A stretch of 64,000 bases of DNA. It comes from Bacteroidales bacterium. Lineage in GTDB: Bacteria; Bacteroidota; Bacteroidia; Bacteroidales; JAADGE01. Each line of letters opens with the position of its first letter. Positions within the stretch are counted from its first letter, which is position 1. The notes beneath the pieces are model-generated. The model was given only the letters and a program-made list of their open reading frames with translations. It had not been told where the DNA came from and made no database searches. The stretch covers positions 1 through 64,000 of the forward strand of contig JAIORQ010000065.1 of NCBI GenBank assembly GCA_021108035.1. The letters run 5' to 3'. Both the position numbers and the translations under genes were made by a program. Shown one piece after another: positions 1 through 64,000 of the stretch.

Positions 1-145
1 TAAATTTGAAACACGGCAACCAACATCTGTTTTTGCGATAATTCCTTTTTAATACAATACAGAGGGGAACTACGCAAAGACAGGAGTTGCCGGCTATAAA
101 AAATAAAAAAATTCCGATTACATAAAATAAAAACACAAAAATATG

Positions 146-175
146 TTTCCCTTTAAGGAAATTGTATTATATTTG
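146..175 (+). promoter_or_regulatory. Promoter and possible operator of the toxin-antitoxin pair
   Basis: TATATTTG at 168-175 fits the Bacteroidota -7 consensus TAnnTTTG, 17 bases before the toxin start codon. A near-palindrome TTTCCCTTTAAGGAAA lies at 146-161, where a -33 element would sit, and could be an autoregulatory operator for the XRE antitoxin. The -33 match is poor (TTTC instead of TTTG). The operator role is inference. Confidence 0.45.
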
Positions 176-191
176 CAATAAAAACTAATGA

Positions 192-536
192 ATGAACAAA
201 TATGAAATAAAGTTTTTGGAACAAGTGAAAGTATTCCTTGATAAGCTTGATGACAAAACTAGAAAAAAAGTAATTTTCAATATCTGGAAATCAAAGGAGG
301 TAAATGACCCTGAATTATTTAAAAAGCTATTGGGAGAAATTTGGGAATTTAAAACAAAATATTTGACAAAACAGATTAGATTATTGGCATTCTGGGACAA
401 AACTGACAAGACTGAAACTTTGGTAGTTGCAACAAACGGTTTTATTAAGAAAACAAAGAAAACACCAAAAAGTGAAATTGAAAAAGCAGAACAAATTAGA
501 AAAAAGTATTTTGAAATTAAAAAGGAGGAGAAATAA
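192..536 (+). CDS. HigB/RelE-like toxin (Gp49-like family)
   Basis: The 114-residue basic protein has the layout of the phage-derived Gp49-like/HigB toxins of the RelE superfamily: an N-terminal helical hairpin, then the segment LLGEIWEFKTKYLTKQIRLL (about residues 46-65), which matches the family pattern of a small residue, W-E-(F/L)-(R/K), and a later R-hydrophobic stretch. Such toxins are ribosome-associated mRNA endonucleases. The gene is followed after one base by an XRE-type antitoxin gene with a strong AAAGGAGGAG ribosome site inside the toxin's last codons. Toxin-first order is typical of HigBA. The family call is firm; toxicity is inferred from the pair arrangement. Confidence 0.8.
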   Translation: MNKYEIKFLEQVKVFLDKLDDKTRKKVIFNIWKSKEVNDPELFKKLLGEIWEFKTKYLTKQIRLLAFWDKTDKTETLVVATNGFIKKTKKTPKSEIEKAEQIRKKYFEIKKEEK

Positions 537-537
537 C

Positions 538-852
538 ATGAAAACATATTCATTAGACGAATTGACTGATAAATATATTGGAAAAGAAGGTTCGCAAGAA
601 AGAGAATTGTTCGAATTTGAGTTAAAAACAGACATTCTCGGAGAAATGATAAAAAAAGTGAGAAAAGAAAAAAAACTCACACAAGAACAATTAGGAAAAC
701 TTATCGGAGTACAAAAAGCACAAATCTCTAAAATTGAAAATAACATAAAAGATGTAAGATTTTCAACAATCATGAGAGTTTTCTCTGCATTAAAAGCATC
801 TGTAAAAATGAGTATTGACTTTAATTCTAAATCTCATTTTGAAATTGCATAA
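538..852 (+). CDS. XRE-family antitoxin of the HigBA-like pair
   Basis: The protein has 104 residues counted from the ATG at 538, chosen because it follows AAAGGAGGAG (521-530) and lies one base after the toxin stop. An in-frame upstream ATG at 427 would sit deep inside the toxin gene. Residues about 31-90 form a Cro/CI helix-turn-helix: LGEMIKKVRKEKKLTQEQLG leads into VQKAQISKIEN, the recognition-helix pattern. The N-terminal 30 residues are acidic and would contact the toxin. It should neutralise the toxin and repress its own promoter at about 146-175. Together with the flanking low-information DNA the pair looks like a mobile accessory cassette. Confidence 0.82.
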   Translation: MKTYSLDELTDKYIGKEGSQERELFEFELKTDILGEMIKKVRKEKKLTQEQLGKLIGVQKAQISKIENNIKDVRFSTIMRVFSALKASVKMSIDFNSKSHFEIA

Positions 853-1294
853 ATTGAAAACAGCTGGCAACACTATATAAAAAAAATAAGGGCAAACTAC
901 AAATCTAAAGGCTGACGGATGCTTTTGTAAATAATTTAAGAAGTCAAAAACCCAAATATTTTGCTACTTTTATAAATGAAAGTATTTGCGGATTTATCCC
1001 TTACTTTTCCTATACCAACGTTAAAGCCCATGCCGGGCAAAATTTGTAAGTTCATCCTCTCTTGGCAGTCTCCCGACTACTCCGGATTATTCATCCAAAT
1101 CAAATATATTTACAAATAATACACACAAGTCCTTTAAAAAACCAATACAAAACAAAGAAAAAGCCACAACACATATAAAAAATACAACAACATTTATAAA
1201 AAATATAACTGCATCTTTTTGGAAAATTTCCTTTACCTTTGGTAAAAAGATTAATATAAAAATTACAACTTATATAAACCATAAAATCAAAATC
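853..1294. other. Gene-free stretch between the TA pair and the FG-GAP lipoprotein
   Basis: No credible gene is seen; a 68-codon frame on the minus strand (1100-1306) has no ribosome site and a biased, Cys/Phe-rich composition. TACCTTTG at 1236-1243 is a good -7 element for the lipoprotein gene at 1295, but no well-spaced TTTG lies ahead of it. Short GC-rich fragments at 865-920 and 1015-1080 resemble the debris that flanks acquired cassettes in this phylum. Confidence 0.4.
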
Positions 1295-2908
1295 ATGAAA
1301 AATCAAATCTTATTTTTATCAGTATTTATAATGTTTCTTATGCTTTCGTGTAAAAAAGATTCAAATAATGAAGTAACTCATAATACTATAACACCTCCGA
1401 CACCTTCTTGCAATCCTGCATCATCGGGAGGGAGTACTAATGTGGGTGAACCTGAATTAATTGCCGAATTAAATGACAGATGGCATGAGGCATGGTTAGC
1501 ATCACCTGTGGTTGCAGATATTGATAACGACGGTACACAAGAAATTCTGGCAGCACGCGGAGATTTACTTTTGGGTTGGCACTTAGACAATGAAATTGTA
1601 TTCCGTGCTCAAACCGGCGGCAGAATTTGGTCATCACCCGTAGTTGCTGATTTACTTCCTTCATCATCAGGATTGGAGATTGCTGTTTCCTCGCGTAATA
1701 AAATTTACGTTTGGGATAAAGAAGGAAATAATGTTCCCGGATTTCCGGTAGAGTGGCGAGATGAATTACGTTCTTTGGCAGCCGGCGATATTGACGGCGA
1801 CGGAGAATATGAATTAGTGGCTGTTACTACTGACAAATTAAGTGCCAACGGACAAAATGATATTATTATAGCTTACAATATGGACGGTACAGTGGTTTCC
1901 GGATTTCCTGCAAATACAACAGGAGCATCAGGTTGTAACGATTGTTGTTATCAAACAGGTGGTTTTGATCAAAATATTGCCTTGGGTGATGTAAACGATG
2001 ATGGTGTTGACGATATTTTTGCTACACAAGATAATGCTTATTTAAGTTTACACGAAGGGAACGGACGCGCTTTCGATTCAAACCCGGTTTTTGAACGCCC
2101 AATTAAGTTCAACGGTATTCGATTTTTTCATGATTATTCTCTTTCTAAAATAGGATGGTCGTCAAATGAAGAAGTTGATAATCAGGCACATTTCACTAAC
2201 TCAGCACCGGCAATAGCAGATGTAAACGGCGATGGTGTTAATGAACTGATAGTACTTGCTTCAGTACAAAATGCATCACAAACCGACAGACTGCGAGGAG
2301 TGGCACTTTGGGTACTTAACAATGACGGAAGTCGCCCGGCAACATGGGAAGAACCTTTTCATGCATCCGATTATTTAGCCGGTTTATGGGATTACAGCGG
2401 AACTAATGTTGTAGGGGCTACAAACCAAGTTGCAGTTGCAGATATTGATCCCGACAGAGCAGGACCTGAATTTATTTTTGCAGGTTTCGACGGCAGGATA
2501 CATGCAGTTGATGCTCAAAAAAATGAAATGTGGTATTATACATACACAAGCAGCTCTCAAGTATTAACCGGTGGAGTTACTGTGGTTGATTTAAGTTCCG
2601 ACGGAGCACCTGAAATAATATTTAACAGCTATTCACCCGATGAAAATCAGAGTTATTTATTTATACTTGACGGGGGCGGAAATGAAAAATGGAAAATTCC
2701 TTTACCAAAACGCGGTGCAATGCCGGTTCCTACCATTGCCGATGTTAACGGTGACGGACAACTCGAAATAATTGTCAGTTTAAAGGATGGAGAAGACCAA
2801 GTAAGAATGATTCAGGTTTATACAGTGGCAGGATCGAATATTAATTGTTTGCTGTGGCCAACCGGAAGAGGAAATTATTTAAGAAACGGATACATACCGG
2901 GCTTATAA
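1295..2908 (+). CDS. Surface lipoprotein with FG-GAP/VCBS repeats
   Basis: The 537-residue protein starts with a lipoprotein signal peptide ending in the lipobox LMLSC, so the lipidated Cys is residue 19. After a short Thr/Pro-rich linker come at least seven FG-GAP/VCBS-type repeats, each with a calcium-loop-like core: VVADIDNDGTQEI, AAGDIDGDGEYEL, ALGDVNDDGVDDI, AIADVNGDGVNEL, AVADIDPDRAGPEF, VVDLSSDGAPEI and TIADVNGDGQLEI. Such repeats fold into an integrin-alpha-like beta-propeller. It is probably anchored to the outer membrane facing out or into the periplasm and may bind a polymer or protein. No enzymatic domain is visible. It stands alone, 27 bp before the SWIM gene. Confidence 0.8.
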   Translation: MKNQILFLSVFIMFLMLSCKKDSNNEVTHNTITPPTPSCNPASSGGSTNVGEPELIAELNDRWHEAWLASPVVADIDNDGTQEILAARGDLLLGWHLDNEIVFRAQTGGRIWSSPVVADLLPSSSGLEIAVSSRNKIYVWDKEGNNVPGFPVEWRDELRSLAAGDIDGDGEYELVAVTTDKLSANGQNDIIIAYNMDGTVVSGFPANTTGASGCNDCCYQTGGFDQNIALGDVNDDGVDDIFATQDNAYLSLHEGNGRAFDSNPVFERPIKFNGIRFFHDYSLSKIGWSSNEEVDNQAHFTNSAPAIADVNGDGVNELIVLASVQNASQTDRLRGVALWVLNNDGSRPATWEEPFHASDYLAGLWDYSGTNVVGATNQVAVADIDPDRAGPEFIFAGFDGRIHAVDAQKNEMWYYTYTSSSQVLTGGVTVVDLSSDGAPEIIFNSYSPDENQSYLFILDGGGNEKWKIPLPKRGAMPVPTIADVNGDGQLEIIVSLKDGEDQVRMIQVYTVAGSNINCLLWPTGRGNYLRNGYIPGL

Positions 2909-2935
2909 ACTGTTTTAAAGCAGAACTGTAATATT

Positions 2936-4693
2936 ATGATTTCAAAAAAATACAACATATCATTCTCAATAGACGACATTGAGCAATTGGCTACCGGTAG
3001 TAGTTTTGAAAGAGGCGAAGATTATTTTCATTCAGGTAATGTGCGAGATGTTGTAAAAACCGGAAACCGTTTTGAAGGTATCGTTTACGGTACTCAAAAA
3101 TATAAAGTATATTTAATAGATGAAAATGATGAACTAAATTTAAATTGTAATTGTCCTTATGATTATGGCGGAATTTGCAAGCATTTGGTTGCTTTTGCAT
3201 TAACAATTATAGCCGGCAACTATCAGGAATCGGATGTGCAAGCAGAACCGGCACTTTCTGAAAAAGACTTTAAAAGTATATATTCAAAAATTGCAAGCAA
3301 AAAGAAATTACATTTTTTAAAACAATTATTAGACAGAGATAATTATTTGAAACTACAATTTATTGCATTTTCAAAAGAAAAAAACGAAAATTTAGACAAT
3401 ATTATAGGAGAGAAATTGGAAGACGTAAAATTTGAAATTAATGCAAAATTATCAAATATTGATTTTGATGATCTAAGGTATGATTATGATACCGGATACG
3501 GCTATGGAGATTATTATGATAATATGTATGATACTGCCGTTGATGAAATCAAAAATGCTTTTGAACCATATATAAATTCTATTCACTCGTATATTAAAAA
3601 AGGTAACTTATTAGATGCTGTTCGCATAATGTTAGGTTTGTACGAAGGTGCTCAAAACTTGCCGGAATTAGACAATGAAGATTATGTTTTTGACGGTGAG
3701 TACAATTCAAGCGTACAATCAATTATTGATGAGTATTTTAATGATTTTTCGTCGGCAATATGTAATATTGTCAAATCTGATAAAGCTGTTATTGAGGTTT
3801 TGTCGTTAATTTTTAAAAGAATTGCACTTTATAACAATCAAGATGTTTCTGAAGAGGATGAGATAATCTGTCATATTAAAGATTTTGAAAAATTGTTTCA
3901 CTCGCTTATTTTAAATAAAGAAACAGCAGACTTTTTATATTATAAATTGCAAGAGTTTAATTTAGAATTATTAGCATCTGCATTTATTATATTAAACATT
4001 GCAGAAGTATCCGGTAATGAGAAATTATGGATAGAAACTGCCGAAACTTATGCTAATTTGGATAGTAAAATCACACGACAATTATTAGAAAAGTATCATT
4101 CAAAAAAGTTAGTTGCTGATTTTAACAGAATTGCCGAAATGGCTTTTAAAAATTGGGCTAATGAATTTGATAAATTCCTTATTGACAATTTAGACAAAAA
4201 ACAGCAAGAATATTTATATATTAAGGCACTTAAAAATTATGTTTCAAAAAAACACAGTATTAAATATTATCACATATTAAAAACTTATTTTACAAAAACA
4301 GAAACAGATAATTTTATAAATAAATTTAAAGACACTTATAATACTGTGTTTTATGTTCAACTTTTAGAAATTGAAAAACGACATCAAGAAATATTAGATT
4401 GTGTGAATAAAAATAAAGAATCTTATGAGATAGAAAAACTGATTAAACCAATAATAAATATTTATCCTGCTGAATGTTTTTCAATAATTGTTGAAATAAA
4501 TAATGCGGCACTTACCGGCTACAAAAGAGACCGAAGGACTTATCAAACAATGACTAAAACATTAAAATTGTTAAAAAAAATTACTTCCAAAAAAACTGAA
4601 ACGAGTTTGTATTTAAAGGAATTATATAATCATAAACCTAATTTGCCTGCTTTAAAAGATGAAATGCGAAAAGCTGATTTAATTACCGTTTAA
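2936..4693 (+). CDS. SWIM zinc-finger protein
   Basis: The protein has 585 residues. Near the N terminus (about residues 65-85) is a SWIM-type zinc-binding signature CxCx(n)CxH: CNCPYDYGGICKHLVAFAL. The SWIM domain is known to bind DNA or protein in bacterial SNF2-associated proteins and many hypothetical proteins. The remaining 480 residues are helical, Lys/Glu-rich and without another recognisable domain; they resemble the alpha-solenoid tails of stand-alone SWIM proteins. No SNF2 helicase gene is adjacent. The gene ends TAATGA, overlapping what looks like the start of a decayed downstream frame. Confidence 0.7.
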   Translation: MISKKYNISFSIDDIEQLATGSSFERGEDYFHSGNVRDVVKTGNRFEGIVYGTQKYKVYLIDENDELNLNCNCPYDYGGICKHLVAFALTIIAGNYQESDVQAEPALSEKDFKSIYSKIASKKKLHFLKQLLDRDNYLKLQFIAFSKEKNENLDNIIGEKLEDVKFEINAKLSNIDFDDLRYDYDTGYGYGDYYDNMYDTAVDEIKNAFEPYINSIHSYIKKGNLLDAVRIMLGLYEGAQNLPELDNEDYVFDGEYNSSVQSIIDEYFNDFSSAICNIVKSDKAVIEVLSLIFKRIALYNNQDVSEEDEIICHIKDFEKLFHSLILNKETADFLYYKLQEFNLELLASAFIILNIAEVSGNEKLWIETAETYANLDSKITRQLLEKYHSKKLVADFNRIAEMAFKNWANEFDKFLIDNLDKKQQEYLYIKALKNYVSKKHSIKYYHILKTYFTKTETDNFINKFKDTYNTVFYVQLLEIEKRHQEILDCVNKNKESYEIEKLIKPIINIYPAECFSIIVEINNAALTGYKRDRRTYQTMTKTLKLLKKITSKKTETSLYLKELYNHKPNLPALKDEMRKADLITV

Positions 4694-4896
4694 TGAGTAA
4701 AAACAACAAACAAATTTTCTCAAAAGAATATCTTTAAACACATCGTAAACCTTGACAAAATTAAAGGTTGAAAGAGTATATTGAAAACAAACTGATTCAA
4801 GGAAACGTAAAAACTTATTGGACAGGAATAAGAGGCACTTTGATAATTAAACGAATAGCGATTATTCGCCCACCGTATATAGATTCAAGACGTTAA
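4693..4896 (+). pseudogene. Possible decayed small gene after the SWIM gene
   Basis: An ATG overlapping the SWIM stop (TAATG) opens a frame reading MSKNNKQIFSKEYL and then stops. Shifting frame gives FKHIVNLDKIKG, and a third frame from 4768 gives LKEYIENKLIQGNVKTYWTG and onward to 4896. The pieces look protein-like and follow one another, as expected if two small indels broke a translationally coupled gene. No family is recognised, so this stays tentative. Confidence 0.3.
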
Positions 4897-4899
4897 ACC

Positions 4900-5382
4900 C
4901 TAATCGTTATAATAATCCAAAACAAAGTCTCTGACTAATTTTCGAGCAAGTTTATCAACAAACCTGTTATAGTTTATTGTATTTCCTTTTTTTTGATGTG
5001 CTTTTACTTTAATAAATTCAATATTCACAGTTTCAATAAAACAGACCAATTTTCTTACTAAATCTTCATTTCTTACAGCTTCACCTTTTTTGGTTTTGTA
5101 GTTTTGCAACTTGAATTTTTCTATTCTTCTTTCAATTCCGGTAACATATTGGCTGTCGGTATATATTATTATTTTTGTGTAATCAATTTTTTGAGCTTTA
5201 ATATATTCTAATACATTTAAAACAGCTGATAACTCCATTCTGTTATTTGTAGTATTTTCTTCAGTATTTTTTAAAATGATTTCATTGTTACTGATAAAAA
5301 TTATTGCAGCCCATGCACCAATTTTATGTTTTGTATGACAGCTTCCGTCGGTATATGCTTTTATAATATTTTCAGAGATCAT
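4900..5382 (-). CDS. rnhA: Ribonuclease HI
   Basis: The 160-residue protein shows the complete RNase H catalytic set: D12 in AYTDGS, E50 in NNRMELSAV, D76 in IYTDSQYV and D143 in FVDKLARK, plus the flexible-loop His129 in KVKAHQKKG. It degrades the RNA strand of RNA-DNA hybrids in the cytoplasm. Length is normal for bacterial RNase HI. The start ATG overlaps the stop codon of a truncated CYTH-domain frame (5372-5485), so it was once translationally coupled to a longer upstream gene that is now mostly missing; its present expression signals are therefore unclear. Confidence 0.88.
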   Translation of the reverse strand: MISENIIKAYTDGSCHTKHKIGAWAAIIFISNNEIILKNTEENTTNNRMELSAVLNVLEYIKAQKIDYTKIIIYTDSQYVTGIERRIEKFKLQNYKTKKGEAVRNEDLVRKLVCFIETVNIEFIKVKAHQKKGNTINYNRFVDKLARKLVRDFVLDYYND

Positions 5383-5485
5383 AATAAGGATTTTCAGACA
5401 GATACAAATTATAATACCTGATATCTCCCGTTACTTCTTTACCCAACCAATCAGGTTTAATAAAATCTTCATCTTCATTATTTAA
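5372..5485 (-). pseudogene. 3' remnant of a CYTH-domain protein gene
   Basis: On the minus strand the frame ending at 5372 encodes LNNEDEDFIKPDWLGKEVTG followed by DIRYYNLYLSENPYYDL. This matches the C terminus of bacterial CYTH (adenylate cyclase/thiamine triphosphatase-like) proteins, which end in a W-(L/I)-G-(K/E)-E-V-T-G-x-x-R-Y-Y-N-x-x-L motif. Upstream the similarity ends, and an in-frame stop occurs about 15 codons further up. About 120 residues of the usual 155 are missing, including the ExExK metal-binding N terminus. The remaining sequence is intact, which points to a recent truncation. Confidence 0.75.
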
Positions 5486-5673
5486 TTTGCTTTTATTTAA
5501 TAGATGAAGTGCTGATAAATAGGATATTTAACGGTCAGTATATGGTTCGTAGCGGTTTTCAAAGCACTAACTTTCATTTTATGACGAATTTTGTTTAACG
5601 CTATGTCGCTGATATATTGCATATTAAACGTTATGAACAATATGCATTGTGTGTGCTGCCATTTCTTTTCACT

Positions 5674-6423
5674 CTATATTTTCTTTGCAATATAAAATCC
5701 ATAACTATAGTAGTCTTTATACTTTTTGTATTTTCTAATTTCTTCTTTCTGTTCTTCTACAATGTTTTTCGCCATTTCTGAATTGTTATGTTTTTCAAGA
5801 AAAGCAGAAAATCGTTTTTCCAACGGTTTGTAATAGTTATCTATCCAACTGTTTTTTGACAAAATGAAATATCCAATTGGTGAATATTCATTTTCTTCTA
5901 ATATTCTGATTTTATTTGATGCTGTATCAATTTCAGGGTATTTCTCATTCCAAAATTCTTCAATTTCTTGTGGTCGTGAATTTGTTATCCAAGTAATTTC
6001 ACTCACAGCCAAAAAACCGCCGGATTTCAAATAATTCTTCCACTTTTTAATTCCTGCTTCAAATCCAATATTATAAATAGCCCCTTCTGACCAAATAATA
6101 TCAAATTCATCATTGTCAAACGGCAAGTCTTCCATAGATTTTTCAACTGTTTTAATTTTTTCCGGAAACCCTAATTCTTCTGCCTTTAAATTTAATTCAT
6201 CTAAAAAATCAGAAAACAAATCAACTGCGGTTATTTGTCCTTCAATGTTTTTCGCAAGTGTAAGTGTTTGACCTCCTGAACCACAACCAATATCCGCAAC
6301 TTTTAACTTTTGTTCTTTACTTATATTCATAAAGTTCAAGGCTTGTTCCGTTTCAAAAGAACTTCCCGGTCCTTGTCGTTCTGTGTTTTTATAAAAATCT
6401 ACTAATAATTCTAATTCTGTCAT
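5674..6423 (-). CDS. Class I SAM-dependent methyltransferase
   Basis: The protein has 249 residues. Motif I, VADIGCGSG (residues 42-50), is the SAM-binding glycine loop, followed by the acidic strand-2 end ITAVDLFSDFLDEL and the motif IV-like FDIIWSEGAIYNIGFE. This is the Methyltransf_11/25 layout of small-molecule methyltransferases. The substrate cannot be read from sequence. The gene stands alone with a TTTCCTTTTT-rich leader. It lies exactly where the 5' part of the CYTH gene should be and is flanked by DNA unlike the neighbours, which suggests arrival by horizontal transfer. Confidence 0.75.
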   Translation of the reverse strand: MTELELLVDFYKNTERQGPGSSFETEQALNFMNISKEQKLKVADIGCGSGGQTLTLAKNIEGQITAVDLFSDFLDELNLKAEELGFPEKIKTVEKSMEDLPFDNDEFDIIWSEGAIYNIGFEAGIKKWKNYLKSGGFLAVSEITWITNSRPQEIEEFWNEKYPEIDTASNKIRILEENEYSPIGYFILSKNSWIDNYYKPLEKRFSAFLEKHNNSEMAKNIVEEQKEEIRKYKKYKDYYSYGFYIAKKI

Positions 6424-6504
6424 TTTATTTCCTTTTTAAGCAAGTGAAAATCTATGCCTGTTTCGTTCTGTTTGGTTGCACACAACATCTGACATCAATC
6501 CCTT

Positions 6505-7731
6505 TTACTTCATAGCTTTTATTCTCTGATAAAGGGTAGGGTGGGAGTAATTGAAGAAAACATAATACGGATGGGGCGTTAAGTTGCTTAAATTTTTCTC
6601 ACTTAATTTTTTTAAGCCGGATACTAAACCGTTTGCTTGTCCGTGATCTTTGGCAAATTTATCGGCTTGATATTCATGTTTTCTTGAAATAACGTTCATA
6701 AATAAACCTATAATTGTAGAAATTGGGCTGTATAAAATTCCGAATGCAATAAGTCCGAGCTGAAAACTTATAGATTGCGAACCCATTGCCTTTGATAATT
6801 CTATGTTATTCACAAATATTGAAAAAATATACAGCATAATTCCGCTTTGTATAACAGAAAAAATAATACCTTTTAAACTATGCTTCTTTTTATAATGCCC
6901 GATCTCATGTGCAAGAACTGCAACAATTTCATCTGCTGAAAGATCATTAATTAAAGTATCATACAATACAATTCTTTTCTTCGGACCGAGACCGCTGAAA
7001 TATGCATTTGCTTTAGTTGAACGTTTTGAACCGTCAATAACATAGATATTAGTCAGTTTAAAGCCTGCTTTTTTACTGAAATTTTTAATGGCATCTCTTA
7101 ATTCGCCTTCTTCTAATGGAGTTTGTTTATTAAATAAAGGAACTATTATGCTTGAATAAAACATTGCCATAAATACAGAGAATGCAGTAAGAGCAATCCA
7201 AGCATATATCCAAAACATTTCTTCGGTAATAGAATAAAGCCAAATAATTAATGCTAATAAACCACCGCCGATAATTCCGCCGAGTAACCAACCTTTAATT
7301 TTATCAAGAACAAATGTTTTACCGGTTGTTTTATTAAATCCGAATTTTTCTTCAATAATAAAAATTGAATATATTGAAAAAGGAATACCGATAATATCAG
7401 ATGCAAACATCAGTATCCCGAAAAATATCAATGCCGACCAAATTATATGATCTGAAAAACTAATTGCAATTTCATTAATAAAGTTAAATCCGAACAAAAC
7501 AAACATTCCCAATGTGAGAATAATCATAAATGTAGAACTTATGAATGAAAATTTACTGTTAGCTTTACCGTATTCCTGTGATTTTTTATATTTATCATCA
7601 TCATAAATTCCTTCTAATTCTTTAGGAATTTTTTTATTTCTGTTTTTTGAATTTAAATTGTCAAGGTATCTTGACAGAATATAAGAAAATAATAATATTC
7701 CAATTATAATATAAAATGCGGTATTGTACAT
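6505..7731 (-). CDS. M48 family zinc metalloprotease, Ste24/CAAX-protease type
   Basis: The 408-residue integral membrane protein has an N-terminal M48_N-like multi-pass region (IEEKFGFNKTTGKTF is the typical loop), then the zinc motif HEIGHYKKKH (about residue 275) and a third-ligand Glu in ISRKHEYQADKFAKDHG (about residue 350). Ste24 homologues cleave peptides within a large membrane chamber; in bacteria they act in membrane protein quality control or on unknown substrates. No partner genes are adjacent. The family call is firm and the substrate is unknown. Confidence 0.88.
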   Translation of the reverse strand: MYNTAFYIIIGILLFSYILSRYLDNLNSKNRNKKIPKELEGIYDDDKYKKSQEYGKANSKFSFISSTFMIILTLGMFVLFGFNFINEIAISFSDHIIWSALIFFGILMFASDIIGIPFSIYSIFIIEEKFGFNKTTGKTFVLDKIKGWLLGGIIGGGLLALIIWLYSITEEMFWIYAWIALTAFSVFMAMFYSSIIVPLFNKQTPLEEGELRDAIKNFSKKAGFKLTNIYVIDGSKRSTKANAYFSGLGPKKRIVLYDTLINDLSADEIVAVLAHEIGHYKKKHSLKGIIFSVIQSGIMLYIFSIFVNNIELSKAMGSQSISFQLGLIAFGILYSPISTIIGLFMNVISRKHEYQADKFAKDHGQANGLVSGLKKLSEKNLSNLTPHPYYVFFNYSHPTLYQRIKAMK

Positions 7732-7745
7732 GTTTTAAAATTTTT

Positions 7746-7889
7746 AAAGTTTGAGACTACTCCGAAAAGGTGCAAAGCAAATAATTCTGCAAAAATCCAA
7801 TAATACAACAGGCTTATTGTCAGTCAATTAAAGAAGTTGCTATGCACCTTTTTTGCAAGATATTACTTTTCGAAGTGGACTCAAAGTTT
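7746..7889. mobile_element. MITE-like element A (130 bp) with 7-bp target duplication
   Basis: The element proper is 7753-7882. Its ends are imperfect inverted repeats: GAGACTACTCCGAAAAG on the left and GAGTCCACTTCGAAAAG on the right (reverse complement). Both flanks read AAAGTTT (7746-7752 and 7883-7889), a direct repeat expected of a target-site duplication. A second inverted pair, AAGGTGCAAAGCAA and AAGGTGCATAGCAA, lies further in. No reading frame is present, so movement would need a transposase supplied elsewhere. A solo copy of one end occurs at 38230-38250. Confidence 0.7.
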
Positions 7890-7935
7890 GCAAATATAAT
7901 AACATATCTTTAATTAATAAATCAATGTCGTTTAG

Positions 7936-8017
7936 TTAACCGCTGAAAGGGTTTTCAACCACTTTCAGGACGAGTTGAAACCCTGTCAGAGGTTGAAAAA
8001 CCCTGACAGAGGTTAAG
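7936..8017. repeat. Cluster of palindromic repeats
   Basis: Two near-identical units, AACCCTGTCAGAGGTT and AACCCTGACAGAGGTT, follow each other within 30 bases. They are preceded by related arms (GTTAACCGCTGAAAGGGTTT and TTCAACCACTTTCAGGACG), so the stretch can fold into alternative hairpins. The type is familiar from Bacteroidota intergenic REP-like repeats. No REP-associated transposase gene is present in this window. Confidence 0.6.
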
Positions 8018-8039
8018 CTTTTTAATAAAAAGTATCTTA

Positions 8040-8340
8040 ATTACATTGGCTCTATTTAATGAAATTGTTGTTAGATAAATTTTTTATTTTTATATTTATT
8101 TTTAACAAAAACCGTTAAAACGGTTAATCTTATTCATATTGTTGTCATAACCACGACTAAAGTCGTGGGTTGTAATTTAAAATATTAACCCAAGACTTTA
8201 GTCTTGGGATAATAAAATACAGTCAATCATCCTAACGGTTTTAACCGTTTTCACACAATTAAAGCGAATGTTCTTTAAAAAGATAAACTAAAAAACAAAA
8301 TATATACAGCAACAATTTCATTAAATAGAGCCATTACATT
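8040..8340. mobile_element. MITE-like element B (285 bp) with perfect ends, 8-bp target duplication and hairpin cargo
   Basis: The element proper is 8048-8332. Its terminal inverted repeats are perfect over 23 bp (8048-8070 and 8310-8332), beginning GGCTCTATTTAATGAAATTG. The flanks are both ATTACATT (8040-8047 and 8333-8340), an 8-bp target duplication. Inside are four palindromes in mirror order: AACCGTTAAAACGGTT (8110-8125), CCACGACTAAAGTCGTGG (8151-8168), CCCAAGACTTTAGTCTTGGG (8189-8208) and AACGGTTTTAACCGTT (8234-8249). No gene is encoded. Perfect ends and duplication indicate recent insertion. Confidence 0.85.
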
Positions 8341-8414
8341 AAAGTTTTTTATTCTTTGCACAATAAATATTATGAATTATTTTTGTAATAAATTTGGTTT
8401 TTATAAACCTGTTA

Positions 8415-9056
8415 ATGTTGAAGAATAATATCCTCATATTATTTTTATTTGTATTTGCTGTTTCATGCAATAACAGTGATAACCATAATGTTAGGTTGCC
8501 TGATAATACAAACCGTATATCAAAAACAAATAAAATAAAAGATTCTGTAAGTAATTCAAATGCTGATTACGCTGATAAAGATTTTGATATAATAAAAGGA
8601 AAATCTGTTGTTTTTTTCAGTCTGAATAAAAAGGAATACAATATTTTTATTAACAGAATGGGAAAACATACAAAATGGGAGTTTGATATTATCTATAATA
8701 ATTTCAAAAGAACTGCCGGTAATGCAGCAGAGCCACTTAAAAATATTAATATCAGATCAACTTATACTACTGAAAAAATTTTGACATTTATTACTGCTGA
8801 TAAAGATACACTATATTTTAACAGAGATAATGAAGATTATTTTGTCGGACAGATTTTTTTCGACGGAAAAGATTCTTTATATATCGTTGAAGGCTTATTC
8901 AAAGCAAATAATTTAGAAGAAATGATTATTGATTTTTTTGATATTAAAAATGATTTTAATATTTCTTCTGTAGCTCAAATATCAGATTCTTTCAGGTACT
9001 TTACTCCTGATACAAGTGCCGTAATAAGTGAAGATACCATAATTCCGAAACTGTAA
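8415..9056 (+). CDS. Hypothetical lipoprotein
   Basis: The protein has 213 residues from the ATG at 8415, chosen because MLKNNILILFLFVFAVSC is a clean lipoprotein signal peptide with lipobox AVSC; an in-frame ATG at 8394 would add seven residues that spoil it. The mature part is Asn/Asp/Lys-rich and predicted mostly beta, with no known domain. It has no operon partner: the next gene converges on it from the minus strand. The gene begins just downstream of element B, whose insertion may have changed its upstream region. TAAATTTG at 8389-8396 could be a -7 element. Confidence 0.55.
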   Translation: MLKNNILILFLFVFAVSCNNSDNHNVRLPDNTNRISKTNKIKDSVSNSNADYADKDFDIIKGKSVVFFSLNKKEYNIFINRMGKHTKWEFDIIYNNFKRTAGNAAEPLKNINIRSTYTTEKILTFITADKDTLYFNRDNEDYFVGQIFFDGKDSLYIVEGLFKANNLEEMIIDFFDIKNDFNISSVAQISDSFRYFTPDTSAVISEDTIIPKL

Positions 9057-9095
9057 GTTTAATGTATTTTTTTTTATAAATTTACTGAAAGAAGA

Positions 9096-12000
9096 TTAGA
9101 ATTTGGCACCAATCACTAAAATATCATCAATTTGTTCATAGTTTTCCATCCAATTTTCTAATGAATCCTTTAATCGTTTTCGTTGTTGATCCATAGGCAG
9201 ATCTTGAATATTTAAAAGTAATTTTTTAAATCTGCCGATCATGAATTTTTTGTCTTTAGGCCCGCCGAATTGATCAGCGTACCCATCGGAAAATGTGTAA
9301 AGGGCATCTCCTTTTTCCAATTGAATAACATTATTAGTGAATTTGTCATTACCGATATCGAAATCATAGATTCCGATAGGCATTCTGTCAGCTTCATAAA
9401 TAATTATTTCATTATCTCTTACAATGTAAAGCGGATTAAATGCACCTGCAAATTCAACAATATTTTTTTTACTGTTTACTTTACATAATGCTATATCCAT
9501 ACCGTCTTTAGCTTCATGGGCTTCACCGGTTTGATGAAGGGCTTCAATAACTTTAGATTTCAGCTGATCTAATACTTCTGATGCTTTAAGTTCTTTTTTA
9601 GATGTTCTTATGATACCGTTTAAAAATGAAATCCCCAACATGCTCATAAATGCACCGGGGACACCATGTCCGGTACTGTCTGCTGCTGCATAATAAGTGA
9701 TATTGTTTTTTTCGGCAGCCCAGTAAAAGTCCCCGCTGACAATATCTCTGGGTTTGAATAAGATGAAATTATCAGGCATTAAGCGACTAATCAATTTTGT
9801 GGGAGGGAGAATTGCATTTTGAATTCTTTTTGCATATAAGATACTGTCTTCAATTTCTTTCTTTTGGTGTGTAATTTCATCTCTTTGTTCTTCAGCGACA
9901 TCTCTTTGTGCTTCTATTTCCTCTTTTTGGGCTTCTAATTCAATATTTTTTTCTGTAATTTCAATTGTTCTTTCAGCAACTGTTTCTTCTAATTTTTCGT
10001 TTTGTTTTTGTAAAATTCTTACTCTCCATTTAGATACTAACAAAAAAGTTAAAAGTATTAATAAAATTACCGGAGCAATAAACCACCACTCAAGATAAAA
10101 AGGTTTTTTAATTTCAAAATCAATGCTTTGATAATAACTCCAAATATCGTCTTTTCCTTTTGTTCTGTATTTAAAACTGTATTTTCCCGGTGGTAAGTAC
10201 GGGAAAACGGCAATATTGTCTTTTCCTTTAGATGAAGCATATTCATTATCTAAACCTTGTAAATAGAATTCATATTCAACTGAGTTTTCATCTTTAAAAG
10301 ACAGTCCCGAAATTTCAAAGCTTATATTGTTTTGGCTTGACTTTAATTTTTCAGGCATTTTTAAGAATCGTTCTCCGTTTATTGTTATTGATTCTATTCT
10401 GCAAACCGGAGAATATTTTTCTACTTTTTTCTTTTTAATATCAAACGTAGCAATGCCGTGATATGTACCTATCCATAAAGTATTTCTTTTATCAAGATAC
10501 AAGCCGTCAACTGATATTTCATTACCTAACAAACCGTCTCTTGAGTCAATAATAAACTCAACACTGTTTGTTATTTTATTATAATATTTAACACCTTCAT
10601 CAGTACCAAGCCACAACATTTCAGGATTTTCTGCATGTTCAATTGCCGTAACCGAAATACCGTTGAAAACTTCGGGGTTTACATATTCTAAAGTATCATT
10701 TATATATTCAGCAAGTCCGTTTTGTGTACCTACCCACAGGAATTTTTTATATGTATTTTTATTATTATCATAAATTGAGTCTAAATGTAATGTCCATGTA
10801 TGATAGTTTATATCTTTTAAAGGTTTAAAAGAAGATGAATCGAAAACTACTAATCCTGAATTATTTGCACCGATAATCATATCACCAAATTCAACGATTT
10901 GAGAAAGTAGTATTGTTTCCGGATTTTCAATTTTTATCGGATCAGATTTTATATCTTTAAGATAATAAACTATACCGGTGTTTCCGGTCATTAAAAAAAT
11001 TTCATCATTTTTTGTAACGAAAATATCATTCAGATGAAATAATGTATTTTTAAATTTTTTTTCTTTTTTTACCCTTAAAGTTTTTTGGTCTATAATAAAA
11101 ATTCTTTTTGTATCGGCAATAATTATGTCATGATTACTCATTTCCCCTATTACAAATGAATTATTCTTTAGTTTCAGCACATCTGTAAAGTTGGAAATTT
11201 CACCTTTTATATAATGAATTCCTGTACTCATTCCAATCCAAACTCTTCCTGTTTTATCCTTAAAAACTGAATTTATTGTACTGTTTAGATGCCGGGGGTA
11301 TAAGATTCTTAAACTTTTATTGGTTAGTTTTTGAATGCCTCCGGAAAATCCAAACCAAAAATTTTCTTCATTATCCATAAAAAAAGATAATATTTTTTGA
11401 TTTAATAAACCGGTATTCTTATCATAAACAATTGGTTTTTGTTTTAATGTAAGTAATTGATAAATTTTATAATCTGATATTAACCACAGAGAACCGTTTT
11501 TTGTTTGTTTAATCTCTTTAATCGGAGTGTTATGGATATTCAAAAGATCGTTGATCTTTGATGCTTCTTCTATTGATGTGATTTCTGTATCTGTATAATA
11601 AAAACCTGTATTTGTAGATATCCAAAGTCTTGAGTCTGTATCGTAAAAAGCAAACAAACAAAACTCATCAACTATTTTTTCTGTTTGTTTATCTCTTAAA
11701 TAATATAAACCTTCTCCCGATGCGATAATAAATTGATTTGATTCAGGTTTTTTTGAAATAGAATTTATTTTTTTCGGCAAATTTTTAATTAATTTATTTA
11801 AATAAACCTCTTTCCCTTTTTCGTCTATGGAGTAAATTCCTTTATCTCCGTAGAAGAACTTAACTTTATTATCAATATAAATTCCTTTAAACGGAATCCC
11901 GTTAAAATAAGTTTTAAGTGTTTCTGTTTTTTTATCTAAAACTGTAATTCCGTTAAGACCTGCAAAATATATTTTACCTTCTTTGTCTTGATTAATACTC

Positions 12001-13775
12001 ATAACTGCATTTCCTGCCGTACCTGATTTGGTATTATATATCTTCATTGACCTGCCGTTATATTTTGCAGCACCTGAGTATGTTCCGAACCAAAGATATC
12101 CTTCATTATCTTGAAAGATTGATAAGGCATCTTCTTGAGGTAAGCCTTTCTCTTTTCCGTAAAAAACAAAGGGGAAATATCCTTCTTGATATGTTTCGTG
12201 CAATACTGTTAAATAGTTTTGAGCAGATTGCATGGTCATACCTGCTTGATGTTTGAAGTATTCATCAAAAATTCCGTTTTTGCGGGCATATTCAAAAAAC
12301 TCAAGTATTTTTTGTCTTAAAAGAGCTTGATTTTTTTTTATTGCCCATCCCATCTTTCTGATTTCTCCAATAATAAATTTTGCTTCTAATTCAGGAAAGT
12401 CAGCAAGTTTAAAAACTGAAATATTAGAAATTGTATAATCAGCTTTACCTTGTATAACATCAGAAAAGAAATTATTTCCGGTGTTGTAATAATAATTATC
12501 AATATTATTAAGTGATAAGGCATGCTCGTAAGAGGATCCTTTAGAAGTAACACCTGTAAGATTTTTAAGATCATTTACAGAACTTATTTTCGTATCTTTT
12601 CTGCCGATTACAACTTTTGCATTAGGCATAAAATCAAGAACATCAACTTTTTTAAGTCGCCAATCCAAAGGATCAATTAAATCACAAGCAACATCAAATT
12701 CATTAAACCATTTAGGATTATAGGCACTGTCTTTAATAATGATGCCTTCATCGTTTTCAAAATATCTTGAGAATTTTTCTGTTATAACAAATTCTGCTTT
12801 CAGTCCCAAATAATCAGCAAAACTTTCAGCCAACAAATGGTTAAATTGTTTCTTTCCTTCAGGATGATACACAAGATCTCTGTCTCTTAATGCAATAATA
12901 ATCTTTCCGGAGCTCTTAATTTCATCAAAGTCTCTAATTTCAGCACTTTTAATAAGGTTTGAATATGAATTGATAATTTCAAGATATGTTGAATAGTCAA
13001 TATCATATTTTTCTCTGAAAAGTTCATCAAGCTTACCGTTACCTTTAATGGTTTCAAAGAAGTTTCGAATTTCTTTTTGGATTTCCGAATTTCCTTTTCT
13101 CACTGCCCATCCTACATCTTGAGGTTTATTTACAGGAAAAGAAAGTTTGAGGTTTTCATTGTTTTTTACATATGAGAGTGCTAAAAAAGAGACAGTTATA
13201 AGTCCGTCAACTTTGTTATCAGTAAGTAATCGCAAAGATTCATCTTCAGATTTGGTTTTTACGAATTCAATTCCTCCGCCTATTTTTTCATTTATTAAAG
13301 AAATGTTAGTTTCATAAGTAGAGTTTTCAAGAAAAGCAATTTTTAGTCCTGCAAGGTCTTTATTGCTTTTTACTTTTTTTGAAATGTTTTTTTTTGTGAT
13401 AAGCAGATCACTGATTTGAATAATTCCTGAATAATCAAAGAATTTTTTTCTCCAGTCCAACACATATATTGTTCCGCAAATTATATCAGCCCTTTTTAAG
13501 GCATCGGGAGTGTATGATATATCAGGATTTGTTTTGTAATCTTCCGGAATTTTTCCGTTATGTGCAAATACATCATCCCAAGTAATAGTAACATTATTGA
13601 ATTCTATATCAAGAAATTTGGCAAACTCTTGTGCTGCTGTATAATTAACAGTGTTCTTCCAACTTTCGGTAAATGCAATATCAATCTCCCCTCTTTTTTT
13701 TACATCTTTTAATGTTTGAGCATTTAAAAAAAAAGGCAAACTTAAAGTTAATATCAAATAAAATAGTCTTTTCAT
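9096..13775 (-). CDS. Giant hybrid sensor: two SBP_bac_3 domains, Reg_prop propeller, Y_Y_Y, membrane anchor and SpoIIE/PP2C phosphatase
   Basis: The 1559-residue protein has signal peptide residues 1-19 (MKRLFYLILTLSLPFFLNAQ). Two family-3 periplasmic solute-binding domains follow at about 20-265 and 285-515 (GEIDIAFTESWKNTVNYTAA; GKIIIALRDRD). Two-component-regulator propeller repeats span about 540-1115 (EGYLWFGTYSG, KTGRVWIGMSTG, RNTLWIGTYHG), then a Y_Y_Y domain to about 1225 and one membrane helix near 1230-1255. Inside the cell a long coiled coil (1265-1320) precedes a PP2C/SpoIIE phosphatase (SGDFYWAAE, AADSTGHGVPGAFMSMLG, ALYTFSDGYADQFGG). By analogy with SiaA it would dephosphorylate the SiaC-like protein encoded upstream on the same strand (14091-14483), in response to ligands bound outside. 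A 111-bp gap with a terminator separates it from that operon. Confidence 0.88.
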   Translation of the reverse strand: MKRLFYLILTLSLPFFLNAQTLKDVKKRGEIDIAFTESWKNTVNYTAAQEFAKFLDIEFNNVTITWDDVFAHNGKIPEDYKTNPDISYTPDALKRADIICGTIYVLDWRKKFFDYSGIIQISDLLITKKNISKKVKSNKDLAGLKIAFLENSTYETNISLINEKIGGGIEFVKTKSEDESLRLLTDNKVDGLITVSFLALSYVKNNENLKLSFPVNKPQDVGWAVRKGNSEIQKEIRNFFETIKGNGKLDELFREKYDIDYSTYLEIINSYSNLIKSAEIRDFDEIKSSGKIIIALRDRDLVYHPEGKKQFNHLLAESFADYLGLKAEFVITEKFSRYFENDEGIIIKDSAYNPKWFNEFDVACDLIDPLDWRLKKVDVLDFMPNAKVVIGRKDTKISSVNDLKNLTGVTSKGSSYEHALSLNNIDNYYYNTGNNFFSDVIQGKADYTISNISVFKLADFPELEAKFIIGEIRKMGWAIKKNQALLRQKILEFFEYARKNGIFDEYFKHQAGMTMQSAQNYLTVLHETYQEGYFPFVFYGKEKGLPQEDALSIFQDNEGYLWFGTYSGAAKYNGRSMKIYNTKSGTAGNAVMSINQDKEGKIYFAGLNGITVLDKKTETLKTYFNGIPFKGIYIDNKVKFFYGDKGIYSIDEKGKEVYLNKLIKNLPKKINSISKKPESNQFIIASGEGLYYLRDKQTEKIVDEFCLFAFYDTDSRLWISTNTGFYYTDTEITSIEEASKINDLLNIHNTPIKEIKQTKNGSLWLISDYKIYQLLTLKQKPIVYDKNTGLLNQKILSFFMDNEENFWFGFSGGIQKLTNKSLRILYPRHLNSTINSVFKDKTGRVWIGMSTGIHYIKGEISNFTDVLKLKNNSFVIGEMSNHDIIIADTKRIFIIDQKTLRVKKEKKFKNTLFHLNDIFVTKNDEIFLMTGNTGIVYYLKDIKSDPIKIENPETILLSQIVEFGDMIIGANNSGLVVFDSSSFKPLKDINYHTWTLHLDSIYDNNKNTYKKFLWVGTQNGLAEYINDTLEYVNPEVFNGISVTAIEHAENPEMLWLGTDEGVKYYNKITNSVEFIIDSRDGLLGNEISVDGLYLDKRNTLWIGTYHGIATFDIKKKKVEKYSPVCRIESITINGERFLKMPEKLKSSQNNISFEISGLSFKDENSVEYEFYLQGLDNEYASSKGKDNIAVFPYLPPGKYSFKYRTKGKDDIWSYYQSIDFEIKKPFYLEWWFIAPVILLILLTFLLVSKWRVRILQKQNEKLEETVAERTIEITEKNIELEAQKEEIEAQRDVAEEQRDEITHQKKEIEDSILYAKRIQNAILPPTKLISRLMPDNFILFKPRDIVSGDFYWAAEKNNITYYAAADSTGHGVPGAFMSMLGISFLNGIIRTSKKELKASEVLDQLKSKVIEALHQTGEAHEAKDGMDIALCKVNSKKNIVEFAGAFNPLYIVRDNEIIIYEADRMPIGIYDFDIGNDKFTNNVIQLEKGDALYTFSDGYADQFGGPKDKKFMIGRFKKLLLNIQDLPMDQQRKRLKDSLENWMENYEQIDDILVIGAKF

Positions 13776-13861
13776 TAAAACCGGTTTACCGTTTAATATG
13801 CTCTGCGAGCTTATATTTATTTTTGCTTTTTTAGGCTTTGTAATTTGACTCTGATAACAAA

Positions 13862-13887
13862 AAAAGTATCAATTAGATGATACTTTT
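13862..13887 (-). terminator. Rho-independent terminator of the siaBBC-xseB operon
   Basis: AAAAGTATCA and TGATACTTTT form a 10-bp stem around a 6-base loop, and on the minus strand it is followed by a run of T. It directly abuts the xseB stop codon and precedes the sensor gene, so the sensor probably has its own promoter or depends on read-through. Confidence 0.75.
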
Positions 13888-14087
13888 CAAAGAATATTAT
13901 TTTCAAAGATTTTTTCAATTTGTTCTTCTGTTTTAAGCAATTTAGTTTTACAAGTTTCTAAAAGAAATGAAACTCTTTCTACTTTTTCAGAGAGTTTATC
14001 AATTTCAACTTCATTGTTTTCAACTTCATAAAGAATATCTTCTATTTCTTGTATTGCTTCACTATAAGAAATTTCTTTTTTTGCCAT
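13887..14087 (-). CDS. xseB: Exodeoxyribonuclease VII small subunit
   Basis: The 66-residue protein fits the XseB family in full: the pattern SYSEAIQEIEDILYEVENNE, then EIDKLSEKVERVSFLLETCK and a C-terminal helical KLLKTEEQIEKI. XseB binds XseA in ExoVII, which degrades single-stranded DNA. It starts only three bases after the SiaC-like gene stop, so it is co-transcribed with the Sia-type switch rather than with xseA, which is not in this window. That placement is odd, but the sequence match is good. An alternative is a coiled-coil adaptor that only resembles XseB. Confidence 0.75.
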   Translation of the reverse strand: MAKKEISYSEAIQEIEDILYEVENNEVEIDKLSEKVERVSFLLETCKTKLLKTEEQIEKIFENNIL

Positions 14088-14090
14088 AAA

Positions 14091-14483
14091 TTATTCTTCT
14101 TCAAATGGGATCATATTAATTTCTAATCCTGTATCCAACATATAATCTTCAATATCTTCTTCCATATCAATATCGTCTTCATCATAATGCCAGTTTATTG
14201 TAACTTCTCCACCGTCTTCTTCATAGTCTTTTAAAATATTTAAGAGATCAAGAATGCTTCTGGAAGTACTTGTATTGAAATAAGTTAGCTTTATTTCAAA
14301 AGACAAAGTTTTCTTAACTTCAGTAGTGAATTCTTCAAGCCATTGAACCAATGGGTCATAAAACTCAATAGTGTCTTCCAAAAATGATTCCCCTGACAGT
14401 ACGCATATTCCTGTTTCAACATTAAAATCTACGGAAGGAATAAAGAAATTAGTATGCGAACCTTCAATATATATATTTTCCAT
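14091..14483 (-). CDS. siaC: SiaC-family regulatory phosphoprotein (DUF1987)
   Basis: The 130-residue protein matches SiaC/DUF1987: N-terminal beta strands, an acidic middle (ESFLEDTIEFYDPLVQWLEE) and the phospho-acceptor neighbourhood KLTYFNTSTSRSILDLLNIL. In the studied Pseudomonas SiaABCD system the Thr after FN is phosphorylated by the SiaB kinase and dephosphorylated by SiaA; here the equivalent is Thr71 (inference by motif). Unphosphorylated SiaC activates the diguanylate cyclase SiaD there, but no GGDEF gene lies in this window, so the downstream target is unknown. It is encoded between the second SiaB-like gene and xseB, same strand, with tight spacing. Confidence 0.85.
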   Translation of the reverse strand: MENIYIEGSHTNFFIPSVDFNVETGICVLSGESFLEDTIEFYDPLVQWLEEFTTEVKKTLSFEIKLTYFNTSTSRSILDLLNILKDYEEDGGEVTINWHYDEDDIDMEEDIEDYMLDTGLEINMIPFEEE

Positions 14484-14502
14484 TTATTTATGTTTTTATT
14501 AA

Positions 14503-15045
14503 TTATTTATCAACTTTAACTGCGAGTGAAAAGTATGAAGTGTTTTCATCAATAGGATTAATCTCAAGATCAAGCGGATTGCCGGATGTTAAAGCAACAG
14601 TTATAAGGCCTATATTAGGGCTGTGTTTTTCGCCGGCACCTTCACGTCTTACATTTCGTTTATATTCCCTCAATCCTTGATGATCCAAGTTATTAATATT
14701 CTTACTGTTTTCCATCATCGGAATAAGGTCTTCATTATTAATTGGATTTCCGGTAACTAAAATAAAACTTTTGATGGTTTCTTTAAGTATAATAGTACCG
14801 GCACCAACTTCTTTTCCGTTTTTAAGTAATATTTTTTCGGATGAATAATTTGATATATTTTCTGCTAACTCAAAAAATATTTTAAACAGTTTTTTTGTAG
14901 CTTTTTCCGATAATTCATTAATAACAGAAATATAATCTCCCAAATATGTTATTATTTTACCGTCAACAGGTCCTTTGTATGAAATTCTGATTTCTTCCGA
15001 AAACAAACTTTGACCTAAACTAAGTTTTTTATTTATTGTGTTCAT
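14503..15045 (-). CDS. SiaB-like protein kinase (DUF6272), second copy
   Basis: The 180-residue protein is paralogous to the product of 15029-15586. Shared blocks are ISYKGPVDGKIITYLGDYI (compare MTYTGPFDGQVLSMFG), the GHKL-type N-box helix FFELAENISNYSSEK, GAGTIILKE, and a C-terminal SPNIGLITVALTSGNPLDLE. In the Sia system this family is a serine/threonine kinase acting on SiaC. Two adjacent kinases may receive different inputs or form a heterodimer. The start overlaps the preceding gene by 17 bases, indicating translational coupling. Confidence in the family is good; substrate assignment follows from the neighbouring SiaC-like gene. Confidence 0.8.
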   Translation of the reverse strand: MNTINKKLSLGQSLFSEEIRISYKGPVDGKIITYLGDYISVINELSEKATKKLFKIFFELAENISNYSSEKILLKNGKEVGAGTIILKETIKSFILVTGNPINNEDLIPMMENSKNINNLDHQGLREYKRNVRREGAGEKHSPNIGLITVALTSGNPLDLEINPIDENTSYFSLAVKVDK

Positions 15046-15586
15046 TATTTATAGTTTTATTAATTTTAACAGCAATTATATAAAATGATGTTTTTTCATC
15101 AACATCTATTATTTCGTAATCCAAAGGGTTTCTTGACAACAGAGCGGCTTGAACTAAACCGATATTACCTGTTCCCCTGTCTCCGGGAGGTAATTTCCTG
15201 AGCTCTCTTTTGTAGGCTCTTAAACTGTCTCTGTCATAGGAATTTATTTTAGTGCATTTTTCTTTTAATATCTCTTTGTGTTTTTCATTTATGGGATTAC
15301 CTAAAAGAAAATAAAAATAATCGTTAAAATTTTGAATGATAAAGGTTCCTACTCCGGCTTTTTCACCTTTTTTTGTTGTTTTTTTTTCATGTGAATAATA
15401 AGAAACATTTTGAGCTAATTCTATAAAAACTTTGAAAATAGTTTTATTTAGTCTCCTGTCTTCAGAAATCGTATGTTCAATATTCTTGCCGAACATAGAC
15501 AACACTTGACCGTCAAAAGGTCCTGTATATGTCATTAAAACATTTTTTCCCGATAATCTTGTATATACACTTTGTGTTGAATTCAT
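15029..15586 (-). CDS. SiaB-like protein kinase (DUF6272), first copy
   Basis: The 185-residue protein is first in the operon. It shows the N-box-like helix VFIELAQNVSYYSHEK, GVGTFIIQNFN, GNPINEKHKE and the signature GDRGTGNIGLVQAALLSRNP, where the Gly-rich stretch likely forms the nucleotide lid. The second copy carries GEKHSPNIG at this place, so the two differ in the lid and may differ in activity. Known family role: phosphorylation of SiaC. The upstream region (15587-15700) is AT-rich and should hold the promoter; no clear TAnnTTTG spaced to TTTG was found on the minus strand. Confidence 0.8.
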   Translation of the reverse strand: MNSTQSVYTRLSGKNVLMTYTGPFDGQVLSMFGKNIEHTISEDRRLNKTIFKVFIELAQNVSYYSHEKKTTKKGEKAGVGTFIIQNFNDYFYFLLGNPINEKHKEILKEKCTKINSYDRDSLRAYKRELRKLPPGDRGTGNIGLVQAALLSRNPLDYEIIDVDEKTSFYIIAVKINKTINNEHNK

Positions 15587-15720
15587 TATAAGGTTTTTTC
15601 ATTAAATAATAATGACATATAAAAAACAAATTTATAAAATCTTTTGTATTTGAAAAAAAGATATTTGTTACAATGTCGTTATTTTAACTAAAAAAGAGAG
15701 GGTCTGAACCTTAATAAGTA

Positions 15721-15810
15721 CTAATCTATTGAGCTAATTCCGAAAGTTTTAAGGACTTCCTTTTTTATAAGCTTTTTATCTTCAATATCTTGGCACTTCT
15801 TTTTGCTCAT
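15721..15810 (-). CDS. Possible 29-residue small protein
   Basis: In the 301-bp gap between the Sia operon and the MFS gene, an ATG at 15810 opens a 29-codon frame on the minus strand beginning MSKKKCQDIEDKKLIKKEVL. It is charged and helix-prone with one Cys. No ribosome site is obvious and no family is recognised. It may be a real small gene, a remnant or chance; the rest of the gap (15587-15720, 15811-15887) shows nothing else. Confidence 0.25.
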   Translation of the reverse strand: MSKKKCQDIEDKKLIKKEVLKTFGISSID

Positions 15811-15887
15811 AATCGCTCAATTTAGGTTTAATTAAGTATAATATTTTTTAAGAATAATAACTTTGCATTTTATTATATGAAAAAATA

Positions 15888-17117
15888 ATGCCAAAAATTA
15901 ACAATAATATAAATTTAAAGGCAAACAGGAACAGATATGTTTTTCATGGCTTCTTTTTGGCCGGAGCAATCTCAATTGCTGATACATCAACCGTATTGCC
16001 TTTAATAATAAATTTTTTTAATGGTGATGTACTGTTGGTAGGCATTTTATCTTCGTTAATGAAAGGAGGTGTAATTATTATGCAGCTTTGGACGGCATTT
16101 AAAGCTCAAGAACATAAATTTGTTTTAAGTTCTTTGAAGAAAGTCTTTATATTCAGATTCTTAACTTGGTTTTCTGTTGGATTGTCAATATTACTATTCT
16201 CCGGTGCAAGTGATGTTATTGTATTGGTTTTAATAAGCATTTTTCTGTTTTTATTTTCATTCTCTGCCGGAGTGGGGATTATTTATTATCAAGAACTTTT
16301 GGGGAAATCATTTACTAAAGAGTATAGAGGAAAAGTTATTGCGATTAAACAAATTGCATCCGGAACTGCCGGAATTATCAGTGGCGGGATTTCTGCATTC
16401 ATACTAAAATCTTTTAATAAACCTGAAAGTTTTTCATATTTATTCATTATAAGTGCAATTTTTATAGCAATAAGCTATGTGATCTTTTGGAATTTTAAAG
16501 AACCTGAAAAAGAGCAAGTATCAAAAAAAGAAAATAATTTTAAGGATTTTTTAATAAATGCCGGATTAGTGTTGAAGTCCGACAGAAATTTACAATTTCA
16601 AATTTGGAGTAGATTTTTGTCGTACGGGCTATTTTTGATTTTCCCTTTTATAATATTGAAAGCAAAAGATGATCTTGGCATCAGACCTGAAGACATTGGT
16701 GTTTTAATAGCACTTCAACCTGCAGGTGCAGTTCTTGGTAATTTTTTATGGGCATTTTTGTCATCAAGAAACCGAAATAAATATGTAATTCTAATTTCTT
16801 TCGGTTTGGTTGTATTATCTGTTTTGGGTACTTTTATTGCAACTGATATTTGGTATTATTATATAATTTATTTTTTGTTAGGTGCGTCTGTTGATGGTTT
16901 CAGGCTGGCTTTTAGTAATTTGATTTTAATTATTGCTCCTGAAAATAAACGACCGGTATATATTGCTATACAGAATAATTTATCATCTTTGGGCTTATTT
17001 TTTGCAATTCCCGGAGGAATGATTTTGAGAAAATTTGACTTTTCTTATTTAGCGTACTTTACATTGTTTGTAATGCTTGCAGGTATAATCTTCAGCATTA
17101 TGTTAAAAAAAGAATAA
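15888..17117 (+). CDS. Major facilitator superfamily transporter
   Basis: The 409-residue protein has about twelve hydrophobic segments. The first helix carries ISIADTSTVLPLIINFF, and the loop between helices 2 and 3 and the central basic loop (FKEPEKEQVSKKEN) follow the MFS layout with two six-helix halves. The substrate is not readable. It is the first gene of an operon with a DUF364-like protein (25 bp downstream) and a membrane-NTPase fusion; this company suggests export or import of a metal chelate or small cofactor rather than a sugar or drug, which is inference. Confidence 0.8.
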   Translation: MPKINNNINLKANRNRYVFHGFFLAGAISIADTSTVLPLIINFFNGDVLLVGILSSLMKGGVIIMQLWTAFKAQEHKFVLSSLKKVFIFRFLTWFSVGLSILLFSGASDVIVLVLISIFLFLFSFSAGVGIIYYQELLGKSFTKEYRGKVIAIKQIASGTAGIISGGISAFILKSFNKPESFSYLFIISAIFIAISYVIFWNFKEPEKEQVSKKENNFKDFLINAGLVLKSDRNLQFQIWSRFLSYGLFLIFPFIILKAKDDLGIRPEDIGVLIALQPAGAVLGNFLWAFLSSRNRNKYVILISFGLVVLSVLGTFIATDIWYYYIIYFLLGASVDGFRLAFSNLILIIAPENKRPVYIAIQNNLSSLGLFFAIPGGMILRKFDFSYLAYFTLFVMLAGIIFSIMLKKE

Positions 17118-17142
17118 AAATAAAAACATAACATTAAATCAT

Positions 17143-17847
17143 ATGTTAAAAGATCCTTTGCAAATTTTCTATGACAGATACAAGTTTGACAAATCTGAAA
17201 TCAAAGAAGTAATATTCGGAAAAATTTATACAGCAATTATTCTAAAGACCGGAAATATTGGTCTTTCAGCTAATTTGAATGATATTAAACAAAATTCTTT
17301 CTCTTACAATAATACACTTGATCTTTTAAATCCGGATCATCGTTTAATACTCAATGCATATTATAATGCTAAGTTTAATTATAAATCCAAAGGTCAATTA
17401 AATAAAGATTTATTTGATGAAATTAATTTTAATTCTTATCGAAATATAGTAATGATCGGTTATTCTAAACCAATGCTTAATAAGTTGGATTCAAAGGAAC
17501 AAGATATCTATATTTTTGATAATTCAATAAATGACAATATCATTGTTGATCAAAGTCTTCAAAAAAAACATTTATTCGAAGCAGAATGTGTTATTTTAAC
17601 AGCTACAACCATTGTGAATAATACTTTTACGGAGATAGTAAGTAATTCCGGTTCAAGTTGTGATTTATTTTTAGTAGGACCTTCAACTCCGATGTCTGAA
17701 GAAATGTTTAAATATAGAAACGTAAAAGCTCTTTTCGGTACGATTTTTAAAAAGAACGATACGGAAGTTATTAATATTATTAAGAAAGGAGAAGGAACAA
17801 GAATATTTAAACATCTCGGAAAAAAAGTAGCTTTGATTAAAAACTAA
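17143..17847 (+). CDS. DUF364/DUF4213-like Rossmann-type protein (putative metal chelation)
   Basis: The protein has 234 residues. The C-terminal half shows the DUF364 pattern: NIVMIGYSKPMLNKL, ECVILTATTIVNNTFTEIV (the T-x-T-x-x-N element) and DLFLVGPSTPMSEEMFKY (GPSTP element). Proteins of this family are linked to heavy-metal chelation; biochemical function is poorly defined. The N-terminal half resembles the DUF4213 enolase-N-like domain (EVIFGKIYTAIILKTGNIGL). The stop codon overlaps the ATG of the next gene by one base, so the two are translationally coupled. Confidence 0.65.
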   Translation: MLKDPLQIFYDRYKFDKSEIKEVIFGKIYTAIILKTGNIGLSANLNDIKQNSFSYNNTLDLLNPDHRLILNAYYNAKFNYKSKGQLNKDLFDEINFNSYRNIVMIGYSKPMLNKLDSKEQDIYIFDNSINDNIIVDQSLQKKHLFEAECVILTATTIVNNTFTEIVSNSGSSCDLFLVGPSTPMSEEMFKYRNVKALFGTIFKKNDTEVINIIKKGEGTRIFKHLGKKVALIKN

Positions 17848-19565
17848 TGCAGATATATAAAAAGGAATTTAAAGATATTTGGCTTAAAGCTGCAGTATTA
17901 GGTAGTTTATGGGGAAGTATTGAAATTATCATCGGTAGTTTCTTCCATAATATAAGACTTCCAATGGCAGGAACCATTCTTGCTGTTCTGGGCATAAGTT
18001 TGATTACTGCATTCGGACAGACATGGAAAGATAAAGGTTTGTTTTGGAGAGCGGGATTAATATGTGCTGTGATGAAATCAGTTTCACCGAGTGCAATTTT
18101 AATAGGTCCGATGACGGGTATTCTTTTTGAGGCATTATTGTTTGAATTAGCAGTTTTTCTTTTCGGAAGAAATATATTTGGTTACGTTTTGGGTGCTGTA
18201 TTTGCCTTATACAGTGTCGTAATTCATAAAGTTATGGCTTTGATTATTATATATGGCTTTGACCTTGTGAGAATTACTGAAAACTTTTATTTCTTCATTA
18301 TAAAACAATTAAACATTGAAAATATAAGTTTTATTCAGGCATTTTTTACGATGAGTTCTATATATATATTACTTGGGCTTATTGCTTCGGCAGTTGGTAT
18401 TATTATTGGTAAAAAAGCAGTTATTTCAAGACAAGCTTATATAAATAATGCTGAAATAACTCTTTCTAAGAACAAAGATGTTGTAAGCCCCGGCGGAAAC
18501 AACAGTTCATTGATTATGCTTTTTGCTCATTTGATTTTCATTATATTAGTTTTGACATTAACAAATATGTTTTCATTAGCATTGGCTTTTGGTTTAACAT
18601 TGGTATATTCAATCTTTGCAATTATTAAATATAAAAGGCCCTTGAGATATTTCAAACGTCCTTGGTTTTGGATACAAATATTTTTATTTATAGTTATTTC
18701 GGCATTATTTTATGATGGTTTTAATAAAGAAACTTATTTTACTTCAGAAGGAATTGCTGCCGGATTAAAAATGGGTGTACGTGCCGTATTAATTGTTATT
18801 GGATTTTCTGCCGTAAGTTCTGAACTCAGAAATCCTCTAATCAAAGTTTTATTGTATCGTCGCGGTTTTTGGCAATTTTATATCGCACTTAGTTTGGCAT
18901 TTTCTGTTTTGCCGCATTTAATTAAAAATTCTGCACGCCCAAAAAAAATACTCAAAAGTCCTTTGAAATTTTTAGTAGGTAATATTTATGATGCAGAAAT
19001 TATATTAGAAGAATTCAAAAAGAAAAAAATTTGCACCGAAGTTATAATAATTACAGGGAAGAAGCAAGGCGGCAAAACAACATATGTTCAATCTCTAATT
19101 AAAATTTTGCAAAATAAAGGTTATACAGTAAAAGGTTTTTCGGCAAAAGGAAAGTTTAAAGATAATGTACATTCCGAATTTTATATTTCAGATATTCAGA
19201 CAGATGAAAGTATAATGATTTGTAATACCGAAGGTACTGAAGATCAAAAACGCACAGGACGATTTTACTTTAACGAAGAAGGATTAAATTTTGGAAAAAA
19301 TATTTTAAAACCTGAGAAACTCGGACAAACCGATTTTGTGGTAATTGATGAGATTGGCCCTTTTGAATTGAAGGGCAGGGGATGGACGGAATCAATCGAG
19401 AAGTTGTTGGAACATGATGATTACAAAATGATTTGGGTGGTCAGAGAAAAATTGGTATATGATATTTTAAGGCGATTTGGTATAACGAAAGGAATTATTG
19501 TTGATATAAAAAAATATCTTCCGGAAGATATTATTGATGAGTTGACAAAATTCATGCACCCGTAA
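17847..19565 (+). CDS. ECF-like membrane protein fused to a THEP1-type NTPase
   Basis: The 572-residue protein has three parts. Residues about 8-185 are a multi-pass S-component-like region (LKAAVLGSLWGSIEIIIGSF, GLICAVMKSVSPSAILIGPM). Residues about 225-375 are a second membrane block with EcfT/CbiQ-like features (GLKMGVRAVLIVIGFSAVSS, ELRNPL, then basic helices). Residues about 395-572 are a soluble NTPase_1 (THEP1-like) domain: Walker A ITGKKQGGKTTYV, RTGRFYFNEEG and Walker B FVVIDEIGPFELKGRGW. In ordinary ECF transporters energy comes from separate ABC-type EcfA ATPases; here the only nucleotide-binding module is the fused THEP1-like one. Transport is inference. Confidence 0.7.
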   Translation: MQIYKKEFKDIWLKAAVLGSLWGSIEIIIGSFFHNIRLPMAGTILAVLGISLITAFGQTWKDKGLFWRAGLICAVMKSVSPSAILIGPMTGILFEALLFELAVFLFGRNIFGYVLGAVFALYSVVIHKVMALIIIYGFDLVRITENFYFFIIKQLNIENISFIQAFFTMSSIYILLGLIASAVGIIIGKKAVISRQAYINNAEITLSKNKDVVSPGGNNSSLIMLFAHLIFIILVLTLTNMFSLALAFGLTLVYSIFAIIKYKRPLRYFKRPWFWIQIFLFIVISALFYDGFNKETYFTSEGIAAGLKMGVRAVLIVIGFSAVSSELRNPLIKVLLYRRGFWQFYIALSLAFSVLPHLIKNSARPKKILKSPLKFLVGNIYDAEIILEEFKKKKICTEVIIITGKKQGGKTTYVQSLIKILQNKGYTVKGFSAKGKFKDNVHSEFYISDIQTDESIMICNTEGTEDQKRTGRFYFNEEGLNFGKNILKPEKLGQTDFVVIDEIGPFELKGRGWTESIEKLLEHDDYKMIWVVREKLVYDILRRFGITKGIIVDIKKYLPEDIIDELTKFMHP

Positions 19566-19682
19566 TTTTGTATGAAGTACTCATGTTTTTGTTTTATTCA
19601 GATTTTAAGTCTTCAACCGGATTGCAGGCAATTGATTATATCCAAACAAAGTTGATTTTTTTTCCGAAAACTCTTAAAAAAC

Positions 19683-20774
19683 CTATGAGATTGGTATCGT
19701 AAAATGAAATTTAGTTCCTCTTTTCAATTTGCTTTCAACCCAAATTTTGCCATTGTTTTTTTCAATAAATTCTTTACATAAAATCAATCCCAAGCCTGTT
19801 CCCTTTTCATCATTTGTACCGGGTGTTGAATGTATAGTATCTAATCTGAATAATTTATTCATGTCTGAATTACTGATCCCCACACCTGAATCCGATACGA
19901 TAAATTCAACAAATTCATCATGCTTCACAGTGCTTAATATTACTTTCCCTTTCTCTTTTGTGTATTTAAAAGCATTATTTATTAAGTTGTTAAGAGTACT
20001 TGTTAACATATTTTTGTCTGCATAAACAAACAAGTCGTTTTCGGGTCCGGTTTCAAATGCTATGTTTTTATTTATTGATGTAGTTTTAAAAATTTCAGCA
20101 ATATCCGGAAACAACTTTTTCAGTAAGATTTTTTCAGGATCATAAGGTATGCTGCCTTGTTGAGCACGAGACCATTGAAGTAAATTATTTAAAAGCCTGA
20201 AATTTTGTTCGGCACTTTTATGTAACAAATTAACAAGTTGTTTAATTTTTTCTTTAGGATAATTATCAACGTTATCTTTTAACATTTCGGTAATTCCCAA
20301 TAATCCGTTAAAAGGCTCTGCTAAATCATGAGCAATAATAGAAAAAAACTTGTCTTTGGTTGCATTAAGTCGTTTAATTTCTTTAAAACTGTCAGATAAC
20401 TTTAATACAGAGTTTATTCTTGCTGATAATTCATTTTTTGTAATAGGTTTTGAAATAAAATCAGTAGCTCCTGCTTCAAAAGCAACTCTCAGATTCTCTG
20501 AAGCCAACATAATGCCGGTTAACATAATAACCGGAATTTCTTTTGTTTCAGCATCAGCTTTTAAATTCATAATTAAATCAAGTCCGCTTATTGAGGGCAT
20601 CTCCCAATCAGTAATAATTAAATCAGGAAGTCTGCTTTTCGCTAATTTCATAGCTTTTTCACTTCTGTTTGTTTTTATAACGTTAAATGAAGGATTAATT
20701 TCGTTGAGATATGCATATAATAATTGCAAGTTTTGATAATCATCATCAACAATTAATATTTTATGTGTTTTCAT
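19683..20774 (-). CDS. Response regulator-histidine kinase hybrid (REC-HisKA-HATPase)
   Basis: The 363-residue soluble protein begins with a CheY-like receiver (ILIVDDDYQN; phospho-acceptor Asp in LPDLIITDWEMPSISG, about residue 56; Lys in FISKPITKNEL). A HisKA dimerisation helix follows with FFSIIAHDLAEPFNGLLG (His about 150), then the HATPase boxes LNNLINNAFKYTKEKGKVIL, VSDSGVGISNSDM and GTGLGLILCKEFIE. There is no membrane segment. Receiver-first hybrids usually pass signals inside a phosphorelay; it may act with the membrane kinase encoded 44 bp upstream on the same strand. Confidence 0.88.
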   Translation of the reverse strand: MKTHKILIVDDDYQNLQLLYAYLNEINPSFNVIKTNRSEKAMKLAKSRLPDLIITDWEMPSISGLDLIMNLKADAETKEIPVIMLTGIMLASENLRVAFEAGATDFISKPITKNELSARINSVLKLSDSFKEIKRLNATKDKFFSIIAHDLAEPFNGLLGITEMLKDNVDNYPKEKIKQLVNLLHKSAEQNFRLLNNLLQWSRAQQGSIPYDPEKILLKKLFPDIAEIFKTTSINKNIAFETGPENDLFVYADKNMLTSTLNNLINNAFKYTKEKGKVILSTVKHDEFVEFIVSDSGVGISNSDMNKLFRLDTIHSTPGTNDEKGTGLGLILCKEFIEKNNGKIWVESKLKRGTKFHFTIPIS

Positions 20775-20818
20775 TTGTATAGATGTTAAATACGCATTTT
20801 CTTAATAATTCAAAATTA

Positions 20819-23368
20819 TTATAATTTAAGTAGTTCTGCAAATAAATCTTCATCAGTTATAAAAAGAGCATTTTTCATTTTATTTTTCCAATCTGTAATT
20901 CCTTTGCTTTTAGTTGAATCAATTTGAGCTAATATTTTTTCCGTTTTACTTATATCATAAACTTCAATTTTTTTCAATTTATCAATAAAGGTTTGCAAAT
21001 ATTCAGCATCTGAAGATGTAAGTATCAATTCCGACTTTAATATTTTTTCGGGCAGAATATCTTTATCCGGATTGATGTCTTCTCCTTTCGGTAAGGTAAA
21101 CCAAAAAGTGCTGCCTTTTTTCTGCTTTGATTTAACACCAATTTCACCGCCTTGTGCTTCAATTGCTAACTTGCAAAATGTTAGGCCAAGTCCTGTAGAG
21201 TAAAAGTATATTTCATCGGATTTTTTTTTAGAAATTTGTTCAAATTTATCAAAAATTTTATCAAGTTTATCAGGCCGAATTCCTATTCCTGTATCTGTAA
21301 CTGATATTTTTAAAAAAGAAAGTTGTGAATTGTCAACTCCCGATTTTTTGTTATTTTTCACTGTAACATCACAATTTATAATAATACTTCCGTTATTAGG
21401 TGTAAATTTTATTGCATTCGTAAGAATATTAATGAATATTCTTGTTGTTTTCTCAATATCTGATAAAGCACCGTATTCATGCGGTATATTGTTTTCGATA
21501 TTCAGGTTCTTTTTTTCAATAAGAAGTGTTACTTGTTGTAAAGCATTTTCTGCAATAAAATGAACTGATTCGTTTTTAATATTAATATCTATTTGTGTTT
21601 CTTCAAATTTTTGAACATCAAGAATATTTTGAACCATTGTTAACATTTGACGACCTGATTGTTTTGTGTATGCAACATTATCACTGTTTATAATAATGTT
21701 TAAAGGGTTTTTCAAATCATGCACAATCATTCCTATTATTGAATCTTTAAATTTATCAAGTTCAATCAAATGTTCATTGACAGTTCTTAATTTATCTGCT
21801 TGGTTGTGTATTTCTTTTTTTTGCTTTTTTAGTTCTTTATTTTTTAATTTTAACTCAATTATTCTCTCTTTCACTATGTTTTCAAGTTTGATATTTTCTG
21901 ATTCTAATCTTCTTGAATTCAGCTTTTGTACGAAACAAATAAATAAATACCATAGAATTAATATTGCAAGATGAAGAAAGTTTTTCAGGTAATAAAATCT
22001 GTTTTTGAGATAATACAAAACAAATGAAGAATCTCCGATTTCAAAATGTATATATGTATTCTTATTATTTTGAAATGTATTAAAATAACCTATACTTTGA
22101 CCGCAAAAATGTAACGGAAATTCTCTTTTGGATTTCAAATCATTAGTATAAATATTTAACTTATGATTTTCGACAGTAATCAGTTCAGGAATATTATCAT
22201 TTTCTAAATCTCTAAAACCATAAATATACGGATTATTACCGGTTTTAACTTTTTTAATTAACTCAAGTTGATTGTTATACTCCAATATTTCATTATTCTT
22301 TTGGCTAAGTATAATAATATTATTTGTCAATTGATTTACAAATAATCGCATAAAAACATCGCCTTGTTTTATAAGTTCCTTCTTATTAACTATTTCACCT
22401 TTCAAATTTACAATTATTAAATTAGGTGAAAATGTTGAATCAATTAATGATTTTGTTAAAGAAATAATGTGAGTTTTATTATTAATTTTAATATTATCAG
22501 AAAAAGTATTTTTCGTCCATCCTTTATGTTCTATGGGAGGGAATACATAATCAACATCTTTGTTATATAACAAAGTATATGAGGAAAAATCACCGTATTT
22601 ATACACCTTATTTTTATATTTATTGTATAATCTAATGGTATCAGGATGTAATGATTTTTCAAAATCAGATTTTTGCTTTGTTGATATACTGTTACCTGAT
22701 GCATAAACTTCAGTCGGTAGGATATAATCTTCGTTTTCGCCGCAAATAAATTTAAAGTTTTTAACAATAATACTGTTCAAGGGACTAATTTTCAGTTTTT
22801 TTGTGAGAGAATTATAATTATATATTTTTCGAGGTTGAACGGAAAAACCTGCATGAAGATCAAATACAATATTGTTATTATCCAAAAAATCAATATTATA
22901 ATTTATGATATCAGGATAATCGTTATAATTTTCAATTGAATCTATAAAAATTTTTTGTGCTTTAAAGTGAGTATGACTTTTTTCGTTAAATTCCAGAATA
23001 TTTAAATAAGCTTTATTTCTGTATGCCGAAATAAAATATATTTCTTTAAAACCGTTTAGGTCATTATCAGCGAATTCTATATTTTCACTCATAAAGAATT
23101 CATCATCAGAAGAGTTATATAAGTCAAGATATATATTTTCCCTTAAAATATCAATTGAATGGCCGGGGCTTTTTTTTCTGATATATTCAATGGTTTCGGA
23201 ATTTCCGTCATTATCAAGATCTGAGTAATAATGTTGTATTTCGGGAATCTTTTTTTTTTCTGATATCTGCTCAATTTTGTATCTGTTTAGATAGTTGTCA
23301 GGAATAATTAATATTGTTGTAATTGCTAAAGTTGCACTTATAAATATATTGACAAGCTTATTTTTCAT
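20819..23368 (-). CDS. Membrane sensor histidine kinase with FG-GAP-like extracytoplasmic region
   Basis: The protein has 849 residues. An N-terminal membrane or signal segment (LVNIFISATLAITTILIIP) is followed by about 440 periplasmic residues with FG-GAP-like units (YYSDLDNDGNSETIEYI, FADNDLNGFKEIYFI, FRDLENDNIPELITVE). A membrane helix lies at about 468-488, a coiled coil at 490-540, the HisKA His in GMIVHDLKNPLNI (about 549), and HATPase boxes NILTNAIKFTPNNGSI, VTDTGIGIRPDKLDKIF and STGLGLTFCKLAIE. About 75 C-terminal residues after the catalytic domain have no known fold and end in ITDEDLFAELLKL. The hybrid kinase at 19683-20774 follows it. Confidence 0.85.
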   Translation of the reverse strand: MKNKLVNIFISATLAITTILIIPDNYLNRYKIEQISEKKKIPEIQHYYSDLDNDGNSETIEYIRKKSPGHSIDILRENIYLDLYNSSDDEFFMSENIEFADNDLNGFKEIYFISAYRNKAYLNILEFNEKSHTHFKAQKIFIDSIENYNDYPDIINYNIDFLDNNNIVFDLHAGFSVQPRKIYNYNSLTKKLKISPLNSIIVKNFKFICGENEDYILPTEVYASGNSISTKQKSDFEKSLHPDTIRLYNKYKNKVYKYGDFSSYTLLYNKDVDYVFPPIEHKGWTKNTFSDNIKINNKTHIISLTKSLIDSTFSPNLIIVNLKGEIVNKKELIKQGDVFMRLFVNQLTNNIIILSQKNNEILEYNNQLELIKKVKTGNNPYIYGFRDLENDNIPELITVENHKLNIYTNDLKSKREFPLHFCGQSIGYFNTFQNNKNTYIHFEIGDSSFVLYYLKNRFYYLKNFLHLAILILWYLFICFVQKLNSRRLESENIKLENIVKERIIELKLKNKELKKQKKEIHNQADKLRTVNEHLIELDKFKDSIIGMIVHDLKNPLNIIINSDNVAYTKQSGRQMLTMVQNILDVQKFEETQIDINIKNESVHFIAENALQQVTLLIEKKNLNIENNIPHEYGALSDIEKTTRIFINILTNAIKFTPNNGSIIINCDVTVKNNKKSGVDNSQLSFLKISVTDTGIGIRPDKLDKIFDKFEQISKKKSDEIYFYSTGLGLTFCKLAIEAQGGEIGVKSKQKKGSTFWFTLPKGEDINPDKDILPEKILKSELILTSSDAEYLQTFIDKLKKIEVYDISKTEKILAQIDSTKSKGITDWKNKMKNALFITDEDLFAELLKL

Positions 23369-23431
23369 ACATCATTTTCGTTACATACAAATATAATATT
23401 TTTTTCCATATTTAAAAATGCAAGATATTAA

Positions 23432-23460
23432 TTGAAACAAACTAATATAGCTTATATTTG
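23432..23460 (+). promoter_or_regulatory. Bacteroidota-type promoter of the nucleotide-sugar genes
   Basis: TTG at 23432-23434 and TATATTTG at 23453-23460 are separated by 18 bases, matching the -33/-7 layout of Bacteroidota SigA promoters. Transcription should begin near 23467, leaving a leader of about 28 bases before the ugd ATG. Confidence 0.7.
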
Positions 23461-23494
23461 CAAAATTAATTTTTAAACATCTAAAAAAATAAAT

Positions 23495-24808
23495 ATGAAA
23501 GTTGCAATGATCGGTACAGGCTATGTAGGTTTAGTTTCCGGAACTTGTTTTGCAGAAACCGGAGTAGATGTAATCTGCATTGATATTGACAAGGAAAAAA
23601 TTGATAATTTAAAAAAAGGAATAATTCCGATTTATGAACCGGGATTAGAAAAAATGGTTAAACGAAATATTGAAAACGGCAGGTTAAAATTTTCAACAAG
23701 CTTGTCTGAAAATTTAAAAGATGTTGAAGTAGTTTTCAGTGCAGTAGGAACTCCTCCCGATGAAGACGGAAGTGCAGATTTAAGTTATGTTTTACAAGTT
23801 GCTTCTGAAGTAGGTAAAAATATGACAGATTATTTGGTATTTGTTACTAAAAGTACAGTGCCGATAGGTACAGCTCAAAAAGTAAAAAAAGTTATTGCTG
23901 AAGAGTTACAAAGCAGGGGAAAATCAATTCCGTTTGATGTTGCTTCAAATCCTGAATTTCTTAAAGAAGGCAGTGCGGTTGAAGATTTTTTGAGACCGGA
24001 CAGAATAGTTGTAGGAATAGAATCTGAAAAAGCAGAAAAAATTATAAAAAGATTATATAAACCATTTGTATTAAACGGACATCCAATTTTATTTATGGAT
24101 ATTCCTTCTGCTGAATTAACAAAATATGCAGCTAATGCAATGCTTGCAACAAAAATTAGTTTTATGAACGATATTGCAAACTTATGCGAAATAGTTGGAG
24201 CAGATGTAAGCAATGTTCGTAAAGGTATTGGAAGTGATACCAGAATAGGGAATAAATTTATTTATGCAGGAACCGGATACGGAGGCTCTTGTTTCCCGAA
24301 AGACGTTAAAGCACTAATTAAAACAGCAGATGAAAATAAATATTCATTAGAAATATTAAAAGCTGTTGAAAATGTAAATAATCGCCAAAAATCAATCTTA
24401 TTTAAGAAATTATATCAATATTATAATGGTGATTTAAATAACAAAAATATTGCAATTTGGGGATTATCTTTTAAACCAAATACAGATGATATGCGTGAAG
24501 CACCGGCTTTAGTTTTGATTGATAAATTAATTGAAGCAGGTGTAAATATTAAAGCTTATGATCCTGTTGCCACAGAAGAAGCAAAACGAATTTTGGGTGA
24601 TAAAATTGAATATACTAAAGATAAGTTTGAAGCAATTGTTGATGCAGATGCTCTTCTGTTGGTTACAGAATGGAATGAATTTAGAGTTATGAATTATAAA
24701 GTAGCTTCAAAACTAATGAATAATAAATTAATTTTTGACGGCAGAAATATATTTGATCATAAAGAAATGAAAGAAAAAGGATTTGAATATTTCGGTATCG
24801 GGAGATAG
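23495..24808 (+). CDS. ugd: UDP-glucose 6-dehydrogenase
   Basis: The 437-residue protein oxidises UDP-glucose twice to UDP-glucuronate with NAD. It shows the N-terminal Rossmann loop MIGTGYVGLVSG, the second-domain sequence NPEFLKEGSAVEDFLRPDR, the catalytic Cys in GTGYGGSCFPKDVKAL (about residue 262) and the C-terminal UDP-binding domain IWGLSFKPNTDDMREAP. Length and motifs are complete. Its product is the substrate of the UDP-glucuronate decarboxylase encoded at 25126, so the two make UDP-xylose. A 266-bp mobile element now separates the two genes and starts two bases after the ugd stop. Confidence 0.93.
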   Translation: MKVAMIGTGYVGLVSGTCFAETGVDVICIDIDKEKIDNLKKGIIPIYEPGLEKMVKRNIENGRLKFSTSLSENLKDVEVVFSAVGTPPDEDGSADLSYVLQVASEVGKNMTDYLVFVTKSTVPIGTAQKVKKVIAEELQSRGKSIPFDVASNPEFLKEGSAVEDFLRPDRIVVGIESEKAEKIIKRLYKPFVLNGHPILFMDIPSAELTKYAANAMLATKISFMNDIANLCEIVGADVSNVRKGIGSDTRIGNKFIYAGTGYGGSCFPKDVKALIKTADENKYSLEILKAVENVNNRQKSILFKKLYQYYNGDLNNKNIAIWGLSFKPNTDDMREAPALVLIDKLIEAGVNIKAYDPVATEEAKRILGDKIEYTKDKFEAIVDADALLLVTEWNEFRVMNYKVASKLMNNKLIFDGRNIFDHKEMKEKGFEYFGIGR

Positions 24809-25078
24809 TTAAGGTAACCTCTATTAATTAATTTCTTTCAAGAAACAAATATAATGAATAAGATGCGAGGCACAAATTTTATGTAATAGCCGTAGCTGTT
24901 TCAAAAAATTTTAACGAAGTCAGATTGTTTATTCTATTTGTTCCCAAAGGGTTTTCAGAGTTTTCCGGATACTTCTTGAAATTTTCTTGCATTATCCCGA
25001 TAGTGCTTCATAAATTTCAATCGTCTATAAAAAACTCTGAAAATCTTGATGCAAATTAATTATTAGAGGTTACCTTAA
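24809..25078. mobile_element. MITE-like element C, copy 1 (266 bp, TA duplication)
   Basis: The element is 24811-25076, flanked by TA as expected for IS630/Tc1-type targets. The ends are inverted: AAGGTAACCTCTATTAATTA on the left and AAGGTAACCTCTAATAATTA on the right. A second copy of exactly the same length lies at 60369-60634 with high identity throughout. Inner arms around TTTTCAGAGTTT and AAACTCTGAAAATC give a large hairpin. There is no gene inside. It occupies the whole gap between ugd and the decarboxylase gene and may act as a terminator or processing site. Confidence 0.85.
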
Positions 25079-25125
25079 ACCATAATATAAATTTATATGA
25101 CAATTATAATTTTTAAAAAATTCAC

Positions 25126-26073
25126 ATGAAGAAAATATTGGTAACAGGAGGAGCCGGTTTTATAGGATCTCATCTTTGCGAAAAATTATTAAATAAAGGT
25201 AACGAAGTTTTAGCTTTAGACAATTTCTTTACAGGAAATAAAAAAAATATTGTTCATTTGTTGGATAATCCGTTCTTTGAAATGATACGACACGACATTA
25301 CTATGCCGTTTTTTGCAGAAGTAGATGAAATATATAATTTGGCATGTCCTGCATCCCCTGTTCATTACCAACATAATGCCATAAAAACTGTTAAAACTTC
25401 CGTATTGGGAGCAATAAATATGTTAGGATTGGCAAAAAGAAAAAATGCAAAAATTCTTCAAGCATCAACAAGTGAGGTGTACGGTGATCCTGAAATTCAT
25501 CCGCAACCTGAATCCTATTTTGGAAATGTAAACACATTAGGACCCAGATCTTGTTATGACGAAGGGAAACGTGTAGCAGAGACTTTATTCATTAATTACA
25601 ACAGACAAAATAATGTACATATTAAAATAGCACGAATTTTTAATACATACGGACCTAAAATGCATCCTAATGACGGCAGAGTTGTTTCTAATTTCATTGT
25701 TCAATCATTAATGAATAAAAACATTACTGTTTACGGTAACGGTAAACAAACAAGAAGTTTTCAATATGTAGATGATCTGTTAACCGGTTTAATAAGTTTG
25801 ATGAATGATACTGATGATGATTTTTTAGGTCCCGTAAATATTGGAAATCCGGGAGAATTCACTATACTTGAACTTGCTGAGAAAGTAATTGAATTTACCG
25901 GTTCTAAATCAAAAATTGTATTCATGCCTTTACCTGAAGATGATCCCTTACAAAGGAAACCTGATATTACTTTGGCAGTTGAAAAGTTAAATTGGAAACC
26001 TACAATCAATTTAGAAACCGGATTAATTAAAACTATAAAATATTTTGATGAACTTTTATCAGAAAAAAATTAG
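25126..26073 (+). CDS. UDP-glucuronate decarboxylase (UDP-xylose synthase), SDR family
   Basis: The 315-residue extended SDR protein has the NAD loop [17 protein letters not shown] (residues 5-21), [20 protein letters not shown] with the catalytic Thr/Ser-Glu region, and the YxxxK pair in [12 protein letters not shown]. The sequence [19 protein letters not shown] is characteristic of UDP-xylose synthases, which remove CO2 from UDP-glucuronate by oxidation, decarboxylation and reduction. The upstream ugd supplies the substrate. The products feed cell-surface polysaccharide synthesis. It is followed by rfbA after 23 bp. Confidence 0.9.
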
Positions 26074-26096
26074 TTTAATTATTCAAAATTAACAAA

Positions 26097-26984
26097 ATGA
26101 AAGGAATAATATTAGCCGGAGGATCCGGTACCAGATTATACCCGATAACCAAAAGTATTTCAAAGCAAATATTACCGATTTATGATAAACCTATGATATA
26201 TTATCCGTTGTCAAATTTAATGTCTGCCGGGATAAAAGATATATTGATAATATCAACACCTCAAGACATAGGTAGTTTTAAAAATTTACTTGAAGACGGA
26301 TCACAAATCGGAATAAATATTTCATATGCTGTTCAACCATCTCCCGACGGATTAGCACAAGCTTTTATTATAGGTGAGGATTTTATCGGAGATGATAATG
26401 TTTGTTTAATACTCGGAGATAATTTATTTCATGGTTTCGGATTTTCTAAAATACTGGAAGAATCTGCACAATTAACAAAAGGGGCAGTGGTATTCGGGTA
26501 TTATGTAAATGAACCTAAAAGATATGGTGTCGTTGAGTTTGATAAAAAAGGAAATGTCCTTTCTCTTGAAGAAAAACCTAATGAACCTAAATCAAATTAT
26601 GCAGTAACCGGATTATATTTTTATGATAATACTGTAGTTGACAAAGCAAAAAATTTAAAACCATCTTCTCGAGGAGAACTTGAAATAACAGATCTTAACA
26701 AATTATTTCTGAAAGAAAAGACATTACAGGTCAAGCTCTTGGGAAGGGGGATGGCTTGGTTAGATACCGGAACTCATGAGAGTTTACAAAAAGCATCTGA
26801 TTATATAGCAACCATAGAATACCGACAAGGTTTAAAAGTTGCTTGTATTGAAGAAATTGCATTCGGTAAAGGATTTATTGATACAAATCAAATGTTTAAA
26901 CTTGCCGAGGAAATGAAAAATAATAATTACGGGCAATACTTATTGAAAATTGCACAAGGAAAAATTAAAACTTTTCAATATTAG
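26097..26984 (+). CDS. rfbA: Glucose-1-phosphate thymidylyltransferase
   Basis: The 295-residue protein has the nucleotidyltransferase signature [20 protein letters not shown], the metal-site Asp in [11 protein letters not shown], the sugar-binding [19 protein letters not shown] and [15 protein letters not shown] near the C terminus, all typical of RmlA/RfbA. It makes dTDP-glucose from dTTP and glucose-1-phosphate. rfbC follows after 81 bp, but rfbB (4,6-dehydratase) and rfbD (reductase) are absent here, so the pathway must be completed by genes elsewhere. Confidence 0.93.
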
Positions 26985-27065
26985 AACATTGTTATCCACT
27001 ATTCTGTTATTCCAATTTTCCTTTTTTTTAATAACAAAATAAATTATAAATATTATACGTTTAAT

Positions 27066-27617
27066 ATGAAAGTTCTGGAAACTGAAATAGAAGATTTAAA
27101 AATAATAATACCCGATATTTTTGAAGATTCAAGAGGATATTTTTTTGAAAGTTATAATAAAAAAAAGTTCATTGAAAATAATTTAATTTACGATTTTGTT
27201 CAAGACAATCAATCAGAATCGAAGTATGGTACTATAAGGGGATTGCATTTTCAAATTAACCCCTTTGCACAAGCAAAACTTGTTCGTGTTTTACAAGGAA
27301 GAATTCTTGATGTAGCTTTGGACCTCAGATCAGAAAAACCTTCTTTCGGAAAATATGTAGCTGTTGAACTCAGTAAAGATAATCATAAGCAATTATTAAT
27401 ACCGAGAGGTTTCGCTCACGGATTTTCAGTTTTAAGTGAAACTGCTGTTGTGTTATATAAAATTGACAATATATATATGCGTGAGTATGAGCGGAGTATA
27501 AAATTTGATGATACAAATTTAAGTATTGATTGGAAGATAAAGAAAAGTGAATTTATTATTTCAGAAAAAGATATGCTAAACGAAAATTTTAACAAGTCAG
27601 ATATTTATTTTAAATAA
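27066..27617 (+). CDS. rfbC: dTDP-4-dehydrorhamnose 3,5-epimerase
   Basis: The 183-residue cupin-fold protein has IRGLHFQINPFAQAKLVRVL with the catalytic His, RILDVALDLR, the motif LLIPRGFAHGFSVLSETAVV and a Tyr/Asp-rich C terminus (SIKFDDTNLSIDW), all standard for RmlC/RfbC. It epimerises C3 and C5 of dTDP-4-keto-6-deoxyglucose. Length is normal. It is the last gene of the nucleotide-sugar group; the 80 bp after it are AT-rich and carry a TAAATTTG (27645-27652) for the next gene. Confidence 0.92.
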   Translation: MKVLETEIEDLKIIIPDIFEDSRGYFFESYNKKKFIENNLIYDFVQDNQSESKYGTIRGLHFQINPFAQAKLVRVLQGRILDVALDLRSEKPSFGKYVAVELSKDNHKQLLIPRGFAHGFSVLSETAVVLYKIDNIYMREYERSIKFDDTNLSIDWKIKKSEFIISEKDMLNENFNKSDIYFK

Positions 27618-27697
27618 ATAATTTTATTATTTAAAATTAAAAATTAAATTTGTAAACATATTTGTTATTTGATTTTAGAAATTATAATATAAATACT

Positions 27698-28498
27698 ATG
27701 AGAATTTTAACTTACATTGCAGCATTTTTAATGATATTTAACTTATCTTTTGCGCAAGATCAAGGACCCGAAATGGTATTGATTGAGGGAGGTGAGTTTT
27801 ATATGGGAAACGATTATAGTGCAAATTCAGATGAGAGACCTGAACACCAAGTAATTTTAACTTCATTTTTTATTTCAAAATATGAAGTAACAGTTGACGA
27901 GTATGCAAAATTTTGCAGAGTAACCGGGCATAGATTACCTGAAGGTGAACCGAAAACTCCAATAAATAATATTACTTGGAAAGATGCAATTATGTATTGT
28001 AATTGGTTAAGCAGAGCCAGCAGATTAGAAAGATGCTATGAATTAAAAAGAGACAGTAACAGATTTACTGCAACATTCATTCCCGGAGCAAACGGCTACA
28101 GATTACCTACTGAAGCTGAATGGGAATATGCTGCAAGAGGAGGTATAAAATCTAAATCATATGCTTTCAGCGGCAGCCATGAACTTGATGAAGTAGCTTG
28201 GAGCATTAGTAATTCCGGAAACACCTCTCATGATGTCGGACAAAAAAAACCAAATGAATTAGGTATTTATGACATGACAGGTAATGCCATGGAATGGTGT
28301 TATGATTGGTATGAAGCGAGCTATTATGAAAAATCTCCGGATGATAACCCTTCAGGACCTGAATCCGGCGTCAGTAAAGTATGTAGAGGCGGTAATTTTA
28401 TGTGTCGCCCTGATGTGTTGAGAAACAGCAGAAGATTTAATCTTGAACCTGATAAAAAAGAGGGACTTGCCGGAATAAGATTGGTGAAAAATCAATAA
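27698..28498 (+). CDS. Secreted formylglycine-generating-enzyme-like (SUMF1/FGE-sulfatase) domain protein
   Basis: The protein has 266 residues from the ATG at 27698, chosen because MRILTYIAAFLMIFNLSFAQ is a clean signal peptide; an in-frame ATG at 27662 adds twelve residues ahead of it. The rest is one FGE-sulfatase domain: MVLIEGGEFYMGNDY, RLPTEAEWEYAARGG, MTGNAMEWCYDWYE, VCRGGNFMCRPDVLRNSRR. In true formylglycine-generating enzymes two Cys act near the end (SYMCxxxxC). Here only the first is kept (NFMC) and Leu stands at the second place, so oxidase activity is doubtful. Related Bacteroidota proteins (GldJ/GldK class) use the fold structurally. Confidence 0.75.
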   Translation: MRILTYIAAFLMIFNLSFAQDQGPEMVLIEGGEFYMGNDYSANSDERPEHQVILTSFFISKYEVTVDEYAKFCRVTGHRLPEGEPKTPINNITWKDAIMYCNWLSRASRLERCYELKRDSNRFTATFIPGANGYRLPTEAEWEYAARGGIKSKSYAFSGSHELDEVAWSISNSGNTSHDVGQKKPNELGIYDMTGNAMEWCYDWYEASYYEKSPDDNPSGPESGVSKVCRGGNFMCRPDVLRNSRRFNLEPDKKEGLAGIRLVKNQ

Positions 28499-28522
28499 AT
28501 TTAATTATAAAATATTATTTTT

Positions 28523-28548
28523 AAGCAGTCAATTGACTGCTTTTTTTT
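28523..28548 (+). terminator. Rho-independent terminator
   Basis: A perfect stem GCAGTCAA/TTGACTGC (GCAGTCAATTGACTGC at 28525-28540) is followed by eight T. It ends transcription of the FGE-like gene. The next start codon (28557) comes only nine bases after the T-run. Confidence 0.88.
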
Positions 28549-28556
28549 ATTATATA

Positions 28557-29084
28557 ATGAAAGAATTTCAATTAAGCTTTGAAGACCAAAACATTTCTCT
28601 TGAATCAAAAATTCGGAATATTCGTGAAAATAGAATTCCTCTCAATTTGATATTAGACGGATTAACTAATATTGCAAATATCGGAATGATATTTCGGACA
28701 GCAGATGCTGTTCGTCTGAATAAAATTTACCTTTATAAAGTTAAAGATGATATAAATTTAAATAGTTTAAGAAAGAAATCAAGATCTGCCGTAGAATATG
28801 TAAACCATGAATTTATTAGTGATATTGAGCCTTTGATAGAGTTAAAAAAAATATTTAAATTTGTTGTTTTAGAAAAAACAAATTTGAGCATAAATTATTA
28901 TGAATATGAATATAAAGCCCCGATTTGTTTAATAATCGGTTCTGAAAAAACAGGTGTTTCAAATGAAATTATTAATTTAGCAGATGTCTCTCTTCACTTA
29001 GAAATGAATGGTATAAATTCATCTGTAAATGTTGCTGCAGCTGCAAGTGTTATATTATATGATTTTTTAAATAAATATTGTTGA
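28557..29084 (+). CDS. TrmH/SpoU-family RNA methyltransferase
   Basis: The protein has 175 residues from the ATG at 28557; an in-frame ATG at 28533 lies inside the terminator hairpin and is unlikely. SPOUT motifs are present: motif 1 around ANIGMIFRTADAVRLNKI, motif 2 ICLIIGSEKTGVSNEI and motif 3 LEMNGINSSVNVAAAASVIL. These proteins form a trefoil knot and methylate ribose 2'-OH of tRNA or rRNA with SAM; the exact target is not deducible. Since the gene begins right after a terminator, its transcripts probably come from read-through or a promoter overlapping the hairpin. Confidence 0.82.
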   Translation: MKEFQLSFEDQNISLESKIRNIRENRIPLNLILDGLTNIANIGMIFRTADAVRLNKIYLYKVKDDINLNSLRKKSRSAVEYVNHEFISDIEPLIELKKIFKFVVLEKTNLSINYYEYEYKAPICLIIGSEKTGVSNEIINLADVSLHLEMNGINSSVNVAAAASVILYDFLNKYC

Positions 29085-29086
29085 TA

Positions 29087-30226
29087 ATGGAAAACTTTAT
29101 TGCTTATAATCCAACTGCAATACATTTTGGAAAAGATGTTATTAATGAAATAAGTAAGATTATTAAGTTATACGGAAATAAAGTGTTTTTAATATATGGT
29201 AAAGGATCTGTTGTGAAACACGGATATTATAATTTGATTGTTGAAAAATTGATAAAAGCCGGTATTGAAATTACAGAATATTCCGGAATAAAGCCAAACC
29301 CCGTTGAGACCGATGTTAGAGAAGCTGTTGAAGTAGGGATTAATAACAATGTTGAAATTGTGTTGGCACTGGGTGGTGGAAGTGTTATTGATTCTGCAAA
29401 AGCAATTGCTGTTTGTATTCCGGAAAATTTGGATGTATGGGATGTCGTGAAATCAAAAGTAGTTCCTCAAAAAGCATTGCCAATTTTTACAATATTGACA
29501 TTAGCAGCAACAGGAACAGAAATGAATCCTTATGCCGTAATTCAAAATCATAAAACAAATGAGAAGATTGGTTTCGGATATGATCTTATGTATCCCAAAC
29601 ACTCATTTTTAGACCCGAAATTTACATACACCGTTCCGAAAAATTATACTGCATTCGGAATTGTTGATATAATTGCTCACGCATTTGAGAATTATTTCGG
29701 ATATGGAGAATCGCCTTTGGCTGAAAGATTTGTTGCCTCAATTGTAAAAGAAAGTATGCATTATGCTCCTCTTGTTCTGAAAGAACCGAAAAACTACGAT
29801 TACAGAGCAAACATTATGTTACAATCAACTTATGCTTTAAACGGCACAACGGTTATAGGCAAGGCAGGTGGAGATTGGGGTGTACACAACATTGGTCACA
29901 TATTGTCATTATTGTATGATACACCACACGGAGCAAGTTTGTCTGTTGCATACCCTGCTTGGTTGAAATTAATGAGCAATAAGATCCCTGAAAAAATAAA
30001 AAAACTTTCTGAATTAATTTTTAATACAGATGATATTAATACATTTATTAATAATCTTGAATTTTTTTTTCGTTCAATAAATGCACCGATCAATCTAATT
30101 GAAGCAGGTATAGGATATGACAAAAAAGATGAAATAATCAATTTAATGAAGAAAAATAAAGTATCCGGTTATCATTATTCATTTGATGATTATGAGAAAT
30201 TGGTTGGATTGATGTATGGAAGTTAA
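29087..30226 (+). CDS. Iron-containing alcohol dehydrogenase (butanol dehydrogenase type)
   Basis: The 379-residue protein from the ATG at 29087 shows NAD(P) binding in ALGGGSVIDSAKAIAV and metal ligands in VDIIAHAFENYF and HNIGHILSLLYDTPHG (Asp and three His pattern of group III Fe-ADH, YqhD/BdhA type). It begins with NFIAYNPTAIHFGKDVI, typical of the butanol dehydrogenase branch, which reduces aldehydes with NADPH. The start lies two bases after the TrmH-like stop, so the pair is one transcript although the functions are unrelated. Confidence 0.9.
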   Translation: MENFIAYNPTAIHFGKDVINEISKIIKLYGNKVFLIYGKGSVVKHGYYNLIVEKLIKAGIEITEYSGIKPNPVETDVREAVEVGINNNVEIVLALGGGSVIDSAKAIAVCIPENLDVWDVVKSKVVPQKALPIFTILTLAATGTEMNPYAVIQNHKTNEKIGFGYDLMYPKHSFLDPKFTYTVPKNYTAFGIVDIIAHAFENYFGYGESPLAERFVASIVKESMHYAPLVLKEPKNYDYRANIMLQSTYALNGTTVIGKAGGDWGVHNIGHILSLLYDTPHGASLSVAYPAWLKLMSNKIPEKIKKLSELIFNTDDINTFINNLEFFFRSINAPINLIEAGIGYDKKDEIINLMKKNKVSGYHYSFDDYEKLVGLMYGS

Positions 30227-30293
30227 AATTGTTTTCAAAAGATTGGCATTGCCTTAACAATATAACAACAGAATAATTCAACAAAGTAAATAA

Positions 30294-33182
30294 ATGCAAG
30301 CATTTCTGTACGAAACAGCAAAAGAAATTTTATGCAAATATAAGTTGGATATACATTCATATTGCTTTGTGTTTCCTAATAAAAGAACAAATTTCTTTTT
30401 CCGCAAATATTATTCAGAACTTTACGGTGCATCTCATAAGGCACCTAAAATGCTTGAGATAAGAAGATTGATACATCAATTCACAAAATTAACTGATGTT
30501 GATGATTTGGCTGTTATATTTAAACTTTATAAGATATTTAAAAAAACAGATATAGACAGTAAACATAATTTTGATCAATTTTATAAATTAGGAGAAATTA
30601 TTTTGTCTGACTTTAATGAAATTGACAGTTGGTTAACAGACCCCATACAAATATTTAAGAATATCACAGACATTAAAGAAATTGAAACTCATTTTGATTG
30701 GTTAACTGAAGAACAAAAGGATGTTTTGAAAAAGTTTTGGATTAATTTTGCTGTTGATGAGAAAAGTAAAGAAAAAAAAATGTTTTTGGAACTATGGAAC
30801 ATTCTGCCGAATGTTTACAAAGAACTGAAAGAATATTTATTAAAAAGAAAAATTGCATACACCGGATTGCTTTACAGAGTATTATCAGATTTAATTGATC
30901 AAGATAAGCTTAATACAAATCAATACATAAAATACATCTTTATTGGGTTTAATGCCTTAAACAGCGCTGAACTTAAGTTATTCAAACACTTGGATAAAGA
31001 GGGGCAAGCTGAATTTTATTGGGATACAGATAAATATTATCATCTTGACAATAAACAAGAAGCAGGTGATTTTTTGAGAAAAAACTTTTCTGCTCTTAAT
31101 ATTAGCACCAAAAATATTCCTGAAAACTTTTTGAAGTCCAAAGAAATCAATTTGACAGGCGTATCGTTAAATCTTGGTCAGGCAAAGATTCTTCCTGAAA
31201 TTTTAAAGAAAATCAGAAATGAAGAAATATCAGACAGAACAGCAATTATTTTGGCAGATGAACATATGCTTTTCCCTGTAATAAATTCTTTGCCCGAATA
31301 TGTTGATTTAATCAATGTAACTATGGGTTATCCCATGAAACTGACACCCGTTTTTCAGTTTATAAAACTATATTCTGATTTGCATGTTCAATCTAATAAA
31401 AATAAAAGCAATACATATTATTATAAGTATGTAATTAATCTTTTAAAGCATCCTTATGTTGCAGAAAACGACAAAGAACTTAATGAAAAAGTAATAAATG
31501 AGATTAATAAAAATAATTCTGTTTATATTCCTGCTAATTTATTCTCAAACAAAAAAAATAATTTTTATAAATTGCTGTTTTTAAAAATTCCTGACAAAGA
31601 TGCTTCAATAACTTTCTTACAAACTTTATTGAATTTATTATTTATAATTTTTGATAAAACAAAAGATGAAGAAGGTAATACAGTTAAAAATCTTAAAAAT
31701 GAATATATTCACAGAGCTTATACAAAAACAAAAAGATTAAAAGAACTTCTTTTGGAAAATGATGTTGAGACAGGATTAAAATTAACTGCGGATATTTTGA
31801 TGCAAATAATGAGAACCGATCAAATTTCTTTTGAAGGTGATGCAGTGGAAGGTCTCCAATTAATGGGTTTGATGGAATCTCGAAACTTGGATTTTAAAAA
31901 CATTATTCTTTTAGGTTTTAATGAAGGAAATATTCCTTCAGTTTCAAAAAAACCTACATTTTTATCTCAAAGTATCAGATATGCTTTTGAAATGCCTGTT
32001 ATTAAACATCAAGATTCTGTTTATGCATATTTGTTTTACCGATTATTACAAAAAGCAGAAAATATTAATTTAGTTTATAATAACATTGTAAATGAATCAA
32101 ATTCAGGGGAAGTAAGCAGATTTGCTTTTCAATTGTTGTATGAATCCGGTTTAAAGATTAATCATATACAATATAATGAAAAATTATTTCCGGTTGAACC
32201 AAATGAGATTTCCGTAAAAAAAACACCGGAAGTTCTAAAAAAGCTTGATAAATTTACTTCCGAATCAACTAATGCTTTTAAAAAAATTTCGCCGGCAGCT
32301 CTTAATACTTATCTTGATTGTTCATTAAAATTCTATATGAAATATGTTGCGGAAATTAAAGAAAGTAAAGAAGTAGAAGAAGAATTTTCTTCTGCAACTT
32401 TTGGTTCATTATTGCATTTAATACTTGAAAATGTATATACAGAGTTAAAAACAAAAAAAGGTAACAGTATAGTTAAACCTGAAGATTTTGAACTGATATT
32501 TGTAAGTCTTCCTGAAATTATTGAATTATCTTATAATAAATATTATAAAAATCAGACAATTAAAACTATAGGCAGTCAAATTATTATTAAAGAAGTCTTA
32601 TTGAGATATGTAACTTCTGTTTTAAAAACAGATAAAGAATATGCTCCGTTTGAAATTATATCTTTAGAAGCTGATGATGATTTTTCAACACAAATTGAAA
32701 TTGAAGTTGATAAACAAATTAAACAAGTATTGCTGAACGGTATAATTGACAGAATTGATAAAAAAAACAATATATATCGAGTTATTGATTATAAAACAGG
32801 TCAACCGAACAATAAATTTGCCTCTGTAGAATCATTATTTAATTCTGAATTGAAAAAAAGATCATCACATGTTTTTCAAACTTTTTTTTATACATATTTA
32901 TTTATTAAGAGTAAAAAAGATGATAAAATCAATGTAAAACCGGGCATTTATTATACTCGTTCAATGAATAAATCATCATACGATGAATCTGTGAAAATGA
33001 AAATAGCTCATAATAAAGATATTACAATTGATGAAATAGAATTAATTAAAATAATACCTGAATTTATTAATGAAATAAAAAAATTACTGATTGAAATATT
33101 TTCTTCGGAATATTCATTTGTCCAAACAGATAACACAGATATATGTAAATATTGCAGTTATAATATGATTTGCAGTAAATAA
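30294..33182 (+). CDS. AddB-like helicase/nuclease subunit with C-terminal PD-(D/E)XK domain
   Basis: The 962-residue protein opens with an AddB-type inactivated helicase core (SYCFVFPNKRTNFFFRKYYS replaces a canonical Walker A). The C terminus is a RecB/Cas4-like nuclease: GSLLHLILENVY, LNGIIDRIDKKNNIYRVIDY then KTGQPN. Four cysteines suit an iron-sulfur staple: one in ALNTYLDCSLKFY (about residue 678) and three in CKYCSYNMIC at the very end. It would work with AddA in double-strand-break processing, but addA is not in the window. Bacteroidota AddB proteins of this size are known as PD-(D/E)XK nuclease family proteins. Confidence 0.85.
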   Translation: MQAFLYETAKEILCKYKLDIHSYCFVFPNKRTNFFFRKYYSELYGASHKAPKMLEIRRLIHQFTKLTDVDDLAVIFKLYKIFKKTDIDSKHNFDQFYKLGEIILSDFNEIDSWLTDPIQIFKNITDIKEIETHFDWLTEEQKDVLKKFWINFAVDEKSKEKKMFLELWNILPNVYKELKEYLLKRKIAYTGLLYRVLSDLIDQDKLNTNQYIKYIFIGFNALNSAELKLFKHLDKEGQAEFYWDTDKYYHLDNKQEAGDFLRKNFSALNISTKNIPENFLKSKEINLTGVSLNLGQAKILPEILKKIRNEEISDRTAIILADEHMLFPVINSLPEYVDLINVTMGYPMKLTPVFQFIKLYSDLHVQSNKNKSNTYYYKYVINLLKHPYVAENDKELNEKVINEINKNNSVYIPANLFSNKKNNFYKLLFLKIPDKDASITFLQTLLNLLFIIFDKTKDEEGNTVKNLKNEYIHRAYTKTKRLKELLLENDVETGLKLTADILMQIMRTDQISFEGDAVEGLQLMGLMESRNLDFKNIILLGFNEGNIPSVSKKPTFLSQSIRYAFEMPVIKHQDSVYAYLFYRLLQKAENINLVYNNIVNESNSGEVSRFAFQLLYESGLKINHIQYNEKLFPVEPNEISVKKTPEVLKKLDKFTSESTNAFKKISPAALNTYLDCSLKFYMKYVAEIKESKEVEEEFSSATFGSLLHLILENVYTELKTKKGNSIVKPEDFELIFVSLPEIIELSYNKYYKNQTIKTIGSQIIIKEVLLRYVTSVLKTDKEYAPFEIISLEADDDFSTQIEIEVDKQIKQVLLNGIIDRIDKKNNIYRVIDYKTGQPNNKFASVESLFNSELKKRSSHVFQTFFYTYLFIKSKKDDKINVKPGIYYTRSMNKSSYDESVKMKIAHNKDITIDEIELIKIIPEFINEIKKLLIEIFSSEYSFVQTDNTDICKYCSYNMICSK

Positions 33183-33220
33183 TTTCATTATCTTTACATT
33201 TATGGAAGAACTTATAATAA

Positions 33221-35086
33221 ATGGATAAAGAACTTTCAAAATTATTTAATACAGGACCTGTAGTTGTCTTTAAATGGGATATTGAAAACTCATCTGTTGT
33301 CTCTGTGTCTGAAAATGCTGAGGATATATTCGGTTATTCTATAGATGAAATAACTTCGGGCAGTGCATTTTTATTTAAAGTAATCAGAAAAAATAATATT
33401 TCCAAAATAACGAAACTTATTTTTGAAATTAAAAAGAGTGATTCTGATACGTTTACTATAGATAATTTTGAAATAAAATTAAAAAATAAAAAAATAAAGT
33501 GGATAAAAGTCCATTTAAAAATTGAAAAAAATAATAATAATAAACCAATATTTTGTTCCGGTTATGCTATTGATATAACAAATGAAGTTGAAACAGAGAA
33601 GAAACTTAAGGAAAGTGAAACAAAATATCGTATAATCTCTGAATATTCAACGGATATTATCTTTATGATCAGCAGAACAGGTAAAATTTTATACATAAAT
33701 AAACCTGTAAAAGAAACATCAGGTTTTAATGCATCTGAAATTGTAGAAGAAAACTTTCGAAAATTTGTTCCTATATCTGAAATTCCAAGATGTTTATCAA
33801 AATTAACCAAAGCTTTTCTCGGCAAAGAAGTTCGTAATTTCAGGACATATGCAATAAATGATAAAAAAGAACTTATTCCCATTGAAATCAGCGGAAAGAT
33901 AGTTAATTATAAAGGAAAGAAAGTAGGTTTGGGCTTTGTAAGAAATGTCAGTGAGCAAGAAGAATATGAAAATGAACTGAAAAAACTTTCATCTGCAGTA
34001 GAATTTTCCGTAAACGGAGTATTAATAACTGATTCAAGCGGAAGAACAGAGTATTTGAACAAAAAATATTCAAAAATTTCGGGTTTTAATTATTCTGATC
34101 TTAAAGGAAAATTATTCAGGTTATTCGAAAGCAAAAATTCTGCATTGTTTAATGAAATGTCTGACAGTATAAATAATAAAGGAGCATGGCAAGATGAGTT
34201 CTATCAAAAAACGAAGACCGGAAAACCATATTGGGAACATATTTCTGTTGCACCAATCTACAGCAAAAAGAAAGAAATAATAAATTATATTATAATAACT
34301 CAGGATGTTACAAACAGAATAAAAGTTGAAAAGGAATTAATTTTGGCAAAAGAAAAAGCTGAAGAAAGTGAGCGTCTGAAATCTGCTTTTTTGGCTAATA
34401 TGTCACACGAAATCAGAACACCACTGAATGCAATTTTAGGATTTGCGGATTTTATTAAAAATAAAAATTTGGAAATTGAAAAGCAGAAAAAATTTGCCGA
34501 TATTATTCTGGAAAGCGGAACTCATTTGCTCGATTTGATAAACAACATTGTAAATTTAGCAAAATTAGAAGCCGGGCAAGTTGAAATAAATGAAAGCTTT
34601 GTAAATATTAAAGATTTGTTTGAAGAATTGTATATGATATTCAAACCAAACATCCAAAATCCCGATATTGAATTTAACTATCAAATTAAAGACCAACATT
34701 TAATTAAAGATTTCATAAGTGACAGAACCGGAATTAAACAAATATTTATTAATCTTATTAGTAATGCACTAAAATTTACTGAAAAAGGATATGTAAGATA
34801 TACTTGTATGTATATGAAAGATAAACTTTTATTTACTGTTGAAGATACAGGAATAGGAATTCCTCAAAATTTTAAAAAGGAGATATTTGACAGATTCAGT
34901 CAAGTATATAATATCTCTGAAAAGTATGGCGGCACAGGTTTGGGGCTGTCTATTGTTTTGGAAAATGTTAAATTATTAGACGGAAAAATTCGACTTGAAA
35001 CCGAAATAAATAAAGGTACAAGTTTTTATATTGAATTTCCATACCTGTTACCAGACAAGAAAAGAGTTTCCCGTAAGATATCTTAA
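33221..35086 (+). CDS. PAS-domain sensor histidine kinase (soluble)
   Basis: The 621-residue protein has no membrane segment. Three PAS domains lie at about 10-125, 130-245 and 255-372; the third is followed by a PAC-like stretch YIIITQDVTNRIKVEKEL. The HisKA box is LANMSHEIRTPLNAILGFAD (His about 394), then HATPase boxes LINLISNALKFTEKGYVRY, VEDTGIGIPQNFKKEIFDRF and GGTGLGLSIVLENVKLL. It senses a cytoplasmic ligand or redox state through PAS; no response regulator is adjacent, so it belongs to the orphan kinases. It lies between the AddB-like gene and korA on the same strand. Confidence 0.88.
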   Translation: MDKELSKLFNTGPVVVFKWDIENSSVVSVSENAEDIFGYSIDEITSGSAFLFKVIRKNNISKITKLIFEIKKSDSDTFTIDNFEIKLKNKKIKWIKVHLKIEKNNNNKPIFCSGYAIDITNEVETEKKLKESETKYRIISEYSTDIIFMISRTGKILYINKPVKETSGFNASEIVEENFRKFVPISEIPRCLSKLTKAFLGKEVRNFRTYAINDKKELIPIEISGKIVNYKGKKVGLGFVRNVSEQEEYENELKKLSSAVEFSVNGVLITDSSGRTEYLNKKYSKISGFNYSDLKGKLFRLFESKNSALFNEMSDSINNKGAWQDEFYQKTKTGKPYWEHISVAPIYSKKKEIINYIIITQDVTNRIKVEKELILAKEKAEESERLKSAFLANMSHEIRTPLNAILGFADFIKNKNLEIEKQKKFADIILESGTHLLDLINNIVNLAKLEAGQVEINESFVNIKDLFEELYMIFKPNIQNPDIEFNYQIKDQHLIKDFISDRTGIKQIFINLISNALKFTEKGYVRYTCMYMKDKLLFTVEDTGIGIPQNFKKEIFDRFSQVYNISEKYGGTGLGLSIVLENVKLLDGKIRLETEINKGTSFYIEFPYLLPDKKRVSRKIS

Positions 35087-35302
35087 CAGTAAAAAGAAAC
35101 TGCTCTATATGATTTATGCCGAGCAAATATATTTAATATTTATTCGGAATTGTATAAAAATATATTTCGAATGTATTTGCTGTAAATTTTGGATGAAATT
35201 AGAATTCATTCTAAATTTTATAACAAAAATCGCAATTATTTAAAAAAGATATTTTTACATTTACCGGCTGTATTTATAAATTGAAAACAATATTATTCTA
35301 TT

Positions 35303-37138
35303 ATGGCAAAAAAAATTATTGAAGTTGATGAAGTTGTTGTAAAATTTGCAGGCGATTCAGGCGACGGAATGCAACTTACGGGAACACAGTTCTCCGATAC
35401 ATCCGCACTTCTCGGTGATGATATTTCTACTTTTCCGGACTATCCGGCTGAGATTAGAGCTCCTGTCGGAACCGTAGGCGGAGTTTCAGGTTTTCAACTT
35501 CATTTCGGAAAAATTGTTGATAATCCCGGAGATTTTTGTGATGTATTAGTAGCAATGAACCCTGCTGCTTTAAAGGCAAATATGAGATGGGTAAAAGACG
35601 GCGGAACAATTATTATTGATACTGATTCTTTTACTGATAAGAACTTTGCAAAAGCGGGTTTTCAACAAGAAAATTTGAAAGAAATATATCAAGATTTTAA
35701 TGTTATTCAAGCTCCAATGACAACTTTAACTAAAGAAACATTAGTTAATTCAGGTTTGGATAATAAAAGCATGGTTCGCAGTAAAAATATGTTTGCTCTC
35801 GGTATGGTTTATTGTATATTTGACAGGCCACTCAATTATACTGAAAAATTCCTTGATAAAAAGTTTGTAAAAAAGCCAAATATAGCAGAATCAAATAAAA
35901 AAACTTTAAGAAGCGGATTTAATTATGCTGTTACTATTCATGCAATGCCTTCATACAGAGTGCATTCTTCAAATTCACTTGAAAAAGGCAGATACAGAAA
36001 TATGAATGGTAACACTGCAGCAGCATGGGGATTACTCGCTGCTGCTGAAAAAGCAAATTTACCGTTTTTTCTTGGCTCATATCCAATAACACCTGCTTCT
36101 GAAATCCTTGTTGAAATATCTTTAAGAAAAGATCTCGGAGCCAAATCGTTTCAGGCTGAAGACGAAATAGGCGGTATTGTAACTGCTGTTGGTGCAAGTT
36201 TTGCCGGAAATTTGGCCGCAACTTCAACTTCAGGTCCCGGATTAGCATTAAAATCGGAAGCAATAGGATTAGCAGTAATTACGGAATTACCGCTTGTTAT
36301 TGTTAATGTTCAACGCGGTGGTCCGTCAACAGGCCTGCCTACAAAAACCGAACAATCAGATTTATTTCAAGCTCTTTACGGAAGAAACGGTGAAAGTCCG
36401 GTGCCTGTTATTGCAGCAAGCTCACCTTCAAATTGTTTCGATTATGCTTTTGAAGCAGGTAAGATCGCATTAGAACATATGACTCCGGTATTATTATTAA
36501 CAGACGGTTTCCTCGCAAACGGAACTGAACCGTGGAAAATTCCTTCAATGGCAGATATGCCTGTAATTAAACATAAACTAAAGCCAAAAGGCGAAGGCGA
36601 ATATTTACCATACAAAAGAGACCCTGAAACTTTGGTCAGAGAATGGGCAATACCCGGAACAGAGGGTTACGAACACAGAGTAGGAGGGCTTGAAAAAATG
36701 GATTTAACCGGTAATGTTTCATATATACCGGAAAACCATGAACTGATGACTAAATACAGAGCTGATAAAGTTCAAAATTTGGAAAATGTTTTCCCCGAAT
36801 TAAAAGTTGAAGGAGATGAAGATGCCGATTTATTAGTAATAGCTTGGGGTAGTACTTACGGACATATTACAACTGCCGTAAGAGAATTGAATAAAGAAGG
36901 TTATAAAGTAGCACATGCTCATTTTAACTATATTAATCCTTTGCCGAAAAATACGGCGGATGTTTTCGGAAAATATAAGAAACATCTCGTTTGTGAAATG
37001 AATCTCGGCCAATTTGCCGGTTATCTTGATATGAAACATCCTGAATTTGAATATCTTAAATTTAACAAAATACAAGGATTACCTTTTACGGTAGTAGAAC
37101 TAAAAGAAAAAATTAAACAATTAACCGGAAAAAATTAA
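35303..37138 (+). CDS. korA: 2-oxoacid:ferredoxin oxidoreductase, fused gamma-alpha subunit (KorA)
   Basis: The 611-residue protein starts with the gamma domain (VVKFAGDSGDGMQLTGTQFS, PDYPAEIRAPVGTVGGVSG), then the alpha-subunit PYR domain (GNTAAAWGLLAAAEKA, GSYPITPASEILVEISLRKD, FQAEDEIGGIVTAVGASFAG, TSTSGPGLALKSEAIGLAV). With KorB it oxidises 2-oxoglutarate (or another 2-oxoacid) with CoA, reducing ferredoxin, as used in anaerobic metabolism and reductive carboxylation. The gamma-alpha fusion is the usual form in Bacteroidota. korB starts six bases after its stop. Confidence 0.92.
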   Translation: MAKKIIEVDEVVVKFAGDSGDGMQLTGTQFSDTSALLGDDISTFPDYPAEIRAPVGTVGGVSGFQLHFGKIVDNPGDFCDVLVAMNPAALKANMRWVKDGGTIIIDTDSFTDKNFAKAGFQQENLKEIYQDFNVIQAPMTTLTKETLVNSGLDNKSMVRSKNMFALGMVYCIFDRPLNYTEKFLDKKFVKKPNIAESNKKTLRSGFNYAVTIHAMPSYRVHSSNSLEKGRYRNMNGNTAAAWGLLAAAEKANLPFFLGSYPITPASEILVEISLRKDLGAKSFQAEDEIGGIVTAVGASFAGNLAATSTSGPGLALKSEAIGLAVITELPLVIVNVQRGGPSTGLPTKTEQSDLFQALYGRNGESPVPVIAASSPSNCFDYAFEAGKIALEHMTPVLLLTDGFLANGTEPWKIPSMADMPVIKHKLKPKGEGEYLPYKRDPETLVREWAIPGTEGYEHRVGGLEKMDLTGNVSYIPENHELMTKYRADKVQNLENVFPELKVEGDEDADLLVIAWGSTYGHITTAVRELNKEGYKVAHAHFNYINPLPKNTADVFGKYKKHLVCEMNLGQFAGYLDMKHPEFEYLKFNKIQGLPFTVVELKEKIKQLTGKN

Positions 37139-37144
37139 TAAGAC

Positions 37145-38158
37145 ATGAGTGATAATAAATATACATTCAAAGATTTTAAAAGTGATCAGGAAGTAAGATG
37201 GTGTCCGGGATGTGGTGACACTGCTGTACTGATGTCAGTTCAAAAAGCAATGGCTGAATTAGATCATAAAAAAGAAGATTATGCAGTTATTTCAGGTATC
37301 GGATGTTCTTCCAGATTTCCGTATTATATGAATACATACGGTTTTCACGGAATTCACGGTCGTGCAGGTGTTTTGGCATCAGGAGTAAAAACAGCAAATC
37401 CGAAATTAAGTGTTTGGCAAATAACCGGCGACGGTGATGCTCTGGCAATCGGAGGAAACCATTTTATTCATGAAATAAGAAGAAATATTAACCTGAATAT
37501 TGTACTTTTTAACAATCAAATCTATGGTTTAACAAAAGGACAATATTCACCGACATCATTATTTGGTCAAGTAACAAAAACATCTCCTTACGGTACTGTT
37601 GAACAACCTTTTCACCCCGGGGAATTAGTTCTGGGAGCTCAAGGAAAATTCTTTGCAAGATCAATTGATACTAAAGTAAAAGAAACTACAGATATTTTAA
37701 TTGAAGCTGATAAGCATGTCGGTACATCTGTTGTTGAAATTTTACAAAACTGTGTCATTTATAATGATGGTGCATATAATAATATAACATCTAAAGAGAC
37801 AAGGGATGATAATCAAATATGGCTTGAACACGGAAAACCATTGTTATTCGGAAAAGATAAGCAAAAAGGATTAATTGTTGACGGAATGAAATTAAGAGTT
37901 GTTCATTTAAGTGACCGTATAAGTGAGGAAAATATATTGGTACATGATGCCCATGAACCGGATCCTTCTTTACACTTGGCATTAATAAATATGAGAGTAG
38001 GTCTTGGATTTCCGGTTGCATTCGGTATTATCAGGCAAGTTGAAGCACCTGCATATGATCAATTAATTGAACAACAAATTGAAGAAGTAAAATCAAAATC
38101 AAAAATCAAAAATATGGATGATGTCCTTAATAGTGGCAGCACTTGGGTTGTAAAATAA
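37145..38158 (+). CDS. korB: 2-oxoacid:ferredoxin oxidoreductase, beta subunit (KorB)
   Basis: The 337-residue TPP-binding subunit has VRWCPGCGDTAVLMSVQKAM, GIGCSSRFPYYMNTYGFHG, the diphosphate/Mg motif QITGDGDALAIGGNHFIHEI and NNQIYGLTKGQYSPTS. It partners KorA encoded just upstream. The gene and its terminator are intact, but the last 50 codons and the terminator occur again, diverged, at 40062-40266 on the far side of the fic gene. This suggests that the present 3' end, or the whole operon end, was replaced by recombination with incoming DNA. Confidence 0.93.
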   Translation: MSDNKYTFKDFKSDQEVRWCPGCGDTAVLMSVQKAMAELDHKKEDYAVISGIGCSSRFPYYMNTYGFHGIHGRAGVLASGVKTANPKLSVWQITGDGDALAIGGNHFIHEIRRNINLNIVLFNNQIYGLTKGQYSPTSLFGQVTKTSPYGTVEQPFHPGELVLGAQGKFFARSIDTKVKETTDILIEADKHVGTSVVEILQNCVIYNDGAYNNITSKETRDDNQIWLEHGKPLLFGKDKQKGLIVDGMKLRVVHLSDRISEENILVHDAHEPDPSLHLALINMRVGLGFPVAFGIIRQVEAPAYDQLIEQQIEEVKSKSKIKNMDDVLNSGSTWVVK

Positions 38159-38181
38159 TTATTTGATTTAAACGAATAAAA

Positions 38182-38211
38182 AAAATGCGAACTTTTTGGT
38201 TCGCATTTTTT
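38182..38211 (+). terminator. Terminator of korAB
   Basis: AAAATGCGAAC and GTTCGCATTTT make an 11-bp stem with a 6-base T/G loop and a T-run. A near copy is found at 40236-40266 after the korB remnant. Confidence 0.88.
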
Positions 38212-38229
38212 GTTAGATTTTATAATGAA

Positions 38230-38250
38230 GAGTCCGCTCCGAAAAGTAAT
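38230..38250. repeat. Solo transposon end related to element A
   Basis: GAGTCCGCTCCGAAAAGTAA at 38230-38249 matches the right end of element A (GAGTCCACTTCGAAAAGTAA, reverse complement of 7863-7882) at 18 of 20 positions. No partner end is visible nearby, so it is a decayed or one-ended remnant. It sits at the junction between korB and the fic gene, where foreign DNA seems to have entered. Confidence 0.55.
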
Positions 38251-38362
38251 TTATGATTTACAAAAATAATATAATTATAAAAAAAAAATCTTAAAGATTT
38301 CTGAAAAACTCAAAGGGTTATAATAAGTTTCGAATTTTGAGAAACATTAAAGTGTCTTACAA

Positions 38363-39841
38363 TCAGGGCATTATATTTAATTTTCCTTCAGAGGGTTCTG
38401 TAAATGCATTGCTTTTATCCAAAATGTTTTGCATTTTATCCATATTATTTCCGGTTACAGTATGACTGAATTCTTGAGCTTTTGTAAGCATACGAATATA
38501 AGGTTTTGGGTCATTATTCCTTGTAAGCCGTCTTAATGTCAATAAATAATCTTCTCTGAAAACAGTCGGAATTATGATTTTTGTTTGATTTTCAGAAGTA
38601 AGTTCCGCATTCATCATTATTCGTGCTATACGTCCGTTGCCGTCTAAAAACGGATGTATTTCACTAATAATAAACATCATATACACTGCTTTTGCAAATG
38701 GATGTTTTATTACTCTGTAAAAATCAAAGCTTTTACTAATTGTTCCTTTAACTAATTCTTTATCAACAAATGCTGTTTTACCTGCAAAGTTATTTTTATT
38801 TTTAAACAGTCCGGGGTTTGAGTTTTTTCTTGCATTTAATATAACTCTGTGCCTGTATTGTAATATCTTTATAAAATCTTCGACAGAATCGGGAATAACA
38901 GACATTTCTTTTAAATTTGAAACTATTTTATAAGTCCCTAAAATATCATGAGAATCTTCATTTCTTGCAGATAAGGGTAGTTGCGATTTAATAATTTGTT
39001 TTGCTTCATCAATATGAAATTCAGTCCCTTCAATATAATTTGAGAAATAACTTTCGAAAAAAGCAAAATTTTTAAAAGCATTTGTACTTATATTCTTCTC
39101 TTTTCTTATAATAAAATCTTGTTTATTTAATTCATAAAAAAGTATTTCAAAAAGTTCCAATCTTGCTTTATCATACGGATGTCCGAATGCTCTTGCAGCA
39201 GCGAGAGGAGATTTCAGGATTTTTGAAGGATGTGTTGACAGCAAAGCACTGATTATTTTGTTTAGTTTTATAAACTCATCTTTCATGTGAAGTTTGCCGG
39301 CAATTAATCTTGCTTTATCTCTAATTTTATTTAACTCCTCTTCACCATATATTTTTATTATTTTTTCAAGTTTTTCTTCAATTAAAATACGAGACAAAGT
39401 TTTTGAGTTTGCTCCGATCTTTCTCGAAATTTGCATATTTTCTAAAAAAGCCCTTGATTGTTGCGAAACATAAAGGTCTTCGGAAAATTGAGTATCTCCT
39501 TCAATCGGTCCGCTACCCTCTAAAAATCTTATTTCAATACCCGGTAATTTTACTTTTCGAGTATATTTGTAAGTTACAAAAATTTGACTTGAAGTTGTAG
39601 GTCTGAATTCTAATGCTGATCTGTGACTTAAAACAGAATTAGGATATAACTTGCCAAGTATAAAAAACAAATTTCTTTTAATAATAGCTTCCGGTTTATC
39701 ATCAAAATCAGAAGTATATATTCTCGGAGCAATTTTTCTTATTTTCTTTTCTTTTTTAAGTTTAGATATTTGTTTTGAAACGGCAGAGTTTGAAGAAGCA
39801 AAAATTATCTCTTGCAAGTGAATCGGTATTTTTTTTTCCAT
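38363..39841 (-). CDS. Fic-domain protein with N-terminal AbiEi-like winged-helix region
   Basis: The protein has 492 residues. Residues 1-100 resemble the AbiEi-type antitoxin/regulator N terminus (SNSAVSKQISKLKKEKKIRK, APRIYTSDFDDKPEAIIKRN). The Fic core motif is HPFLDGNGRIAR at 396-407, complete with the catalytic His and the nucleotide-binding Arg. An inhibitory (S/T)xxxE(G/N) motif, SNYIEG, lies at 267-272 ahead of the core, as in self-inhibited Fic enzymes that transfer AMP to target proteins. The fusion puts a DNA-binding-like domain and a toxin-like enzyme in one chain. The gene lies between korB and a second korB 3' end, so it is probably acquired. Confidence 0.85.
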   Translation of the reverse strand: MEKKIPIHLQEIIFASSNSAVSKQISKLKKEKKIRKIAPRIYTSDFDDKPEAIIKRNLFFILGKLYPNSVLSHRSALEFRPTTSSQIFVTYKYTRKVKLPGIEIRFLEGSGPIEGDTQFSEDLYVSQQSRAFLENMQISRKIGANSKTLSRILIEEKLEKIIKIYGEEELNKIRDKARLIAGKLHMKDEFIKLNKIISALLSTHPSKILKSPLAAARAFGHPYDKARLELFEILFYELNKQDFIIRKEKNISTNAFKNFAFFESYFSNYIEGTEFHIDEAKQIIKSQLPLSARNEDSHDILGTYKIVSNLKEMSVIPDSVEDFIKILQYRHRVILNARKNSNPGLFKNKNNFAGKTAFVDKELVKGTISKSFDFYRVIKHPFAKAVYMMFIISEIHPFLDGNGRIARIMMNAELTSENQTKIIIPTVFREDYLLTLRRLTRNNDPKPYIRMLTKAQEFSHTVTGNNMDKMQNILDKSNAFTEPSEGKLNIMP

Positions 39842-40061
39842 TATAATTTTATTTTATACAAAATTAGAAAAAATATTCCGGTAAGATGTGCTTTTTGGAA
39901 AAAAATTTCCGGTAATATGCTGTGGATACAATATTTCTGCAATAAATAAATTTGATCTGAAAATTATTAATTCAATTACAAAATTATAATTAAATTATTG
40001 ATAATACAAGCATTCAAGTTTGTTGATAATAAAAATTCCTGCGGAATTATGAAAACCGGCA

Positions 40062-40214
40062 GGGTTTCCTGTCGCATTCGGTATTATCAGGCAAGTTGAA
40101 GCACCTGCATATGATCAATTAATTGATCAACAAATTGAAGAAGTAAAATCAAAGTCTAAAATCAAAAATATGGATGATGTACTTAACAGCGGCAGTACTT
40201 GGGTTGTTGAATAA
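40062..40214 (+). pseudogene. Second, diverged 3' end of korB (50 codons)
   Basis: The stretch aligns without gaps to 38006-38158 of korB, ending at a matching stop codon. I count 12 differences in 153 bases; ten are silent and two change residues (Glu to Asp, Lys to Glu). The copy keeps the reading frame and the terminator, but lacks the first 287 codons. The excess of silent changes means both ends evolved under selection in separate lineages before being brought together, so this is the leftover of a resident or incoming korB allele rather than a decaying tandem copy. Confidence 0.9.
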
Positions 40215-40235
40215 AGATTCTGATAATTTAAATAA

Positions 40236-40266
40236 AAAATGCGAACTTTCCGGTTCGCATTTTTTT
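40236..40266 (+). terminator. Terminator copy behind the korB remnant
   Basis: AAAATGCGAAC/GTTCGCATTTTTT hairpin, like the korAB terminator at 38182-38211 but with loop TTTCCG. The homology of remnant and genuine korB therefore extends through the terminator. Confidence 0.8.
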
Positions 40267-40309
40267 GTTTTTATACTTTAAAAACAATTCTAATTTTAAA
40301 AAATAAAAA

Positions 40310-40335
40310 AGAGCAAACAAAAATGCTTGCTCTTC
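40310..40335 (-). terminator. Terminator of the peptide transporter gene
   Basis: AGAGCAA and TTGCTCT form the stem; read on the minus strand it is followed by a T-run. It lies 21-46 bases past the transporter stop codon. Confidence 0.8.
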
Positions 40336-40355
40336 TGAAAATATTATTAAAATAA

Positions 40356-41891
40356 TTAATATTTAGCAACTCTCTCTATCCATTTTAGCATAAATAACAT
40401 AGTTGCCATTGAAATAACACATACAACTACAAATAATCCCCATGTCATCCACAGTGGTATTGATTCGTACATAATAGCTCCGATGAATAATAAACCGTTA
40501 CCGAGTGCAGTAGCTCCAAGCCAGCCGCCTTGCATCAATCCTTGATATTGCGGGGGTGCAACTTTTGATACAAATGAAATACCAAGAGGACTTATAAATA
40601 ACTCTGCAACCGTCATTATAAAATATGTTCCCATTAATAAGAACGGAGTTACCTTTCTTATTTCTTCAAGTGGTGTTCCTCCGCTTTGAGGGTCTATTGA
40701 TGAGAATAAAGGCAGCCCTATTGAACCCAAAGACATTACAACATAGCCTAATGCAGCTATAAACATACCGATTGCTATTTTTTTAGGAGTAGAAGGCTCA
40801 TAACCTTTAGTTTTAAGCCAGCCAAAAATTCCGATAATAACAGGAGTTAAAAATACAACAAAAAATGGATTTGTGGCTTGAAATGATTCTACTGATATAT
40901 TAAAGAAACTCATTTTTAACGCTGTATAATCTCGTGCAAAAAATGTTAGTGTAAGTCCGTTTTGATGAAAAGAAAACCAAAAGAAAATAGCAATTCCGAA
41001 TACTGCAAATAAAGCATACATTCGTTGTCTTACTTCTTTTATGTCCATTTTAATATCTTCAGAATTGTCTTTTTTATTATCTGTTATTTTTGAAACACTT
41101 TTAGGATTCGGGAAGTGTTTTTTATTCATAATATATACAACAAGAGAAATAGCCAGTGCAATAATAGCTATTGCAAATGCGTAATGAAAGCCTGTTGTAA
41201 AAACATTCAAATACTCATTGGAAAATGTAGTTAAATCAGTAACAGTAGTACCACTTGCCTCTGTTGCCATTGTTTTGAAAATTTCAGTTGTTTTGGGTGT
41301 AATAGTTCCTTCCAAATGAGAATGAGCTATAGCCGGAAGTCCTGCATCATATTCAAAACCATTATTTCGTAACCACCAGTTTCTAATACCAATAGCAGTA
41401 AAAGGAGCAAAAATTGCACCTACATTTATAAACATATAAAAAAGCTGAAAGCCGGAATCTCTCTTTTCAGTATCATAACCTTTGTCATACATTTGACCTA
41501 CTAATGCTTGCAAATTACCTTTAAATAAGCCGTTACCAAATGCAATGACAAACAATGCAATACAAGTTAATGTTAAATACAATGCTTTATTCGGAACCGG
41601 AGTAGGAGTTGGTATTGCTATTAATACATAGCCTAATGCCATAACAATTAAACCAATCATTATAGTACCTTTAAAATTTCTTGTTCTGTCAGCAATAATT
41701 CCGCCGACTAACGATAATATATATATTAAGGCATAAAATACGGAGTATATATAACCTGCATTTTCTCCTCCTAAGCCAAATTTAGCCTGAAGAAATAAGA
41801 CTAATATTGCCATCATGGTATAGAAACCAAATCGTTCCCCCATATTAGCTAAAGCTGCGGCTATTAGTCCTTTAGGATGTCCTTTAAACAT
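40356..41891 (-). CDS. POT-family peptide MFS transporter
   Basis: The 511-residue protein starts at the ATG at 41891 (MFKGHPKGLIAAALANMGER, the family's typical beginning with the ExxER-type signature GERFGFYTMMA); a longer in-frame start at 41984 would overlap the neighbouring terminator. Further POT motifs are YALIYILSLVGGIIADRTRN and FQLFYMFINVGAIFAPFTAI. It imports di- and tripeptides by proton symport across the inner membrane. A large insertion between helices 6 and 7 (about residues 185-265) is Thr-rich. It sits downstream of the sulfur operon but has a terminator in between. Confidence 0.9.
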   Translation of the reverse strand: MFKGHPKGLIAAALANMGERFGFYTMMAILVLFLQAKFGLGGENAGYIYSVFYALIYILSLVGGIIADRTRNFKGTIMIGLIVMALGYVLIAIPTPTPVPNKALYLTLTCIALFVIAFGNGLFKGNLQALVGQMYDKGYDTEKRDSGFQLFYMFINVGAIFAPFTAIGIRNWWLRNNGFEYDAGLPAIAHSHLEGTITPKTTEIFKTMATEASGTTVTDLTTFSNEYLNVFTTGFHYAFAIAIIALAISLVVYIMNKKHFPNPKSVSKITDNKKDNSEDIKMDIKEVRQRMYALFAVFGIAIFFWFSFHQNGLTLTFFARDYTALKMSFFNISVESFQATNPFFVVFLTPVIIGIFGWLKTKGYEPSTPKKIAIGMFIAALGYVVMSLGSIGLPLFSSIDPQSGGTPLEEIRKVTPFLLMGTYFIMTVAELFISPLGISFVSKVAPPQYQGLMQGGWLGATALGNGLLFIGAIMYESIPLWMTWGLFVVVCVISMATMLFMLKWIERVAKY

Positions 41892-41982
41892 AATTATTAA
41901 TTTTAATTGATTTATACTAATTTTAAAATTCAGACAAAAATAAAAATAATATTTTATTAATACCCTGATTAAGGTTTTATTC

Positions 41983-42012
41983 AAAAAAAAACCTTCTTTT
42001 TAAAAGAAGGCT
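41983..42012 (-). terminator. Terminator of the sulfur operon
   Basis: On the minus strand AGCCTTCTTTTAAAAAGAAG is followed by GT and a run of T. It ends the SQR-DUF1641-TusE-DsrE transcript before the peptide transporter gene. Confidence 0.85.
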
Positions 42013-42038
42013 TTTTATAATTTTCAATATATTCTTTT

Positions 42039-42542
42039 TTATGTAAAAATGATTTGAGTTTGTAAACCATCGGCTTTTTCATAAAATTCACCGATTGTTA
42101 ATACATCAATTACCTGTTCTGCTAAATCCTCTTTTTTTAATTTGAACATATCCATAGCCAGTTTACATGCATAAATCTCGCCACCTCCTGCTTCTATCAT
42201 TTCTAAAAATTCATCAACACGAGGAATATCCAAATCATCAATTTGTTTTTTCATCATTGCTGATACACCTGCTTCAACTCCGGGAATACTACCTAACCAA
42301 GTCGGAAAGGGTAGGCCGCCCGGCATTCTCATTGCAGGATTACCAACGGTAGCTGTATGCAATTTATTCATTCTCTTCTTTGTAATTGCATCTAATCCGA
42401 AAAATGTGAAAAATACTTTTGTTTCAATTCCTTCCATTACTGCACCGTTTGCCATAACTAATGTTGCTAATACATCTTCTAATGATCCTTTTGCGCAAAT
42501 CATTAATACTTTTTTTAAGGGATGTTTAACTTCTTCTGCCAT
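42039..42542 (-). CDS. DsrE/DsrF/DrsH-like sulfur-carrier family protein
   Basis: The 167-residue protein begins KKVLMICAKGSLEDVLATLV, where Cys lies in the DsrE-like first loop, followed by VFFTFFGLDAITKKRMNKLH and GEIYACKLAMDMF with a second Cys (about residue 127). The DsrE2-type proteins of this length carry sulfane sulfur between persulfide-forming partners. It is the last gene of an operon with SQR, DUF1641 and a TusE/DsrC-like protein, which supports a role in handling sulfide-derived sulfur. Confidence 0.85.
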   Translation of the reverse strand: MAEEVKHPLKKVLMICAKGSLEDVLATLVMANGAVMEGIETKVFFTFFGLDAITKKRMNKLHTATVGNPAMRMPGGLPFPTWLGSIPGVEAGVSAMMKKQIDDLDIPRVDEFLEMIEAGGGEIYACKLAMDMFKLKKEDLAEQVIDVLTIGEFYEKADGLQTQIIFT

Positions 42543-42578
42543 AATTTTAGTTTTTTATTGTTAAATTAATAATGCTTT

Positions 42579-42639
42579 AATGCTACAATACTTCACAGTA
42601 TTAATACATTATAATTTTTCATTGAGGCATTGTAGCATT
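42579..42639. other. Intercistronic stem-loop in the sulfur operon
   Basis: AATGCTACAAT (42579-42589) and ATTGTAGCATT (42629-42639) are perfect inverted arms; an inner AATACT-TCAC-AGTATT hairpin lies between them. No T-run follows, so it is more likely an RNA-stability or processing element that sets relative levels of the TusE- and DsrE-like messages than a terminator. A similar inverted stretch occurs in the next gap upstream (about 43640-43745). Confidence 0.55.
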
Positions 42640-42660
42640 CTGTCATTAAAATCATTTATA

Positions 42661-42972
42661 TTAGACACAACTTGAAGGTTTAGATACACCTGCATATTTC
42701 GTTGCTTTTTTCAGAGGTGCACCGGGGAACATTTTGTAAAATTCTTTAATATCAGCTATCCCGGATTTGCCTATTGATCTGATAGTTAAATTAGAACCCT
42801 CGCTTACTTTATTTCTGATAAATTCCAAAACTTCATAATGTTTATCAGTCAGTTCTTCACCATTTTCTACAGCTAATTCGGCTGCTATTTCTTTTGACCA
42901 TTGGTCGGAATCAGTGAAATATCCGTTATCATCAAGGTCAATCATTTTTCCTGCATATTCTTTTTGTACCAT
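42661..42972 (-). CDS. TusE/DsrC-family sulfur relay protein
   Basis: The 103-residue protein has DDNGYFTDSDQWSKEIAAEL, the typical N-terminal pattern, and the flexible C-terminal arm YAGVSKPSSCV with the conserved penultimate Cys102. The second Cys found about eleven residues earlier in dissimilatory DsrC is absent (Thr91 there), so it is of the TusE-like single-Cys type and can carry a persulfide but cannot form the intramolecular trisulfide. It is co-encoded with SQR and a DsrE-like protein. Confidence 0.88.
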   Translation of the reverse strand: MVQKEYAGKMIDLDDNGYFTDSDQWSKEIAAELAVENGEELTDKHYEVLEFIRNKVSEGSNLTIRSIGKSGIADIKEFYKMFPGAPLKKATKYAGVSKPSSCV

Positions 42973-42997
42973 TTTTTTATTTTTTAAGTTAATAATT

Positions 42998-43624
42998 TTA
43001 TTTTTCTGTTTTATTCAGCATAGCTGAAGATAATTTTTTTATAAATGTTATAATGAAGCCTATTCCTTTTTTCATTTCGGGTGATTGCATTGCTCTAAAT
43101 GCTTTCCACATTGAGTATTTTGGAATCTGCTCATATTTCATGCTTTTTGCTGTTTCAAGAATAACGACAATATTATCTGATAAATCTATAATATCTTCAA
43201 CCGTAATAAGTGAAACAATATTATCAGACAGATTGATCAGTTCTTTCATTAAATTGAGGTATCCTTTTTGCTCAAATTCAGCAAATTTTGAAATTGCATC
43301 AAGACCCATTTGGTTAACGATAGGAGCAGCATCTTTTATCATATCGGTTGCACTTTCAAGTGTATCCATCATCTGATTAAATGTCCCGATATTTCTTACA
43401 AGTTTTATTAAAAGTGCCGTTAATGCTTCACCGTCAAGTTCAACTCCGGCTTTATCAAGAGATGTAACTGTATGAGCAAATATATCTTTTCCTACTATGG
43501 ATAAATCCGAAATAAGATCAGCTTTTTCGTTCCTTGCATTACGTTGTGCAACAACTTCTTCAAGGATAATATCTACTTTAGTATTAAGTTCATTTATTTG
43601 ATCTTGCATATTGTTTTCTGACAT
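42998..43624 (-). CDS. DUF1641 family protein
   Basis: The 208-residue protein is helical with N-terminal coiled-coil (MQDQINELNTKVDIILEEVV). The middle DGEALTALLIKLVRNIGTFN and GLDAISKFAEFEQKGYLNLM match DUF1641, a family often encoded beside sulfide:quinone oxidoreductase and formate dehydrogenase genes. Biochemical function is not established; it may be a scaffold or membrane-associated partner of the oxidoreductase, which is inference from context. Here it lies directly after the SQR gene. Confidence 0.8.
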   Translation of the reverse strand: MSENNMQDQINELNTKVDIILEEVVAQRNARNEKADLISDLSIVGKDIFAHTVTSLDKAGVELDGEALTALLIKLVRNIGTFNQMMDTLESATDMIKDAAPIVNQMGLDAISKFAEFEQKGYLNLMKELINLSDNIVSLITVEDIIDLSDNIVVILETAKSMKYEQIPKYSMWKAFRAMQSPEMKKGIGFIITFIKKLSSAMLNKTEK

Positions 43625-43752
43625 TGTTTTATATTTTAAAAGATTGTTACACTGTTTAATTACTACATTGTTTTATGGCTTTATTGTTCCGGTTTCTTGA
43701 TACCTTACTGTTACTTTTAACAGTTTAACAATGAAGTAATGTAATTTATTTA

Positions 43753-44982
43753 TTAAACTTTTTTTCCTGCCATATACATTTCCGACGGTATGGGCATTTC
43801 TTTACCTTTTAATAAAATATGCCAATATATCCATCTGAACATTAGTTTACCGTAATGATTCATTCTGGTTTCTTTCAACAAACCGAAAGGCCCTATTCCC
43901 GGAAACGGAAATGATCCCGGCAGAGGTTCTGTGTCATAATTAAAATCAATTAAAGCACCTTTGCCGTGTCCGGTTTCAATGTAACAGTTTGAATGTCCGT
44001 CAAATTTTGCTGTAAACGGTCTGCCTTCAATTGCACACATTATGTTTTCATATACAACTTCTGCTGCAAAATGCACTACTGAACCTGCTTTTGAAGTCGG
44101 TATATTTGAAGAATCACCAAGTACGAAAATGTTTTCAAATTTGGTTGAATTCAAATGAAATTTGTCTGTTAAGATGAAATTCATATCATCACCCAAACCG
44201 CTTCTTTCAATCATATCATCTCCAAAGTGTACAGGTATTGTTATCAGGCAATCAAAAGGAACTTCTTTCTCATCGTAAGATTTTATTATTTTTTTCTCGT
44301 TATCAACGCTTTCAAGATAAAAATCAGGAACTACATTAATGTTCTTTTCTGTCAGAAGATTACCCAATATCTTTGAAGCTCTCGGTTTAGTGAATGCACC
44401 TTCCATTGGTGTAACAAAAGTAATGTTCACTTTGTCTCTTATTCCTCTTTCTATAAAAAATGAATCAGCAAACATTACAAATTCTAAAGGTGCCACAGGA
44501 CATTTAATCGGTTGATCTGCAATATTTAATACAAGTTCTCCGCCTTGCCAAGTTTTGAAAAAATCAGCCAAAGCCATTGCTCCTTCAATTGTATAAAAAT
44601 CAAAAATGTTTTTATACCATAATTCTCCTTTTAAACCCGGCGTTTCTTCCGGTACTATCTTAACCCCTGTTGCCATTATAAGGAAATCATAATTAAGCAC
44701 TACACCGTCTTTAAGAATAACTTTATTGTTTTCACCGTCAACTTTATCAATTTCAGAATTAATAAAATTAACACCAATCGGAATAAAATCAGCTTTTGAT
44801 TTAATTACATCTTTTTTCGTGTACATTCCGAAAGGAATAAAAAGAAAACCGGGTTGATAATAATGAATTTTAAATTGATCTATAATTGTTATTTCCCATT
44901 CATCGCGTTCAAGAACTTTACGCATTTTGTTTGCCATTATTGTACCGCCTGTCCCGGCTCCTAATATTACCAGTTTTTTCAT
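43753..44982 (-). CDS. Sulfide:quinone oxidoreductase-like FAD protein
   Basis: The 409-residue protein begins with the dinucleotide loop VILGAGTGGTIMANKMRKVL and IIDQFKIHYYQPGFLFIPFG, a pattern of SQR where the loop reads YQPGF. FVLGDSSNIPTSKAGSVVHF is the C-terminal FAD-binding motif. The characteristic redox Cys appears in PIKCPVAPLEFVMFADSFF (about residue 162). Cys near 240 (FDCLITIPVHFGDDMI) is another candidate. It would oxidise sulfide to sulfane sulfur with quinone as acceptor at the inner membrane. First gene of the sulfur operon, divergent from the Crp/Fnr gene. Confidence 0.85.
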   Translation of the reverse strand: MKKLVILGAGTGGTIMANKMRKVLERDEWEITIIDQFKIHYYQPGFLFIPFGMYTKKDVIKSKADFIPIGVNFINSEIDKVDGENNKVILKDGVVLNYDFLIMATGVKIVPEETPGLKGELWYKNIFDFYTIEGAMALADFFKTWQGGELVLNIADQPIKCPVAPLEFVMFADSFFIERGIRDKVNITFVTPMEGAFTKPRASKILGNLLTEKNINVVPDFYLESVDNEKKIIKSYDEKEVPFDCLITIPVHFGDDMIERSGLGDDMNFILTDKFHLNSTKFENIFVLGDSSNIPTSKAGSVVHFAAEVVYENIMCAIEGRPFTAKFDGHSNCYIETGHGKGALIDFNYDTEPLPGSFPFPGIGPFGLLKETRMNHYGKLMFRWIYWHILLKGKEMPIPSEMYMAGKKV

Positions 44983-45051
44983 TTTGTATCATTTTTTAAA
45001 AGTCGTTTTAAAATCTTTTTTATATCAATATTTATATTTAAATTGACTTTG

Positions 45052-45084
45052 CAAATATATCTGTAAAAAAACATATCCGGATAT
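45052..45084 (-). promoter_or_regulatory. SQR promoter with palindromic operator candidate
   Basis: On the minus strand TATATTTG (45052-45059) is a -7 match ahead of the SQR gene. A perfect 12-bp palindrome, ATATCCGGATAT (45073-45084), lies where the -33 region should be, while no TTTG is present there. This suggests an activator-dependent promoter. The divergently encoded Crp/Fnr protein is the obvious candidate, by position only. Confidence 0.45.
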
Positions 45085-45123
45085 TATCACATGTTTTTAA
45101 TAGCATATAAAACATTGATATGT

Positions 45124-45164
45124 AACAATTAATTGTTTGATATAAATTATTATTATTACATTTG
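45124..45164 (+). promoter_or_regulatory. Promoter and palindrome of the Crp/Fnr gene
   Basis: TTTG at 45136-45139 and TACATTTG at 45157-45164 are 17 bases apart, a good Bacteroidota promoter. The predicted start of transcription is about four bases before the ATG at 45175, so the message would be nearly leaderless. The perfect palindrome AACAATTAATTGTT (45124-45137) overlaps the -33 box and may be an autoregulatory site. Confidence 0.6.
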
Positions 45165-45174
45165 TAAAAAAAAA

Positions 45175-45864
45175 ATGCCGAAAATTTCCAGACCAAACAG
45201 TTGTATTAAATGTCCTTACAAGTGGGAGTATCTTGATTTATTAAAAAATGATGATATACAATCTATTCAGAATAATTGTACTATTATTAATTTCAAAAAA
45301 GGAGAAACCATTTGCAAGCAAGGTACAGATGCCTCTCATGCTTTATATTTGGCAAAAGGCGTTGTTAAACTTTATATTGAAGGAAAGAAGGATCTGATTT
45401 TAAAATTAATAAAAGCAGGAAATTACATTGATCTTCAAACTCTCTTCGGAGATAAAAATTATAAGTATTCGGTTGCTGCTGTTGAAGATACTATGGTTTG
45501 CATGATTAATTCTAATCTTATAAGAGATCTTGCTAAAAATAATAATGATTATTTATTTGAATTAACTAAAACCATAAGTAATTCCGGTAACTATATTTTC
45601 AAGAAAATAAGTGATATTAGCAGCAAACAATTGAGAGGACGATTAGCAGATACATTGATATATCTTTATAAAGAAATTTACAATTCGTTGAATTTCGAAT
45701 TAACTCTAACCAGAAAAGAATTGGCTGAATTATCTTCTATGTCAATGGAAAATGCTGTCAGGATTTTATCTGAATTTAATAAAGATTCAATTATTTCCGT
45801 TGACGGAAGAAAAATAAAGATTTTAGAACCGGAGCTTTTGAAAAAGTTGAGTGATATCGGATAA
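45175..45864 (+). CDS. Crp/Fnr family transcriptional regulator
   Basis: The protein has 229 residues from the ATG at 45175 (MPKISRPNSC); an in-frame ATG at 45133 would precede the promoter. The cyclic-nucleotide-binding-like barrel spans about 20-140 (FKKGETICKQGTDASHALYL, KLIKAGNYIDLQTLFGDKN) and the Crp-type winged helix 150-220 (FELTLTRKELAELSSMSMEN, AVRILSEFNKDSII). Cysteines at the N terminus (SCIKCPYKWEYL) resemble the CxxC of Fnr-like redox sensors, but a full four-Cys set is not seen. It probably controls the divergent sulfur operon. Confidence 0.82.
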   Translation: MPKISRPNSCIKCPYKWEYLDLLKNDDIQSIQNNCTIINFKKGETICKQGTDASHALYLAKGVVKLYIEGKKDLILKLIKAGNYIDLQTLFGDKNYKYSVAAVEDTMVCMINSNLIRDLAKNNNDYLFELTKTISNSGNYIFKKISDISSKQLRGRLADTLIYLYKEIYNSLNFELTLTRKELAELSSMSMENAVRILSEFNKDSIISVDGRKIKILEPELLKKLSDIG

Positions 45865-45870
45865 AAAAAG

Positions 45871-45907
45871 CTTAAAAAAAAACCGCAAAAATAAATCTCG
45901 CGGCTTT
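45871..45907 (-). terminator. Terminator between convergent genes
   Basis: On the minus strand GCCGCGAGATTTATTTTTGC then GG and nine T: a short CCGC/GCGG stem with a T-run, ending the sigma-factor operon. The plus-strand T-run is only four long, so use by the Crp/Fnr gene is uncertain. Confidence 0.55.
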
Positions 45908-45927
45908 TAAACAGGTATTGAAAAAAA

Positions 45928-47211
45928 TTATTTTCTTAAATGTAATAATGTGAGATTTCCGGTTTTACGGAAAGTTTCTCCATCAATAAATTTACCGGAG
46001 CATTCCCAAATATATACTTCTTCATTTTTTGAAGGTTTATTATTATAATAACCGTTCCATCCTAAATCAGGATTATTACTTTCAAATACTTTTGCACCAA
46101 ATTTATTATAAATTCTTAATCTGTATTCAGCAACTTCATAATTGAAAATAGGATAAAAGACAGTATTTGATTGATTGTATGATGTATGGTATCCGGAATT
46201 TTGACCGTTTAAATCACAATAAGAAGCATTAGGAGCAATTATTTTATATTTATCGTCTTTTATTTGTAATTTTTTAAAAAATGATGTGTCTGCACAGTTT
46301 TTATCAGTCAAACAAATTAAAGAAATATTGTAAGAACCTTCTGAATCATACGAATGTTGCGGATGTGTATTGTTAGATATATTTCCGTCGCCAAAATCCC
46401 AAATGCTTTTATATAAATCAGAACTCGTGTTTGTAAAACAGACAACATCATCTTTATACAAATTATTCCTTTCTTTCAGTTGAAAGTTTGCATTGGGTTT
46501 TTTGTTAACAATAATCTTTTTTGTTTCAGAATTAGAATTACTGCCGGAAAAAACAGTAAGTTTCACTGTATATGATCCGGCAGTTCTAAACACAAAAGTC
46601 GGATTTTTTAATGAAGAAGTTTCCCCGTTTCCGAAATCCCATAAATAACTGTCGCAATTTTCGGATGTATTGTTAAAAGTAATTGCAACAGGTTCACAAG
46701 CAACATTATCGCTTGCAGTGAATTCGGCATAAGGTTTGGCTAATTTCACACTGTTTTCTTTTCCTTCATTGTTTGATTCTGCTTCTGTGATGTAATCAGT
46801 TTCTGTAGTAAAATTGTGTAGTTCTGTATTTGTTATTTCATTGTTTTCTGTTTTATTCAATTCTGTTTTTTGGATTTCTGTGTTATCAAGGTCAGTATTA
46901 TTATTCTTATCTGATTTTAATATTACTGCATTATTATTATCTTGAGTTATATTTATGATAACATTGTGATTTTCTGCTGTTAAAGTATTATCAGATATAT
47001 TTGAACTTTGATTTATATTATATAAAATTAAAGATGTTGCAACTGCGATTAACAATGTATAATAAAAGTTGAATTTTCTCGGATTTAATTTGAAATAATC
47101 TCTGATTACTAATTTTCTGTTGATTTTAGGCCACAATGAATTTGAAGGCTTTACGGAAAAACTTTCAAATGTTTCTTTAAATATATTTTCTATGGTATTC
47201 TTATTTAACAT
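45928..47211 (-). CDS. Anti-sigma-factor-like membrane protein with PKD domains and CHU_C-type C terminus
   Basis: The protein has 427 residues. A short cytoplasmic N terminus (about 1-46) precedes one membrane helix (FNFYYTLLIAVATSLILYNI, about 47-66), a low-complexity Asn/Thr/Glu-rich linker (about 75-165), two PKD domains (YLWDFGNGETSSLKNPTFVF; SIWDFGDGNISNNTHPQHSY), and a gliding-motility C-terminal domain (RLRIYNKFGAKVFESNNPDL, GWNGYYNNKP). The gene overlaps the sigma-factor gene by 11 bases, so the N terminus probably holds the sigma factor. A type IX-style C-terminal domain on an inner-membrane anti-sigma protein is unusual and may let it sense secretion or cell-surface state. Confidence 0.78.
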   Translation of the reverse strand: MLNKNTIENIFKETFESFSVKPSNSLWPKINRKLVIRDYFKLNPRKFNFYYTLLIAVATSLILYNINQSSNISDNTLTAENHNVIINITQDNNNAVILKSDKNNNTDLDNTEIQKTELNKTENNEITNTELHNFTTETDYITEAESNNEGKENSVKLAKPYAEFTASDNVACEPVAITFNNTSENCDSYLWDFGNGETSSLKNPTFVFRTAGSYTVKLTVFSGSNSNSETKKIIVNKKPNANFQLKERNNLYKDDVVCFTNTSSDLYKSIWDFGDGNISNNTHPQHSYDSEGSYNISLICLTDKNCADTSFFKKLQIKDDKYKIIAPNASYCDLNGQNSGYHTSYNQSNTVFYPIFNYEVAEYRLRIYNKFGAKVFESNNPDLGWNGYYNNKPSKNEEVYIWECSGKFIDGETFRKTGNLTLLHLRK

Positions 47212-47758
47212 TCTTTACTTTTATTTTTGATATTAATTCTAATTGTTCTCTTAGTTTGTCTTTTGCTCTTGAATATTGAGATTTTGATGTATTTTGATTT
47301 ATGTTCAGCATTTCGGCAATTTCTTTATGCTTATATCCTTCAATTGCATATAAGTTAAATACTACTTTATAACCTTCAGGCAAATTGTTTATTACAGAAT
47401 ATAATTCTTCGCTTGTAAATTGCTTATTATCAAATGTATATCCTTTAATGTCTGTTTCGTTAATTTCATCAATATCATAAATATCATTATGTTTTTTATT
47501 CTTATGATAATGAGAGATTGCCGTATTTACAATAATTCGCCTCATCCAACCTTCAAAAGAACCGGCACTGTTAAAATCATTGATCTTAGTTAATATTTTG
47601 ATAAAGCCGTCTTGTAATATATCTTCTGCTTCATGTTTTGTTTTTGCATATCTGATACAAATTCCAAACAAAACCGGTGAATACACATCATATAATTCCT
47701 TTTGGGCTTTTCTGTCATATTTCTTACATCTTTCTAATATTTCACTTAGATCGATCAT
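47201..47758 (-). CDS. ECF RNA polymerase sigma factor
   Basis: The 185-residue protein has region 2 (VYSPVLFGICIRYAKTKHEA, EDILQDGFIKILTKINDF, SFEGWMRRIIVNTAISHYHK) and region 4 (INNLPEGYKVVFNLYAIEGY, KHKEIAEMLNINQNTSKSQY), the normal sigma-70 ECF layout without region 3. It is co-transcribed with the PKD membrane protein, its presumed anti-sigma factor. The regulon cannot be read from this window. Confidence 0.92.
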   Translation of the reverse strand: MIDLSEILERCKKYDRKAQKELYDVYSPVLFGICIRYAKTKHEAEDILQDGFIKILTKINDFNSAGSFEGWMRRIIVNTAISHYHKNKKHNDIYDIDEINETDIKGYTFDNKQFTSEELYSVINNLPEGYKVVFNLYAIEGYKHKEIAEMLNINQNTSKSQYSRAKDKLREQLELISKIKVKNVK

Positions 47759-47907
47759 CTTGTTTTCAGTTTATTGACGGTATTTTTATATAAAAGGTTG
47801 CAAGCAGTGTCTTTTTTTTTAATCTAATACTATTTTAAATCAAATATATAAGTTTTCTGTAATTTGCAATTATTAGTCATCAGATGACTTTATTGACGAA
47901 CTCTTAA

Positions 47908-48777
47908 CTAATCGGCACTTAAAAAAAAATCTTTTTGTTCACTTGTTAAATGCTCACTTTCACTAACTTTTTCCTTTAATATTTCTTCTTGTTTTTTTGC
48001 ATCTTCAACATAATTATATTTATGTAAGCATTTTATATATTCTAAACGCCAAATTAGGTTTCCGGGATACATATTTAGCAACTTATTAAAATAGTAAGCA
48101 GATTTGCTGAAAACTTTTTCGTCTCTGCAATATATCCTTGCAAGGAATAAAAGACTGCGAACTCTTATTCTTTTATCTTTTTCTTTTGCGCATTCTTTTA
48201 GCAATCTTAATCCTTTTTGCTTATCACCCGGAGGATAAAACAGCAACAAAGGATAAACTACAGGATAATCTTCTTTGGCAGTTTCAATATAATAATTATA
48301 CATTGCGGAAATAAGTTTCATCCTAATATTATTTTCGTGTTCAGTTGCGTATTCAAAATATTTAATAATATCATTAATTCCGCCGGCTACTTTAATATAA
48401 TTCTTTTTGTTGAATTGAATTTTTAAAAGAATTGATTTAGCTGAAATCAAAAAATAAATATCATTATCTGTTTTATTTTTTTTATTAGTAATTGATTTTA
48501 TTACCGCATTTGCATTTTTATTACAAAGGCTAATATATTTATCTGCTTTTCCTGAAGTTTCATACATAATCAACCAAAAGTTTGCAAATGCCAATTTTGT
48601 CATAAATTCATTTGAATGATGTTTATCTAATTGAGCAAGAATTTTTTTAGTATCATTATATCTGCATGTGAACATAGTTTCTAAAAATGAAGTATAAAGA
48701 TCATTATTATTAGAATATATTTTTAAACTGTTTATAATAAAAATGAATACTAAAAAATATTTATAAGTTAATTTCAT
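47908..48777 (-). CDS. Exported TPR-like hypothetical protein
   Basis: The 289-residue protein starts with a signal peptide (MKLTYKYFLVFIFIINSLKI, cleavage near YS-NN). The mature part is all-helical; RVRSLLFLARIYCRDEKVFS, YYFNKLLNMYPGNLIWRLEY and IKCLHKYNYVEDAKKQEEIL look like degenerate tetratricopeptide repeats. It is probably periplasmic and protein-binding. No operon partner is clear; the sigma-factor gene starts 149 bp downstream on the same strand. Function unknown. Confidence 0.6.
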   Translation of the reverse strand: MKLTYKYFLVFIFIINSLKIYSNNNDLYTSFLETMFTCRYNDTKKILAQLDKHHSNEFMTKLAFANFWLIMYETSGKADKYISLCNKNANAVIKSITNKKNKTDNDIYFLISAKSILLKIQFNKKNYIKVAGGINDIIKYFEYATEHENNIRMKLISAMYNYYIETAKEDYPVVYPLLLFYPPGDKQKGLRLLKECAKEKDKRIRVRSLLFLARIYCRDEKVFSKSAYYFNKLLNMYPGNLIWRLEYIKCLHKYNYVEDAKKQEEILKEKVSESEHLTSEQKDFFLSAD

Positions 48778-49033
48778 AATTTCAGCTTATTATTAAATGC
48801 TTGTGCAAAAATATTAAAAAAATTATTACTTAATTATTAAAAAACACATTTCAGTCCTGTTAGGGATAAATTTGTATAGAAATCATTTTTAAAATATTCT
48901 TTAATGATTCCGGTTTTGTTGTCATTTGTTGTAAGCTTTATTATACTGTCAACCTGTGAAACTTTGTTTTTTTTTATACATTTTATAGAATTTAACCTTT
49001 TTAATATTACTTTAGATTTCAATTTAATGATCT

Positions 49034-50833
49034 ATGGGAAATTTTTCAATATCTGATAAACTAATATTAGCTTTCCTGTCTCTTAGCTTTTTAACGATAT
49101 CCATTATTGCTTCGTATTCTTTTTATAATACTAAAGAGGCTGTTTTAGAAAGAACATTTAACCAACTTACTTCTGTAAGAGTTGTCAAAACTAATTTAAT
49201 TGAGACGTTTTTCTCTGACTGTATAAATGATGTTCAGTTGGCAAAGTCTTCGTCAGATATTAAAGAAATTGTAAAACAAATTAATAAGTTTGGCAGTTCA
49301 TCAAATTACAGTATATTAAATGACAGCTTGGTCGATTTTAATAATCTGTTTATTAACGAAATATCAAAAAAACACTATACCGGAATTTCTATTGTAGGAA
49401 AAAATAATCTAATATATCAAATCAAAACATTGAAATCATCTCACAACAGACTCAATCAAGATTACGGATCATTACGGACAAGTTCAACTTTAAGCGAATT
49501 TGCGTACATAAGTGACTTAACTAAACCCGACAGTATAAGTCAGCCTGTTATTACAATCAGCTCCAAAATTTCAGATTCAACAAATAATATTATCGGAATA
49601 ATTGTTTTTGAGATTTCTCTGAATTCAATAGATTCAATTATGTTAGAAAATAATCCTTCAAACGGACTTGGAACTTCCGGAGAATCATATTTAGTAGGGC
49701 ATGATTATTTGATGAGGAGTTCATCTCGTTTCCATGCTAATTCTGTATTAAATACAATTGTTAAAACAGAAGCTGTTGATTCTGCTTTTATTGATTTGCC
49801 CGGCACAAAAGTAATTGACGATTATAGAGGTATCTCGGTTCTTAGTTCATACAGTAAAATAAATATTCCTAATCTTGACTGGGTAATTCTTGCAGAAATC
49901 GATTTTAAAGAAGCTACAATTTCCATATATAAAATTAGAAATGAGATTATATTTATTAGTATTTTTATCTTTTTCCTTGTATTGGTAGTCGTAATCATAC
50001 TTTCCAAAAAAATTACTTATCCTGTTAAAAAACTTAATCAGGCAGCACAAGAAATCGGAGCAGGTAATTTTGATATTGAGATAAAAAACAACTTAAATGA
50101 TGAAATAGGTGAACTTACAGACACCTTTAATAAAATGACAAAAAAATTAAAAGACCAAACAGAAGAATTAAAAGCAGAAAGAATAAAAAGTCTTAGCTCG
50201 TTAATTGACGGACAAGAATCTGAAAGACAAAGATTATCCGGAGAACTTCACGACAGCCTCGGACAATTACTTATAGGTTTAAAATTGAAATATGAAAGCT
50301 GTCTTAATAAATCAAAATTTACAAACATTTCTGATAAAAGCTTAATTGATTTAGGAATGCTCTTTGACAGAACAATTGAAGAAACACGAAGAATTTCAAA
50401 TAATTTAATGCCGGCTGCTTTATCTGAGTTCGGTCTAATTACTGCAATCAGAAATATTTGCAATGAAATTTCTGAGACAACAAAAATAAATATTCTTTTT
50501 AATACAGAAGGAATAAAAAATACACTAAATCTAAAAGTAAAAACACATATTTTCAGAATAACACAAGAAGCATTAACAAATATATTAAAACATTCAAAAG
50601 CTAAAAATGCAACAATAAATATCTTATTTAAAGAGAATATAATAATTATTATAATTCAAGATGACGGACAAGGATTTGATAAATCAAAAATTAAATTATT
50701 GAATTCACACGGATTAAATAACATTAAAGACAGAATCACACTTTTATCAGGTAAATTTACAATAACATCAGAAATTTCAAAAGGAACAAAAATTTATATT
50801 GAAATACCAATAGAAGAAAAAAAACATGAGTAA
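49034..50833 (+). CDS. Membrane sensor histidine kinase, NarL-partner type (HAMP-HisKA_3)
   Basis: The 599-residue protein has a membrane helix at about 10-30, an extracytoplasmic Cache-like sensor (about 31-300, with YLVGHDYLMRSSSRFHANSV typical of Cache ends), a second helix near 303-325 and HAMP at 325-378 (KKLNQAAQEIGAGNFDIEIK). HisKA_3 has the His in QRLSGELHDSLGQLLIGLKL (about 406) and a HATPase with HGLNNIKDRITLLSG. It overlaps the response regulator gene by eight bases; the pair forms one signalling unit. Ligand unknown. Confidence 0.88.
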   Translation: MGNFSISDKLILAFLSLSFLTISIIASYSFYNTKEAVLERTFNQLTSVRVVKTNLIETFFSDCINDVQLAKSSSDIKEIVKQINKFGSSSNYSILNDSLVDFNNLFINEISKKHYTGISIVGKNNLIYQIKTLKSSHNRLNQDYGSLRTSSTLSEFAYISDLTKPDSISQPVITISSKISDSTNNIIGIIVFEISLNSIDSIMLENNPSNGLGTSGESYLVGHDYLMRSSSRFHANSVLNTIVKTEAVDSAFIDLPGTKVIDDYRGISVLSSYSKINIPNLDWVILAEIDFKEATISIYKIRNEIIFISIFIFFLVLVVVIILSKKITYPVKKLNQAAQEIGAGNFDIEIKNNLNDEIGELTDTFNKMTKKLKDQTEELKAERIKSLSSLIDGQESERQRLSGELHDSLGQLLIGLKLKYESCLNKSKFTNISDKSLIDLGMLFDRTIEETRRISNNLMPAALSEFGLITAIRNICNEISETTKINILFNTEGIKNTLNLKVKTHIFRITQEALTNILKHSKAKNATINILFKENIIIIIIQDDGQGFDKSKIKLLNSHGLNNIKDRITLLSGKFTITSEISKGTKIYIEIPIEEKKHE

Positions 50834-51485
50834 AATAAAAATCATATTAGTTGATGACCATCAGATTGTTAGAGACGGTATTAAATCACTGTTATCTGAC
50901 AGTTTCGGCATAGAAATAATTGGTGAAGCAAAAGACGCCTATAGTTTTTTTAGTCTTCTTAAAACAAAAATTCCTGATGTTGTCCTGTTAGATATTTCAT
51001 TACCTACAATGTCCGGTATTGAAGTTTCAAAAATAATCTCTGCCGAATTCCCTCAAATTAAAATATTAATGCTGTCAATGTATACATCTGAAGATTTTAT
51101 TTTCAATGCTCTTAAAGCCGGAATACATGGATATCTGCCTAAAAATACAACTCGAAATGAATTATGCCTTGCTATAAATGAAGTATATAACGGCAAAGAA
51201 TATTTTAGCAAATCAATATCTGACACTATACTTAAAAGTTATGTTAAAAGTGCAAAATACGGCAACAATATTTCCAACGATAAACTAAGTAATCTCACAA
51301 ACAGAGAACGTGAAATTTTACGACATGTAGTTGAAGGAATGAATAATCCAAATATTGCCGAAAGACTTTGTATTAGTATTCGTACAGTTGAAACACACAA
51401 AACAAGTATAATGCGAAAACTTGATTTGAACAGTACTGTTGATCTTGTAAAATTTGCTATAAAGAATAAGATAATCGAAATATAG
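50826..51485 (+). CDS. LuxR/NarL-family response regulator
   Basis: The 219-residue protein has an N-terminal receiver (IILVDDHQIVRDGIKSLL, phospho-Asp in DVVLLDISLPTMSGIEVS near residue 56, Lys in GYLPKNTTRNEL) and a C-terminal LuxR helix-turn-helix (LTNREREILRHVVEGMNNPN, AERLCISIRTVETHKTSI). Its partner kinase is encoded just upstream. The neighbouring porin-Amt pair is a candidate target, but a 169-bp mobile element lies between them, so the link is weak. Confidence 0.92.
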   Translation: MSKIKIILVDDHQIVRDGIKSLLSDSFGIEIIGEAKDAYSFFSLLKTKIPDVVLLDISLPTMSGIEVSKIISAEFPQIKILMLSMYTSEDFIFNALKAGIHGYLPKNTTRNELCLAINEVYNGKEYFSKSISDTILKSYVKSAKYGNNISNDKLSNLTNREREILRHVVEGMNNPNIAERLCISIRTVETHKTSIMRKLDLNSTVDLVKFAIKNKIIEI

Positions 51486-51499
51486 AAAATCTTGACATA

Positions 51500-51668
51500 A
51501 GGCTTTGTGAACAAATAACTTGACCGTTTAAGCTCGTTCTTTTGCACGTTAACTTCACTAAAAAGCCTCGCCGTCCCGAAGCAAGTTCGAGATGACTGCG
51601 TTTTTTAGCTTTGTTATCGCACAAAATAACTTCGCCTGTTCCGGTCAACTTAATTATTCACAAAGCCT
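51500..51668. mobile_element. MITE-like element D (169 bp)
   Basis: The ends are inverted: AGGCTTTGTGAACAAATAAC on the left and AGGCTTTGTGAATAATTAAG on the right (reverse complement), both followed by TTGACCG. The middle holds a GC-richer arm pair, GCCGTCCCGAAGC and AAGTTCGAGATGAC, of the type dispersed in Bacteroidota genomes. No gene and no clear target duplication are seen (AA or TA at most). It begins 14 bases after the response-regulator stop codon. Confidence 0.65.
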
Positions 51669-51764
51669 AAGTAAAACACGTATATATTTCTGCGTAATCA
51701 CCCAATTGCCTATAAATCCTTTTATCCTCATATTTGCTTAAATTATTTAATAAAAATTTAAGCA

Positions 51765-52526
51765 ATGAAAAAATTTAATTTAATTATTCTGTTTACAGTT
51801 ATTTTCAGTCTTTCTGTCAATAACATTACGTATGCCCAAAGTGAAAATGAAGAGGAAGAAAACCCATTTAGTATCAGTTGCGATTTAATGAGCAGATATG
51901 TATGGAGAGGTATTGATTTTGGAGCATCGCCAAGTATTCAGCCCGGAATTGAATACAGCAAAGGTGGTTTTACTGTTGGTACATGGGGAGCTTTTACCAC
52001 GAATTTACCCGGAGTACAAGAAGCTGATCTATACTTAAGCTATACTTTTAAAGAAACATTTTCATTAACATTTACTGATTATTTCTTTCCGGATGAAACA
52101 AATCCGGATTATAAATATTTTGATTATGATGATGCAACAACCGGTCATGTTTTTGAAGCATCAGCATCTTTTAACGGAACAGAAAAATTTCCGTTAACTG
52201 TTCTTGTTGCTGTGAATGTTTGGGGGGCAGATGCAAGAAAAATGAATACTGACGGAACAACCGGAAGTATTCAATACTCAACTTATGCAGAATTAGCATA
52301 TTCTTTTAAATATTTGGATGTTTTTATGGGATTTAACTTAACAGATCCTGACGAAAGCATAGGAGAAACAGGGTTCTACGGAGACTCATTCGGAGTTACA
52401 AATTTTGGTATTTCTACTATAAAAGAAATCAAGATTACCGACAGCTTTAAATTACCGTTATCTGTTTCTTTAATAACAAATCCTCAATCAGAAAAAATTT
52501 ATTTGGTTGCAGGATTTTCTTTCTAA
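51765..52526 (+). CDS. TorF-family putative porin
   Basis: The 253-residue protein has a signal peptide ending NNITYAQS and then beta strands with alternating hydrophobic residues: SISCDLMSRYVWRGIDFG, the typical first TorF/Gcw_chp strand with its Y-V-W-R-G element, SIQPGIEYSKGGFTVGTWGA and a terminal Phe in LVAGFSF as expected of an outer-membrane barrel. It probably forms a channel. The amt gene starts 37 bp downstream, suggesting that it helps ammonium or small nitrogen compounds cross the outer membrane. Confidence 0.75.
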   Translation: MKKFNLIILFTVIFSLSVNNITYAQSENEEEENPFSISCDLMSRYVWRGIDFGASPSIQPGIEYSKGGFTVGTWGAFTTNLPGVQEADLYLSYTFKETFSLTFTDYFFPDETNPDYKYFDYDDATTGHVFEASASFNGTEKFPLTVLVAVNVWGADARKMNTDGTTGSIQYSTYAELAYSFKYLDVFMGFNLTDPDESIGETGFYGDSFGVTNFGISTIKEIKITDSFKLPLSVSLITNPQSEKIYLVAGFSF

Positions 52527-52563
52527 CAAGAAAACAATTTTATTAACTAAATATTAATTAATT

Positions 52564-53784
52564 ATGGATTTTGATACAGGAACAACAACATTTATGATTC
52601 TTTGTACAAGTTTGGTAATGTTAATGACACCCGGACTTGCATTATTTTACGGTGGTTTATCAGGTAAAAGAAACATATTAGGAATAATGATGCAAACCTT
52701 TGTATCATTAGGTATTACAACAATTATGTGGGTATTGATAGGATATTCTCTTTGCTTTAGCGGCGGAGAAGGTGGTATTATCGGAAATTTTGACTGGGCT
52801 TTTCTTAAGACTATCCCTTTTGACAATCCCTACAGTGGAGCCGACGGAAAGTATCCTGAATATATTTTTATTGCTTATCAGATGATGTTCGCAATTCTTA
52901 CTCCGGCTCTGATTACCGGTGCCTTTGTAAACAGAGTAACTTTTAAGGCTTATTTAATTTTCTTAGTTGTTTGGCAATTATTTGTTTACTACCCATTTGT
53001 TCATATGGTTTGGGGTGGCGGATTATTAGCAGAATGGGGAGTACTTGATTTTGCAGGAGGTATTGTTGTTCACGCAACTGCCGGTTTTGCTGCTTTAGCA
53101 TCAATTTTTTATGTTGGAAAAAGAAAAGATACAAAATCACCTCCTAATAGTATTCCTTTAGTAGCAATAGGGACAGGTTTATTATGGTTTGGTTGGTATG
53201 GTTTTAATGCAGGCAGTCAACTTGATGTTGATGCTGTTACAACAATTGCTTTTCTAAATACAGATGTTGCTGCTTCTTTTGCTGCAATTACATGGTTAAT
53301 TATAGAATGGGTCAGAGAGGGTAAACCAAAATTTGTAGGTTTATTAACAGGTGCAGTTGCCGGACTTGCAACAATTACACCTGCTGCCGGTTTTGTTCCT
53401 TTATGGGCTGCTGTGTTAATTGGTATTTCTGCCGGAGGAGTTTGTTATTTTGCAGTTCAATTAAAAAACAAGTGGGGCTGGGATGATGCACTTGATGTAT
53501 GGGGTGTTCACGGAGTAGGTGGTTTATTAGGAACTATTTTACTCGGTGTTTTTGCATCAGCAGCAATTAACGGTCAAGCAGGTTTAATTGAAGGAAACTC
53601 TTCATTTTTTGTTAAAGAAGTGGTAGCTGTGCTTGGAGCAGCAATTTATGCCTTTGTATTTACTTATGTAATGTTGATTGTAATAAATTTCATTACAAGA
53701 GTAAAAGTAACAGTTACTGAAGAAAATGCCGGTCTTGATGAATCATTACATGGCGAAAAAGCCTATGACGAAGGAGCTTTATAA
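52564..53784 (+). CDS. amt: Ammonium transporter (Amt)
   Basis: The 406-residue protein has eleven-helix Amt features: MTPGLALFYGGLSGKRNILG, YQMMFAILTPALITGAFVNR, the periplasmic VHMVWGGGLLAEWGVLDFAG then GIVVHATAGFAALAS with the first pore His, GTGLLWFGWYGFNAGSQL and DVWGVHGVGGLLGTILLGVF with the second pore His. It conducts ammonium across the inner membrane. No glnK (PII) gene follows, which is less usual. The preceding TorF-like porin is likely co-transcribed; a strong hairpin follows at 53819-53850. Confidence 0.95.
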   Translation: MDFDTGTTTFMILCTSLVMLMTPGLALFYGGLSGKRNILGIMMQTFVSLGITTIMWVLIGYSLCFSGGEGGIIGNFDWAFLKTIPFDNPYSGADGKYPEYIFIAYQMMFAILTPALITGAFVNRVTFKAYLIFLVVWQLFVYYPFVHMVWGGGLLAEWGVLDFAGGIVVHATAGFAALASIFYVGKRKDTKSPPNSIPLVAIGTGLLWFGWYGFNAGSQLDVDAVTTIAFLNTDVAASFAAITWLIIEWVREGKPKFVGLLTGAVAGLATITPAAGFVPLWAAVLIGISAGGVCYFAVQLKNKWGWDDALDVWGVHGVGGLLGTILLGVFASAAINGQAGLIEGNSSFFVKEVVAVLGAAIYAFVFTYVMLIVINFITRVKVTVTEENAGLDESLHGEKAYDEGAL

Positions 53785-53818
53785 GCTATAATATTTTCAA
53801 CAGAATAATTGTTTTTTG

Positions 53819-53850
53819 AAGGGGAAGACGTTTTTAAATGTCTTCCCCTT
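53819..53850 (+). terminator. Terminator of amt
   Basis: AAGGGGAAGAC and GTCTTCCCCTT give an 11-bp GC-rich stem with a 10-base loop. The following sequence (AAATATTT) is a poor T-run, but the stem is strong. Confidence 0.7.
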
Positions 53851-54157
53851 AAATATTTAAAAAAAGAACCATAGAAAACATCGCTCAAAGTACCGTGATA
53901 ATTTAACAAAATGTTGTGTCTTATGCTTAATGATGCTGAATTGTATCCGATTATTAATTGTTTATTAGATTTGTAACGACAATTTCCGGTAATCAGATAT
54001 GAATAAAAATTTTGAACAGCTGAGTTTAAATAATTGTCATCTTCATTTTTATACTTTAGCAAGTTTGTTACTTTTGTAGCTTATTTTTCATTATTGAATA
54101 TTGAAAATCAAAAGGAAAAGTAATTTTAATATTATACTGTTACAAAAATTTAAGTAT

Positions 54158-54772
54158 ATGCTGTTAAAGATTTATGATGAAAATCCGTCGGAAAAGCAAA
54201 TAAACGAGGTTGTTGATATATTAAAAAACGGTGGTTTGGTAATTATACCGACAGATTCTGTTTACAGCATTGCTTGTGATATGAACAGCCGAAAAGCCGT
54301 TGAGACTCTGGCAAGATTGAAAGGCATAAAGCTGAAGGATGCAGATTTTTCGTTTATTTTCGGTGAGTTAAGTTGTGTTGCAGATTATACTAAACCAATG
54401 TCGAACAGTATTTTTAAAATAATTAAAAAGAATTTACCCGGTCCTTTTACATTTATTTTAAATGCAAATAATAACATTCCTAATTTTTTCAGAAAAAGTA
54501 AAAAAACAATTGGTGTAAGAATCCCTGATAATAATATTGTAAGAGAAATTGTTCGCATATCAGGGTATCCGATTATGACAACTTCAGTGCATGCTGATGA
54601 TGAAGTAAGAGAATACATGACAGACCCTTCTTTGATTCATGAAAAATATATTAAGACAGTTGATGCTGTAATTGACGGGGGTTACGGTAAAATTGAAGCA
54701 TCAACGGTTGTTGATTGTACAAAAGGAGAAATTGAGATAATAAGACACGGGGTTGAAGAATTGAAAGTTTAA
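54158..54772 (+). CDS. L-threonylcarbamoyladenylate synthase (Sua5/YrdC/YciO family)
   Basis: The protein has 204 residues from the ATG at 54158 (MLLKIYDENPSEKQINEVVD); an in-frame ATG at 54101 adds a 19-residue basic stretch not usual in the family. Motifs: GGLVIIPTDSVYSIACDMNS, LARLKGIKLKDADFSFIFGE, LPGPFTFILNANN, KTIGVRIPDN and MTTSVHADDE (usual SAN is changed to SVH). It makes threonylcarbamoyl-AMP for the t6A37 tRNA modification; YciO-type paralogues may do something else, and the changed SAN motif favours some caution. Confidence 0.8.
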   Translation: MLLKIYDENPSEKQINEVVDILKNGGLVIIPTDSVYSIACDMNSRKAVETLARLKGIKLKDADFSFIFGELSCVADYTKPMSNSIFKIIKKNLPGPFTFILNANNNIPNFFRKSKKTIGVRIPDNNIVREIVRISGYPIMTTSVHADDEVREYMTDPSLIHEKYIKTVDAVIDGGYGKIEASTVVDCTKGEIEIIRHGVEELKV

Positions 54773-54903
54773 AAGTTGATTAGTAAAATAGTATTACAGT
54801 AATTTTGTGTGATAGGTTTTATTGAATGATAAAATGCAAAAAACTTAGAGACACATTACATATGTCTTGAACCTAAAACAAACCCAAATTAATAAAACAA
54901 GAA

Positions 54904-55650
54904 ATGAAAAATATAATATTAAATCACAGATCAATTAGAAAGTATAAGGATAAGGAAATTGAAAAAGAAATTATTGATCGAATATTGGAAGCCGGTATAA
55001 GAGCTTCAAATACAGGGAGTATGCAAGCATACAGTATTATTGTAACACAAGATAAAGAAAAAAAGCAAGCATTATTACCTTTACATTTTAATCAAGAAGC
55101 CGTAAAACAAGCACCACTGATTTTAACTTTTTGTGCTGACTTAAATCGTTTCAATAAATGGTGTAAATTAAGAGATGCCAATCCTGTATATGATAACTTC
55201 TTGTGGTTTTATACTGCAAGTATTGATGCAACAATTACAGCTCAAAATTGTGCGATTGCTGCAGAAGCAGAAGAATTAGGCATTTGTTATATGGGAACAA
55301 CAAACTATACTGCCGAAAAAATTATTGAAGTATTAGAACTTCCGAAAGGTGTAGTTCCTGTTACCACATTAACTATAGGTTGGCCGGATGAAGAACCCGG
55401 ATTAACAAGCAGATTACCTGAAGCCGCTGTTGTTCATTACGAAAGTTATTCTGATTTTTCTGATGAAGACATTAATAAAATATATAGTGAATCAGAATCA
55501 TCGGAATTCAGCAAGCAATTAATAAAAGAAAATAAAACAGAGACACTGGCACAAGTTTTCACAGAAAAAAGATATACAGGAGCGAATAATATTCATTTTT
55601 CAAAATCCTTGCTTGAAGTGATCAAGAAACAGGGTTTTTGGAATCATTAA
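54904..55650 (+). CDS. NfsA-like nitroreductase family protein
   Basis: The 248-residue FMN-dependent oxidoreductase begins NIILNHRSIRKYKDKEIEKE with the flavin-binding HRSIRxY pattern, then EAGIRASNTGSMQAYSIIVT, AAEAEELGICYMGTTNYTAE and VPVTTLTIGWPDEEP with the conserved GWP. The C-terminal extension wraps the partner subunit in NfsA-type dimers. The cofactor and fold are certain; the natural substrate is not. It lies directly upstream of tRNA-His on the same strand. Confidence 0.87.
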   Translation: MKNIILNHRSIRKYKDKEIEKEIIDRILEAGIRASNTGSMQAYSIIVTQDKEKKQALLPLHFNQEAVKQAPLILTFCADLNRFNKWCKLRDANPVYDNFLWFYTASIDATITAQNCAIAAEAEELGICYMGTTNYTAEKIIEVLELPKGVVPVTTLTIGWPDEEPGLTSRLPEAAVVHYESYSDFSDEDINKIYSESESSEFSKQLIKENKTETLAQVFTEKRYTGANNIHFSKSLLEVIKKQGFWNH

Positions 55651-55712
55651 AAAAATAAAGAATTGTTTGCATATTAATTGAATTAATCGGATATTTGCAA
55701 ACTCTTAAAATG

Positions 55713-55786
55713 GTGGTTGTAGTTCAGTTGGTTAGAACGCCTGATTGTGGTTCAGGAGGTCGTGGGTTCAAATCCCATCATCCACC
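55713..55786 (+). tRNA. tRNA-His (anticodon GTG)
   Basis: The cloverleaf reads acceptor GTGGTTG with CATCCAC, D arm GTTC...GAAC, anticodon stem CCTGA/TCAGG around the loop TTGTGGT with anticodon GTG (55747-55749), and T arm GTGGG-TTCAAAT-CCCAT. The base before the acceptor is G and the discriminator is C, the G-1:C73 pair specific to tRNA-His. There is one T-T mismatch at pair 5-68. CCA is not fully encoded (CCAA follows). Confidence 0.93.
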
Positions 55787-56135
55787 CAAAATACTCCCGA
55801 GGGTCTTTATTAATAAGGTTTTTGGGAGTTTGCTTTAAAAAACGGCACAGCTTCAACACAGTTGCAAAGCCATTGATTACCACTTTTATAGCTTATTGCT
55901 CAAAAAAATTGATAAGAACTATAAAAGAAAAAAAATCCTACAATCTTCGTTGATTATCTTACTACGGAACTTTACAAAATAAAGATCAGTATATTTATTT
56001 ATTATGTAAAATTCCTGTTTAAGTTACTTTTATGAAAATATTACTCTGCAAACACTCATATAAAAGGACAAGTTAATAATTTGTTTATAACTTAAAAAAG
56101 TATAAATTTGTACAGATATCATAATTATTAGAGTA
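55787..56135 (+). other. Gap after tRNA-His with two stem-loops and a promoter
   Basis: No gene is seen. ACTCCC (55793-55798) and GGGAGT (55824-55829) enclose an inner TTATTAATAA arm and could end the tRNA transcript. A second, AT-rich hairpin lies at 55881-55927 (CTTTTATAG...CTATAAAAG). At 56080-56110, TTTG and TAAATTTG are 19 bases apart, a good promoter 25 bases before the first gene of the accessory cassette. The place behind a tRNA gene fits insertion of foreign DNA; no repeat of the tRNA 3' end was found downstream. Confidence 0.55.
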
Positions 56136-56810
56136 ATGAAAATAAGAAAAATTATATATGAAATAAATTTTGTTCATATTCTTAATTTTAAGGAAGAATA
56201 TCAAAAAATTGTTATGCCATATTTTGATTTCACAGATAAAGTACAATATGTAATATTAAATGAAAAAACTATCCATGAAGGAATGAGGTTAATTTTTCCT
56301 AATGAAGGATGTCAAATTGATATGACAATGAAATTCATTTCATTTACTTTTGAGGGTGATATTAGTGAGTTAAAAAAAAGTAATAAAATGAGTCAATTGT
56401 TTTTTGATATATATGAAAAAATTTCAAAATTAGAAGGTTTTCATAGAACAACTAGTCACAAATTTATTTCATATGCTGTTAATATAGATAATAATGAGAA
56501 TGATATAAAACCAGATCATTATTTTAAGATTAATCCATTTAATAATATTTTCGATTTTGCATGTATTTATAATTATAATGATGATAAATATAAATGTAAG
56601 TATACATGTGGTCCATTTGAAAAAAAGGATATTTTAAAATTTAACCTAAATCAATTTGAAACAGACAATAATAAAGATTTATTTGATAATGCTGGATTTT
56701 TACATGAAATTGTTGTAGTTGAAGATGTTTCCAACGTAAGTTTTAAGAAATTCAAAGAATTACTTAAATATAATGAAAATACTTTTAAAAAATATTCAGA
56801 AAGTAAGTAA
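56136..56810 (+). CDS. Unrecognised protein, first gene of a three-gene cassette
   Basis: The 224-residue cytosolic protein is rich in Asn, Lys, Ile, Phe and Asp. It begins KIRKIIYEINFVHILNFKEE; the middle has EGMRLIFPNEGCQIDMTMKF then ISFTFEGDISELKKSNKMSQ and LFFDIYEKISKLEGF. The pattern of a beta sheet with a repeated FE-G-D turn is loosely like the sporadically distributed TIGR04255 proteins, but I would not assign it. It has its own promoter (56080-56110) and is followed one base after its stop by the next gene. Base composition is even lower in GC than the neighbours, a sign of transfer. Confidence 0.5.
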   Translation: MKIRKIIYEINFVHILNFKEEYQKIVMPYFDFTDKVQYVILNEKTIHEGMRLIFPNEGCQIDMTMKFISFTFEGDISELKKSNKMSQLFFDIYEKISKLEGFHRTTSHKFISYAVNIDNNENDIKPDHYFKINPFNNIFDFACIYNYNDDKYKCKYTCGPFEKKDILKFNLNQFETDNNKDLFDNAGFLHEIVVVEDVSNVSFKKFKELLKYNENTFKKYSESK

Positions 56811-56811
56811 A

Positions 56812-57357
56812 ATGAAAGAAACAAATGATTATAGCAATATAGCTAACTTAATTGATGAAGGTGGGAAAAATATAATTTTAAAACCTAATTGTGCATCAAC
56901 AAGACAAAGTGATACTGAAGAAATTACATTGAAACCTGAAGATATTGAAACTTCAACAATTAATAAATCACTTAAAGATGAATTTGATTATTTAAAGAGT
57001 CAAAGTAAAAGAGAAAAAATATTTTTTGGTAATCCATCTGACCAGTTTCTACATTCATGGAATTTAGTTGCTTCAATATCTGCAAAATTATTAGAATATG
57101 ATGATGATTACGTTTTATTGGAATGTTTAATTGATAAAGATGAAAGAATATATGAAGAAAGAGAGTTTAATAGGTCTAAATTTAAACTTTTTGATTTAGA
57201 GGAAGGTAAGCTTTTTAAATTACAGTTTTTTGAAAGACCTTATGAAACAATGATGAGAATATTAGATAAACTGGGTTTAGTATCTGAAAATGACTTTCCT
57301 GATATTGATTTCGAATCAAAATTTAAAGATAGTCCAATATTTAAAAATTATACCTAA
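56812..57357 (+). CDS. Unrecognised protein, second gene of the cassette
   Basis: The 181-residue protein starts at the ATG at 56812, one base after the preceding stop; a further upstream in-frame ATG (56773) lies within the first gene. Residues 1-65 are polar and Thr/Asp/Glu-rich, probably disordered. Residues about 75-145 look like a small beta-barrel (LHSWNLVASISAKLLEYDDD, YVLLECLIDKDERIYEEREF, DLEEGKLFKLQFF). The next gene starts without any gap. Tight packing suggests that the products work together. Function unknown. Confidence 0.5.
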   Translation: MKETNDYSNIANLIDEGGKNIILKPNCASTRQSDTEEITLKPEDIETSTINKSLKDEFDYLKSQSKREKIFFGNPSDQFLHSWNLVASISAKLLEYDDDYVLLECLIDKDERIYEEREFNRSKFKLFDLEEGKLFKLQFFERPYETMMRILDKLGLVSENDFPDIDFESKFKDSPIFKNYT

Positions 57358-58609
57358 TTGATTTCCATTACTTTTAAAAATGTAGGGCAAGGTGATTCAA
57401 TTTTTCTTGAATGGAAGAATAATGATGATAATCATTTTGGCATTATAGATAGTAATAAGTATAAAGATACAAACCCTATCCTTGAGGAACTGAAAAAAAG
57501 AAAAATCACTGAGATTGATTTTATTATAATATCTCATTTACACTATGATCATTATTCCGGAATTGCAGAGATATTAGATTATTGTATTTATAATTCAATA
57601 AAAATTAATAGTTTTCTTCATACATTACAGCAAGATTATTTGTTTATTTTCAGTAAAATTCTTAAAAGTACAAAACAAAAATTTGTTTTAAATAGTTGGC
57701 TATGGTTTAGGTATTCTGTGAAATATGTATATTGTAATAATCCCGAACGGGATTTAACAATAGTAACCATAGGTGCAACCTATGGAAGGAACAGGATAGA
57801 TAAAAAGAACTCCGACAGGAGTTCAACACCTTTCGGTGTTGATGTTTTATATTCGTAGATTATCCACAGGTTATACCTGTGGTTACTATTGTTTCACTGC
57901 TTCGCAGTAATTGCAAAATCATCCAAGAATACCTAAACCATAGCCAAATAGTTTTATAGAAACGTTGGAAAAAGCTGATTCTAAAAATATTTTTGTTCAC
58001 TCTGGTTCAATTCAGTCTGGTATTACAAGAGACTTTTTATTATCAGAGGACATGAAACTTGTTTTTCATGCACCTATTGAAAAAGATTATCGTGATTTAG
58101 CTAAATTTAGGGCAAAATTCATGGAAGGATATACTGCTACATATCCTGATATTCATAGAGTATCGACTATAATTGAATTATCAAAAGAAAACAAAAGCAT
58201 TCTTCTTACATCTGATGCAAGGAAAAGAGCTTTTGTCAGACTAAGAAACAAACTTTCGAAATCTTTTGAACTTGTTCAAGTTCCTCATCATGGATCAAAT
58301 AATAATCTGGATAAAAGATTTTGGTTATCTTTGAAAAAAGATAACAAATGTCCATCAGTTTTTAGTGTAGGCTACCAGAAAAAAGATAAATTACCAAAAA
58401 TTGAAGTTGTTAATTTTTTCCATAATCAAAAATTTGACATTAAAGCTACAAATAATGTTTTTGGTATATCAGAATTTTATAATGAAGATAATCAGATATA
58501 TAAAGATCATTCAAATCTGCTTAATATTTTCTCAACAAAAAAAAATTCAACACTTAAACAAAAAAACATAATTCATTTTGGGGATCAACATTTTGAAGTT
58601 TTATTTTAA
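57358..58609 (+). pseudogene. MBL-fold metallohydrolase gene split by element E
   Basis: The gene starts with TTG at 57358, directly after the preceding TAA. The first part reads ISITFKNVGQGDSIFLEWKN and FIIISHLHYDHYSGIAEIL, the HxHxDH metal site of the beta-lactamase fold. At 57698 a 248-bp element interrupts it and shifts the frame; translation would end at 57858. After the element the original frame resumes (FIETLEKADSKNIFVHSG), with ILLTSDARK and LVQVPHHGSNNN typical of ComEC/Rec2-like C-terminal metallohydrolases. Removing the element and one 8-bp target copy gives one continuous frame of 331 residues. A TTG at 57965 could allow a fragment to be made, but it would lack the metal site. 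Confidence 0.88.
57690..57953. mobile_element. MITE-like element E (248 bp) with 8-bp target duplication and hairpin cargo
   Basis: The element proper is 57698-57945. Its terminal inverted repeats are perfect over 19 bp, beginning GGCTATGGTTTAGGTATTC. Both flanks are AAATAGTT (57690-57697 and 57946-57953). Inside are five different palindromes in series: AATCCCGAACGGGATT, CCATAGGTGCAACCTATGG, GAACTCCGACAGGAGTTC, AACACCTTTCGGTGTT and CCACAGGTTATACCTGTGG, then CACTGCTTCGCAGTAA-type arms. Like element B it starts GGCT, makes 8-bp duplications, carries hairpins and has no gene. Intact target copies and the repairable host gene mean the insertion is recent. Confidence 0.92.
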
Positions 58610-58798
58610 ATGGTGCTATTTAGAATAAAAGAAAATGTTGTATAGATTACTGATGGGAATTTATATCATCAGAATATTTGGTGAAAATATTAAATCTGAA
58701 AAAAGAAAATCATTGAAAAAAAAGCATTAATTTGAATAATAAAATCAATAAAATTGTCATTGTATTAAAATGTAATATTAAACTCAAAAATTAAACAT

Positions 58799-59212
58799 AT
58801 GAAAACGAAATTCTTTATCACAAGTTTTGCCGTTATTTTTCTTTTATTATTTGCAGTTCCGGTTGATTCTTTGGCACAGAAAAAGCCTAAAGGGCCTCCG
58901 CCGTGGGCACCTGCTCACGGATTTCGTTCAAAAACAAGACACGTTTATTTCCCTGATCATAACTTTTATTTTGACATACAGAATAAAGTTTATATTTATA
59001 TCAGCGGCGGTAAATGGTTGTACAGTGCAAAACTGCCGGCAATTTTTGTCGATGTAAATTTAAAAGGAGCTTATAAGATAGAACTTGAATTAGAAATTGA
59101 TAACCCGCATAAGTATAATTCTTCTCACATAGTAAAATATAAAAAACATAAAAAGAAAGTTCATAAAAAATCAAAAGGAAATCCGGGAAAAGGGAATAAA
59201 ATTAAAAAATAA
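58799..59212 (+). CDS. Small exported basic protein
   Basis: The 137-residue protein has a signal peptide MKTKFFITSFAVIFLLLFAV with cleavage after SLAQ. The mature part begins KKPKGPPPWAPAHGFRSKTR, continues VYFPDHNFYFDIQNKVYIYI with an aromatic, beta-type repeat also seen in small Bacteroidota envelope proteins, and ends in a very Lys/Gly/His-rich tail (KKHKKKVHKKSKGNPGKGNK). It probably sits in the periplasm or outer membrane and could bind polyanions. No enzymatic domain. Function unknown. Confidence 0.6.
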   Translation: MKTKFFITSFAVIFLLLFAVPVDSLAQKKPKGPPPWAPAHGFRSKTRHVYFPDHNFYFDIQNKVYIYISGGKWLYSAKLPAIFVDVNLKGAYKIELELEIDNPHKYNSSHIVKYKKHKKKVHKKSKGNPGKGNKIKK

Positions 59213-59243
59213 GTAGTTTTATTATTAAGCAATCAACAATTAA

Positions 59244-59630
59244 ATGAAACTGTTTCTTACTATACTGATTCTGTCTTTAACTGTTCCGATATTCTCCCAA
59301 AATGATACAATTATTGACGGAATATCATATAACTTCATTAAAACATACAGAAACGGAGACATAAAAATACTCGGAAATAAAAACTCATACAATAACAGGG
59401 CAGGGCATTGGATAAAATATACAAGGAAAGGGAAAATAAAATATGAAGGAAACTATATTAATAATCGAAAAAACGGTATTTGGGCTTTAACCGATAAATT
59501 CGGCAGGTGCTGTTGGACAGGTACTTATATAAACGGTTTTAAAGAGGGTGAATGGACACGCGGATCAAGAGCCACAGTTGTTTTCAGAAAAGGTATAAAA
59601 GTCAGGTTTATAATTTCAAAATCAAAATGA
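59244..59630 (+). CDS. Exported MORN-repeat protein
   Basis: The 128-residue protein has signal peptide MKLFLTILILSLTVPIFSQN. Three MORN-like units follow: NRAGHWIKYTRKGKIKYEGN, YINNRKNGIWALTDKFG and WTGTYINGFKEGEWTRGS. MORN repeats are short beta hairpins that mediate protein or lipid contacts; small exported members are common in this phylum (YwqK-like). It lies 31 bp after the previous exported protein and converges on the PrsW-like gene. Confidence 0.7.
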   Translation: MKLFLTILILSLTVPIFSQNDTIIDGISYNFIKTYRNGDIKILGNKNSYNNRAGHWIKYTRKGKIKYEGNYINNRKNGIWALTDKFGRCCWTGTYINGFKEGEWTRGSRATVVFRKGIKVRFIISKSK

Positions 59631-59635
59631 TTTTT

Positions 59636-60349
59636 TTATTCCTCTAAATTCACGGCAGAACCATCTTCTTCCGGTTTAAACCTCGAAATCCCCGATAAAT
59701 GCTTCATTTGTCTTAAACCTATTATTACCATAAAAATTAGATAAGGTATAAATAACAGCAATAATGTAGTATGTTGAGACATTAATATAAAATCATAAAA
59801 TCCGTGAAGTGCAATCGGAACAGCTATAGATAACACAATATAAATAAACCTTTTGCTCGGATTAAATTTTGCCCAAGCAAGGAAATACCCCATTGTTATT
59901 CCGAAGATTGCGTGTGCAGGTACGGCTGTAAATGCTCTTATCAAACCTGTACCTATCCCGCTGTTAAATACATATATTATATTTTCAACAGCAGCAAAAC
60001 CGAGAGATATAAATGTGGCATAAATTATTCCGTCAAACTTTTCATTGAAATTCTTATTGCTCCATATAAAAATTATGAATACCAAATATTTAAAAAGCTC
60101 TTCTGTAAATGCTGCTACAATAAATGAATCGTACGCTGCTGTTAATAGTTTGTTTGCAGGAAAGTTAAATTTATTTTCCCAATACCCTGACAACCAAGTT
60201 TCAATAAAAAAAATCGGTATTACTGTTAAAGCACCGAAAATCAGAACTTTTGCAAGTAATTTTTTAGGCTCTTTTTCGTATTTATCTCTTTTGTAGAGGT
60301 ATAATAAAATGAGTACAATCGGAGCAAGGGAAACAGCAAGAATTGTCAT
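59636..60349 (-). CDS. PrsW-family intramembrane metalloprotease-like protein
   Basis: The 237-residue protein has about eight membrane helices. PrsW hallmarks are LLYLYKRDKYEKEPKKLL at the start (the D-x-x-E-x-E-P element), AFTEELFKYLVFIIFIW with the Glu pair of the active site, and conserved His in TAVPAHAIFGITMGYFLAWA and PIALHGFYDFIL. The family cleaves membrane proteins, for example anti-sigma factors in Bacillus. Whether the PKD anti-sigma-like protein encoded at 45928 is a substrate is pure speculation. Confidence 0.85.
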   Translation of the reverse strand: MTILAVSLAPIVLILLYLYKRDKYEKEPKKLLAKVLIFGALTVIPIFFIETWLSGYWENKFNFPANKLLTAAYDSFIVAAFTEELFKYLVFIIFIWSNKNFNEKFDGIIYATFISLGFAAVENIIYVFNSGIGTGLIRAFTAVPAHAIFGITMGYFLAWAKFNPSKRFIYIVLSIAVPIALHGFYDFILMSQHTTLLLLFIPYLIFMVIIGLRQMKHLSGISRFKPEEDGSAVNLEE

Positions 60350-60366
60350 TTATTTTCAGTTTAAAC

Positions 60367-60636
60367 TTAAGGCAACCTCTAATAATTAATTTCTTTCAAG
60401 AAACAAATATAATGAACAAGATGCAAGGCATAATTTTTTTGGAATAGCCGTAGTTATTGCAAAAAAATTTAACGCAGTCAGATTGTTTATTATATTTGTT
60501 CCCATAGGGTTTTCAGAGTTTATCATATACTTCTTCAAATTTTCTTGCATTATCCCGATAGTGCTTCTTAAATTTTCATCGTCTATGATAAACTCTGAAA
60601 ATCTTGATGCAAATTAATTATTAGAGGTTGCCTTAA
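60367..60636. mobile_element. MITE-like element C, copy 2 (266 bp, TA duplication)
   Basis: The element is 60369-60634, the same length as the copy at 24811-25076 and highly similar from end to end. Ends are AAGGCAACCTCTAATAATTA on both sides, flanked by TA. Its right end supplies the final A of the TAA stop codon of the PorW-like gene (read on the minus strand, TA of the target plus the first element base). Thus the element defines the end of that protein. Confidence 0.87.
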
Positions 60637-63233
60637 TAATGAGACTTGTAAAAATTTAAATACTTATCAAGTATAGGCAGTTTTTTTAATTTTTCTGAAT
60701 TGCTGTCTGAAATTATAAAATCGTTATAATATGATAGGGGTATATCTTTATAGCTGTTTGAATTTTTGATATTATTCAGATAATTTACTGCACTCACATC
60801 ATCAGCAAATGTTTTTATTGTAATTGCTGTTTTATCCTCACCTAAATCAAAAACTTCAGTTTTAAAATTAGATTTTGGAAATGCACTTACATTATATGTT
60901 GTCAGTATATATTTTATTTTATTAGCTAATGTGTCTTTTTTGTTTACAACAATTGCGTAATAATATACTGAATCAGTTTTAAACTCATAATAATCCGGAT
61001 CATATTTTCCGCTTTCTAACAGGTCAATAACATTTTGGGCAAGTGGTGTAACTTCATCTTTAGGATAGGTCTTTACCAAATTTTTTAAAATTTCTTCCAT
61101 TTTTTTTATATCTCCTAAACAACCTTTTGCCATTCCTTTTAAATACAAAAATTTAGCTTCAAGATGATTTTGTTTTGAAACATTAAACGCTTCCTCTGTT
61201 TTTTTTATCACTACCGAATATTTATTCTTTTTATATGATTCATATGCTTCGGCATATAACTTGTCAATTTTGTTTTTATTTTGTTTCAGAGTATTCAGAT
61301 AGTTGGGATCAGAGAGAATTTTTGCATATTTGCTGTGCGGATATTTATTAAGAATATTATTTCTGTTTTTTTCTGCCAACGATTTATTTTTTGTTTTATT
61401 GAAATAAATTAAATACATATTAAAATATGCTTCAACATTTAAATTGTATTCAGGAAATCTTTTTATTAAAGTGTTATATGATTCTACTGCCTCTTCATAA
61501 TCTTCCATTTTTCGTTCATAAACAACACCGGCATCGAAATATGCTCTTGCAATTCTTTCGTCAGACAGTGTGATTAATGAATCTGTTAAAGGCAAATCTT
61601 GCAAGTAAAACTCAATTTTTTTATTATCGGTAATTCTGCCTGAATCTGATTCCTGTGTTTCATCATCTTCAAGTTCGTCTAAAATAACTTGCTTGTTTTT
61701 TCGTCGCCAATGGTCTTCTGATTTTCTTTTACCCCAAATTTTCATAAATTCAGATTTTCCGATACTTAATGCCTGGGTATTGTAAAAATACCATTTTCCT
61801 CTGGTTTGATTCGGATTATAATCACCTCTGTTAAACTGATCATAATTCCCGGTATTTGTTGGGTTATTAGCAGCCCTTTCTTCTGCAATCAGGCGATCTA
61901 TTATACTTTGAATATACTCATTCCTTTTTACGGAATCCATTGATGCAATTCTTTGCAGGCTGTCTTCATGTGCAATTAATTTTAAATTATCTGTTAATTC
62001 TTTCAGATTTTTGGTTTTCTTAGCAATCATGTCATAATCAGGATATTTTGTATCAAGTACACTCATTGTACTGTCGTAGTATTCGCCGGCAGGCAAGTAG
62101 CTTCGCCTTTCAAAATAAATATCTGCCAGAGCAAGATATGATAATGCTTTTTGATTTTGGTTTGAAACACTTGTGTTAACAGATTTATGATAATAATTTA
62201 ATGCTTTGTCTTCATTTCCCTCTTTATACTCAACACCTGCTAATACATAATATATTTGATCTTGAAAATCAATATTTTTATCATCTTTAAGCATTTTTGC
62301 CAGTAACTTTCTGATTTTTTCACTACCTTCAGAACTGTTAATAAATGATTTCGCCATATTAATCTTCGCACTGAATGCCATTTCATAAGGCGGATTCATT
62401 TTTATGACTTCAACAAATAATTCAATGGCTTTATCGCCTTTATTTAATTTCTGATATAATTGAGCAGTTATATATTTTAATCTTGCTCTTTTCTTTTTCT
62501 TTTTAGTTTGTGAAATAAGGTAATCAAGTTTTCCGACAGCTTCTTGATATTTTTTTTGTTTTATGTATATATCAGCATAACACATGTCAATAGCGTAATT
62601 CAAATCTTCGGGGTGTGTCTTGTCATCAGTTATGAGGTTTAAATAATTATCGGCTTCATTAAAATCATGCATCGCACTGTATGACCTGGCAATCCAATAC
62701 ATAGCATAAAACCTTATTTCATTTTTTCTGAATTTATTAAGAATTAAATGAAGTGATCTGAATCCGCCTTGATAATCGCCTTTGAAATAATGCGCTTTGC
62801 CAATCAATAAATAAGCATCATCAACCCATTTATTATATTCATTCTTACTGTAAAATTCTTTTTGTTGATCAGTAAGAGCATAAGCCCTTTTACCTTTTTT
62901 AGGCTTTTTGTGCTCAGGTTTTGATGTTATTGAGTGCATCTTAATCATTTTTACGGATTTCTTAATAGATTCATCCATATCTCCGGAAATTGCACTCATT
63001 ACATCTTCCCTTTCGTTCTTGAAAACAGGTAATAGTTGTGTATAGTTTTCAGGTGTTTGTTCAATGGTTTTCATTCCTCTCTTAAAACTCTCAAAACCAT
63101 TGAAGTATATGTTAAAATGTGCGGTTGTATTATGATAGAACCTCACAAGACCTGTGTTCTTTTTAGTTGAACACGAATTAAATACTAATAATAAAATTAG
63201 TATATACCAAAAATATAAAATTAACTTTTTCAA
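60633..63233 (-). CDS. PorW/SprE-like type IX secretion TPR lipoprotein
   Basis: The 866-residue protein has a lipoprotein signal (LILYFWYILILLLVFNSC, lipobox Cys about 21) followed by STKKNTGLVRFYHNTTAHFN and IYFNGFESFKRGMKTIEQ, the conserved N-terminal block of SprE/PorW proteins of the type IX secretion system. Multiple tetratricopeptide repeats follow (AHYFKGDYQGGFRSLHLILN, QKKYQEAVGKLDYLISQTKK, DYEEAVESYNTLIKRFPEYN). PorW links the secretion motor and the outer-membrane translocon. The stop codon is formed at the junction with element C copy 2, so a slightly longer ancestral C terminus is possible. Confidence 0.8.
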   Translation of the reverse strand: MKKLILYFWYILILLLVFNSCSTKKNTGLVRFYHNTTAHFNIYFNGFESFKRGMKTIEQTPENYTQLLPVFKNEREDVMSAISGDMDESIKKSVKMIKMHSITSKPEHKKPKKGKRAYALTDQQKEFYSKNEYNKWVDDAYLLIGKAHYFKGDYQGGFRSLHLILNKFRKNEIRFYAMYWIARSYSAMHDFNEADNYLNLITDDKTHPEDLNYAIDMCYADIYIKQKKYQEAVGKLDYLISQTKKKKKRARLKYITAQLYQKLNKGDKAIELFVEVIKMNPPYEMAFSAKINMAKSFINSSEGSEKIRKLLAKMLKDDKNIDFQDQIYYVLAGVEYKEGNEDKALNYYHKSVNTSVSNQNQKALSYLALADIYFERRSYLPAGEYYDSTMSVLDTKYPDYDMIAKKTKNLKELTDNLKLIAHEDSLQRIASMDSVKRNEYIQSIIDRLIAEERAANNPTNTGNYDQFNRGDYNPNQTRGKWYFYNTQALSIGKSEFMKIWGKRKSEDHWRRKNKQVILDELEDDETQESDSGRITDNKKIEFYLQDLPLTDSLITLSDERIARAYFDAGVVYERKMEDYEEAVESYNTLIKRFPEYNLNVEAYFNMYLIYFNKTKNKSLAEKNRNNILNKYPHSKYAKILSDPNYLNTLKQNKNKIDKLYAEAYESYKKNKYSVVIKKTEEAFNVSKQNHLEAKFLYLKGMAKGCLGDIKKMEEILKNLVKTYPKDEVTPLAQNVIDLLESGKYDPDYYEFKTDSVYYYAIVVNKKDTLANKIKYILTTYNVSAFPKSNFKTEVFDLGEDKTAITIKTFADDVSAVNYLNNIKNSNSYKDIPLSYYNDFIISDSNSEKLKKLPILDKYLNFYKSHY

Positions 63234-63464
63234 GATTTTTGTAATTTATTTTTAAAAAATTTAACTGTAATTCAGTCATTTTTAAATACCGATTATTAGT
63301 CAGCTTTTTTTGCCAAAGCAAAAAGAATACATTATTATTCTGCAAATTTACTTTTTTAACAATCTTTTTAAAAAAATATTGTACCTTTTATAAGAATTGT
63401 TTTTAAAATTTAATTAAAACGGATAGTCTTTTTATCTTTACAAAAATTAAATAAACTTAATATT

Positions 63465-64000
63465 ATGAATTTATATAAGCCGGTTATACTTTTAATATTC
63501 TTATTAGCTCCTAATTTTAAAGGTTTTTCGCAAATAAAAGTTCCTGCGGTTTATTCAAATATATTTGCAGATGAAAACGGGAAAGTTTACCATAAACATA
63601 TGGAAAAAAAATTCTATGCAAAAGAATTTAATTCTTTTTTGACTCTTGAAAATATGCAGGGAAAGCCGACCGGAACAAAAAAAGGCATTTCATTTAATTT
63701 CGGGAATGAGAATTTTGAAGGAGAATTATATTACGGATTAATTGATTACACTGATTCAAAGCATCCTACGCCTGTTTGGTTTAGGAAAACGGAACCAATT
63801 AAAAACGGACTTGCCGAAATAAATATAAAAGATAATCTTTCGGGAACTTATGATATGTCCGGATGGGAATCAGCCGGATTTGGTACTTTAGGATATAGAA
63901 TTACAAATGAAAAAGGGAAGTTGTTATATGACGGAATAGTATCATTTTATTATTCAAATGTAGAATTTGTAGTTGCTCCGACAATTACAGAAGGTCCGTT
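63465..64000 (+). CDS. Exported protein, cut by the window edge (possible metallophosphoesterase)
   Basis: Only the first 178 codons are present. The signal peptide is MNLYKPVILLIFLLAPNFKG with cleavage near FSQ. The next 140 residues are beta-rich without a recognised motif (NGLAEINIKDNLSGTYDMSG). The last visible residues, VEFVVAPTITEGP, resemble the start of the N-terminal domain of secreted purple-acid-phosphatase-like metallophosphoesterases of Bacteroidota, where ITEGPxV is frequent. The catalytic part would lie beyond the window, so the product name is tentative. Confidence 0.45.
   Translation, partial: MNLYKPVILLIFLLAPNFKGFSQIKVPAVYSNIFADENGKVYHKHMEKKFYAKEFNSFLTLENMQGKPTGTKKGISFNFGNENFEGELYYGLIDYTDSKHPTPVWFRKTEPIKNGLAEINIKDNLSGTYDMSGWESAGFGTLGYRITNEKGKLLYDGIVSFYYSNVEFVVAPTITEGP

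Follow-up and report, generated by a model that had tools for sequence, protein, structure and literature searches.

The window analysed here, a stretch of 64 kb, is part of a Bacteroidales genome (G000, a 4.96-Mb assembly of 116 contigs, in which the window contig is C65). It contains two small elements, B and E, each with perfect terminal inverted repeats (TIRs) of 23 and 20 bp, respectively, and an exact 8-bp target-site duplication (TSD). Their features are listed below, with the strand given where one applies.

8040..8047: left TSD of B, ATTACATT, 8/8 against the right copy
8048-8332: element B, 285 bp
8048..8070, plus strand: left TIR of B, GGCTCTATTTAATGAAATTGTTG, 23/23 bp against the right end; IS1595-type, B subgroup
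8110..8125: REP hairpin 1 of B, AACCGTTAAAACGGTT, also beside the C7 Y1 gene
8151..8168: REP hairpin 2 of B, CCACGACTAAAGTCGTGG
8189..8208: REP hairpin 2' of B, CCCAAGACTTTAGTCTTGGG, mirror of 2
8234..8249: REP hairpin 1' of B, AACGGTTTTAACCGTT, mirror of 1
8310..8332, minus strand: right TIR of B
8333..8340: right TSD of B, ATTACATT
57358..58609, plus strand: gene encoding a metallo-beta-lactamase fold, disrupted by E (ORFs 57358-57858 and 57965-58609)
57690..57697: left TSD of E, AAATAGTT
57698-57945: element E, 248 bp
57698..57717, plus strand: left TIR of E, GGCTATGGTTTAGGTATTCT, 20/20 bp match; IS1595-type, E subgroup
57739..57754: REP hairpin a of E, AATCCC..GGGATT
57767..57785: REP hairpin b of E, CCATAGGT..ACCTATGG, preceded by AACAATAGTAACC; in the C69 and C98 Y1 flanks
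57807..57824: REP hairpin c of E, GAACTCC..GGAGTTC
57824..57841: REP hairpin c' of E, CAACACC..GGTGTTG
57864..57882: REP hairpin b' of E, CCACAGGT..ACCTGTGG, mirror of b
57896..57908: REP hairpin a' of E, ACTGC..GCAGT
57926..57945, minus strand: right TIR of E
57946..57953: right TSD of E, AAATAGTT

The initial annotation had described B and E as two unrelated elements built on the same plan, and most of that description holds. Both are real insertions that start with GGCT and have AGCC at the far end, and neither has coding capacity, the longest open stretch being 37 codons in B and 52 in E. B contains four local palindromes, arranged as mirror images, and E contains six; the interior of E is also mirror-ordered, with 72% identity over 141 bp to its own reverse complement. 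The interiors are indeed unrelated (the best blastn match is 9 bases, with an E-value of 0.5-0.6), whereas the ends are not, as they represent two types from a single IS family. As single-stranded DNA, each element folds with its TIRs paired at the base and its hairpins as arms, with folding z-scores of -10.1 for B and -12.4 for E and none of 200 shuffles folding equally well.

B lies in an intergenic region, while E splits a gene whose flanks, when joined at the duplication, give a single frame of 331 codons, with a match to PF00753 (Lactamase_B) on its 5' piece. An Rfam scan of the window returned only a single tRNA. Directly to the left of B, at 7940-8030, lies a cluster of further palindromic repeats (AACCCTGTCAGAGGTT and variants), and a lone 12-mer on the minus strand at 36574, GGCTTTAGTTTA, resembles the start of an E-type IS end.

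Ends of the IS1595 type

Members of the IS1595 family have 8-bp TSDs and an N-terminal zinc finger, according to the part of PMC8101967 available to us, and 8-bp AT-rich repeats are described for ISApl4 (PMC12561309, likewise in part). B and E are like IS1595-family ISs and IS-derived MITEs in having GGC-starting TIRs of roughly 20 bp and 8-bp AT-rich TSDs, and the full-length relatives encode a transposase with a zinc finger and a DDE domain. From these similarities, the ends of B and E represent two subgroups of this one family.

Full-length relatives carrying a transposase, which the initial annotation had suggested looking for, occur both in G000 and in related genomes; a protein search of 197 relatives gave matches in 13, G000 included. 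E-type ends match those of elements in contig C99 of G000 and in genomes G148, G137, and G001. The C99 element is a full-length IS1595-family IS of about 1.09 kb with GGCTTTAGTTTA ends (GGCTTTAGTTTAATATGACG and GGCTTTAGTTTAAAATGGCG), at which a matching TSD is absent. Its protein scores 185 bits against NF033547 (cut-off 75) and 45.4 bits against PF12762 (cut-off 27), while its zinc ribbon falls just under the Pfam cut-off (24.8 vs. 25.4) and passes the NCBIfam IS1/IS1595 zinc model. The G148 element shares the C99/E end type (GGCTTTAGTTTATAATAGC), has the TSD AATAGTTT on both sides (8/8), and scores 191 bits against NF033547 (cut-off 75).

The end type seen in the left TIR of B is that of IS1595-family ISs in genomes G193 and G186, which score 130 and 124 bits, respectively, against NF033547 (cut-off 75). 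The former has ends GGCTCTATTATAGAAAATTGTTGGT and GGCTTTATTAAAGAATTTTGTTGGT with the TSD TTCTGAAT on both sides (8/8), and the latter has ends GGCTCAATTTAAAAATAATGTTGGT and GGCTCTATTTAAGTACTTTGTTGGT. These ends are similar but not identical to those of B. No autonomous IS with exactly the ends of B was found among 60 genomes searched with up to 3 mismatches, nor in a scan of the genome contigs, and thus the link between B and IS1595 rests on similar ends.

For the E type, eight contig edges in G000 end 55 bases into an E-ended element, in two versions that we read as the left and right ends of a collapsed multi-copy IS, which is broken at the contig edges and whose interior is absent from the assembly. 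Among the four left and four right edges, there are two pairs with an exact 8-bp TSD (AAGATTTT and ATATATAA); for the two remaining left edges, no exact TSD partner was found. In G001, which belongs to the same genus, a reading frame comes immediately after the E end (the same 20-mer); this frame corresponds to a transposase N-terminus and shares 40% identity with the first part of the C99 transposase over 58 aa. Just inside its TIR, E itself has a few IS-like bases (GTGAAATAT), as at the edge of an IS, which fits the interior of an IS having been replaced.

Other sources of the ends were considered and set aside. An ISL3 fragment on contig C94 lacks such an end past its stop codon and an ISL3 match on C75 is a broken remnant, neither having a GG-starting end pair with a TSD. 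Three further IS1595-domain genes in G000 do not qualify as direct partners: the one on C9 has different ends (TAGGTATAGGCGTTTA, TSD 8/8), and those on C25 and C98 have no clear TIR. Separately, at about 181.3-182 kb on contig C52 of G000 (L217), a fragment of an IS1595 transposase continues from a frame beginning MAKILGLDIGTNSIGWAVVD, which we take, from a translation by eye, to resemble a Cas9 N-terminus.

Interiors and the repeats of resident Y1 genes

A search of G000 for Y1_Tnp gave 10 matches, and the hairpins of B and E, REP-like inverted doublets with several copies per genome, recur beside particular Y1 genes. The hairpins of B occur on both sides of the Y1 gene on C7, whose 3' flank repeats the four-hairpin mirror order of B, while the hairpins of E flank the Y1 genes on C69 and C98. 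A 203-aa Y1-like gene on C55 has GCGGT hairpins on both sides; it received no PF01797 call (0 Pfam families). The Y1 gene on C16 and a second gene on C55 have other flanking hairpins. At C55:15855 of G000 (L166), a Y1 gene is flanked by an inverted pair of AAAACCTTATTACCTTAT in place of hairpin REPs.

We compared the interiors of B, E, and a third element, F, with their TIRs removed, against the 12 flanks of six of these genes (C7, C69, C98, C16, and the two on C55) by blastn. Matches above shuffled sequence are one-to-one: B with C7, E with C69 and C98, and F with the 203-aa gene on C55. B matches the two C7 flanks at 83.3 and 51.8 bits (at most 38.3 in 100 shuffles and 29.2 for the remaining flanks), E matches the C69 and C98 flanks at 64.4, 62.6, 59.0, and 50.0 bits (shuffles at most 31.9, remaining flanks at most 22.9), and F matches its two flanks at 73.4 and 50.9 bits (shuffles at most 32.8, remaining flanks at most 22.9). 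The initial annotation had suggested looking for REP-associated Y1 transposases; within these flanks, the interiors of B and E match only repeats at Y1 genes of their own genome.

This correspondence bears on whether the palindromes could be self-arisen terminators or snap-back structures that only look like REPs, in which case B and E would be ordinary MITEs. Many MITEs fold with their TIRs paired at the base. The whole-element folds of B and E agree with that reading, yet each interior corresponds to both flanks of particular Y1 genes far above shuffles and the same hairpin units are also found outside MITEs, and we consider it very improbable. Covariation could not establish that the E hairpins are under selection: although 97.8% of the cells in the hairpin alignment are paired, the covariation signal is weak, with only 2 of 40 pairs changing on both sides, both of them in hairpin b of two related copies (C92 and C61).

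In their inverted doublets, scattered copies, and presence on the flanks of Y1 genes, the hairpins resemble REPINs and BIMEs with their RAYT (TnpA-REP) genes, as these are defined in the parts of PMC3116915, PMC2817692, and PMC6006769 that we could draw on. They differ from these systems in that one REP family is found chiefly within DDE-type ends flanked by TSDs and in that a conserved GT[AG]G foot is not seen. Because no canonical GT[AG]G is conserved at the foot of the hairpins read in B and E, we do not file them as canonical GTAG REPs. The C7 and C98 proteins pass the NCBIfam IS200/IS605 model and not the RAYT model, and the 203-aa C55 protein reaches 46.9 bits against the RAYT model (cut-off 80); hence, the word REP rests here on arrangement rather than on name. 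The C7, C69, and C98 genes, whose sequences were read, have HUH and Y---Q--HH motifs that fit subclass 1.2 of PMC6006769, a subclass that the available text of that paper describes as generally lacking typical terminal IS200 structures.

A second alternative is to class B and E as TIRtrons, units in which the Y1 transposase itself recognises the terminal repeats. The accessible portion of PMC3733652 describes Y1 genes that have unrelated terminal repeats, and the hairpins of B and E do accompany Y1 genes. However, the exact 8-bp TSDs are unlike IS200/IS605-type Y1 enzymes, for which PMC2817692, as far as its available text goes, reports no larger target duplications. Moreover, ends of this kind enclose IS1595 transposase genes, and no GGCT...AGCC pair occurs in the flanks read at the six Y1 genes of G000. 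We therefore hold this alternative to be extremely improbable.

Copies and exchange of cargo

In G000, where all copy counts are minima, we observe at least five near-complete copies of B (97-100% identity), with one end at a contig edge and one solitary end in addition, and at least 11 copies of E (77-100% identity), with halves and a deletion derivative. An exact 8-bp TSD is found in four of the six B copies examined (three of five in G000 and one in G013, a genome of the same genus), in four of 11 E copies, and in three of five F copies, one of these being poly-T. Most inexact TSDs match at 6-7 of 8 positions or are off by one base. For B, the TSD is 8/8 on C65, C52:114771, C26, and in G013, 7/8 on C52:69283, and lost on C32; for E, it is 8/8 on C76, C65, C9, and C50, 7/8 on C24, C47, and C61, 6/8 on C43 and C92, and shifted by one base on C27, while the C3 copy lacks its right end. 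Identical copies of B and E at separate sites suggest recent movement.

Allowing up to 3 mismatches, B-type ends were found in six of 60 genomes including G000, and only G000 and G013 have a full pair of them together with a TSD. Allowing up to 1 mismatch, E-type ends were found in eight of 393 genomes including G000. The distribution of B and E thus looks narrow. Lone B-like end matches (G018, G030, G033, G056, L198-L200, and L203) form no convincing pair with a TSD, and seven E-end matches on viral contigs, none of them paired, lie mostly within phage genes, so viral contigs were set aside as carriers.

If other copies had the same interior in both families, the initial annotation had reasoned, the hairpins would be part of a fixed element rather than exchangeable cargo. 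Within families, this is largely what we observe, as all five B copies and all 11 E copies listed share their interior, divergence aside. Between families it is not, as near-identical E ends also enclose the REPs of element F, an element of about 150 bp (151 bp) with two GCGGT hairpins at four or more loci in G000 (C14, C16, C81, and C27) and on C400 of G013. The cargo of F is the REP type of the 203-aa gene on C55, a fourth Y1-like gene, and thus one end type encloses two REP families. Even within the E family, one hairpin cassette has been exchanged: in C24, C43, and the deleted copy at C98:69k, hairpin a is replaced by GATTAATTGC(A/G)ACAGCAATTACC, which also adjoins the Y1 genes on C69 and C16. 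C24 otherwise resembles the near-identical E group and C43 does not, which indicates that the cassette moved between backgrounds, presumably by gene conversion. The cargo thus hardly varies among members of a family but differs from one family to the next.

A core pattern of the E-type REP has 34 sites in G000 (0 for the reversed control). E-type elements hold 23 of them, with 20 in E copies and three in half or deleted copies (C58, C98:126307, and C98:69021), while eight lie at the Y1 loci of C98 and C69 and three elsewhere (C86, C98:5782, and C8). Unlike the E-type REPs, many B-type REPs are located outside B. F-type REPs also occur within GGCT...TTTA ends of greater divergence, and at places where IS1595 ends are lacking. 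F-type doublets at C26:67655 and C49:22937 (L279 and L280) have weak GTTAAGTCAA-like inverted ends outside them.

Genome G274, from another family of the order, has E-type ends around four other mirror-ordered hairpins. Read by eye, the TSD ATTGTTTT stands on each side, and hairpins like these are also present in that genome outside such ends. The REPs at the sole Y1 gene located in G274 are different, leaving this case without a Y1 link. Elements in G278, G186, and G082, with similar ends, other interiors, and no demonstrated Y1 link, were not accepted as further cases.

Origin and spread of the composite elements

The initial annotation offered two readings of a composite that it could not name: transposon ends that collect REP-like hairpins, or hairpins that serve as insertion targets. 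The IS1595-family ends and the interiors matching repeats of Y1 genes favor the first. Taken from the sequence, the insertions, their IS1595-like ends, their REP interiors, the several combinations of ends and REPs, and the identical copies elsewhere suggest that B and E are very probably non-autonomous IS1595-family MITEs whose transposase gene has given way to a REP doublet, a REPIN-like array, of a resident Y1 type and which are moved in trans by an IS1595 transposase. In our best reading, such capture of REP doublets by IS1595-derived MITEs would have happened on more than one occasion.

Most likely, a REP doublet was gained by an IS1595 IS as the transposase gene was lost, and the resulting REP-loaded MITE may then have been amplified in trans. 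The IS1595 transposase would recognise the GGCT... ends and insert the unit with an 8-bp duplication, with the REPs riding as passengers of a DDE transposon. The doublet could have entered through insertion by the Y1 enzyme or through template switching during repair, coupled with loss of the transposase gene, and the near-palindromic fold may help the two ends meet.

The order of events is the main difference between this scenario and one in which REP doublets landed through Y1 activity in IS1595 MITEs that were already empty, the MITEs being a neutral landing ground and the association accidental. REPs also occur outside IS1595-type ends, pointing to other dispersal as well, and B-type REPs lie within at least two other end types, both of which speak for such a landing. 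On the other hand, G000 yielded no empty MITE that had E or B ends and shared the subterminal sequence, and the listed copies are all loaded (11/11 for E and 5/5 for B); we regard such a landing as unlikely, if worth keeping in view. Returning to capture by IS1595 MITEs, a broader proposal is that hitchhiking on DDE MITEs may be a standing mode of REP dispersal in Bacteroidales, in which IS1595-type and other ends repeatedly load the doublets of resident Y1 genes, fold-back aids end pairing, and nearly all copies of some REP families are made in this way rather than by the Y1 enzyme. We put this forward tentatively, as a possibility about which we are more doubtful than convinced.

In the literature consulted, which was mostly open-access and included the available parts of PMC3733652, PMC3189936, PMC3116915, PMC2817692, and PMC6006769, we found no earlier description of a REP-loaded MITE. 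Compared with IS1595-derived MITEs, the interior of B and E is the REP array of another transposase system and not a deletion remnant of an IS. A MITE with a different kind of repeat inside is known from Porphyromonas gingivalis, a Bacteroidales species. The cargo of that MITE, BrickBuilt, is a 23-bp minisatellite, as opposed to the REP hairpins with a Y1 gene seen here (PMC4596501, in part). B and E also recall REP-inserting IS elements (PMC1525189, in part) in associating transposons with REPs, although there the REP is an outside target and here it is the inside cargo. With this minisatellite-bearing MITE and these REP-targeting ISs as the closest precedents in the text available from both papers, we consider the REP-loaded IS1595 MITE a real and unusual composite of two known kinds.

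This composite unites two transposase chemistries, DDE and HUH/Y1, within a single small element, and the repeats of one jumping system appear to be spread by another. REP spreading is poorly understood, according to the portion of PMC8266576 available, and the dispersal of one REP family mostly within unrelated cut-and-paste ends (23 of 34 core sites) provides a second, testable route. It also means that REP counts cannot serve as a measure of Y1 activity.

The second reading of the initial annotation, hairpins as insertion targets, does not fit B or E, but REP-like hairpins in this genome do harbor a separate element, one that has 4-bp duplications. This small element has GAGACTGTGTGAAAAC-like ends and carries B-type REPs (L030, L020, L027 with L029, and L288, at C84:8464, C3:41691, the C92 end with the C80 start, and C49:82 of G000). 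Its possible 4-bp duplications, read by eye, are TTCC, TTTA, and TTAA, and in several cases it is placed in the apex of a REP-like hairpin. Units of B-type REPs are likewise found within nCTGCATTATTCA ends (L014, L016, L017, L018, and L285, on C41, C34, C2, C71, and C113 of G000), three of the five having a possible 4-bp duplication (TATT, ATAT, and TTAA, by eye).

What the first reader, a model, noticed from the sequence alone, without database searches (positions are those of the whole stretch)
9096..15586. Sia-type phosphorelay with two kinases and a giant ligand-sensing phosphatase
SiaB-like (twice), SiaC-like and a SpoIIE/PP2C phosphatase are encoded together, but the SiaA role is taken by a 1559-residue protein with two solute-binding domains, a propeller and Y_Y_Y. 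The two kinases differ in the Gly-rich lid (GDRGTGNIG against GEKHSPNIG). No diguanylate cyclase lies near, so the output is open.
Basis: partly seen in the sequence, partly recalled or inferred. Interest (0 to 1): 0.7.

Follow-up and report, generated by a model that had tools for sequence, protein, structure and literature searches.

The report
Sia phosphoswitch without cyclic-di-GMP, paired kinases
A Bacteroidales bacterium carries an on/off protein switch known from Pseudomonas, but its genome lacks the signalling enzyme which that switch is known to control, and the switch has two paired kinases, one of which looks worn out, beside a huge outside-sensing phosphatase.

Summary
The genes are real: SiaB1, SiaB2, SiaC (Thr71 = Pseudomonas Thr68) and a 1559-aa protein with two solute-binding domains, propeller, Y_Y_Y and a SiaA-type PP2C. 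The block is conserved in relatives. New: (1) no GGDEF match in the whole genome, yet 19 SiaC-like genes, all with Thr/Ser at the phosphosite, and 39 SpoIIE matches. In 198 genomes of the order, SiaC is in 87, GGDEF in 6, both in 1. The output is therefore very unlikely to be a diguanylate cyclase. (2) The kinases are unequal. In 44 of 44 SiaB-SiaB fusions examined the first ATP lid keeps at least two of three Gly positions; the second has none in 37 of 44. The window pair, from another SiaB subfamily, splits the same way: two Gly in 11 of 11 SiaB1 rows, none in 11 of 11 SiaB2 rows. (3) Distant relatives have SiaB-SiaC-SiaB-SiaC; here one SiaC was apparently lost. Ligand and output stay unknown.

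The parts
15029..15586 (-). SiaB1: SiaB-family kinase, lid GDRGTGNIGL, N-box ELAQN; predicted active protomer
14503..15045 (-). SiaB2: SiaB-family kinase with eroded lid (GEKHSPNIGL) and N-box ELAEN; predicted weak or regulatory protomer; model matches SiaB 6kko_A (Z 19.8)
14091..14483 (-). SiaC: STAS-like substrate, phosphosite Thr71 (codon at 14271-14273)
13887..14087 (-). xseB, exonuclease VII small subunit (66 aa), 3 bp after SiaC; present at this place in 9 of 9 loci with the gap readable
13861..13888 (-). AT-rich hairpin followed by T run, terminator-like, conserved in 9 of 9 aligned gaps
9096..13775 (-). giant sensor phosphatase, 1559 aa
12990..13715 (-). solute-binding (Venus-flytrap) domain 1 of the giant, about residues 21-262
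12195..12953 (-). solute-binding domain 2 (MltF-like), residues 275-527
10326..12155 (-). two-component-regulator propeller (Reg_prop), about residues 541-1150
   Evidence: one repeat reported as the best stretch; extent by inference
10107..10298 (-). Y_Y_Y domain, residues 1160-1223
10026..10097 (-). single transmembrane helix, residues 1227-1250 (read from the sequence)
   Evidence: position only
9102..9956 (-). SiaA-type PP2C/SpoIIE region, residues 1274-1558; the Asp motifs VSGDF, DSTGHG, FSDG, QIDD are present
15888..17117 (+). divergent MFS transporter, conserved beside the block in 8 of 9 named loci
17143..17847 (+). DUF364 protein (putative heavy-metal chelation), same conservation
17847..19565 (+). 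membrane protein with C-terminal NTPase_1 domain, same conservation

Best explanation
A Sia-type phosphoswitch that does not use cyclic-di-GMP. SiaB1 and SiaB2, the descendants of two kinase genes that each had its own SiaC, now share one SiaC. SiaB1 phosphorylates SiaC on Thr71; SiaB2, whose ATP lid is eroded, most likely acts as a weak or regulatory partner of SiaB1 (a heteromeric kinase with one working protomer). The giant neighbour senses a small molecule in the periplasm with two Venus-flytrap domains and, through propeller, Y_Y_Y and one membrane helix, sets the activity of a SiaA-type PP2C that takes the phosphate off SiaC. Unphosphorylated SiaC binds and changes a target encoded elsewhere; the target is not a diguanylate cyclase, since the genome has none. 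The module is one channel among many: 19 SiaC-like genes, 11 SiaB domains and about 36 SpoIIE phosphatases in one genome. Shown: gene identities, phosphosite, catalytic Asp of the phosphatase, conservation of the block, absence of GGDEF matches, lid asymmetry. Inferred: phosphorylation, who acts on whom, heteromer, ligand, target.
For: Families and PDB matches; SiaB2 model matches SiaB 6kko_A at Z 19.8, SpoIIAB and RsbW at 12-13.5. SiaB1-SiaB2-SiaC in 9 of 9 named loci, followed by the giant in 8 of 8 that run on (L074 ends inside SiaC). GGDEF: 0 in own genome; both SiaC and GGDEF in 1 of 198; every one of the 87 SiaC genomes also has SiaB. Phosphosite Thr/Ser in 19 of 19 own SiaC. Few classic partner-switch parts: 2 STAS matches, 2 HATPase_c_2 matches over cut-off against 39 SpoIIE matches. 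All 20 genomes with the giant's sensor also have SiaC, against 87 of 198 overall (hypergeometric 2e-8, relatedness not corrected). Lid asymmetry: tandem SiaB-SiaB first domains 44 of 44 with two or three Gly, second domains 37 of 44 with none (strict motif 44 against 3 of 44, discordant 41:0); window clades 11 of 11 against 0 of 11. Fusions SiaB-SiaB and SiaB-SiaB-SiaC in one chain argue that paired SiaB domains work together on SiaC.
Against: No phosphorylation has been measured. The active Pseudomonas SiaB itself has only one Gly at the three lid positions (SGA), and 2 of 24 other NIG-type genes have none, so lid loss does not prove inactivity; N-box Glu and Asn are kept in SiaB2. The 44 tandem proteins include the 3 of the own genome, 1 seen in passing and 40 of the best-scoring match rows, so proteins with two poor domains could be under-sampled. 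The giant has a probable separate promoter, and in 16 of 20 genomes its orthologue lies apart from Sia genes. The genome is a 95%-complete draft. GGDEF is rare in the order anyway, so its absence is not tied to SiaC (p 0.17). The model of the two solute-binding domains was too poor to use (pLDDT 57).
Confidence: 0.55

Rival explanations
1. Two separate kinase channels: SiaB2 serves the adjacent SiaC, SiaB1 serves a SiaC encoded elsewhere (the orphan at G000:C96:5820-6206), so no heteromer exists.
For: In L085, L087, L088 and L091 each SiaB is followed by its own SiaC. The window SiaC groups with the second-position SiaC genes (92/90 support). Of 19 own SiaC genes only C96 besides the window's scores better with the window-subfamily profile (104.5 against 77.3 bits).
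Against: The C96 excess is modest and it is a long branch. The alternative grouping with first-position SiaC is not rejected (AU p 0.297). SiaB1-SiaB2-SiaC stays together with SiaB2's lid eroded in all 11 rows, which fits sharing better than two full channels.
Confidence: 0.25
2. The giant phosphatase acts on another SiaC or on several; its place beside this operon is a matter of history.
For: xseB and a conserved terminator-like hairpin lie between; no Sia gene beside the giant in 16 of 20 genomes; about 36 SpoIIE proteins could serve this SiaC.
Against: Adjacent in 8 of 8 named loci that run on and also in G062 and G167 of another family.
Confidence: 0.25
3. SiaC works like SpoIIAA/RsbV: its unphosphorylated form frees something held by SiaB, for example a sigma factor, and SiaB rather than SiaC is the output.
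For: Fold match of SiaB2 to SpoIIAB and RsbW (Z 12-13.5); SiaC is STAS-like (PMC8457831 and PMC7647112, passages).
Against: The best match is SiaB itself by a wide margin (Z 19.8). In Pseudomonas SiaC, not SiaB, is the effector (PMC8457831, passages). No sigma factor was sought here.
Confidence: 0.12
4. Classic SiaABCD with a diguanylate cyclase encoded elsewhere.
For: Only the 5% of the genome that is missing could hold it.
Against: 0 GGDEF matches, controls ring in 8 of 14; 86 of 87 SiaC genomes of the order have none.
Confidence: 0.02

Closest known systems
SiaABCD of Pseudomonas aeruginosa (PMC7647112, PMC8457831)
   Same: SiaB-fold kinase, SiaC with Thr at the phosphosite, SiaA-type PP2C; genes together
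   Different: No SiaD or any GGDEF match in the genome; two unequal SiaB genes; the phosphatase carries two solute-binding domains, propeller and Y_Y_Y; many SiaC paralogues
Hybrid propeller/Y_Y_Y sensors of Bacteroidetes (hybrid two-component systems; recalled)
   Same: Reg_prop and Y_Y_Y periplasmic sensor over one membrane helix
   Different: Output is PP2C instead of histidine kinase, with two added solute-binding domains
BvgS/EvgS tandem Venus-flytrap kinases (recalled)
   Same: two tandem solute-binding domains in a periplasmic sensor
   Different: phosphatase output and an extra propeller; no sequence match was tested
SpoIIAB/SpoIIAA and RsbW/RsbV partner switches
   Same: GHKL-type Ser/Thr kinase, STAS-like substrate, SpoIIE-type phosphatase; fold match Z 12-13.5
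   Different: sequence families are SiaB and SiaC, not HATPase_c_2 and STAS

Membership tests
SiaB family kinase | match to NF038262/DUF6272 above curated cut-off | tested here: met
   131.1 and 119.4 bits against 85; 107 and 99.4 against 26.6
SiaB family kinase | SiaB fold | tested here: met
   SiaB2 model to 6kko_A, Z 19.8, 152 aligned, rmsd 2.1; SiaB1 not modelled
SiaB family kinase | N-box Glu/Asn (Glu61 is the predicted catalytic residue in PMC7647112) | tested here: met
   ELAQN in SiaB1, ELAEN in SiaB2
SiaB family kinase | Gly-rich ATP lid | tested here: inconclusive
   SiaB1 GTG; SiaB2 none; the active Pseudomonas SiaB has SGA
SiaB family kinase | phosphorylates SiaC | not testable with these tools
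   needs a kinase assay
SiaC family | match to PF09345 above cut-off | tested here: met
   131.8 bits against 24.5
SiaC family | Thr/Ser at the Thr68 position | tested here: met
   Thr71
SiaA phosphatase (equivalog NF038263) | whole-protein score above 700 bits | tested here: not met
   165.8 bits, C-terminal region only: a SiaA-type PP2C domain, not a SiaA equivalog
SiaABCD system | SiaD-type diguanylate cyclase as output | tested here: not met
   no GGDEF match in the genome
RsbW/RsbV partner switch | HATPase_c_2 kinase and STAS substrate | tested here: not met
   window proteins hit DUF6272 and SiaC only

The most novel reading that the evidence does not exclude
In Bacteroidales the Sia switch is a genome-wide, many-channel Ser/Thr signalling network free of cyclic-di-GMP, and its paired SiaB kinases, fused or side by side, are obligate unequal heteromers: one protomer with a working ATP lid and one lid-eroded regulatory protomer, a state reached independently in two SiaB subfamilies whenever two SiaB share one SiaC.
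Probability: 0.4. Interest if true: 0.78.

Novelty: new variant of a known kind. Interest (0 to 1): 0.6.

Why it matters
SiaC-type switching is described in the papers I could search only for cyclic-di-GMP control in Pseudomonas (searches, open-licence library only). Here the same kinase, substrate and phosphatase families are multiplied in an order with almost no diguanylate cyclases. That shows the switch is a general module whose outputs are open, and it makes a concrete, testable proposal: one working and one eroded kinase protomer per pair.

Tried and rejected
Search for an output gene: clustering of ORFs around Sia loci gave only 4 families in 3 or more loci, none specific. Class III cyclase as output: 3 in the genome, one near an orphan SiaC but with another gene between, not pursued. 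Ligand: the AlphaFold model of the two solute-binding domains was poor (mean pLDDT 57), so no fold search was made; by alignment to AncQR the Arg is kept and the Asp is Val in domain 1 (that these residues bind carboxylate and amine in amino-acid binding proteins is recalled). RNA families at 8000-24000: none. A shared promoter motif in the divergent intergenic region: alignable but nothing sharp. Ion channel: a pentapeptide-repeat protein with an Ion_trans_2 domain follows the SiaB-SiaB-SiaC fusion in 3 of the 12 such loci looked at (own, G104, G062), so it is a lead for a paralogue, not for the window's SiaC; in four others (L149, L151, L152, L156) a nucleotidyltransferase follows.

In the lid count one of the 40 fetched loci (L157) held a single SiaB domain at the end of a 639-aa frame and dropped out; the 44 proteins are 39 loci (L186 gave two) plus L143 and the own genome's three. 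Of the 56 SiaB and 59 SiaC rows the trees used 42 and 41: near-duplicate loci L074, L079, L082, L083, the Pseudomonas row and most own paralogues were left out.

Full report
What is there. On the minus strand lie SiaB1 (15029-15586), SiaB2 (14503-15045), SiaC (14091-14483), then xseB (13887-14087), then the 1559-residue protein (9096-13775). Both SiaB proteins pass the SiaB-family and DUF6272 cut-offs, SiaC passes PF09345. SiaC aligns with Pseudomonas SiaC over most of its length, E 1.3e-15, and Thr71 sits on Thr68. The giant starts with a signal-like stretch, has two solute-binding domains (SBP_bac_3; the second MltF-like), propeller, Y_Y_Y, one membrane helix and a PP2C whose nearest solved relative is SiaA (E 7e-27; next best 1.7e-4). 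It scores 165.8 bits against the SiaA equivalog cut-off of 700, so it has a SiaA-type domain but is not SiaA.

A 66-codon gene starts 3 bp after SiaC and is exonuclease VII small subunit (35 bits against cut-off 24). It is found at the same place in 9 of 9 loci whose gap could be read (window and L075-L082). An AT-rich hairpin with a T run follows in all nine (-11 kcal/mol, z -2.7 in the window). The giant is therefore probably transcribed on its own.

Conservation. A scan of named genomes with SiaB1 gave 9 loci, all Bacteroidales- or Chlorobiota-labelled MAGs. SiaB1-SiaB2-SiaC is kept in 9 of 9 (SiaC cut by the contig end in L074), and the giant follows in 8 of 8 that run on (in L078 and L082 the contig ends inside it). 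Opposite lie MFS, DUF364 and NTPase_1 genes in 8 of 9 (not L081). Farther out, G062 and G167 have SiaB-SiaC-SiaB-SiaC, another SpoIIE protein and then the giant. An orthologue of the giant's sensor half is in 20 of 198 genomes; Sia genes lie beside it in 4 (own, G104, G062, G167) and not in 16, some of which are on short contigs. All 20 have SiaC (hypergeometric 2e-8, not corrected for relatedness).

No cyclic-di-GMP. The 95%-complete genome has 0 GGDEF matches while the search rings in 8 of 14 controls. It has 19 SiaC-like places, 11 SiaB domains in 8 proteins over cut-off, and 39 SpoIIE matches, by my count in 36 open frames, but 2 STAS and 2 HATPase_c_2 matches over cut-off. All 19 SiaC have Thr (10) or Ser (9) at the phosphosite. 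In a sample of 198 genomes of the order, SiaC is in 87, SiaB in 89 including all 87, GGDEF in 6, SiaC with GGDEF only in G066. By my count, 41 genomes have 10 or more SiaC (scoring stops at 21 candidates). GGDEF is rare throughout the order, so this is not a trade-off (p 0.17); it does mean that SiaC must have other partners.

The kinases. The lid NIG (or HIG) is a subfamily trait: both window kinases and all 24 other genes of that type have it. What is special is SiaB2: in 11 of 11 rows of its clade (window and L074-L083; some of these are near-duplicates) the three positions before NIG hold no Gly and a Pro, and the N-box reads ELAEN; 0 of the 45 other rows of that alignment has both. SiaB1 rows keep GTG in 11 of 11. 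I then fetched 40 further loci, chosen from the rows whose open frames had the length of fusions. With L143 and the three own fusions this gave 44 proteins with two SiaB domains, 12 of them also with SiaC (own C55, L143, L147-L156). First domains: 44 of 44 have the strict lid motif; second domains: 3 of 44; discordant pairs 41 to 0. In Gly counts: first 43 with two and 1 with three; second 37 with none, 4 with one, 1 with two, 2 with three. N-box Glu and Asn are kept in 44 and 42, so the second domain may still bind nucleotide. By contrast, where each SiaB has its own SiaC (L085, L087, L088), both lids are intact; in the fourth such locus, L091, the second is not. SiaB1 groups with first-position kinases (87/81) and the window SiaC with second-position SiaC genes (92/90), though the alternative is not rejected (AU p 0.297). 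My reading: an ancestral pair of kinase-substrate couples lost one SiaC, the two kinases came to share the other, and the lid of one decayed, as it did independently in the fused kinases. Against it: the active Pseudomonas SiaB has SGA, a single Gly, and 2 of 24 other genes have none, so lid loss does not equal inactivity.

A possible second substrate. Of 19 own SiaC only two score better with the window-subfamily profile than with the profile of the others: the window SiaC (219 against 108) and C96 (104.5 against 77.3). C96 has no kinase beside it. It may be the relocated partner of SiaB1.

Mechanism and limits. I commit to a SiaABC-like switch with the giant as ligand-gated phosphatase, SiaB1 as main kinase, SiaB2 as weak or regulatory partner, and an unknown target that is not a diguanylate cyclase. 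No step of the chemistry was tested. Literature: of PMC8457831 I saw abstract and passages, of PMC7647112 and PMC9239204 passages, of the rest search listings only. Searches for SiaC or SiaB with Bacteroidetes, partner switching, DUF1987 and DUF6272 found no paper on Sia systems of Bacteroidetes in that library; papers outside the open-licence library were not searched.

Noticed in passing
window 13887-14087: xseB (exonuclease VII small subunit) sits inside the Sia operon of this clade, 3 bp after SiaC; no xseB-like ORF was found in the other held loci.
   Followed up: partly
window 15888-19565: Divergent MFS, DUF364 (putative heavy-metal chelation) and membrane-NTPase_1 genes are conserved beside the Sia block in 8 of 9 named loci; possibly the transport system of the sensed solute.
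   Followed up: partly
L028 6553-8547, L143 9279-11294, L147 3446-4401: A pentapeptide-repeat protein with an Ion_trans_2 domain and a TIGYGD filter motif follows the SiaB-SiaB-SiaC fusion gene in own, G104 (cut by the stretch) and G062: a candidate output for that paralogue.
   Followed up: partly
L145 4566-7622 (G000:C23): A propeller/Y_Y_Y sensor with a class III nucleotide cyclase output, 1.7 kb from an orphan SiaC with one opposite-strand gene between.
   Followed up: partly
L025 7661-8959 (G000:C33): SiaB-SiaB fusion followed by three SiaC genes in a row, all with Ser at the phosphosite.
   Followed up: no
L018 (G000:C68:42575-49530): SpoIIE, SiaB and SiaC genes followed on the same strand by a TerB/ABC-2 transporter fusion of 1084 aa.
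   Followed up: partly
L157 1133-3052 (G035:C34): SiaB domain at the C-terminus of a 639-aa protein whose first 450 residues match no Pfam family.
   Followed up: partly
window 19683-23368: A response-regulator/histidine-kinase protein and an 849-aa histidine kinase lie together on the minus strand beyond the conserved divergent genes.
   Followed up: no

Follow-up and report, generated by a model that had tools for sequence, protein, structure and literature searches.

A solitary fic gene between duplicated korB ends: probable insertion with long target duplication and import from a relative

Introduction

How does a single fic gene come to lie between an intact korB gene and a second, diverged korB 3′ end? 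The locus is part of the window, i.e., the whole 64,000-nucleotide stretch of Bacteroidales DNA analyzed here, which represents contig C65 of G000, a draft genome of 4.96 Mb. The movement of small transposase-free defense genes between chromosomes is poorly explained. An earlier note on this DNA had proposed recombination with a relative that carried the korB end plus fic, with the former end being left behind, instead of a local duplication. Here, we compared the locus with related genomes, all of which are draft assemblies consisting of many contigs.

Results

The korB 3′ end and its terminator are duplicated around one gene

Intact korB (positions 37145 to 38158, forward strand) encodes the 337-amino-acid beta subunit of a 2-oxoacid:ferredoxin oxidoreductase. 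Its last 153 bases (38006 to 38158, forward strand; proximal copy) recur downstream as a distal fragment (40062 to 40214, forward strand) that comprises 51 codons including the stop codon and has no start codon. Both copies align without gaps and are identical at 141/153 positions, with 12 differences (92.2%), in agreement with the match of about 92% given in the earlier note. The repeat is not due to chance, since blastn returned an E value of 5e-68 for this pair. Each copy is followed by a terminator hairpin on the forward strand (38180 to 38211 and 40234 to 40265); the hairpins are 94% alike, as expected from the terminator duplication described before, and the duplicated stretch of gene end plus terminator spans about 206 bp. 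A search of G000 revealed only two copies of the korB end, both at the fic locus.

The solitary inserted fic gene (38363 to 39841, reverse strand) codes for a 492-amino-acid protein with an AbiEi-like N terminus and a Fic domain. The region upstream of fic, which reaches the repeat (39842 to 40061), contains no second gene, and among the open reading frames of the window, fic was the only plausible gene between the two korB-end repeats. The gene following the second terminator encodes a POT family transporter (40356 to 41984, reverse strand), likely the original downstream neighbor of korB.

The differences between the korB ends are concentrated at third codon positions (1, 0, and 11 changes at positions 1, 2, and 3). 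A recount yielded 10 silent changes, the number given previously, and two replacements (E to D and, at the last codon, K to E). An even spread over the codon positions, which would favor an in-place duplication, was not seen. For the 17 other repeat pairs described below, the pooled changes were distributed 33/30/69 over codon positions 1/2/3 (52% third), as expected for one selected and one drifting copy; therefore, in-place duplication is the usual course. The third-position bias at korB (11/12) was higher than that of these repeats (69/132; p 0.012). Judged by its base changes, the korB pair is atypical and bears the mark of selection on both copies, which upholds the view that both ends had been under selection.

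The fic product resembles single-gene defense candidates

The Fic domain was detected by Pfam with 47.7 bits (cutoff, 24), and the translation contains HPFLDGNGR, which corresponds to the HPFxxGNGR motif, as well as the inhibitory-type motif SNYIEG. PADLOC placed the protein near SoFic (a match with E 7e-18 that covers part of the protein) and PDC-S04, with a weak AbiEi match at the N terminus. The score against the NCBIfam SoFic equivalog NF046030 was 24.3 bits, below the curated cutoff of 550. An AbiE type IV toxin-antitoxin system was rejected as an identity, as the AbiEi match is weak, an adjacent AbiEii gene is absent, and the insert holds no second gene. A restriction-modification (R-M) system was rejected as well, given the presence of the Fic domain and the absence of a methylase and a restriction nuclease.

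Homologs with the AbiEi-Fic arrangement from the same order (45 to 65% identity) had a flanking direct repeat in 7/14 loci, the window counted; locus L267 is an eighth case if its neighboring gene is included. At one of the order-level loci, the mdh 3′ end is repeated with 65/66 identical bases. In a phylum-wide sample, flanking repeats were found at 8/26 loci, including a 283-bp repeat of an apparent hsdR 3′ end together with its terminator. Some repeats are intergenic, riboswitch, or tRNA-like sequences and may have other origins. At locus L395 (G394), two cobalamin riboswitches (793 to 979 and 3319 to 3506), present in 341-bp near-identical copies, flank the Fic homolog, and at L460 (G573) the homolog lies between two tRNA-like 3′ ends inside a 186-bp repeat.

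Relatives show an empty korB site and a second cargo

The sister species G010 shares 96.5% DNA identity with G000 over a 3.2-kb alignment covering korA and korB. Its korB gene and terminator are followed by an AAA_14-DUF4143 gene on the opposite strand and a korB 3′ fragment that is decayed and has a terminator of its own; beyond the latter lies the end of another gene that looks like the AAA_14-DUF4143 insert. PADLOC identified the insert as PDC-S01 (E 1e-137), and both Pfam domains, AAA_14 and DUF4143, are present. The flank of the fragment is common to G000 and G010 up to the terminator and just beyond.

Relatives of the same genus with 73 to 82% DNA identity carry a single korB end with varied neighbors. 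In G005, the korB site is empty, with a single copy and no insert, and about 35 bases past the korB terminator, sequence matching the POT-side flank of the window begins (G005:C15:72214-72279). The contig ends soon after this, and the POT gene itself is not visible. The suggested check of whether korB directly precedes the POT gene in relatives was thereby positive for the flank, as far as the contig extends. From this alignment, the original state was likely korB followed by the POT flank. A scan of genome contigs did not find a close relative (best match, 71% protein identity), and a donor strain, a circle, or an event in progress was not seen among the genomes compared.

Both korB ends are mosaics

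The mosaic was judged at 12 sites and from two close genomes, with the sister species G010 and the outgroup G005 as references. At repeat codons 1, 3, 4, 22, 31, and 32, intact korB has the G010 state and the fragment is altered, showing the G005 state at codon 3. At codons 42, 43, 45, 49, and 50, the fragment is native and intact korB is altered; at codon 40, each sequence has its own base. The fragment is foreign over codons 1 to 32 (its first 96 nt) and native over codons 42 to 50, the terminator (which matches the flank of the G010 fragment and G005), and the POT-side flank, so that its reading as a former end that was simply left behind is not supported. Intact korB is native as far as codons 33 to 39 of the repeat, to about position 38124, and its last ~34 nt are foreign. 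The breakpoint in korB that had been suggested as a check was found by comparison with G010, from which 22/980 of the first sites and 7/34 of the last differ (Poisson p 1.5e-5). The six changes within the first part of the fragment without exception affect third codon positions, so this part evolved in a working korB.

Both copies switch within the same interval, codons 33 to 41: korB is native before it and foreign after it, and the fragment shows the reverse. These opposed switches indicate that DNA of a relative entered via homologous recombination, and the import from a relative is likewise indicated by the foreign korB stretches at the two inner edges. The sequences themselves display the mosaic, and the import event is its probable origin. 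The foreign block would extend from 38125 to 40157 (last codons of the proximal copy, terminator, fic, and fragment codons 1 to 32), and the mosaic together with the statistics would place the switch points within 38102 to 38130 and 40158 to 40186.

A single double crossover with a relative carrying the korB end plus fic has to be weighed here. The fragment would then be the unchanged former end, and the duplication would be a by-product of imperfect integration. Such an event would explain the foreign korB tail and the silent-site bias; however, the fragment also looks foreign over its first 96 nt, and the same architecture is found with native, even exact, duplications at other sites, making it unlikely. 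Alternatively, an insertion with long target duplication could have taken place in this lineage, with both copies then drifting in place and no import. Most of the other repeat pairs look like this (pooled, 52% third-position changes), but at korB, 11/12 changes are at the third position, native and foreign states are spatially fully segregated, and 7 changes fall in the last 34 nt versus 22 in 980. We consider this course of events quite unlikely.

Under the import that we favor, the shared switch interval would be the expected trace of a single crossover between the chromosome and a circle with fic and one foreign korB end. An already filled site that received one uninterrupted foreign block (38125 to 40157) by allelic exchange would fit too, and the shared interval would then be a coincidence. 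The G010 fragment has some states in common with the intact korB end of G000; later conversion or exchange between korB-end copies is possible.

AAA_14 genes carry the same scar across the genus

Neighborhoods around AAA_14 genes were fetched, and for every large gene, the 1-kb sequences on its two sides were compared. In G000, G010, and G005, a long flanking direct repeat was present at 12/55 AAA_14 genes versus 1/103 other genes, and in further genomes of the genus at 12/39 versus 2/68 (pooled over the genus, 24/94 versus 3/171, p = 2e-9). The three exceptions also look like P-loop ATPases by sequence. The remaining 70/94 AAA_14 genes have no flanking repeat; they may be old insertions or may have been inserted otherwise. 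PADLOC assigns the AAA_14 inserts to PDC-S01.

In many cases, the repeat consists of an intact gene copy and a fragment copy, while several other pairs are intergenic. Targets are found at 3′ and 5′ ends alike, and the target gene is whole on one side. The repeats at sites other than korB measure 32 to 290 bp. Homologous AAA_14 units at different sites and in different species are alike only within the gene and roughly 50 to 100 bp (gene plus promoter). Comparison of related AAA_14 units across sites and inspection of the open reading frames of the fic insert revealed no shared end sequence, inverted repeats, or transposase at the unit ends.

These features bear on a further explanation, namely that an integrase-driven element entered a gene 3′ end (as for prophage e14 in icd) and left a remnant, with the att core in identical codons 33 to 39 and the integrase lost. 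The reciprocal mosaic would be the outcome of such an integration. However, neither an integrase gene between the korB repeats nor an att-type core was found, 5′ ends are also targeted, the repeat length varies from 32 to 290 bp, and the conserved unit is one gene; a remnant of this kind is therefore very unlikely.

Only at korB/fic did an unbiased scan of 464 kb of G000 detect a gene end that was clearly duplicated, with its fragment standing apart, and gene-end duplication as a general genome property was rejected on these grounds. The other repeat pairs in the scan were intergenic repeats, paralogs, or a CRISPR array. Intergenic direct-repeat pairs of 180 to 350 bp with 82 to 92% identity (L306:3280-7890, L311:12075-13684, and L312:9977-11671 in G000) enclose single genes that are unknown or of lipoprotein type, and may represent the same insertion mode with other cargo. 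The CRISPR array (L307:11900-19535; G000 C52:91900-99535) has about 36 repeat copies with a period of roughly 70 bp and adjoins genes resembling, by sequence, cas1, a reverse transcriptase, and a type III effector. On the same contig (L235:2222-3360; G000 C52), a 105-bp repeat with 98% identity surrounds an unknown gene of 209 amino acids that adjoins an AAA_14 gene. A polysaccharide-type cluster in G006 (L353; C92:2500-22400) has several AAA_14 genes among glycosyltransferases, four of them with flanking repeats of 42 to 138 bp.

The same gene ends are used by different cargo

Different cargo was found at the same ends of korB, hutI, hisH, and one glycosyltransferase gene. The hisH 5′ end is duplicated in G000 and, with a different insert, in G005; the hutI 3′ end is duplicated in G000, G001, G006, and G007. 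Further targets comprise, among others, ends of glycosyltransferase genes and a radical-SAM gene. The duplication is most evident at hutI of G007, where the repeat of 61 bp is exact and the last hutI residues and the stop codon are now derived from the insert. Past the second 61-bp copy, the native hutI-ftcD spacer resumes as in the empty G005 site; this site is also empty in G003 and G004. A 138-bp repeat with two mismatches is present at a glycosyltransferase start in G006, where the working start codon now comes from the junction. The recurrent use of targets suggests either that these sites are permissive or that cargo is exchanged through the repeats. In G000 (L217:2749-3559; C26), the hutI fragment is adjoined by short open reading frames that resemble a VapB/VapC-type pair, along with a GIY-YIG-type frame, and the hutI-ftcD gap seems to have received several small inserts.

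The draft state of the assembly raises the question of a chimera produced by assembly or binning. The same scar occurs in independent assemblies of many species, and empty and filled sites are consistent, which leaves this explanation hardly credible.

Discussion

We explain the locus, with moderate confidence, as the result of two processes. The fic gene, a solitary mobile defense-type gene, would have been put into the korB 3′ end by insertion with long target duplication, and the present allele with its foreign inner edges was probably made in a relative and then imported by homologous recombination. This reading accommodates what the sequences show, namely the duplication, the mosaic, the empty G005 site, and the recurrence of the scar, both in G010 with another cargo and at many other genes. 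Import and duplication are both true, with duplication on insertion and then spread or exchange by recombination. The choice of import over local duplication was not supported, as in-place, even exact, duplications have the same layout elsewhere. The proposed recombination with DNA of a relative holds with respect to the foreign korB tail and the 11/12 bias, but not as a one-off import, given the recurrence of the scar.

Most likely, an incoming gene would be linked to the target at a break with staggered ends or through replicative repair, whereby 30 to 300 bp of the target would be copied to both sides, and the survivors would be insertions in which one side restores the target gene. At korB, about 200 bp (gene end and terminator) would have come to lie on both sides, with korB remaining whole on one side and the other holding a headless fragment that has a terminator of its own. 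Afterwards, the repeats would permit exchange with relatives by ordinary recombination, and korB/fic would record such an exchange. The simplest import would be a single crossover of the circle with fic and one foreign korB end; the alternative would be allelic exchange of the korB-fic-korB′ segment within the conserved korB stretch. What we infer is the circle, the succession of the events, and the enzymes that would produce a staggered duplication. The PD-(D/E)XK nuclease of PDC-S01 was rejected as the driver of its own insertion, which would not explain Fic.

More tentatively, and as a possibility we would not yet favor, the AbiEi-Fic and PDC-S01 single-gene candidates could be mobile units that share a transposase-free insertion duplicating 30 to 300 bp; through the repeats, cargo could be excised, exchanged, or stacked by host recombination, making gene ends swap sites for defense genes. 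The scar provides a simple genomic signature whose occurrences can be counted in any collection of genomes, which makes the mechanism testable.

The models matched by fic and the G010 insert, SoFic and PDC-S04/PDC-S01, are PADLOC single-gene candidates, fic remaining below the NCBIfam SoFic cutoff; both genes are phage defense candidates. PDC-S01, an ATPase fused to a PD-(D/E)XK domain, is the fourth most common defense system in prokaryotes, and validation is still pending for most candidates of this kind (PMC12988326). Our literature search returned no report of SoFic, PDC-S04, or PDC-S01 mobility by target duplication, no useful paper on DUF4143 mobility, and no paper joining PDC-S01 to long target duplication of the R-M type.

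A small toxin-type module between identical direct repeats is also known from Microcystis, where a toxin-antitoxin module is fenced by 152-bp direct repeats (PMC7935541). In the available part of that paper, these repeats lie outside the neighboring gene and have inverted repeats within them, and gene-end duplication is not described.

The korB locus can further be compared with icd. On integration of prophage e14 or phage 21, the incoming DNA brings a new 3′ end of this gene and displaces the old one, and the differences are mostly silent. A new 3′ end from incoming DNA, a displaced old end, and mostly silent changes are likewise seen at korB; in contrast, there is no integrase here, the unit consists of the gene only, and 5′ ends are also targeted.

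R-M systems are the closest in mode of insertion. Long target duplication by these systems was reportedly described by Nobusato in 2000 and Furuta in 2010. According to two later papers, they insert with target duplications that are long and variable, on the order of 100 bp (PMC3874152, PMC3031569). Both situations involve compact defense genes without a transposase, duplications of host sequence as direct repeats on this scale, and an empty site in relatives. Unlike R-M insertions as presented there, the cargo here is a single AbiEi-Fic or PDC-S01 ATPase-nuclease gene, the same host genes take different cargo repeatedly, and korB shows an imported foreign copy. The R-M relatives were already known; new are the cargo, the repeated use of particular target genes, and the mosaic. 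The pattern is solid, and the mechanism is inferred from it. One scar type connects Fic and PDC-S01 to the R-M insertion mode, which suggests that single-gene defense candidates move by a mode of insertion so far described for R-M systems only.

What the first reader, a model, noticed from the sequence alone, without database searches (positions are those of the whole stretch)
57358..58609. An MBL-fold gene broken by a 248-bp element whose removal restores the frame exactly
The sequence shows both halves of one metallohydrolase, a perfect 19-bp terminal inverted repeat and an 8-bp direct repeat AAATAGTT. Deleting 256 bases (element plus one repeat) joins ...FVLN-S to FIETLEKADS in frame, giving 331 residues with HxHxDH and VPHHGS motifs. 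This fixes the element borders without any database and shows it moved recently.
Basis: seen in the sequence. Interest (0 to 1): 0.78.

Follow-up and report, generated by a model that had tools for sequence, protein, structure and literature searches.

The report
Hybrid hairpin-filled mobile element breaking a gene
A 248-base mobile DNA element, with the ends of one kind of jumping gene and a core of hairpins like those that flank a quite different kind, has recently jumped into and broken a metal-enzyme gene of an uncultured Bacteroidota bacterium; the insertion is ordinary, but the mixed make-up of the element, seen here more than once, seems not to have been described.

Summary
Nine other full-length copies lie in the same genome (one identical, two over 99%), so the jump was recent. 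Its ends are of the IS1595 family: in a congener the same 24-bp end adjoins IS1595 transposase codons, and eight contig ends of this genome stop inside such an IS. It is the only one of 14 copies examined that interrupts a gene. An uninterrupted homologue exists in the same three-gene operon in another family of the order.

It is an inverted pair of composite palindromes of the kind that flanks IS200-type (Y1/HUH) transposase genes in this and sister genomes. A second MITE in the window (8048-8332) carries the palindromes of a different Y1 gene, and a sister species carries core 1 between other ends. So MITEs here repeatedly carry REPIN-like cores. I found no description of this in the papers I could search. 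What the core does (terminator, cargo, second transposition system) is untested.

The parts
56136..56810 (+). First ORF of the operon, 224 aa, uncharacterised
   Evidence: ORF; counterpart in the intact operon of G047, 30% identity
56773..57357 (+). Second ORF of the operon, 194 aa, uncharacterised
   Evidence: ORF; counterpart in G047, 36% over 73 aa
57358..57697 (+). 5' half of the MBL-fold gene (HLHYDH motif), TTG start
   Evidence: Pfam Lactamase_B 32.2 bits over cut-off 22.7; homologue in G047
57690..57697 (.). Left copy of the 8-bp target duplication AAATAGTT
57698..57945 (.). 248-bp MITE of IS1595 type
   Evidence: TIR, TSD and copies; ends shared with IS1595 elements
57698..57717 (+). 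Left terminal inverted repeat, 20 bp perfect
57739..57754 (.). Hairpin A of the left palindromic unit (AATCCCGAACGGGATT)
57756..57785 (+). Conserved link AACAATAGTAACC plus hairpin B of the left unit
   Evidence: same motif beside Y1 genes; compensatory changes
57807..57824 (.). Hairpin C; terminator-like on the minus strand
57824..57841 (.). Hairpin C'; terminator-like on the plus strand
57864..57893 (-). Hairpin B' and link of the right, inverted unit
57896..57908 (.). Hairpin A' (ACTGCTTCGCAGT)
57926..57945 (-). Right terminal inverted repeat
57946..57953 (.). Right copy of the target duplication AAATAGTT
57954..58609 (+). 3' half of the MBL-fold gene (VPHHGS motif)
8048..8332 (.). Second MITE in the window with the same plan: 8-bp TSD, core matching palindromes of another Y1 locus

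Best explanation
The feature is a recently inserted MITE of the IS1595 family. An IS1595-type DDE transposase, supplied in trans by full-length copies in the same genome, acted on the 20-24-bp GG-ended TIRs and integrated the 248-bp element with an 8-bp staggered cut (AAATAGTT), splitting the MBL-fold gene, the last gene of a three-gene operon. Shown: borders, TSD, copy family, IS1595 ends, an uninterrupted homologue. Inferred: which transposase copy acted; loss of the MBL enzyme (frameshift, stop after 166 codons, metal-site halves separated). Between the TIRs the element does not carry a shrunken IS. It carries an inverted doublet of composite palindromes (A-B-C...C'-B'-A') of the type that flanks IS200-like Y1/HUH transposase genes in this genus, as if such a locus had lost its gene and been captured between IS1595 ends. 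Because hairpin pairing is kept through compensatory changes and C/C' look like back-to-back intrinsic terminators, I infer that the core persists because it makes the element cheap between genes by ending transcription both ways. That last step is inference only.
For: Ten full-length copies in the genome, six at 93-100% identity counting the window copy, with 8-bp TSDs exact or 7 of 8 in most. In congener G001 the same 24-bp end is followed by codons whose products match an IS1595 transposase: N-terminus E 3.8e-10, C-terminus E 5e-11. An IS at C99 with ends GGCTTTAGTTTA encodes a transposase over the NCBIfam IS1595 cut-off, 185 vs 75 bits. Eight contig ends of this genome stop 55 bp inside two homologous end types, as expected of about four collapsed IS copies. 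IS1595 members have 8-bp, A/T-rich duplications and related elements conserved terminal GG (PMC8101967, PMC12561309). Core: best match to Y1 loci 77.9 bits against at most 31 in 200 shuffles, while the element's ends score 27; Y1 genes sit between tail-to-tail copies of the unit at C98 and at G013 C589, and beside copies at C69 and G009 C272. Compensatory changes at 11 pairs, 28 cells, 0 of 500 shuffles as high. Terminator-like sites 4 found against 0.2 expected. Thirteen of 14 copies examined are intergenic. Uninterrupted MBL homologue in the same operon order, no gap at the join.
Against: No full-length IS with exactly these ends was recovered; its middle is missing from the assemblies. The nearest intact MBL homologue is only 33% identical, so there is no near-identical empty allele. 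Transposition, terminator activity and loss of function are not tested. The 14 aligned rows are related, so shuffle statistics overstate independence. The 151-bp MITE with the same TIRs showed no Y1-type core.
Confidence: 0.86

Rival explanations
1. Ordinary IS1595 MITE whose interior only resembles Y1-locus palindromes by convergence: both are short terminator-like hairpins of common sequence in an A/T-rich Bacteroidota genome.
For: Hairpins with terminator-like tails are common in bacteria; identity of core to Y1 loci is only 73-85% over pieces; the 151-bp MITE with the same TIRs has unrelated palindromes.
Against: The whole order of hairpins and the unpaired link AACAATARTAACC are shared, not just stems; 77.9 bits against at most 31 in shuffles; an independent MITE matches a different Y1 locus equally well.
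Confidence: 0.1
2. Two-engine element: the core is still a live substrate of the Y1/HUH transposase, so the element moves both by its IS1595 ends and by its hairpin doublet.
For: Pairing of the core conserved with compensatory changes; core 2 also occurs in 133-136-bp elements without visible TSD; several Y1 genes are intact.
Against: Nearly all good copies of core 1 in this genome sit in MITEs or beside Y1 genes; no free core-1 doublet was found here; pairing is also explained by terminator or inverted-repeat gene conversion.
Confidence: 0.1
3. Reversible switch: precise excision between the AAATAGTT repeats, helped by the long hairpin, turns the MBL gene back on in part of the population.
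For: Exact direct repeats, strong hairpin; an IS1595-family IS forms excised circles joined over its 8-bp repeats (PMC12561309).
Against: No reads to show excised molecules; the copies are scattered between genes rather than placed as switches; any TSD insertion has this geometry.
Confidence: 0.04

Closest known systems
IS1595 family insertion sequences and their MITEs (IS1016, ISPna2, ISSod11 groups; Merlin in eukaryotes)
   Same: GG-ended 20-24-bp TIRs, 8-bp A/T-rich TSD, non-autonomous, matching elements with a zinc-ribbon DDE transposase in the genus
   Different: The interior is not an internally deleted IS but a palindromic doublet like that of another transposon class
REPINs / BIMEs of RAYT transposases (REPtrons, TIRtrons; PMC3116915, PMC2817692, PMC3733652)
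   Same: Inverted doublet of palindromic units with a spacer, folding as a hairpin; the same units flank a Y1/HUH transposase gene in inverted orientation; mostly intergenic
   Different: Units are larger composites without the GTAG tag; the Y1 protein scores as IS200/IS605 and lacks the RAYT NP(L/V)(R/K)xG motif; copies spread inside IS1595 ends with TSDs
REP sequences as targets of IS elements (PMC1525189)
   Same: Association of REP-like palindromes with DDE insertion sequences
   Different: There the IS lies in the REP; here the REP-like doublet lies inside the MITE
Other bacterial MITEs with elaborate interiors (Correia/NEMIS, RUP, ERIC; BrickBuilt with a minisatellite, PMC4596501)
   Same: Small TIR elements, mostly intergenic, some with strong hairpins or repeats inside
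   Different: Other end families; to my knowledge interiors not linked to Y1 transposase loci

Membership tests
IS1595-family MITE | GG-ended terminal inverted repeats | tested here: met
   GGCTATGGTTTAGGTATTCT, 20 bp perfect
IS1595-family MITE | 8-bp target-site duplication | tested here: met
   8 of 8 at the window copy, C76, C9, C50 and L068 of a sister genome; 7 of 8 at C24, C47, C61
IS1595-family MITE | Same TIRs on an element encoding an IS1595 transposase | tested here: met
   G001 C7/C51/C10/C42 ends beside transposase N- and C-terminal codons; family confirmed on the related C99 copy. A full-length element with identical ends was not recovered
IS1595-family MITE | No transposase gene, multiple copies | tested here: met
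IS1595-family MITE | Mobilised in trans by that transposase | not testable with these tools
   needs a transposition assay
REPIN (REP doublet) | Two palindromic units in inverted orientation with a spacer, folding as a hairpin | tested here: met
REPIN (REP doublet) | Same unit flanks a Y1/HUH transposase gene in inverted orientation | tested here: met
   clear at G000 C98 and G013 C589; copies also beside the Y1 genes at C69 and G009 C272
REPIN (REP doublet) | GTAG-type tag of classical REPs | tested here: not met
   no GTAG at the unit ends by inspection
REPIN (REP doublet) | Associated transposase is a RAYT with the NP(L/V)(R/K)xG motif near the tyrosine | tested here: not met
   148-aa protein lacks the motif by inspection and passes the IS200/IS605 NCBIfam cut-off; criterion from PMC2817692
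REPIN (REP doublet) | Moves as a doublet without other transposon ends | tested here: inconclusive
   core 1 found only in MITEs, as parts beside Y1 genes, or as single units; core 2 also in four 133-136-bp elements with ends TGCATTATTCA and no clear TSD
Known anti-phage MBL systems | MBL protein above a curated cut-off with the right partners | tested here: not met
   NCBIfam 6A-MBL 37 bits against cut-off 220 for the homologue; PADLOC LmuA, PDC-M48B and RTasMBL at superfamily level; partner ORFs without convincing hits

The most novel reading that the evidence does not exclude
A general class of two-engine mobile elements in Bacteroidota: DDE-type MITE ends around a still functional hairpin doublet of a Y1/HUH transposase, with ends and cores exchanged as modules (core 1 with two end types, core 2 with two end types), so that each engine spreads the other's substrate.
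Probability: 0.12. Interest if true: 0.75.

Novelty: new variant of a known kind. Interest (0 to 1): 0.45.

Why it matters
MITEs are thought of as shrunken IS elements, and REP doublets as the clients of their own single-strand transposase. Here MITEs with three sets of ends carry REP-like doublets resembling two different Y1 loci, in one genus. If general, this gives REP-like palindromes a second way to spread and may explain why some MITEs have elaborate hairpin interiors, possibly because a built-in two-way terminator makes insertion between genes cheap. Both ideas can be tested directly. The interruption of the MBL gene itself is ordinary.

Tried and rejected
Self-splicing or other RNA-level removal: frame restoration is automatic for TSD insertions, and Rfam gave only sub-threshold hits that I take as chance. 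Phage or plasmid cargo: no match in the phage or plasmid collections, nor the TIR in viral contigs. Full-length IS with identical TIRs: the genome-contig scan and a transposase search in seven genomes found only ends or partial genes at contig breaks. The 151-bp MITE with the same TIRs (C14, C16, C81, C27): its palindromes did not match any Y1 locus of the genome, so the Y1-core rule is not universal. Promoter inside the element: 1 found against 2.2 expected. tRNA-His-bounded island: no direct repeat of the tRNA 3' end downstream in the window. Assembly chimera: rejected because both flanks belong to one gene and share an exact TSD. No structure prediction was run, as it would not bear on the main question.

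Full report
What is there. The element is 57698-57945 (248 bp), flanked by AAATAGTT at 57690-57697 and 57946-57953, with perfect 20-bp terminal inverted repeats GGCTATGGTTTAGGTATTCT. Deleting 256 bp gives an open frame of 331 codons. Frame restoration follows automatically from any insertion with a target duplication in an ORF, so the evidence for insertion is the TIR/TSD geometry, the other copies and the uninterrupted homologue.

The gene. The 5' half scores as Lactamase_B above the Pfam cut-off; the 3' half has VPHHGS and ComEC-like similarity. An uninterrupted 341-aa homologue (33% identity, no gap at the join) lies in a genome of the same order, in the same order of three genes; both upstream ORFs have counterparts there. 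The system is unnamed: family scans gave only superfamily-level similarity to known defence MBL proteins.

The element family. In the same genome there are ten full-length copies, one identical to the window copy, two above 99%, others down to about 77%, plus remnants. TSDs of 8 bp are exact at the window copy, C76, C9 and C50. Of 14 copies examined in three species, only the window copy interrupts a long ORF. A scan with the TIR found 38 ends, including a second, 151-bp MITE. Public records of the sister genomes that share the element are labelled Bacteroidales or (one) Chlorobiota MAGs.

The ends are IS1595. Eight contig ends in this genome stop exactly 55 bp inside an element with TIR GGCTTTAGTTTAGGTATTCTGTGA, in two reciprocal end types, as expected of about four collapsed copies of one IS. 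In congener G001 the TIR identical over 24 bp to the left end of the MITE is followed directly by codons for the N-terminus of an IS1595 transposase; other contig ends with a near-identical TIR hold the C-terminus. A related intact IS at C99 encodes a transposase above the IS1595 cut-off. GG ends and 8-bp A/T-rich duplications are traits of this family and its relatives (PMC8101967, PMC12561309).

The core is something else. Element positions 39-214 match sequences beside Y1 (PF01797) transposase genes: C98 and C69 in this genome, C589 in G013, C272 in G009. The unit is hairpin A, a link AACAATARTAACC, hairpin B, a spacer and hairpin C. Two units stand tail to tail in the element, as they do on the two sides of the Y1 gene at C98 and at G013 C589. 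The core scores 77.9 bits against these loci, 200 shuffles at most 31, and the element's own ends 27. The whole element folds far better than shuffles (z -12.4 as DNA, -13.7 as RNA). Across 14 elements 97% of paired cells hold, with changes on both sides at 11 pairs, none of 500 shuffles reaching this; the rows are related, so this is supportive rather than a formal probability. Hairpins C and C' read as terminators on opposite strands (4 terminator-like sites against 0.2 expected).

It is not a single accident. In sister species G006 a similar core (about 77% identical) lies in 266-270-bp elements with another TIR, GGGTCTATGTTGATTWAGG; the two TIRs might still be diverged relatives. In the window itself, 8048-8332 is a 285-bp MITE with ends GGCTCTATTTAATGAAATTGTTG and 8-bp TSDs at its copies, whose core matches the palindromes beside a different Y1 gene at C7 (83.3 bits against at most 31.9 in shuffles). 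That second core also sits in four 133-136-bp elements with ends TGCATTATTCA. The 151-bp MITE shows no such link, so the rule is frequent, not universal.

Mechanism. Shown: insertion borders, copy family, IS1595 ends, similarity of the core to Y1-locus palindromes. Inferred: the transposase supplied in trans from the full IS copies; loss of MBL function; capture of a Y1 locus that had lost its gene, or recombination of REP-like units between MITE ends; retention because a two-way terminator makes the element cheap between genes. That the Y1 enzyme still moves the core is open but unsupported for core 1 in this genome.

Comparison. As a transposon it is a member of the IS1595 MITEs on every feature I could test, transposition itself excepted. 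The core works like a REPIN/BIME (definition in PMC3116915), but two defining features of classical REP/RAYT systems were tested and not met: the GTAG tag and the RAYT motif (PMC2817692). It is better called REPIN-like, of the IS200-type or TIRtron kind described in PMC3733652. The literature searches available found IS elements in REPs (PMC1525189) but no MITE built around a REP-like doublet; subscription journals and ISfinder were not searchable.

Verdict. What lifts it is the modular make-up of the element and its recurrence. New variant of known kinds; interest 0.45.

Noticed in passing
window 8048-8332: 285-bp MITE, TIR GGCTCTATTTAATGAAATTGTTG, TSD ATTACATT, about five near-full copies in the genome; its core matches palindromes beside the Y1 gene at C7.
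   Followed up: yes
window 60371-60632 and 24809-25078: Third MITE family: 262 bp, TIR GGCAACCTCTAATAATTAAT, 4-bp palindromic TSD (TTAA or ATAT), some 15-20 long copies in the genome, strong double hairpin, no Y1-type core seen.
   Followed up: partly
window 55713-55787: tRNA-His just upstream of the three-gene operon; no repeat of its 3' end downstream within the window.
   Followed up: partly
window 56136-58609 and L117 1250-3500: Conserved three-gene operon with an MBL-fold enzyme and two uncharacterised proteins, patchy in the order (one clear near-full-length match among 98 relatives); possibly an undescribed defence or conflict system.
   Followed up: partly
L005 1503-1764 and L008 1501-1761 (C24 and C43 copies): In two MITE copies hairpin A is replaced by a different palindrome (TAATTGCAACAGCAATTA), as if hairpins were exchanged as modules.
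   Followed up: no
L158-L161: 133-136-bp elements with ends TGCATTATTCATGAA and core 2, without visible target duplication; candidates for doublets moved by the Y1 enzyme.
   Followed up: partly
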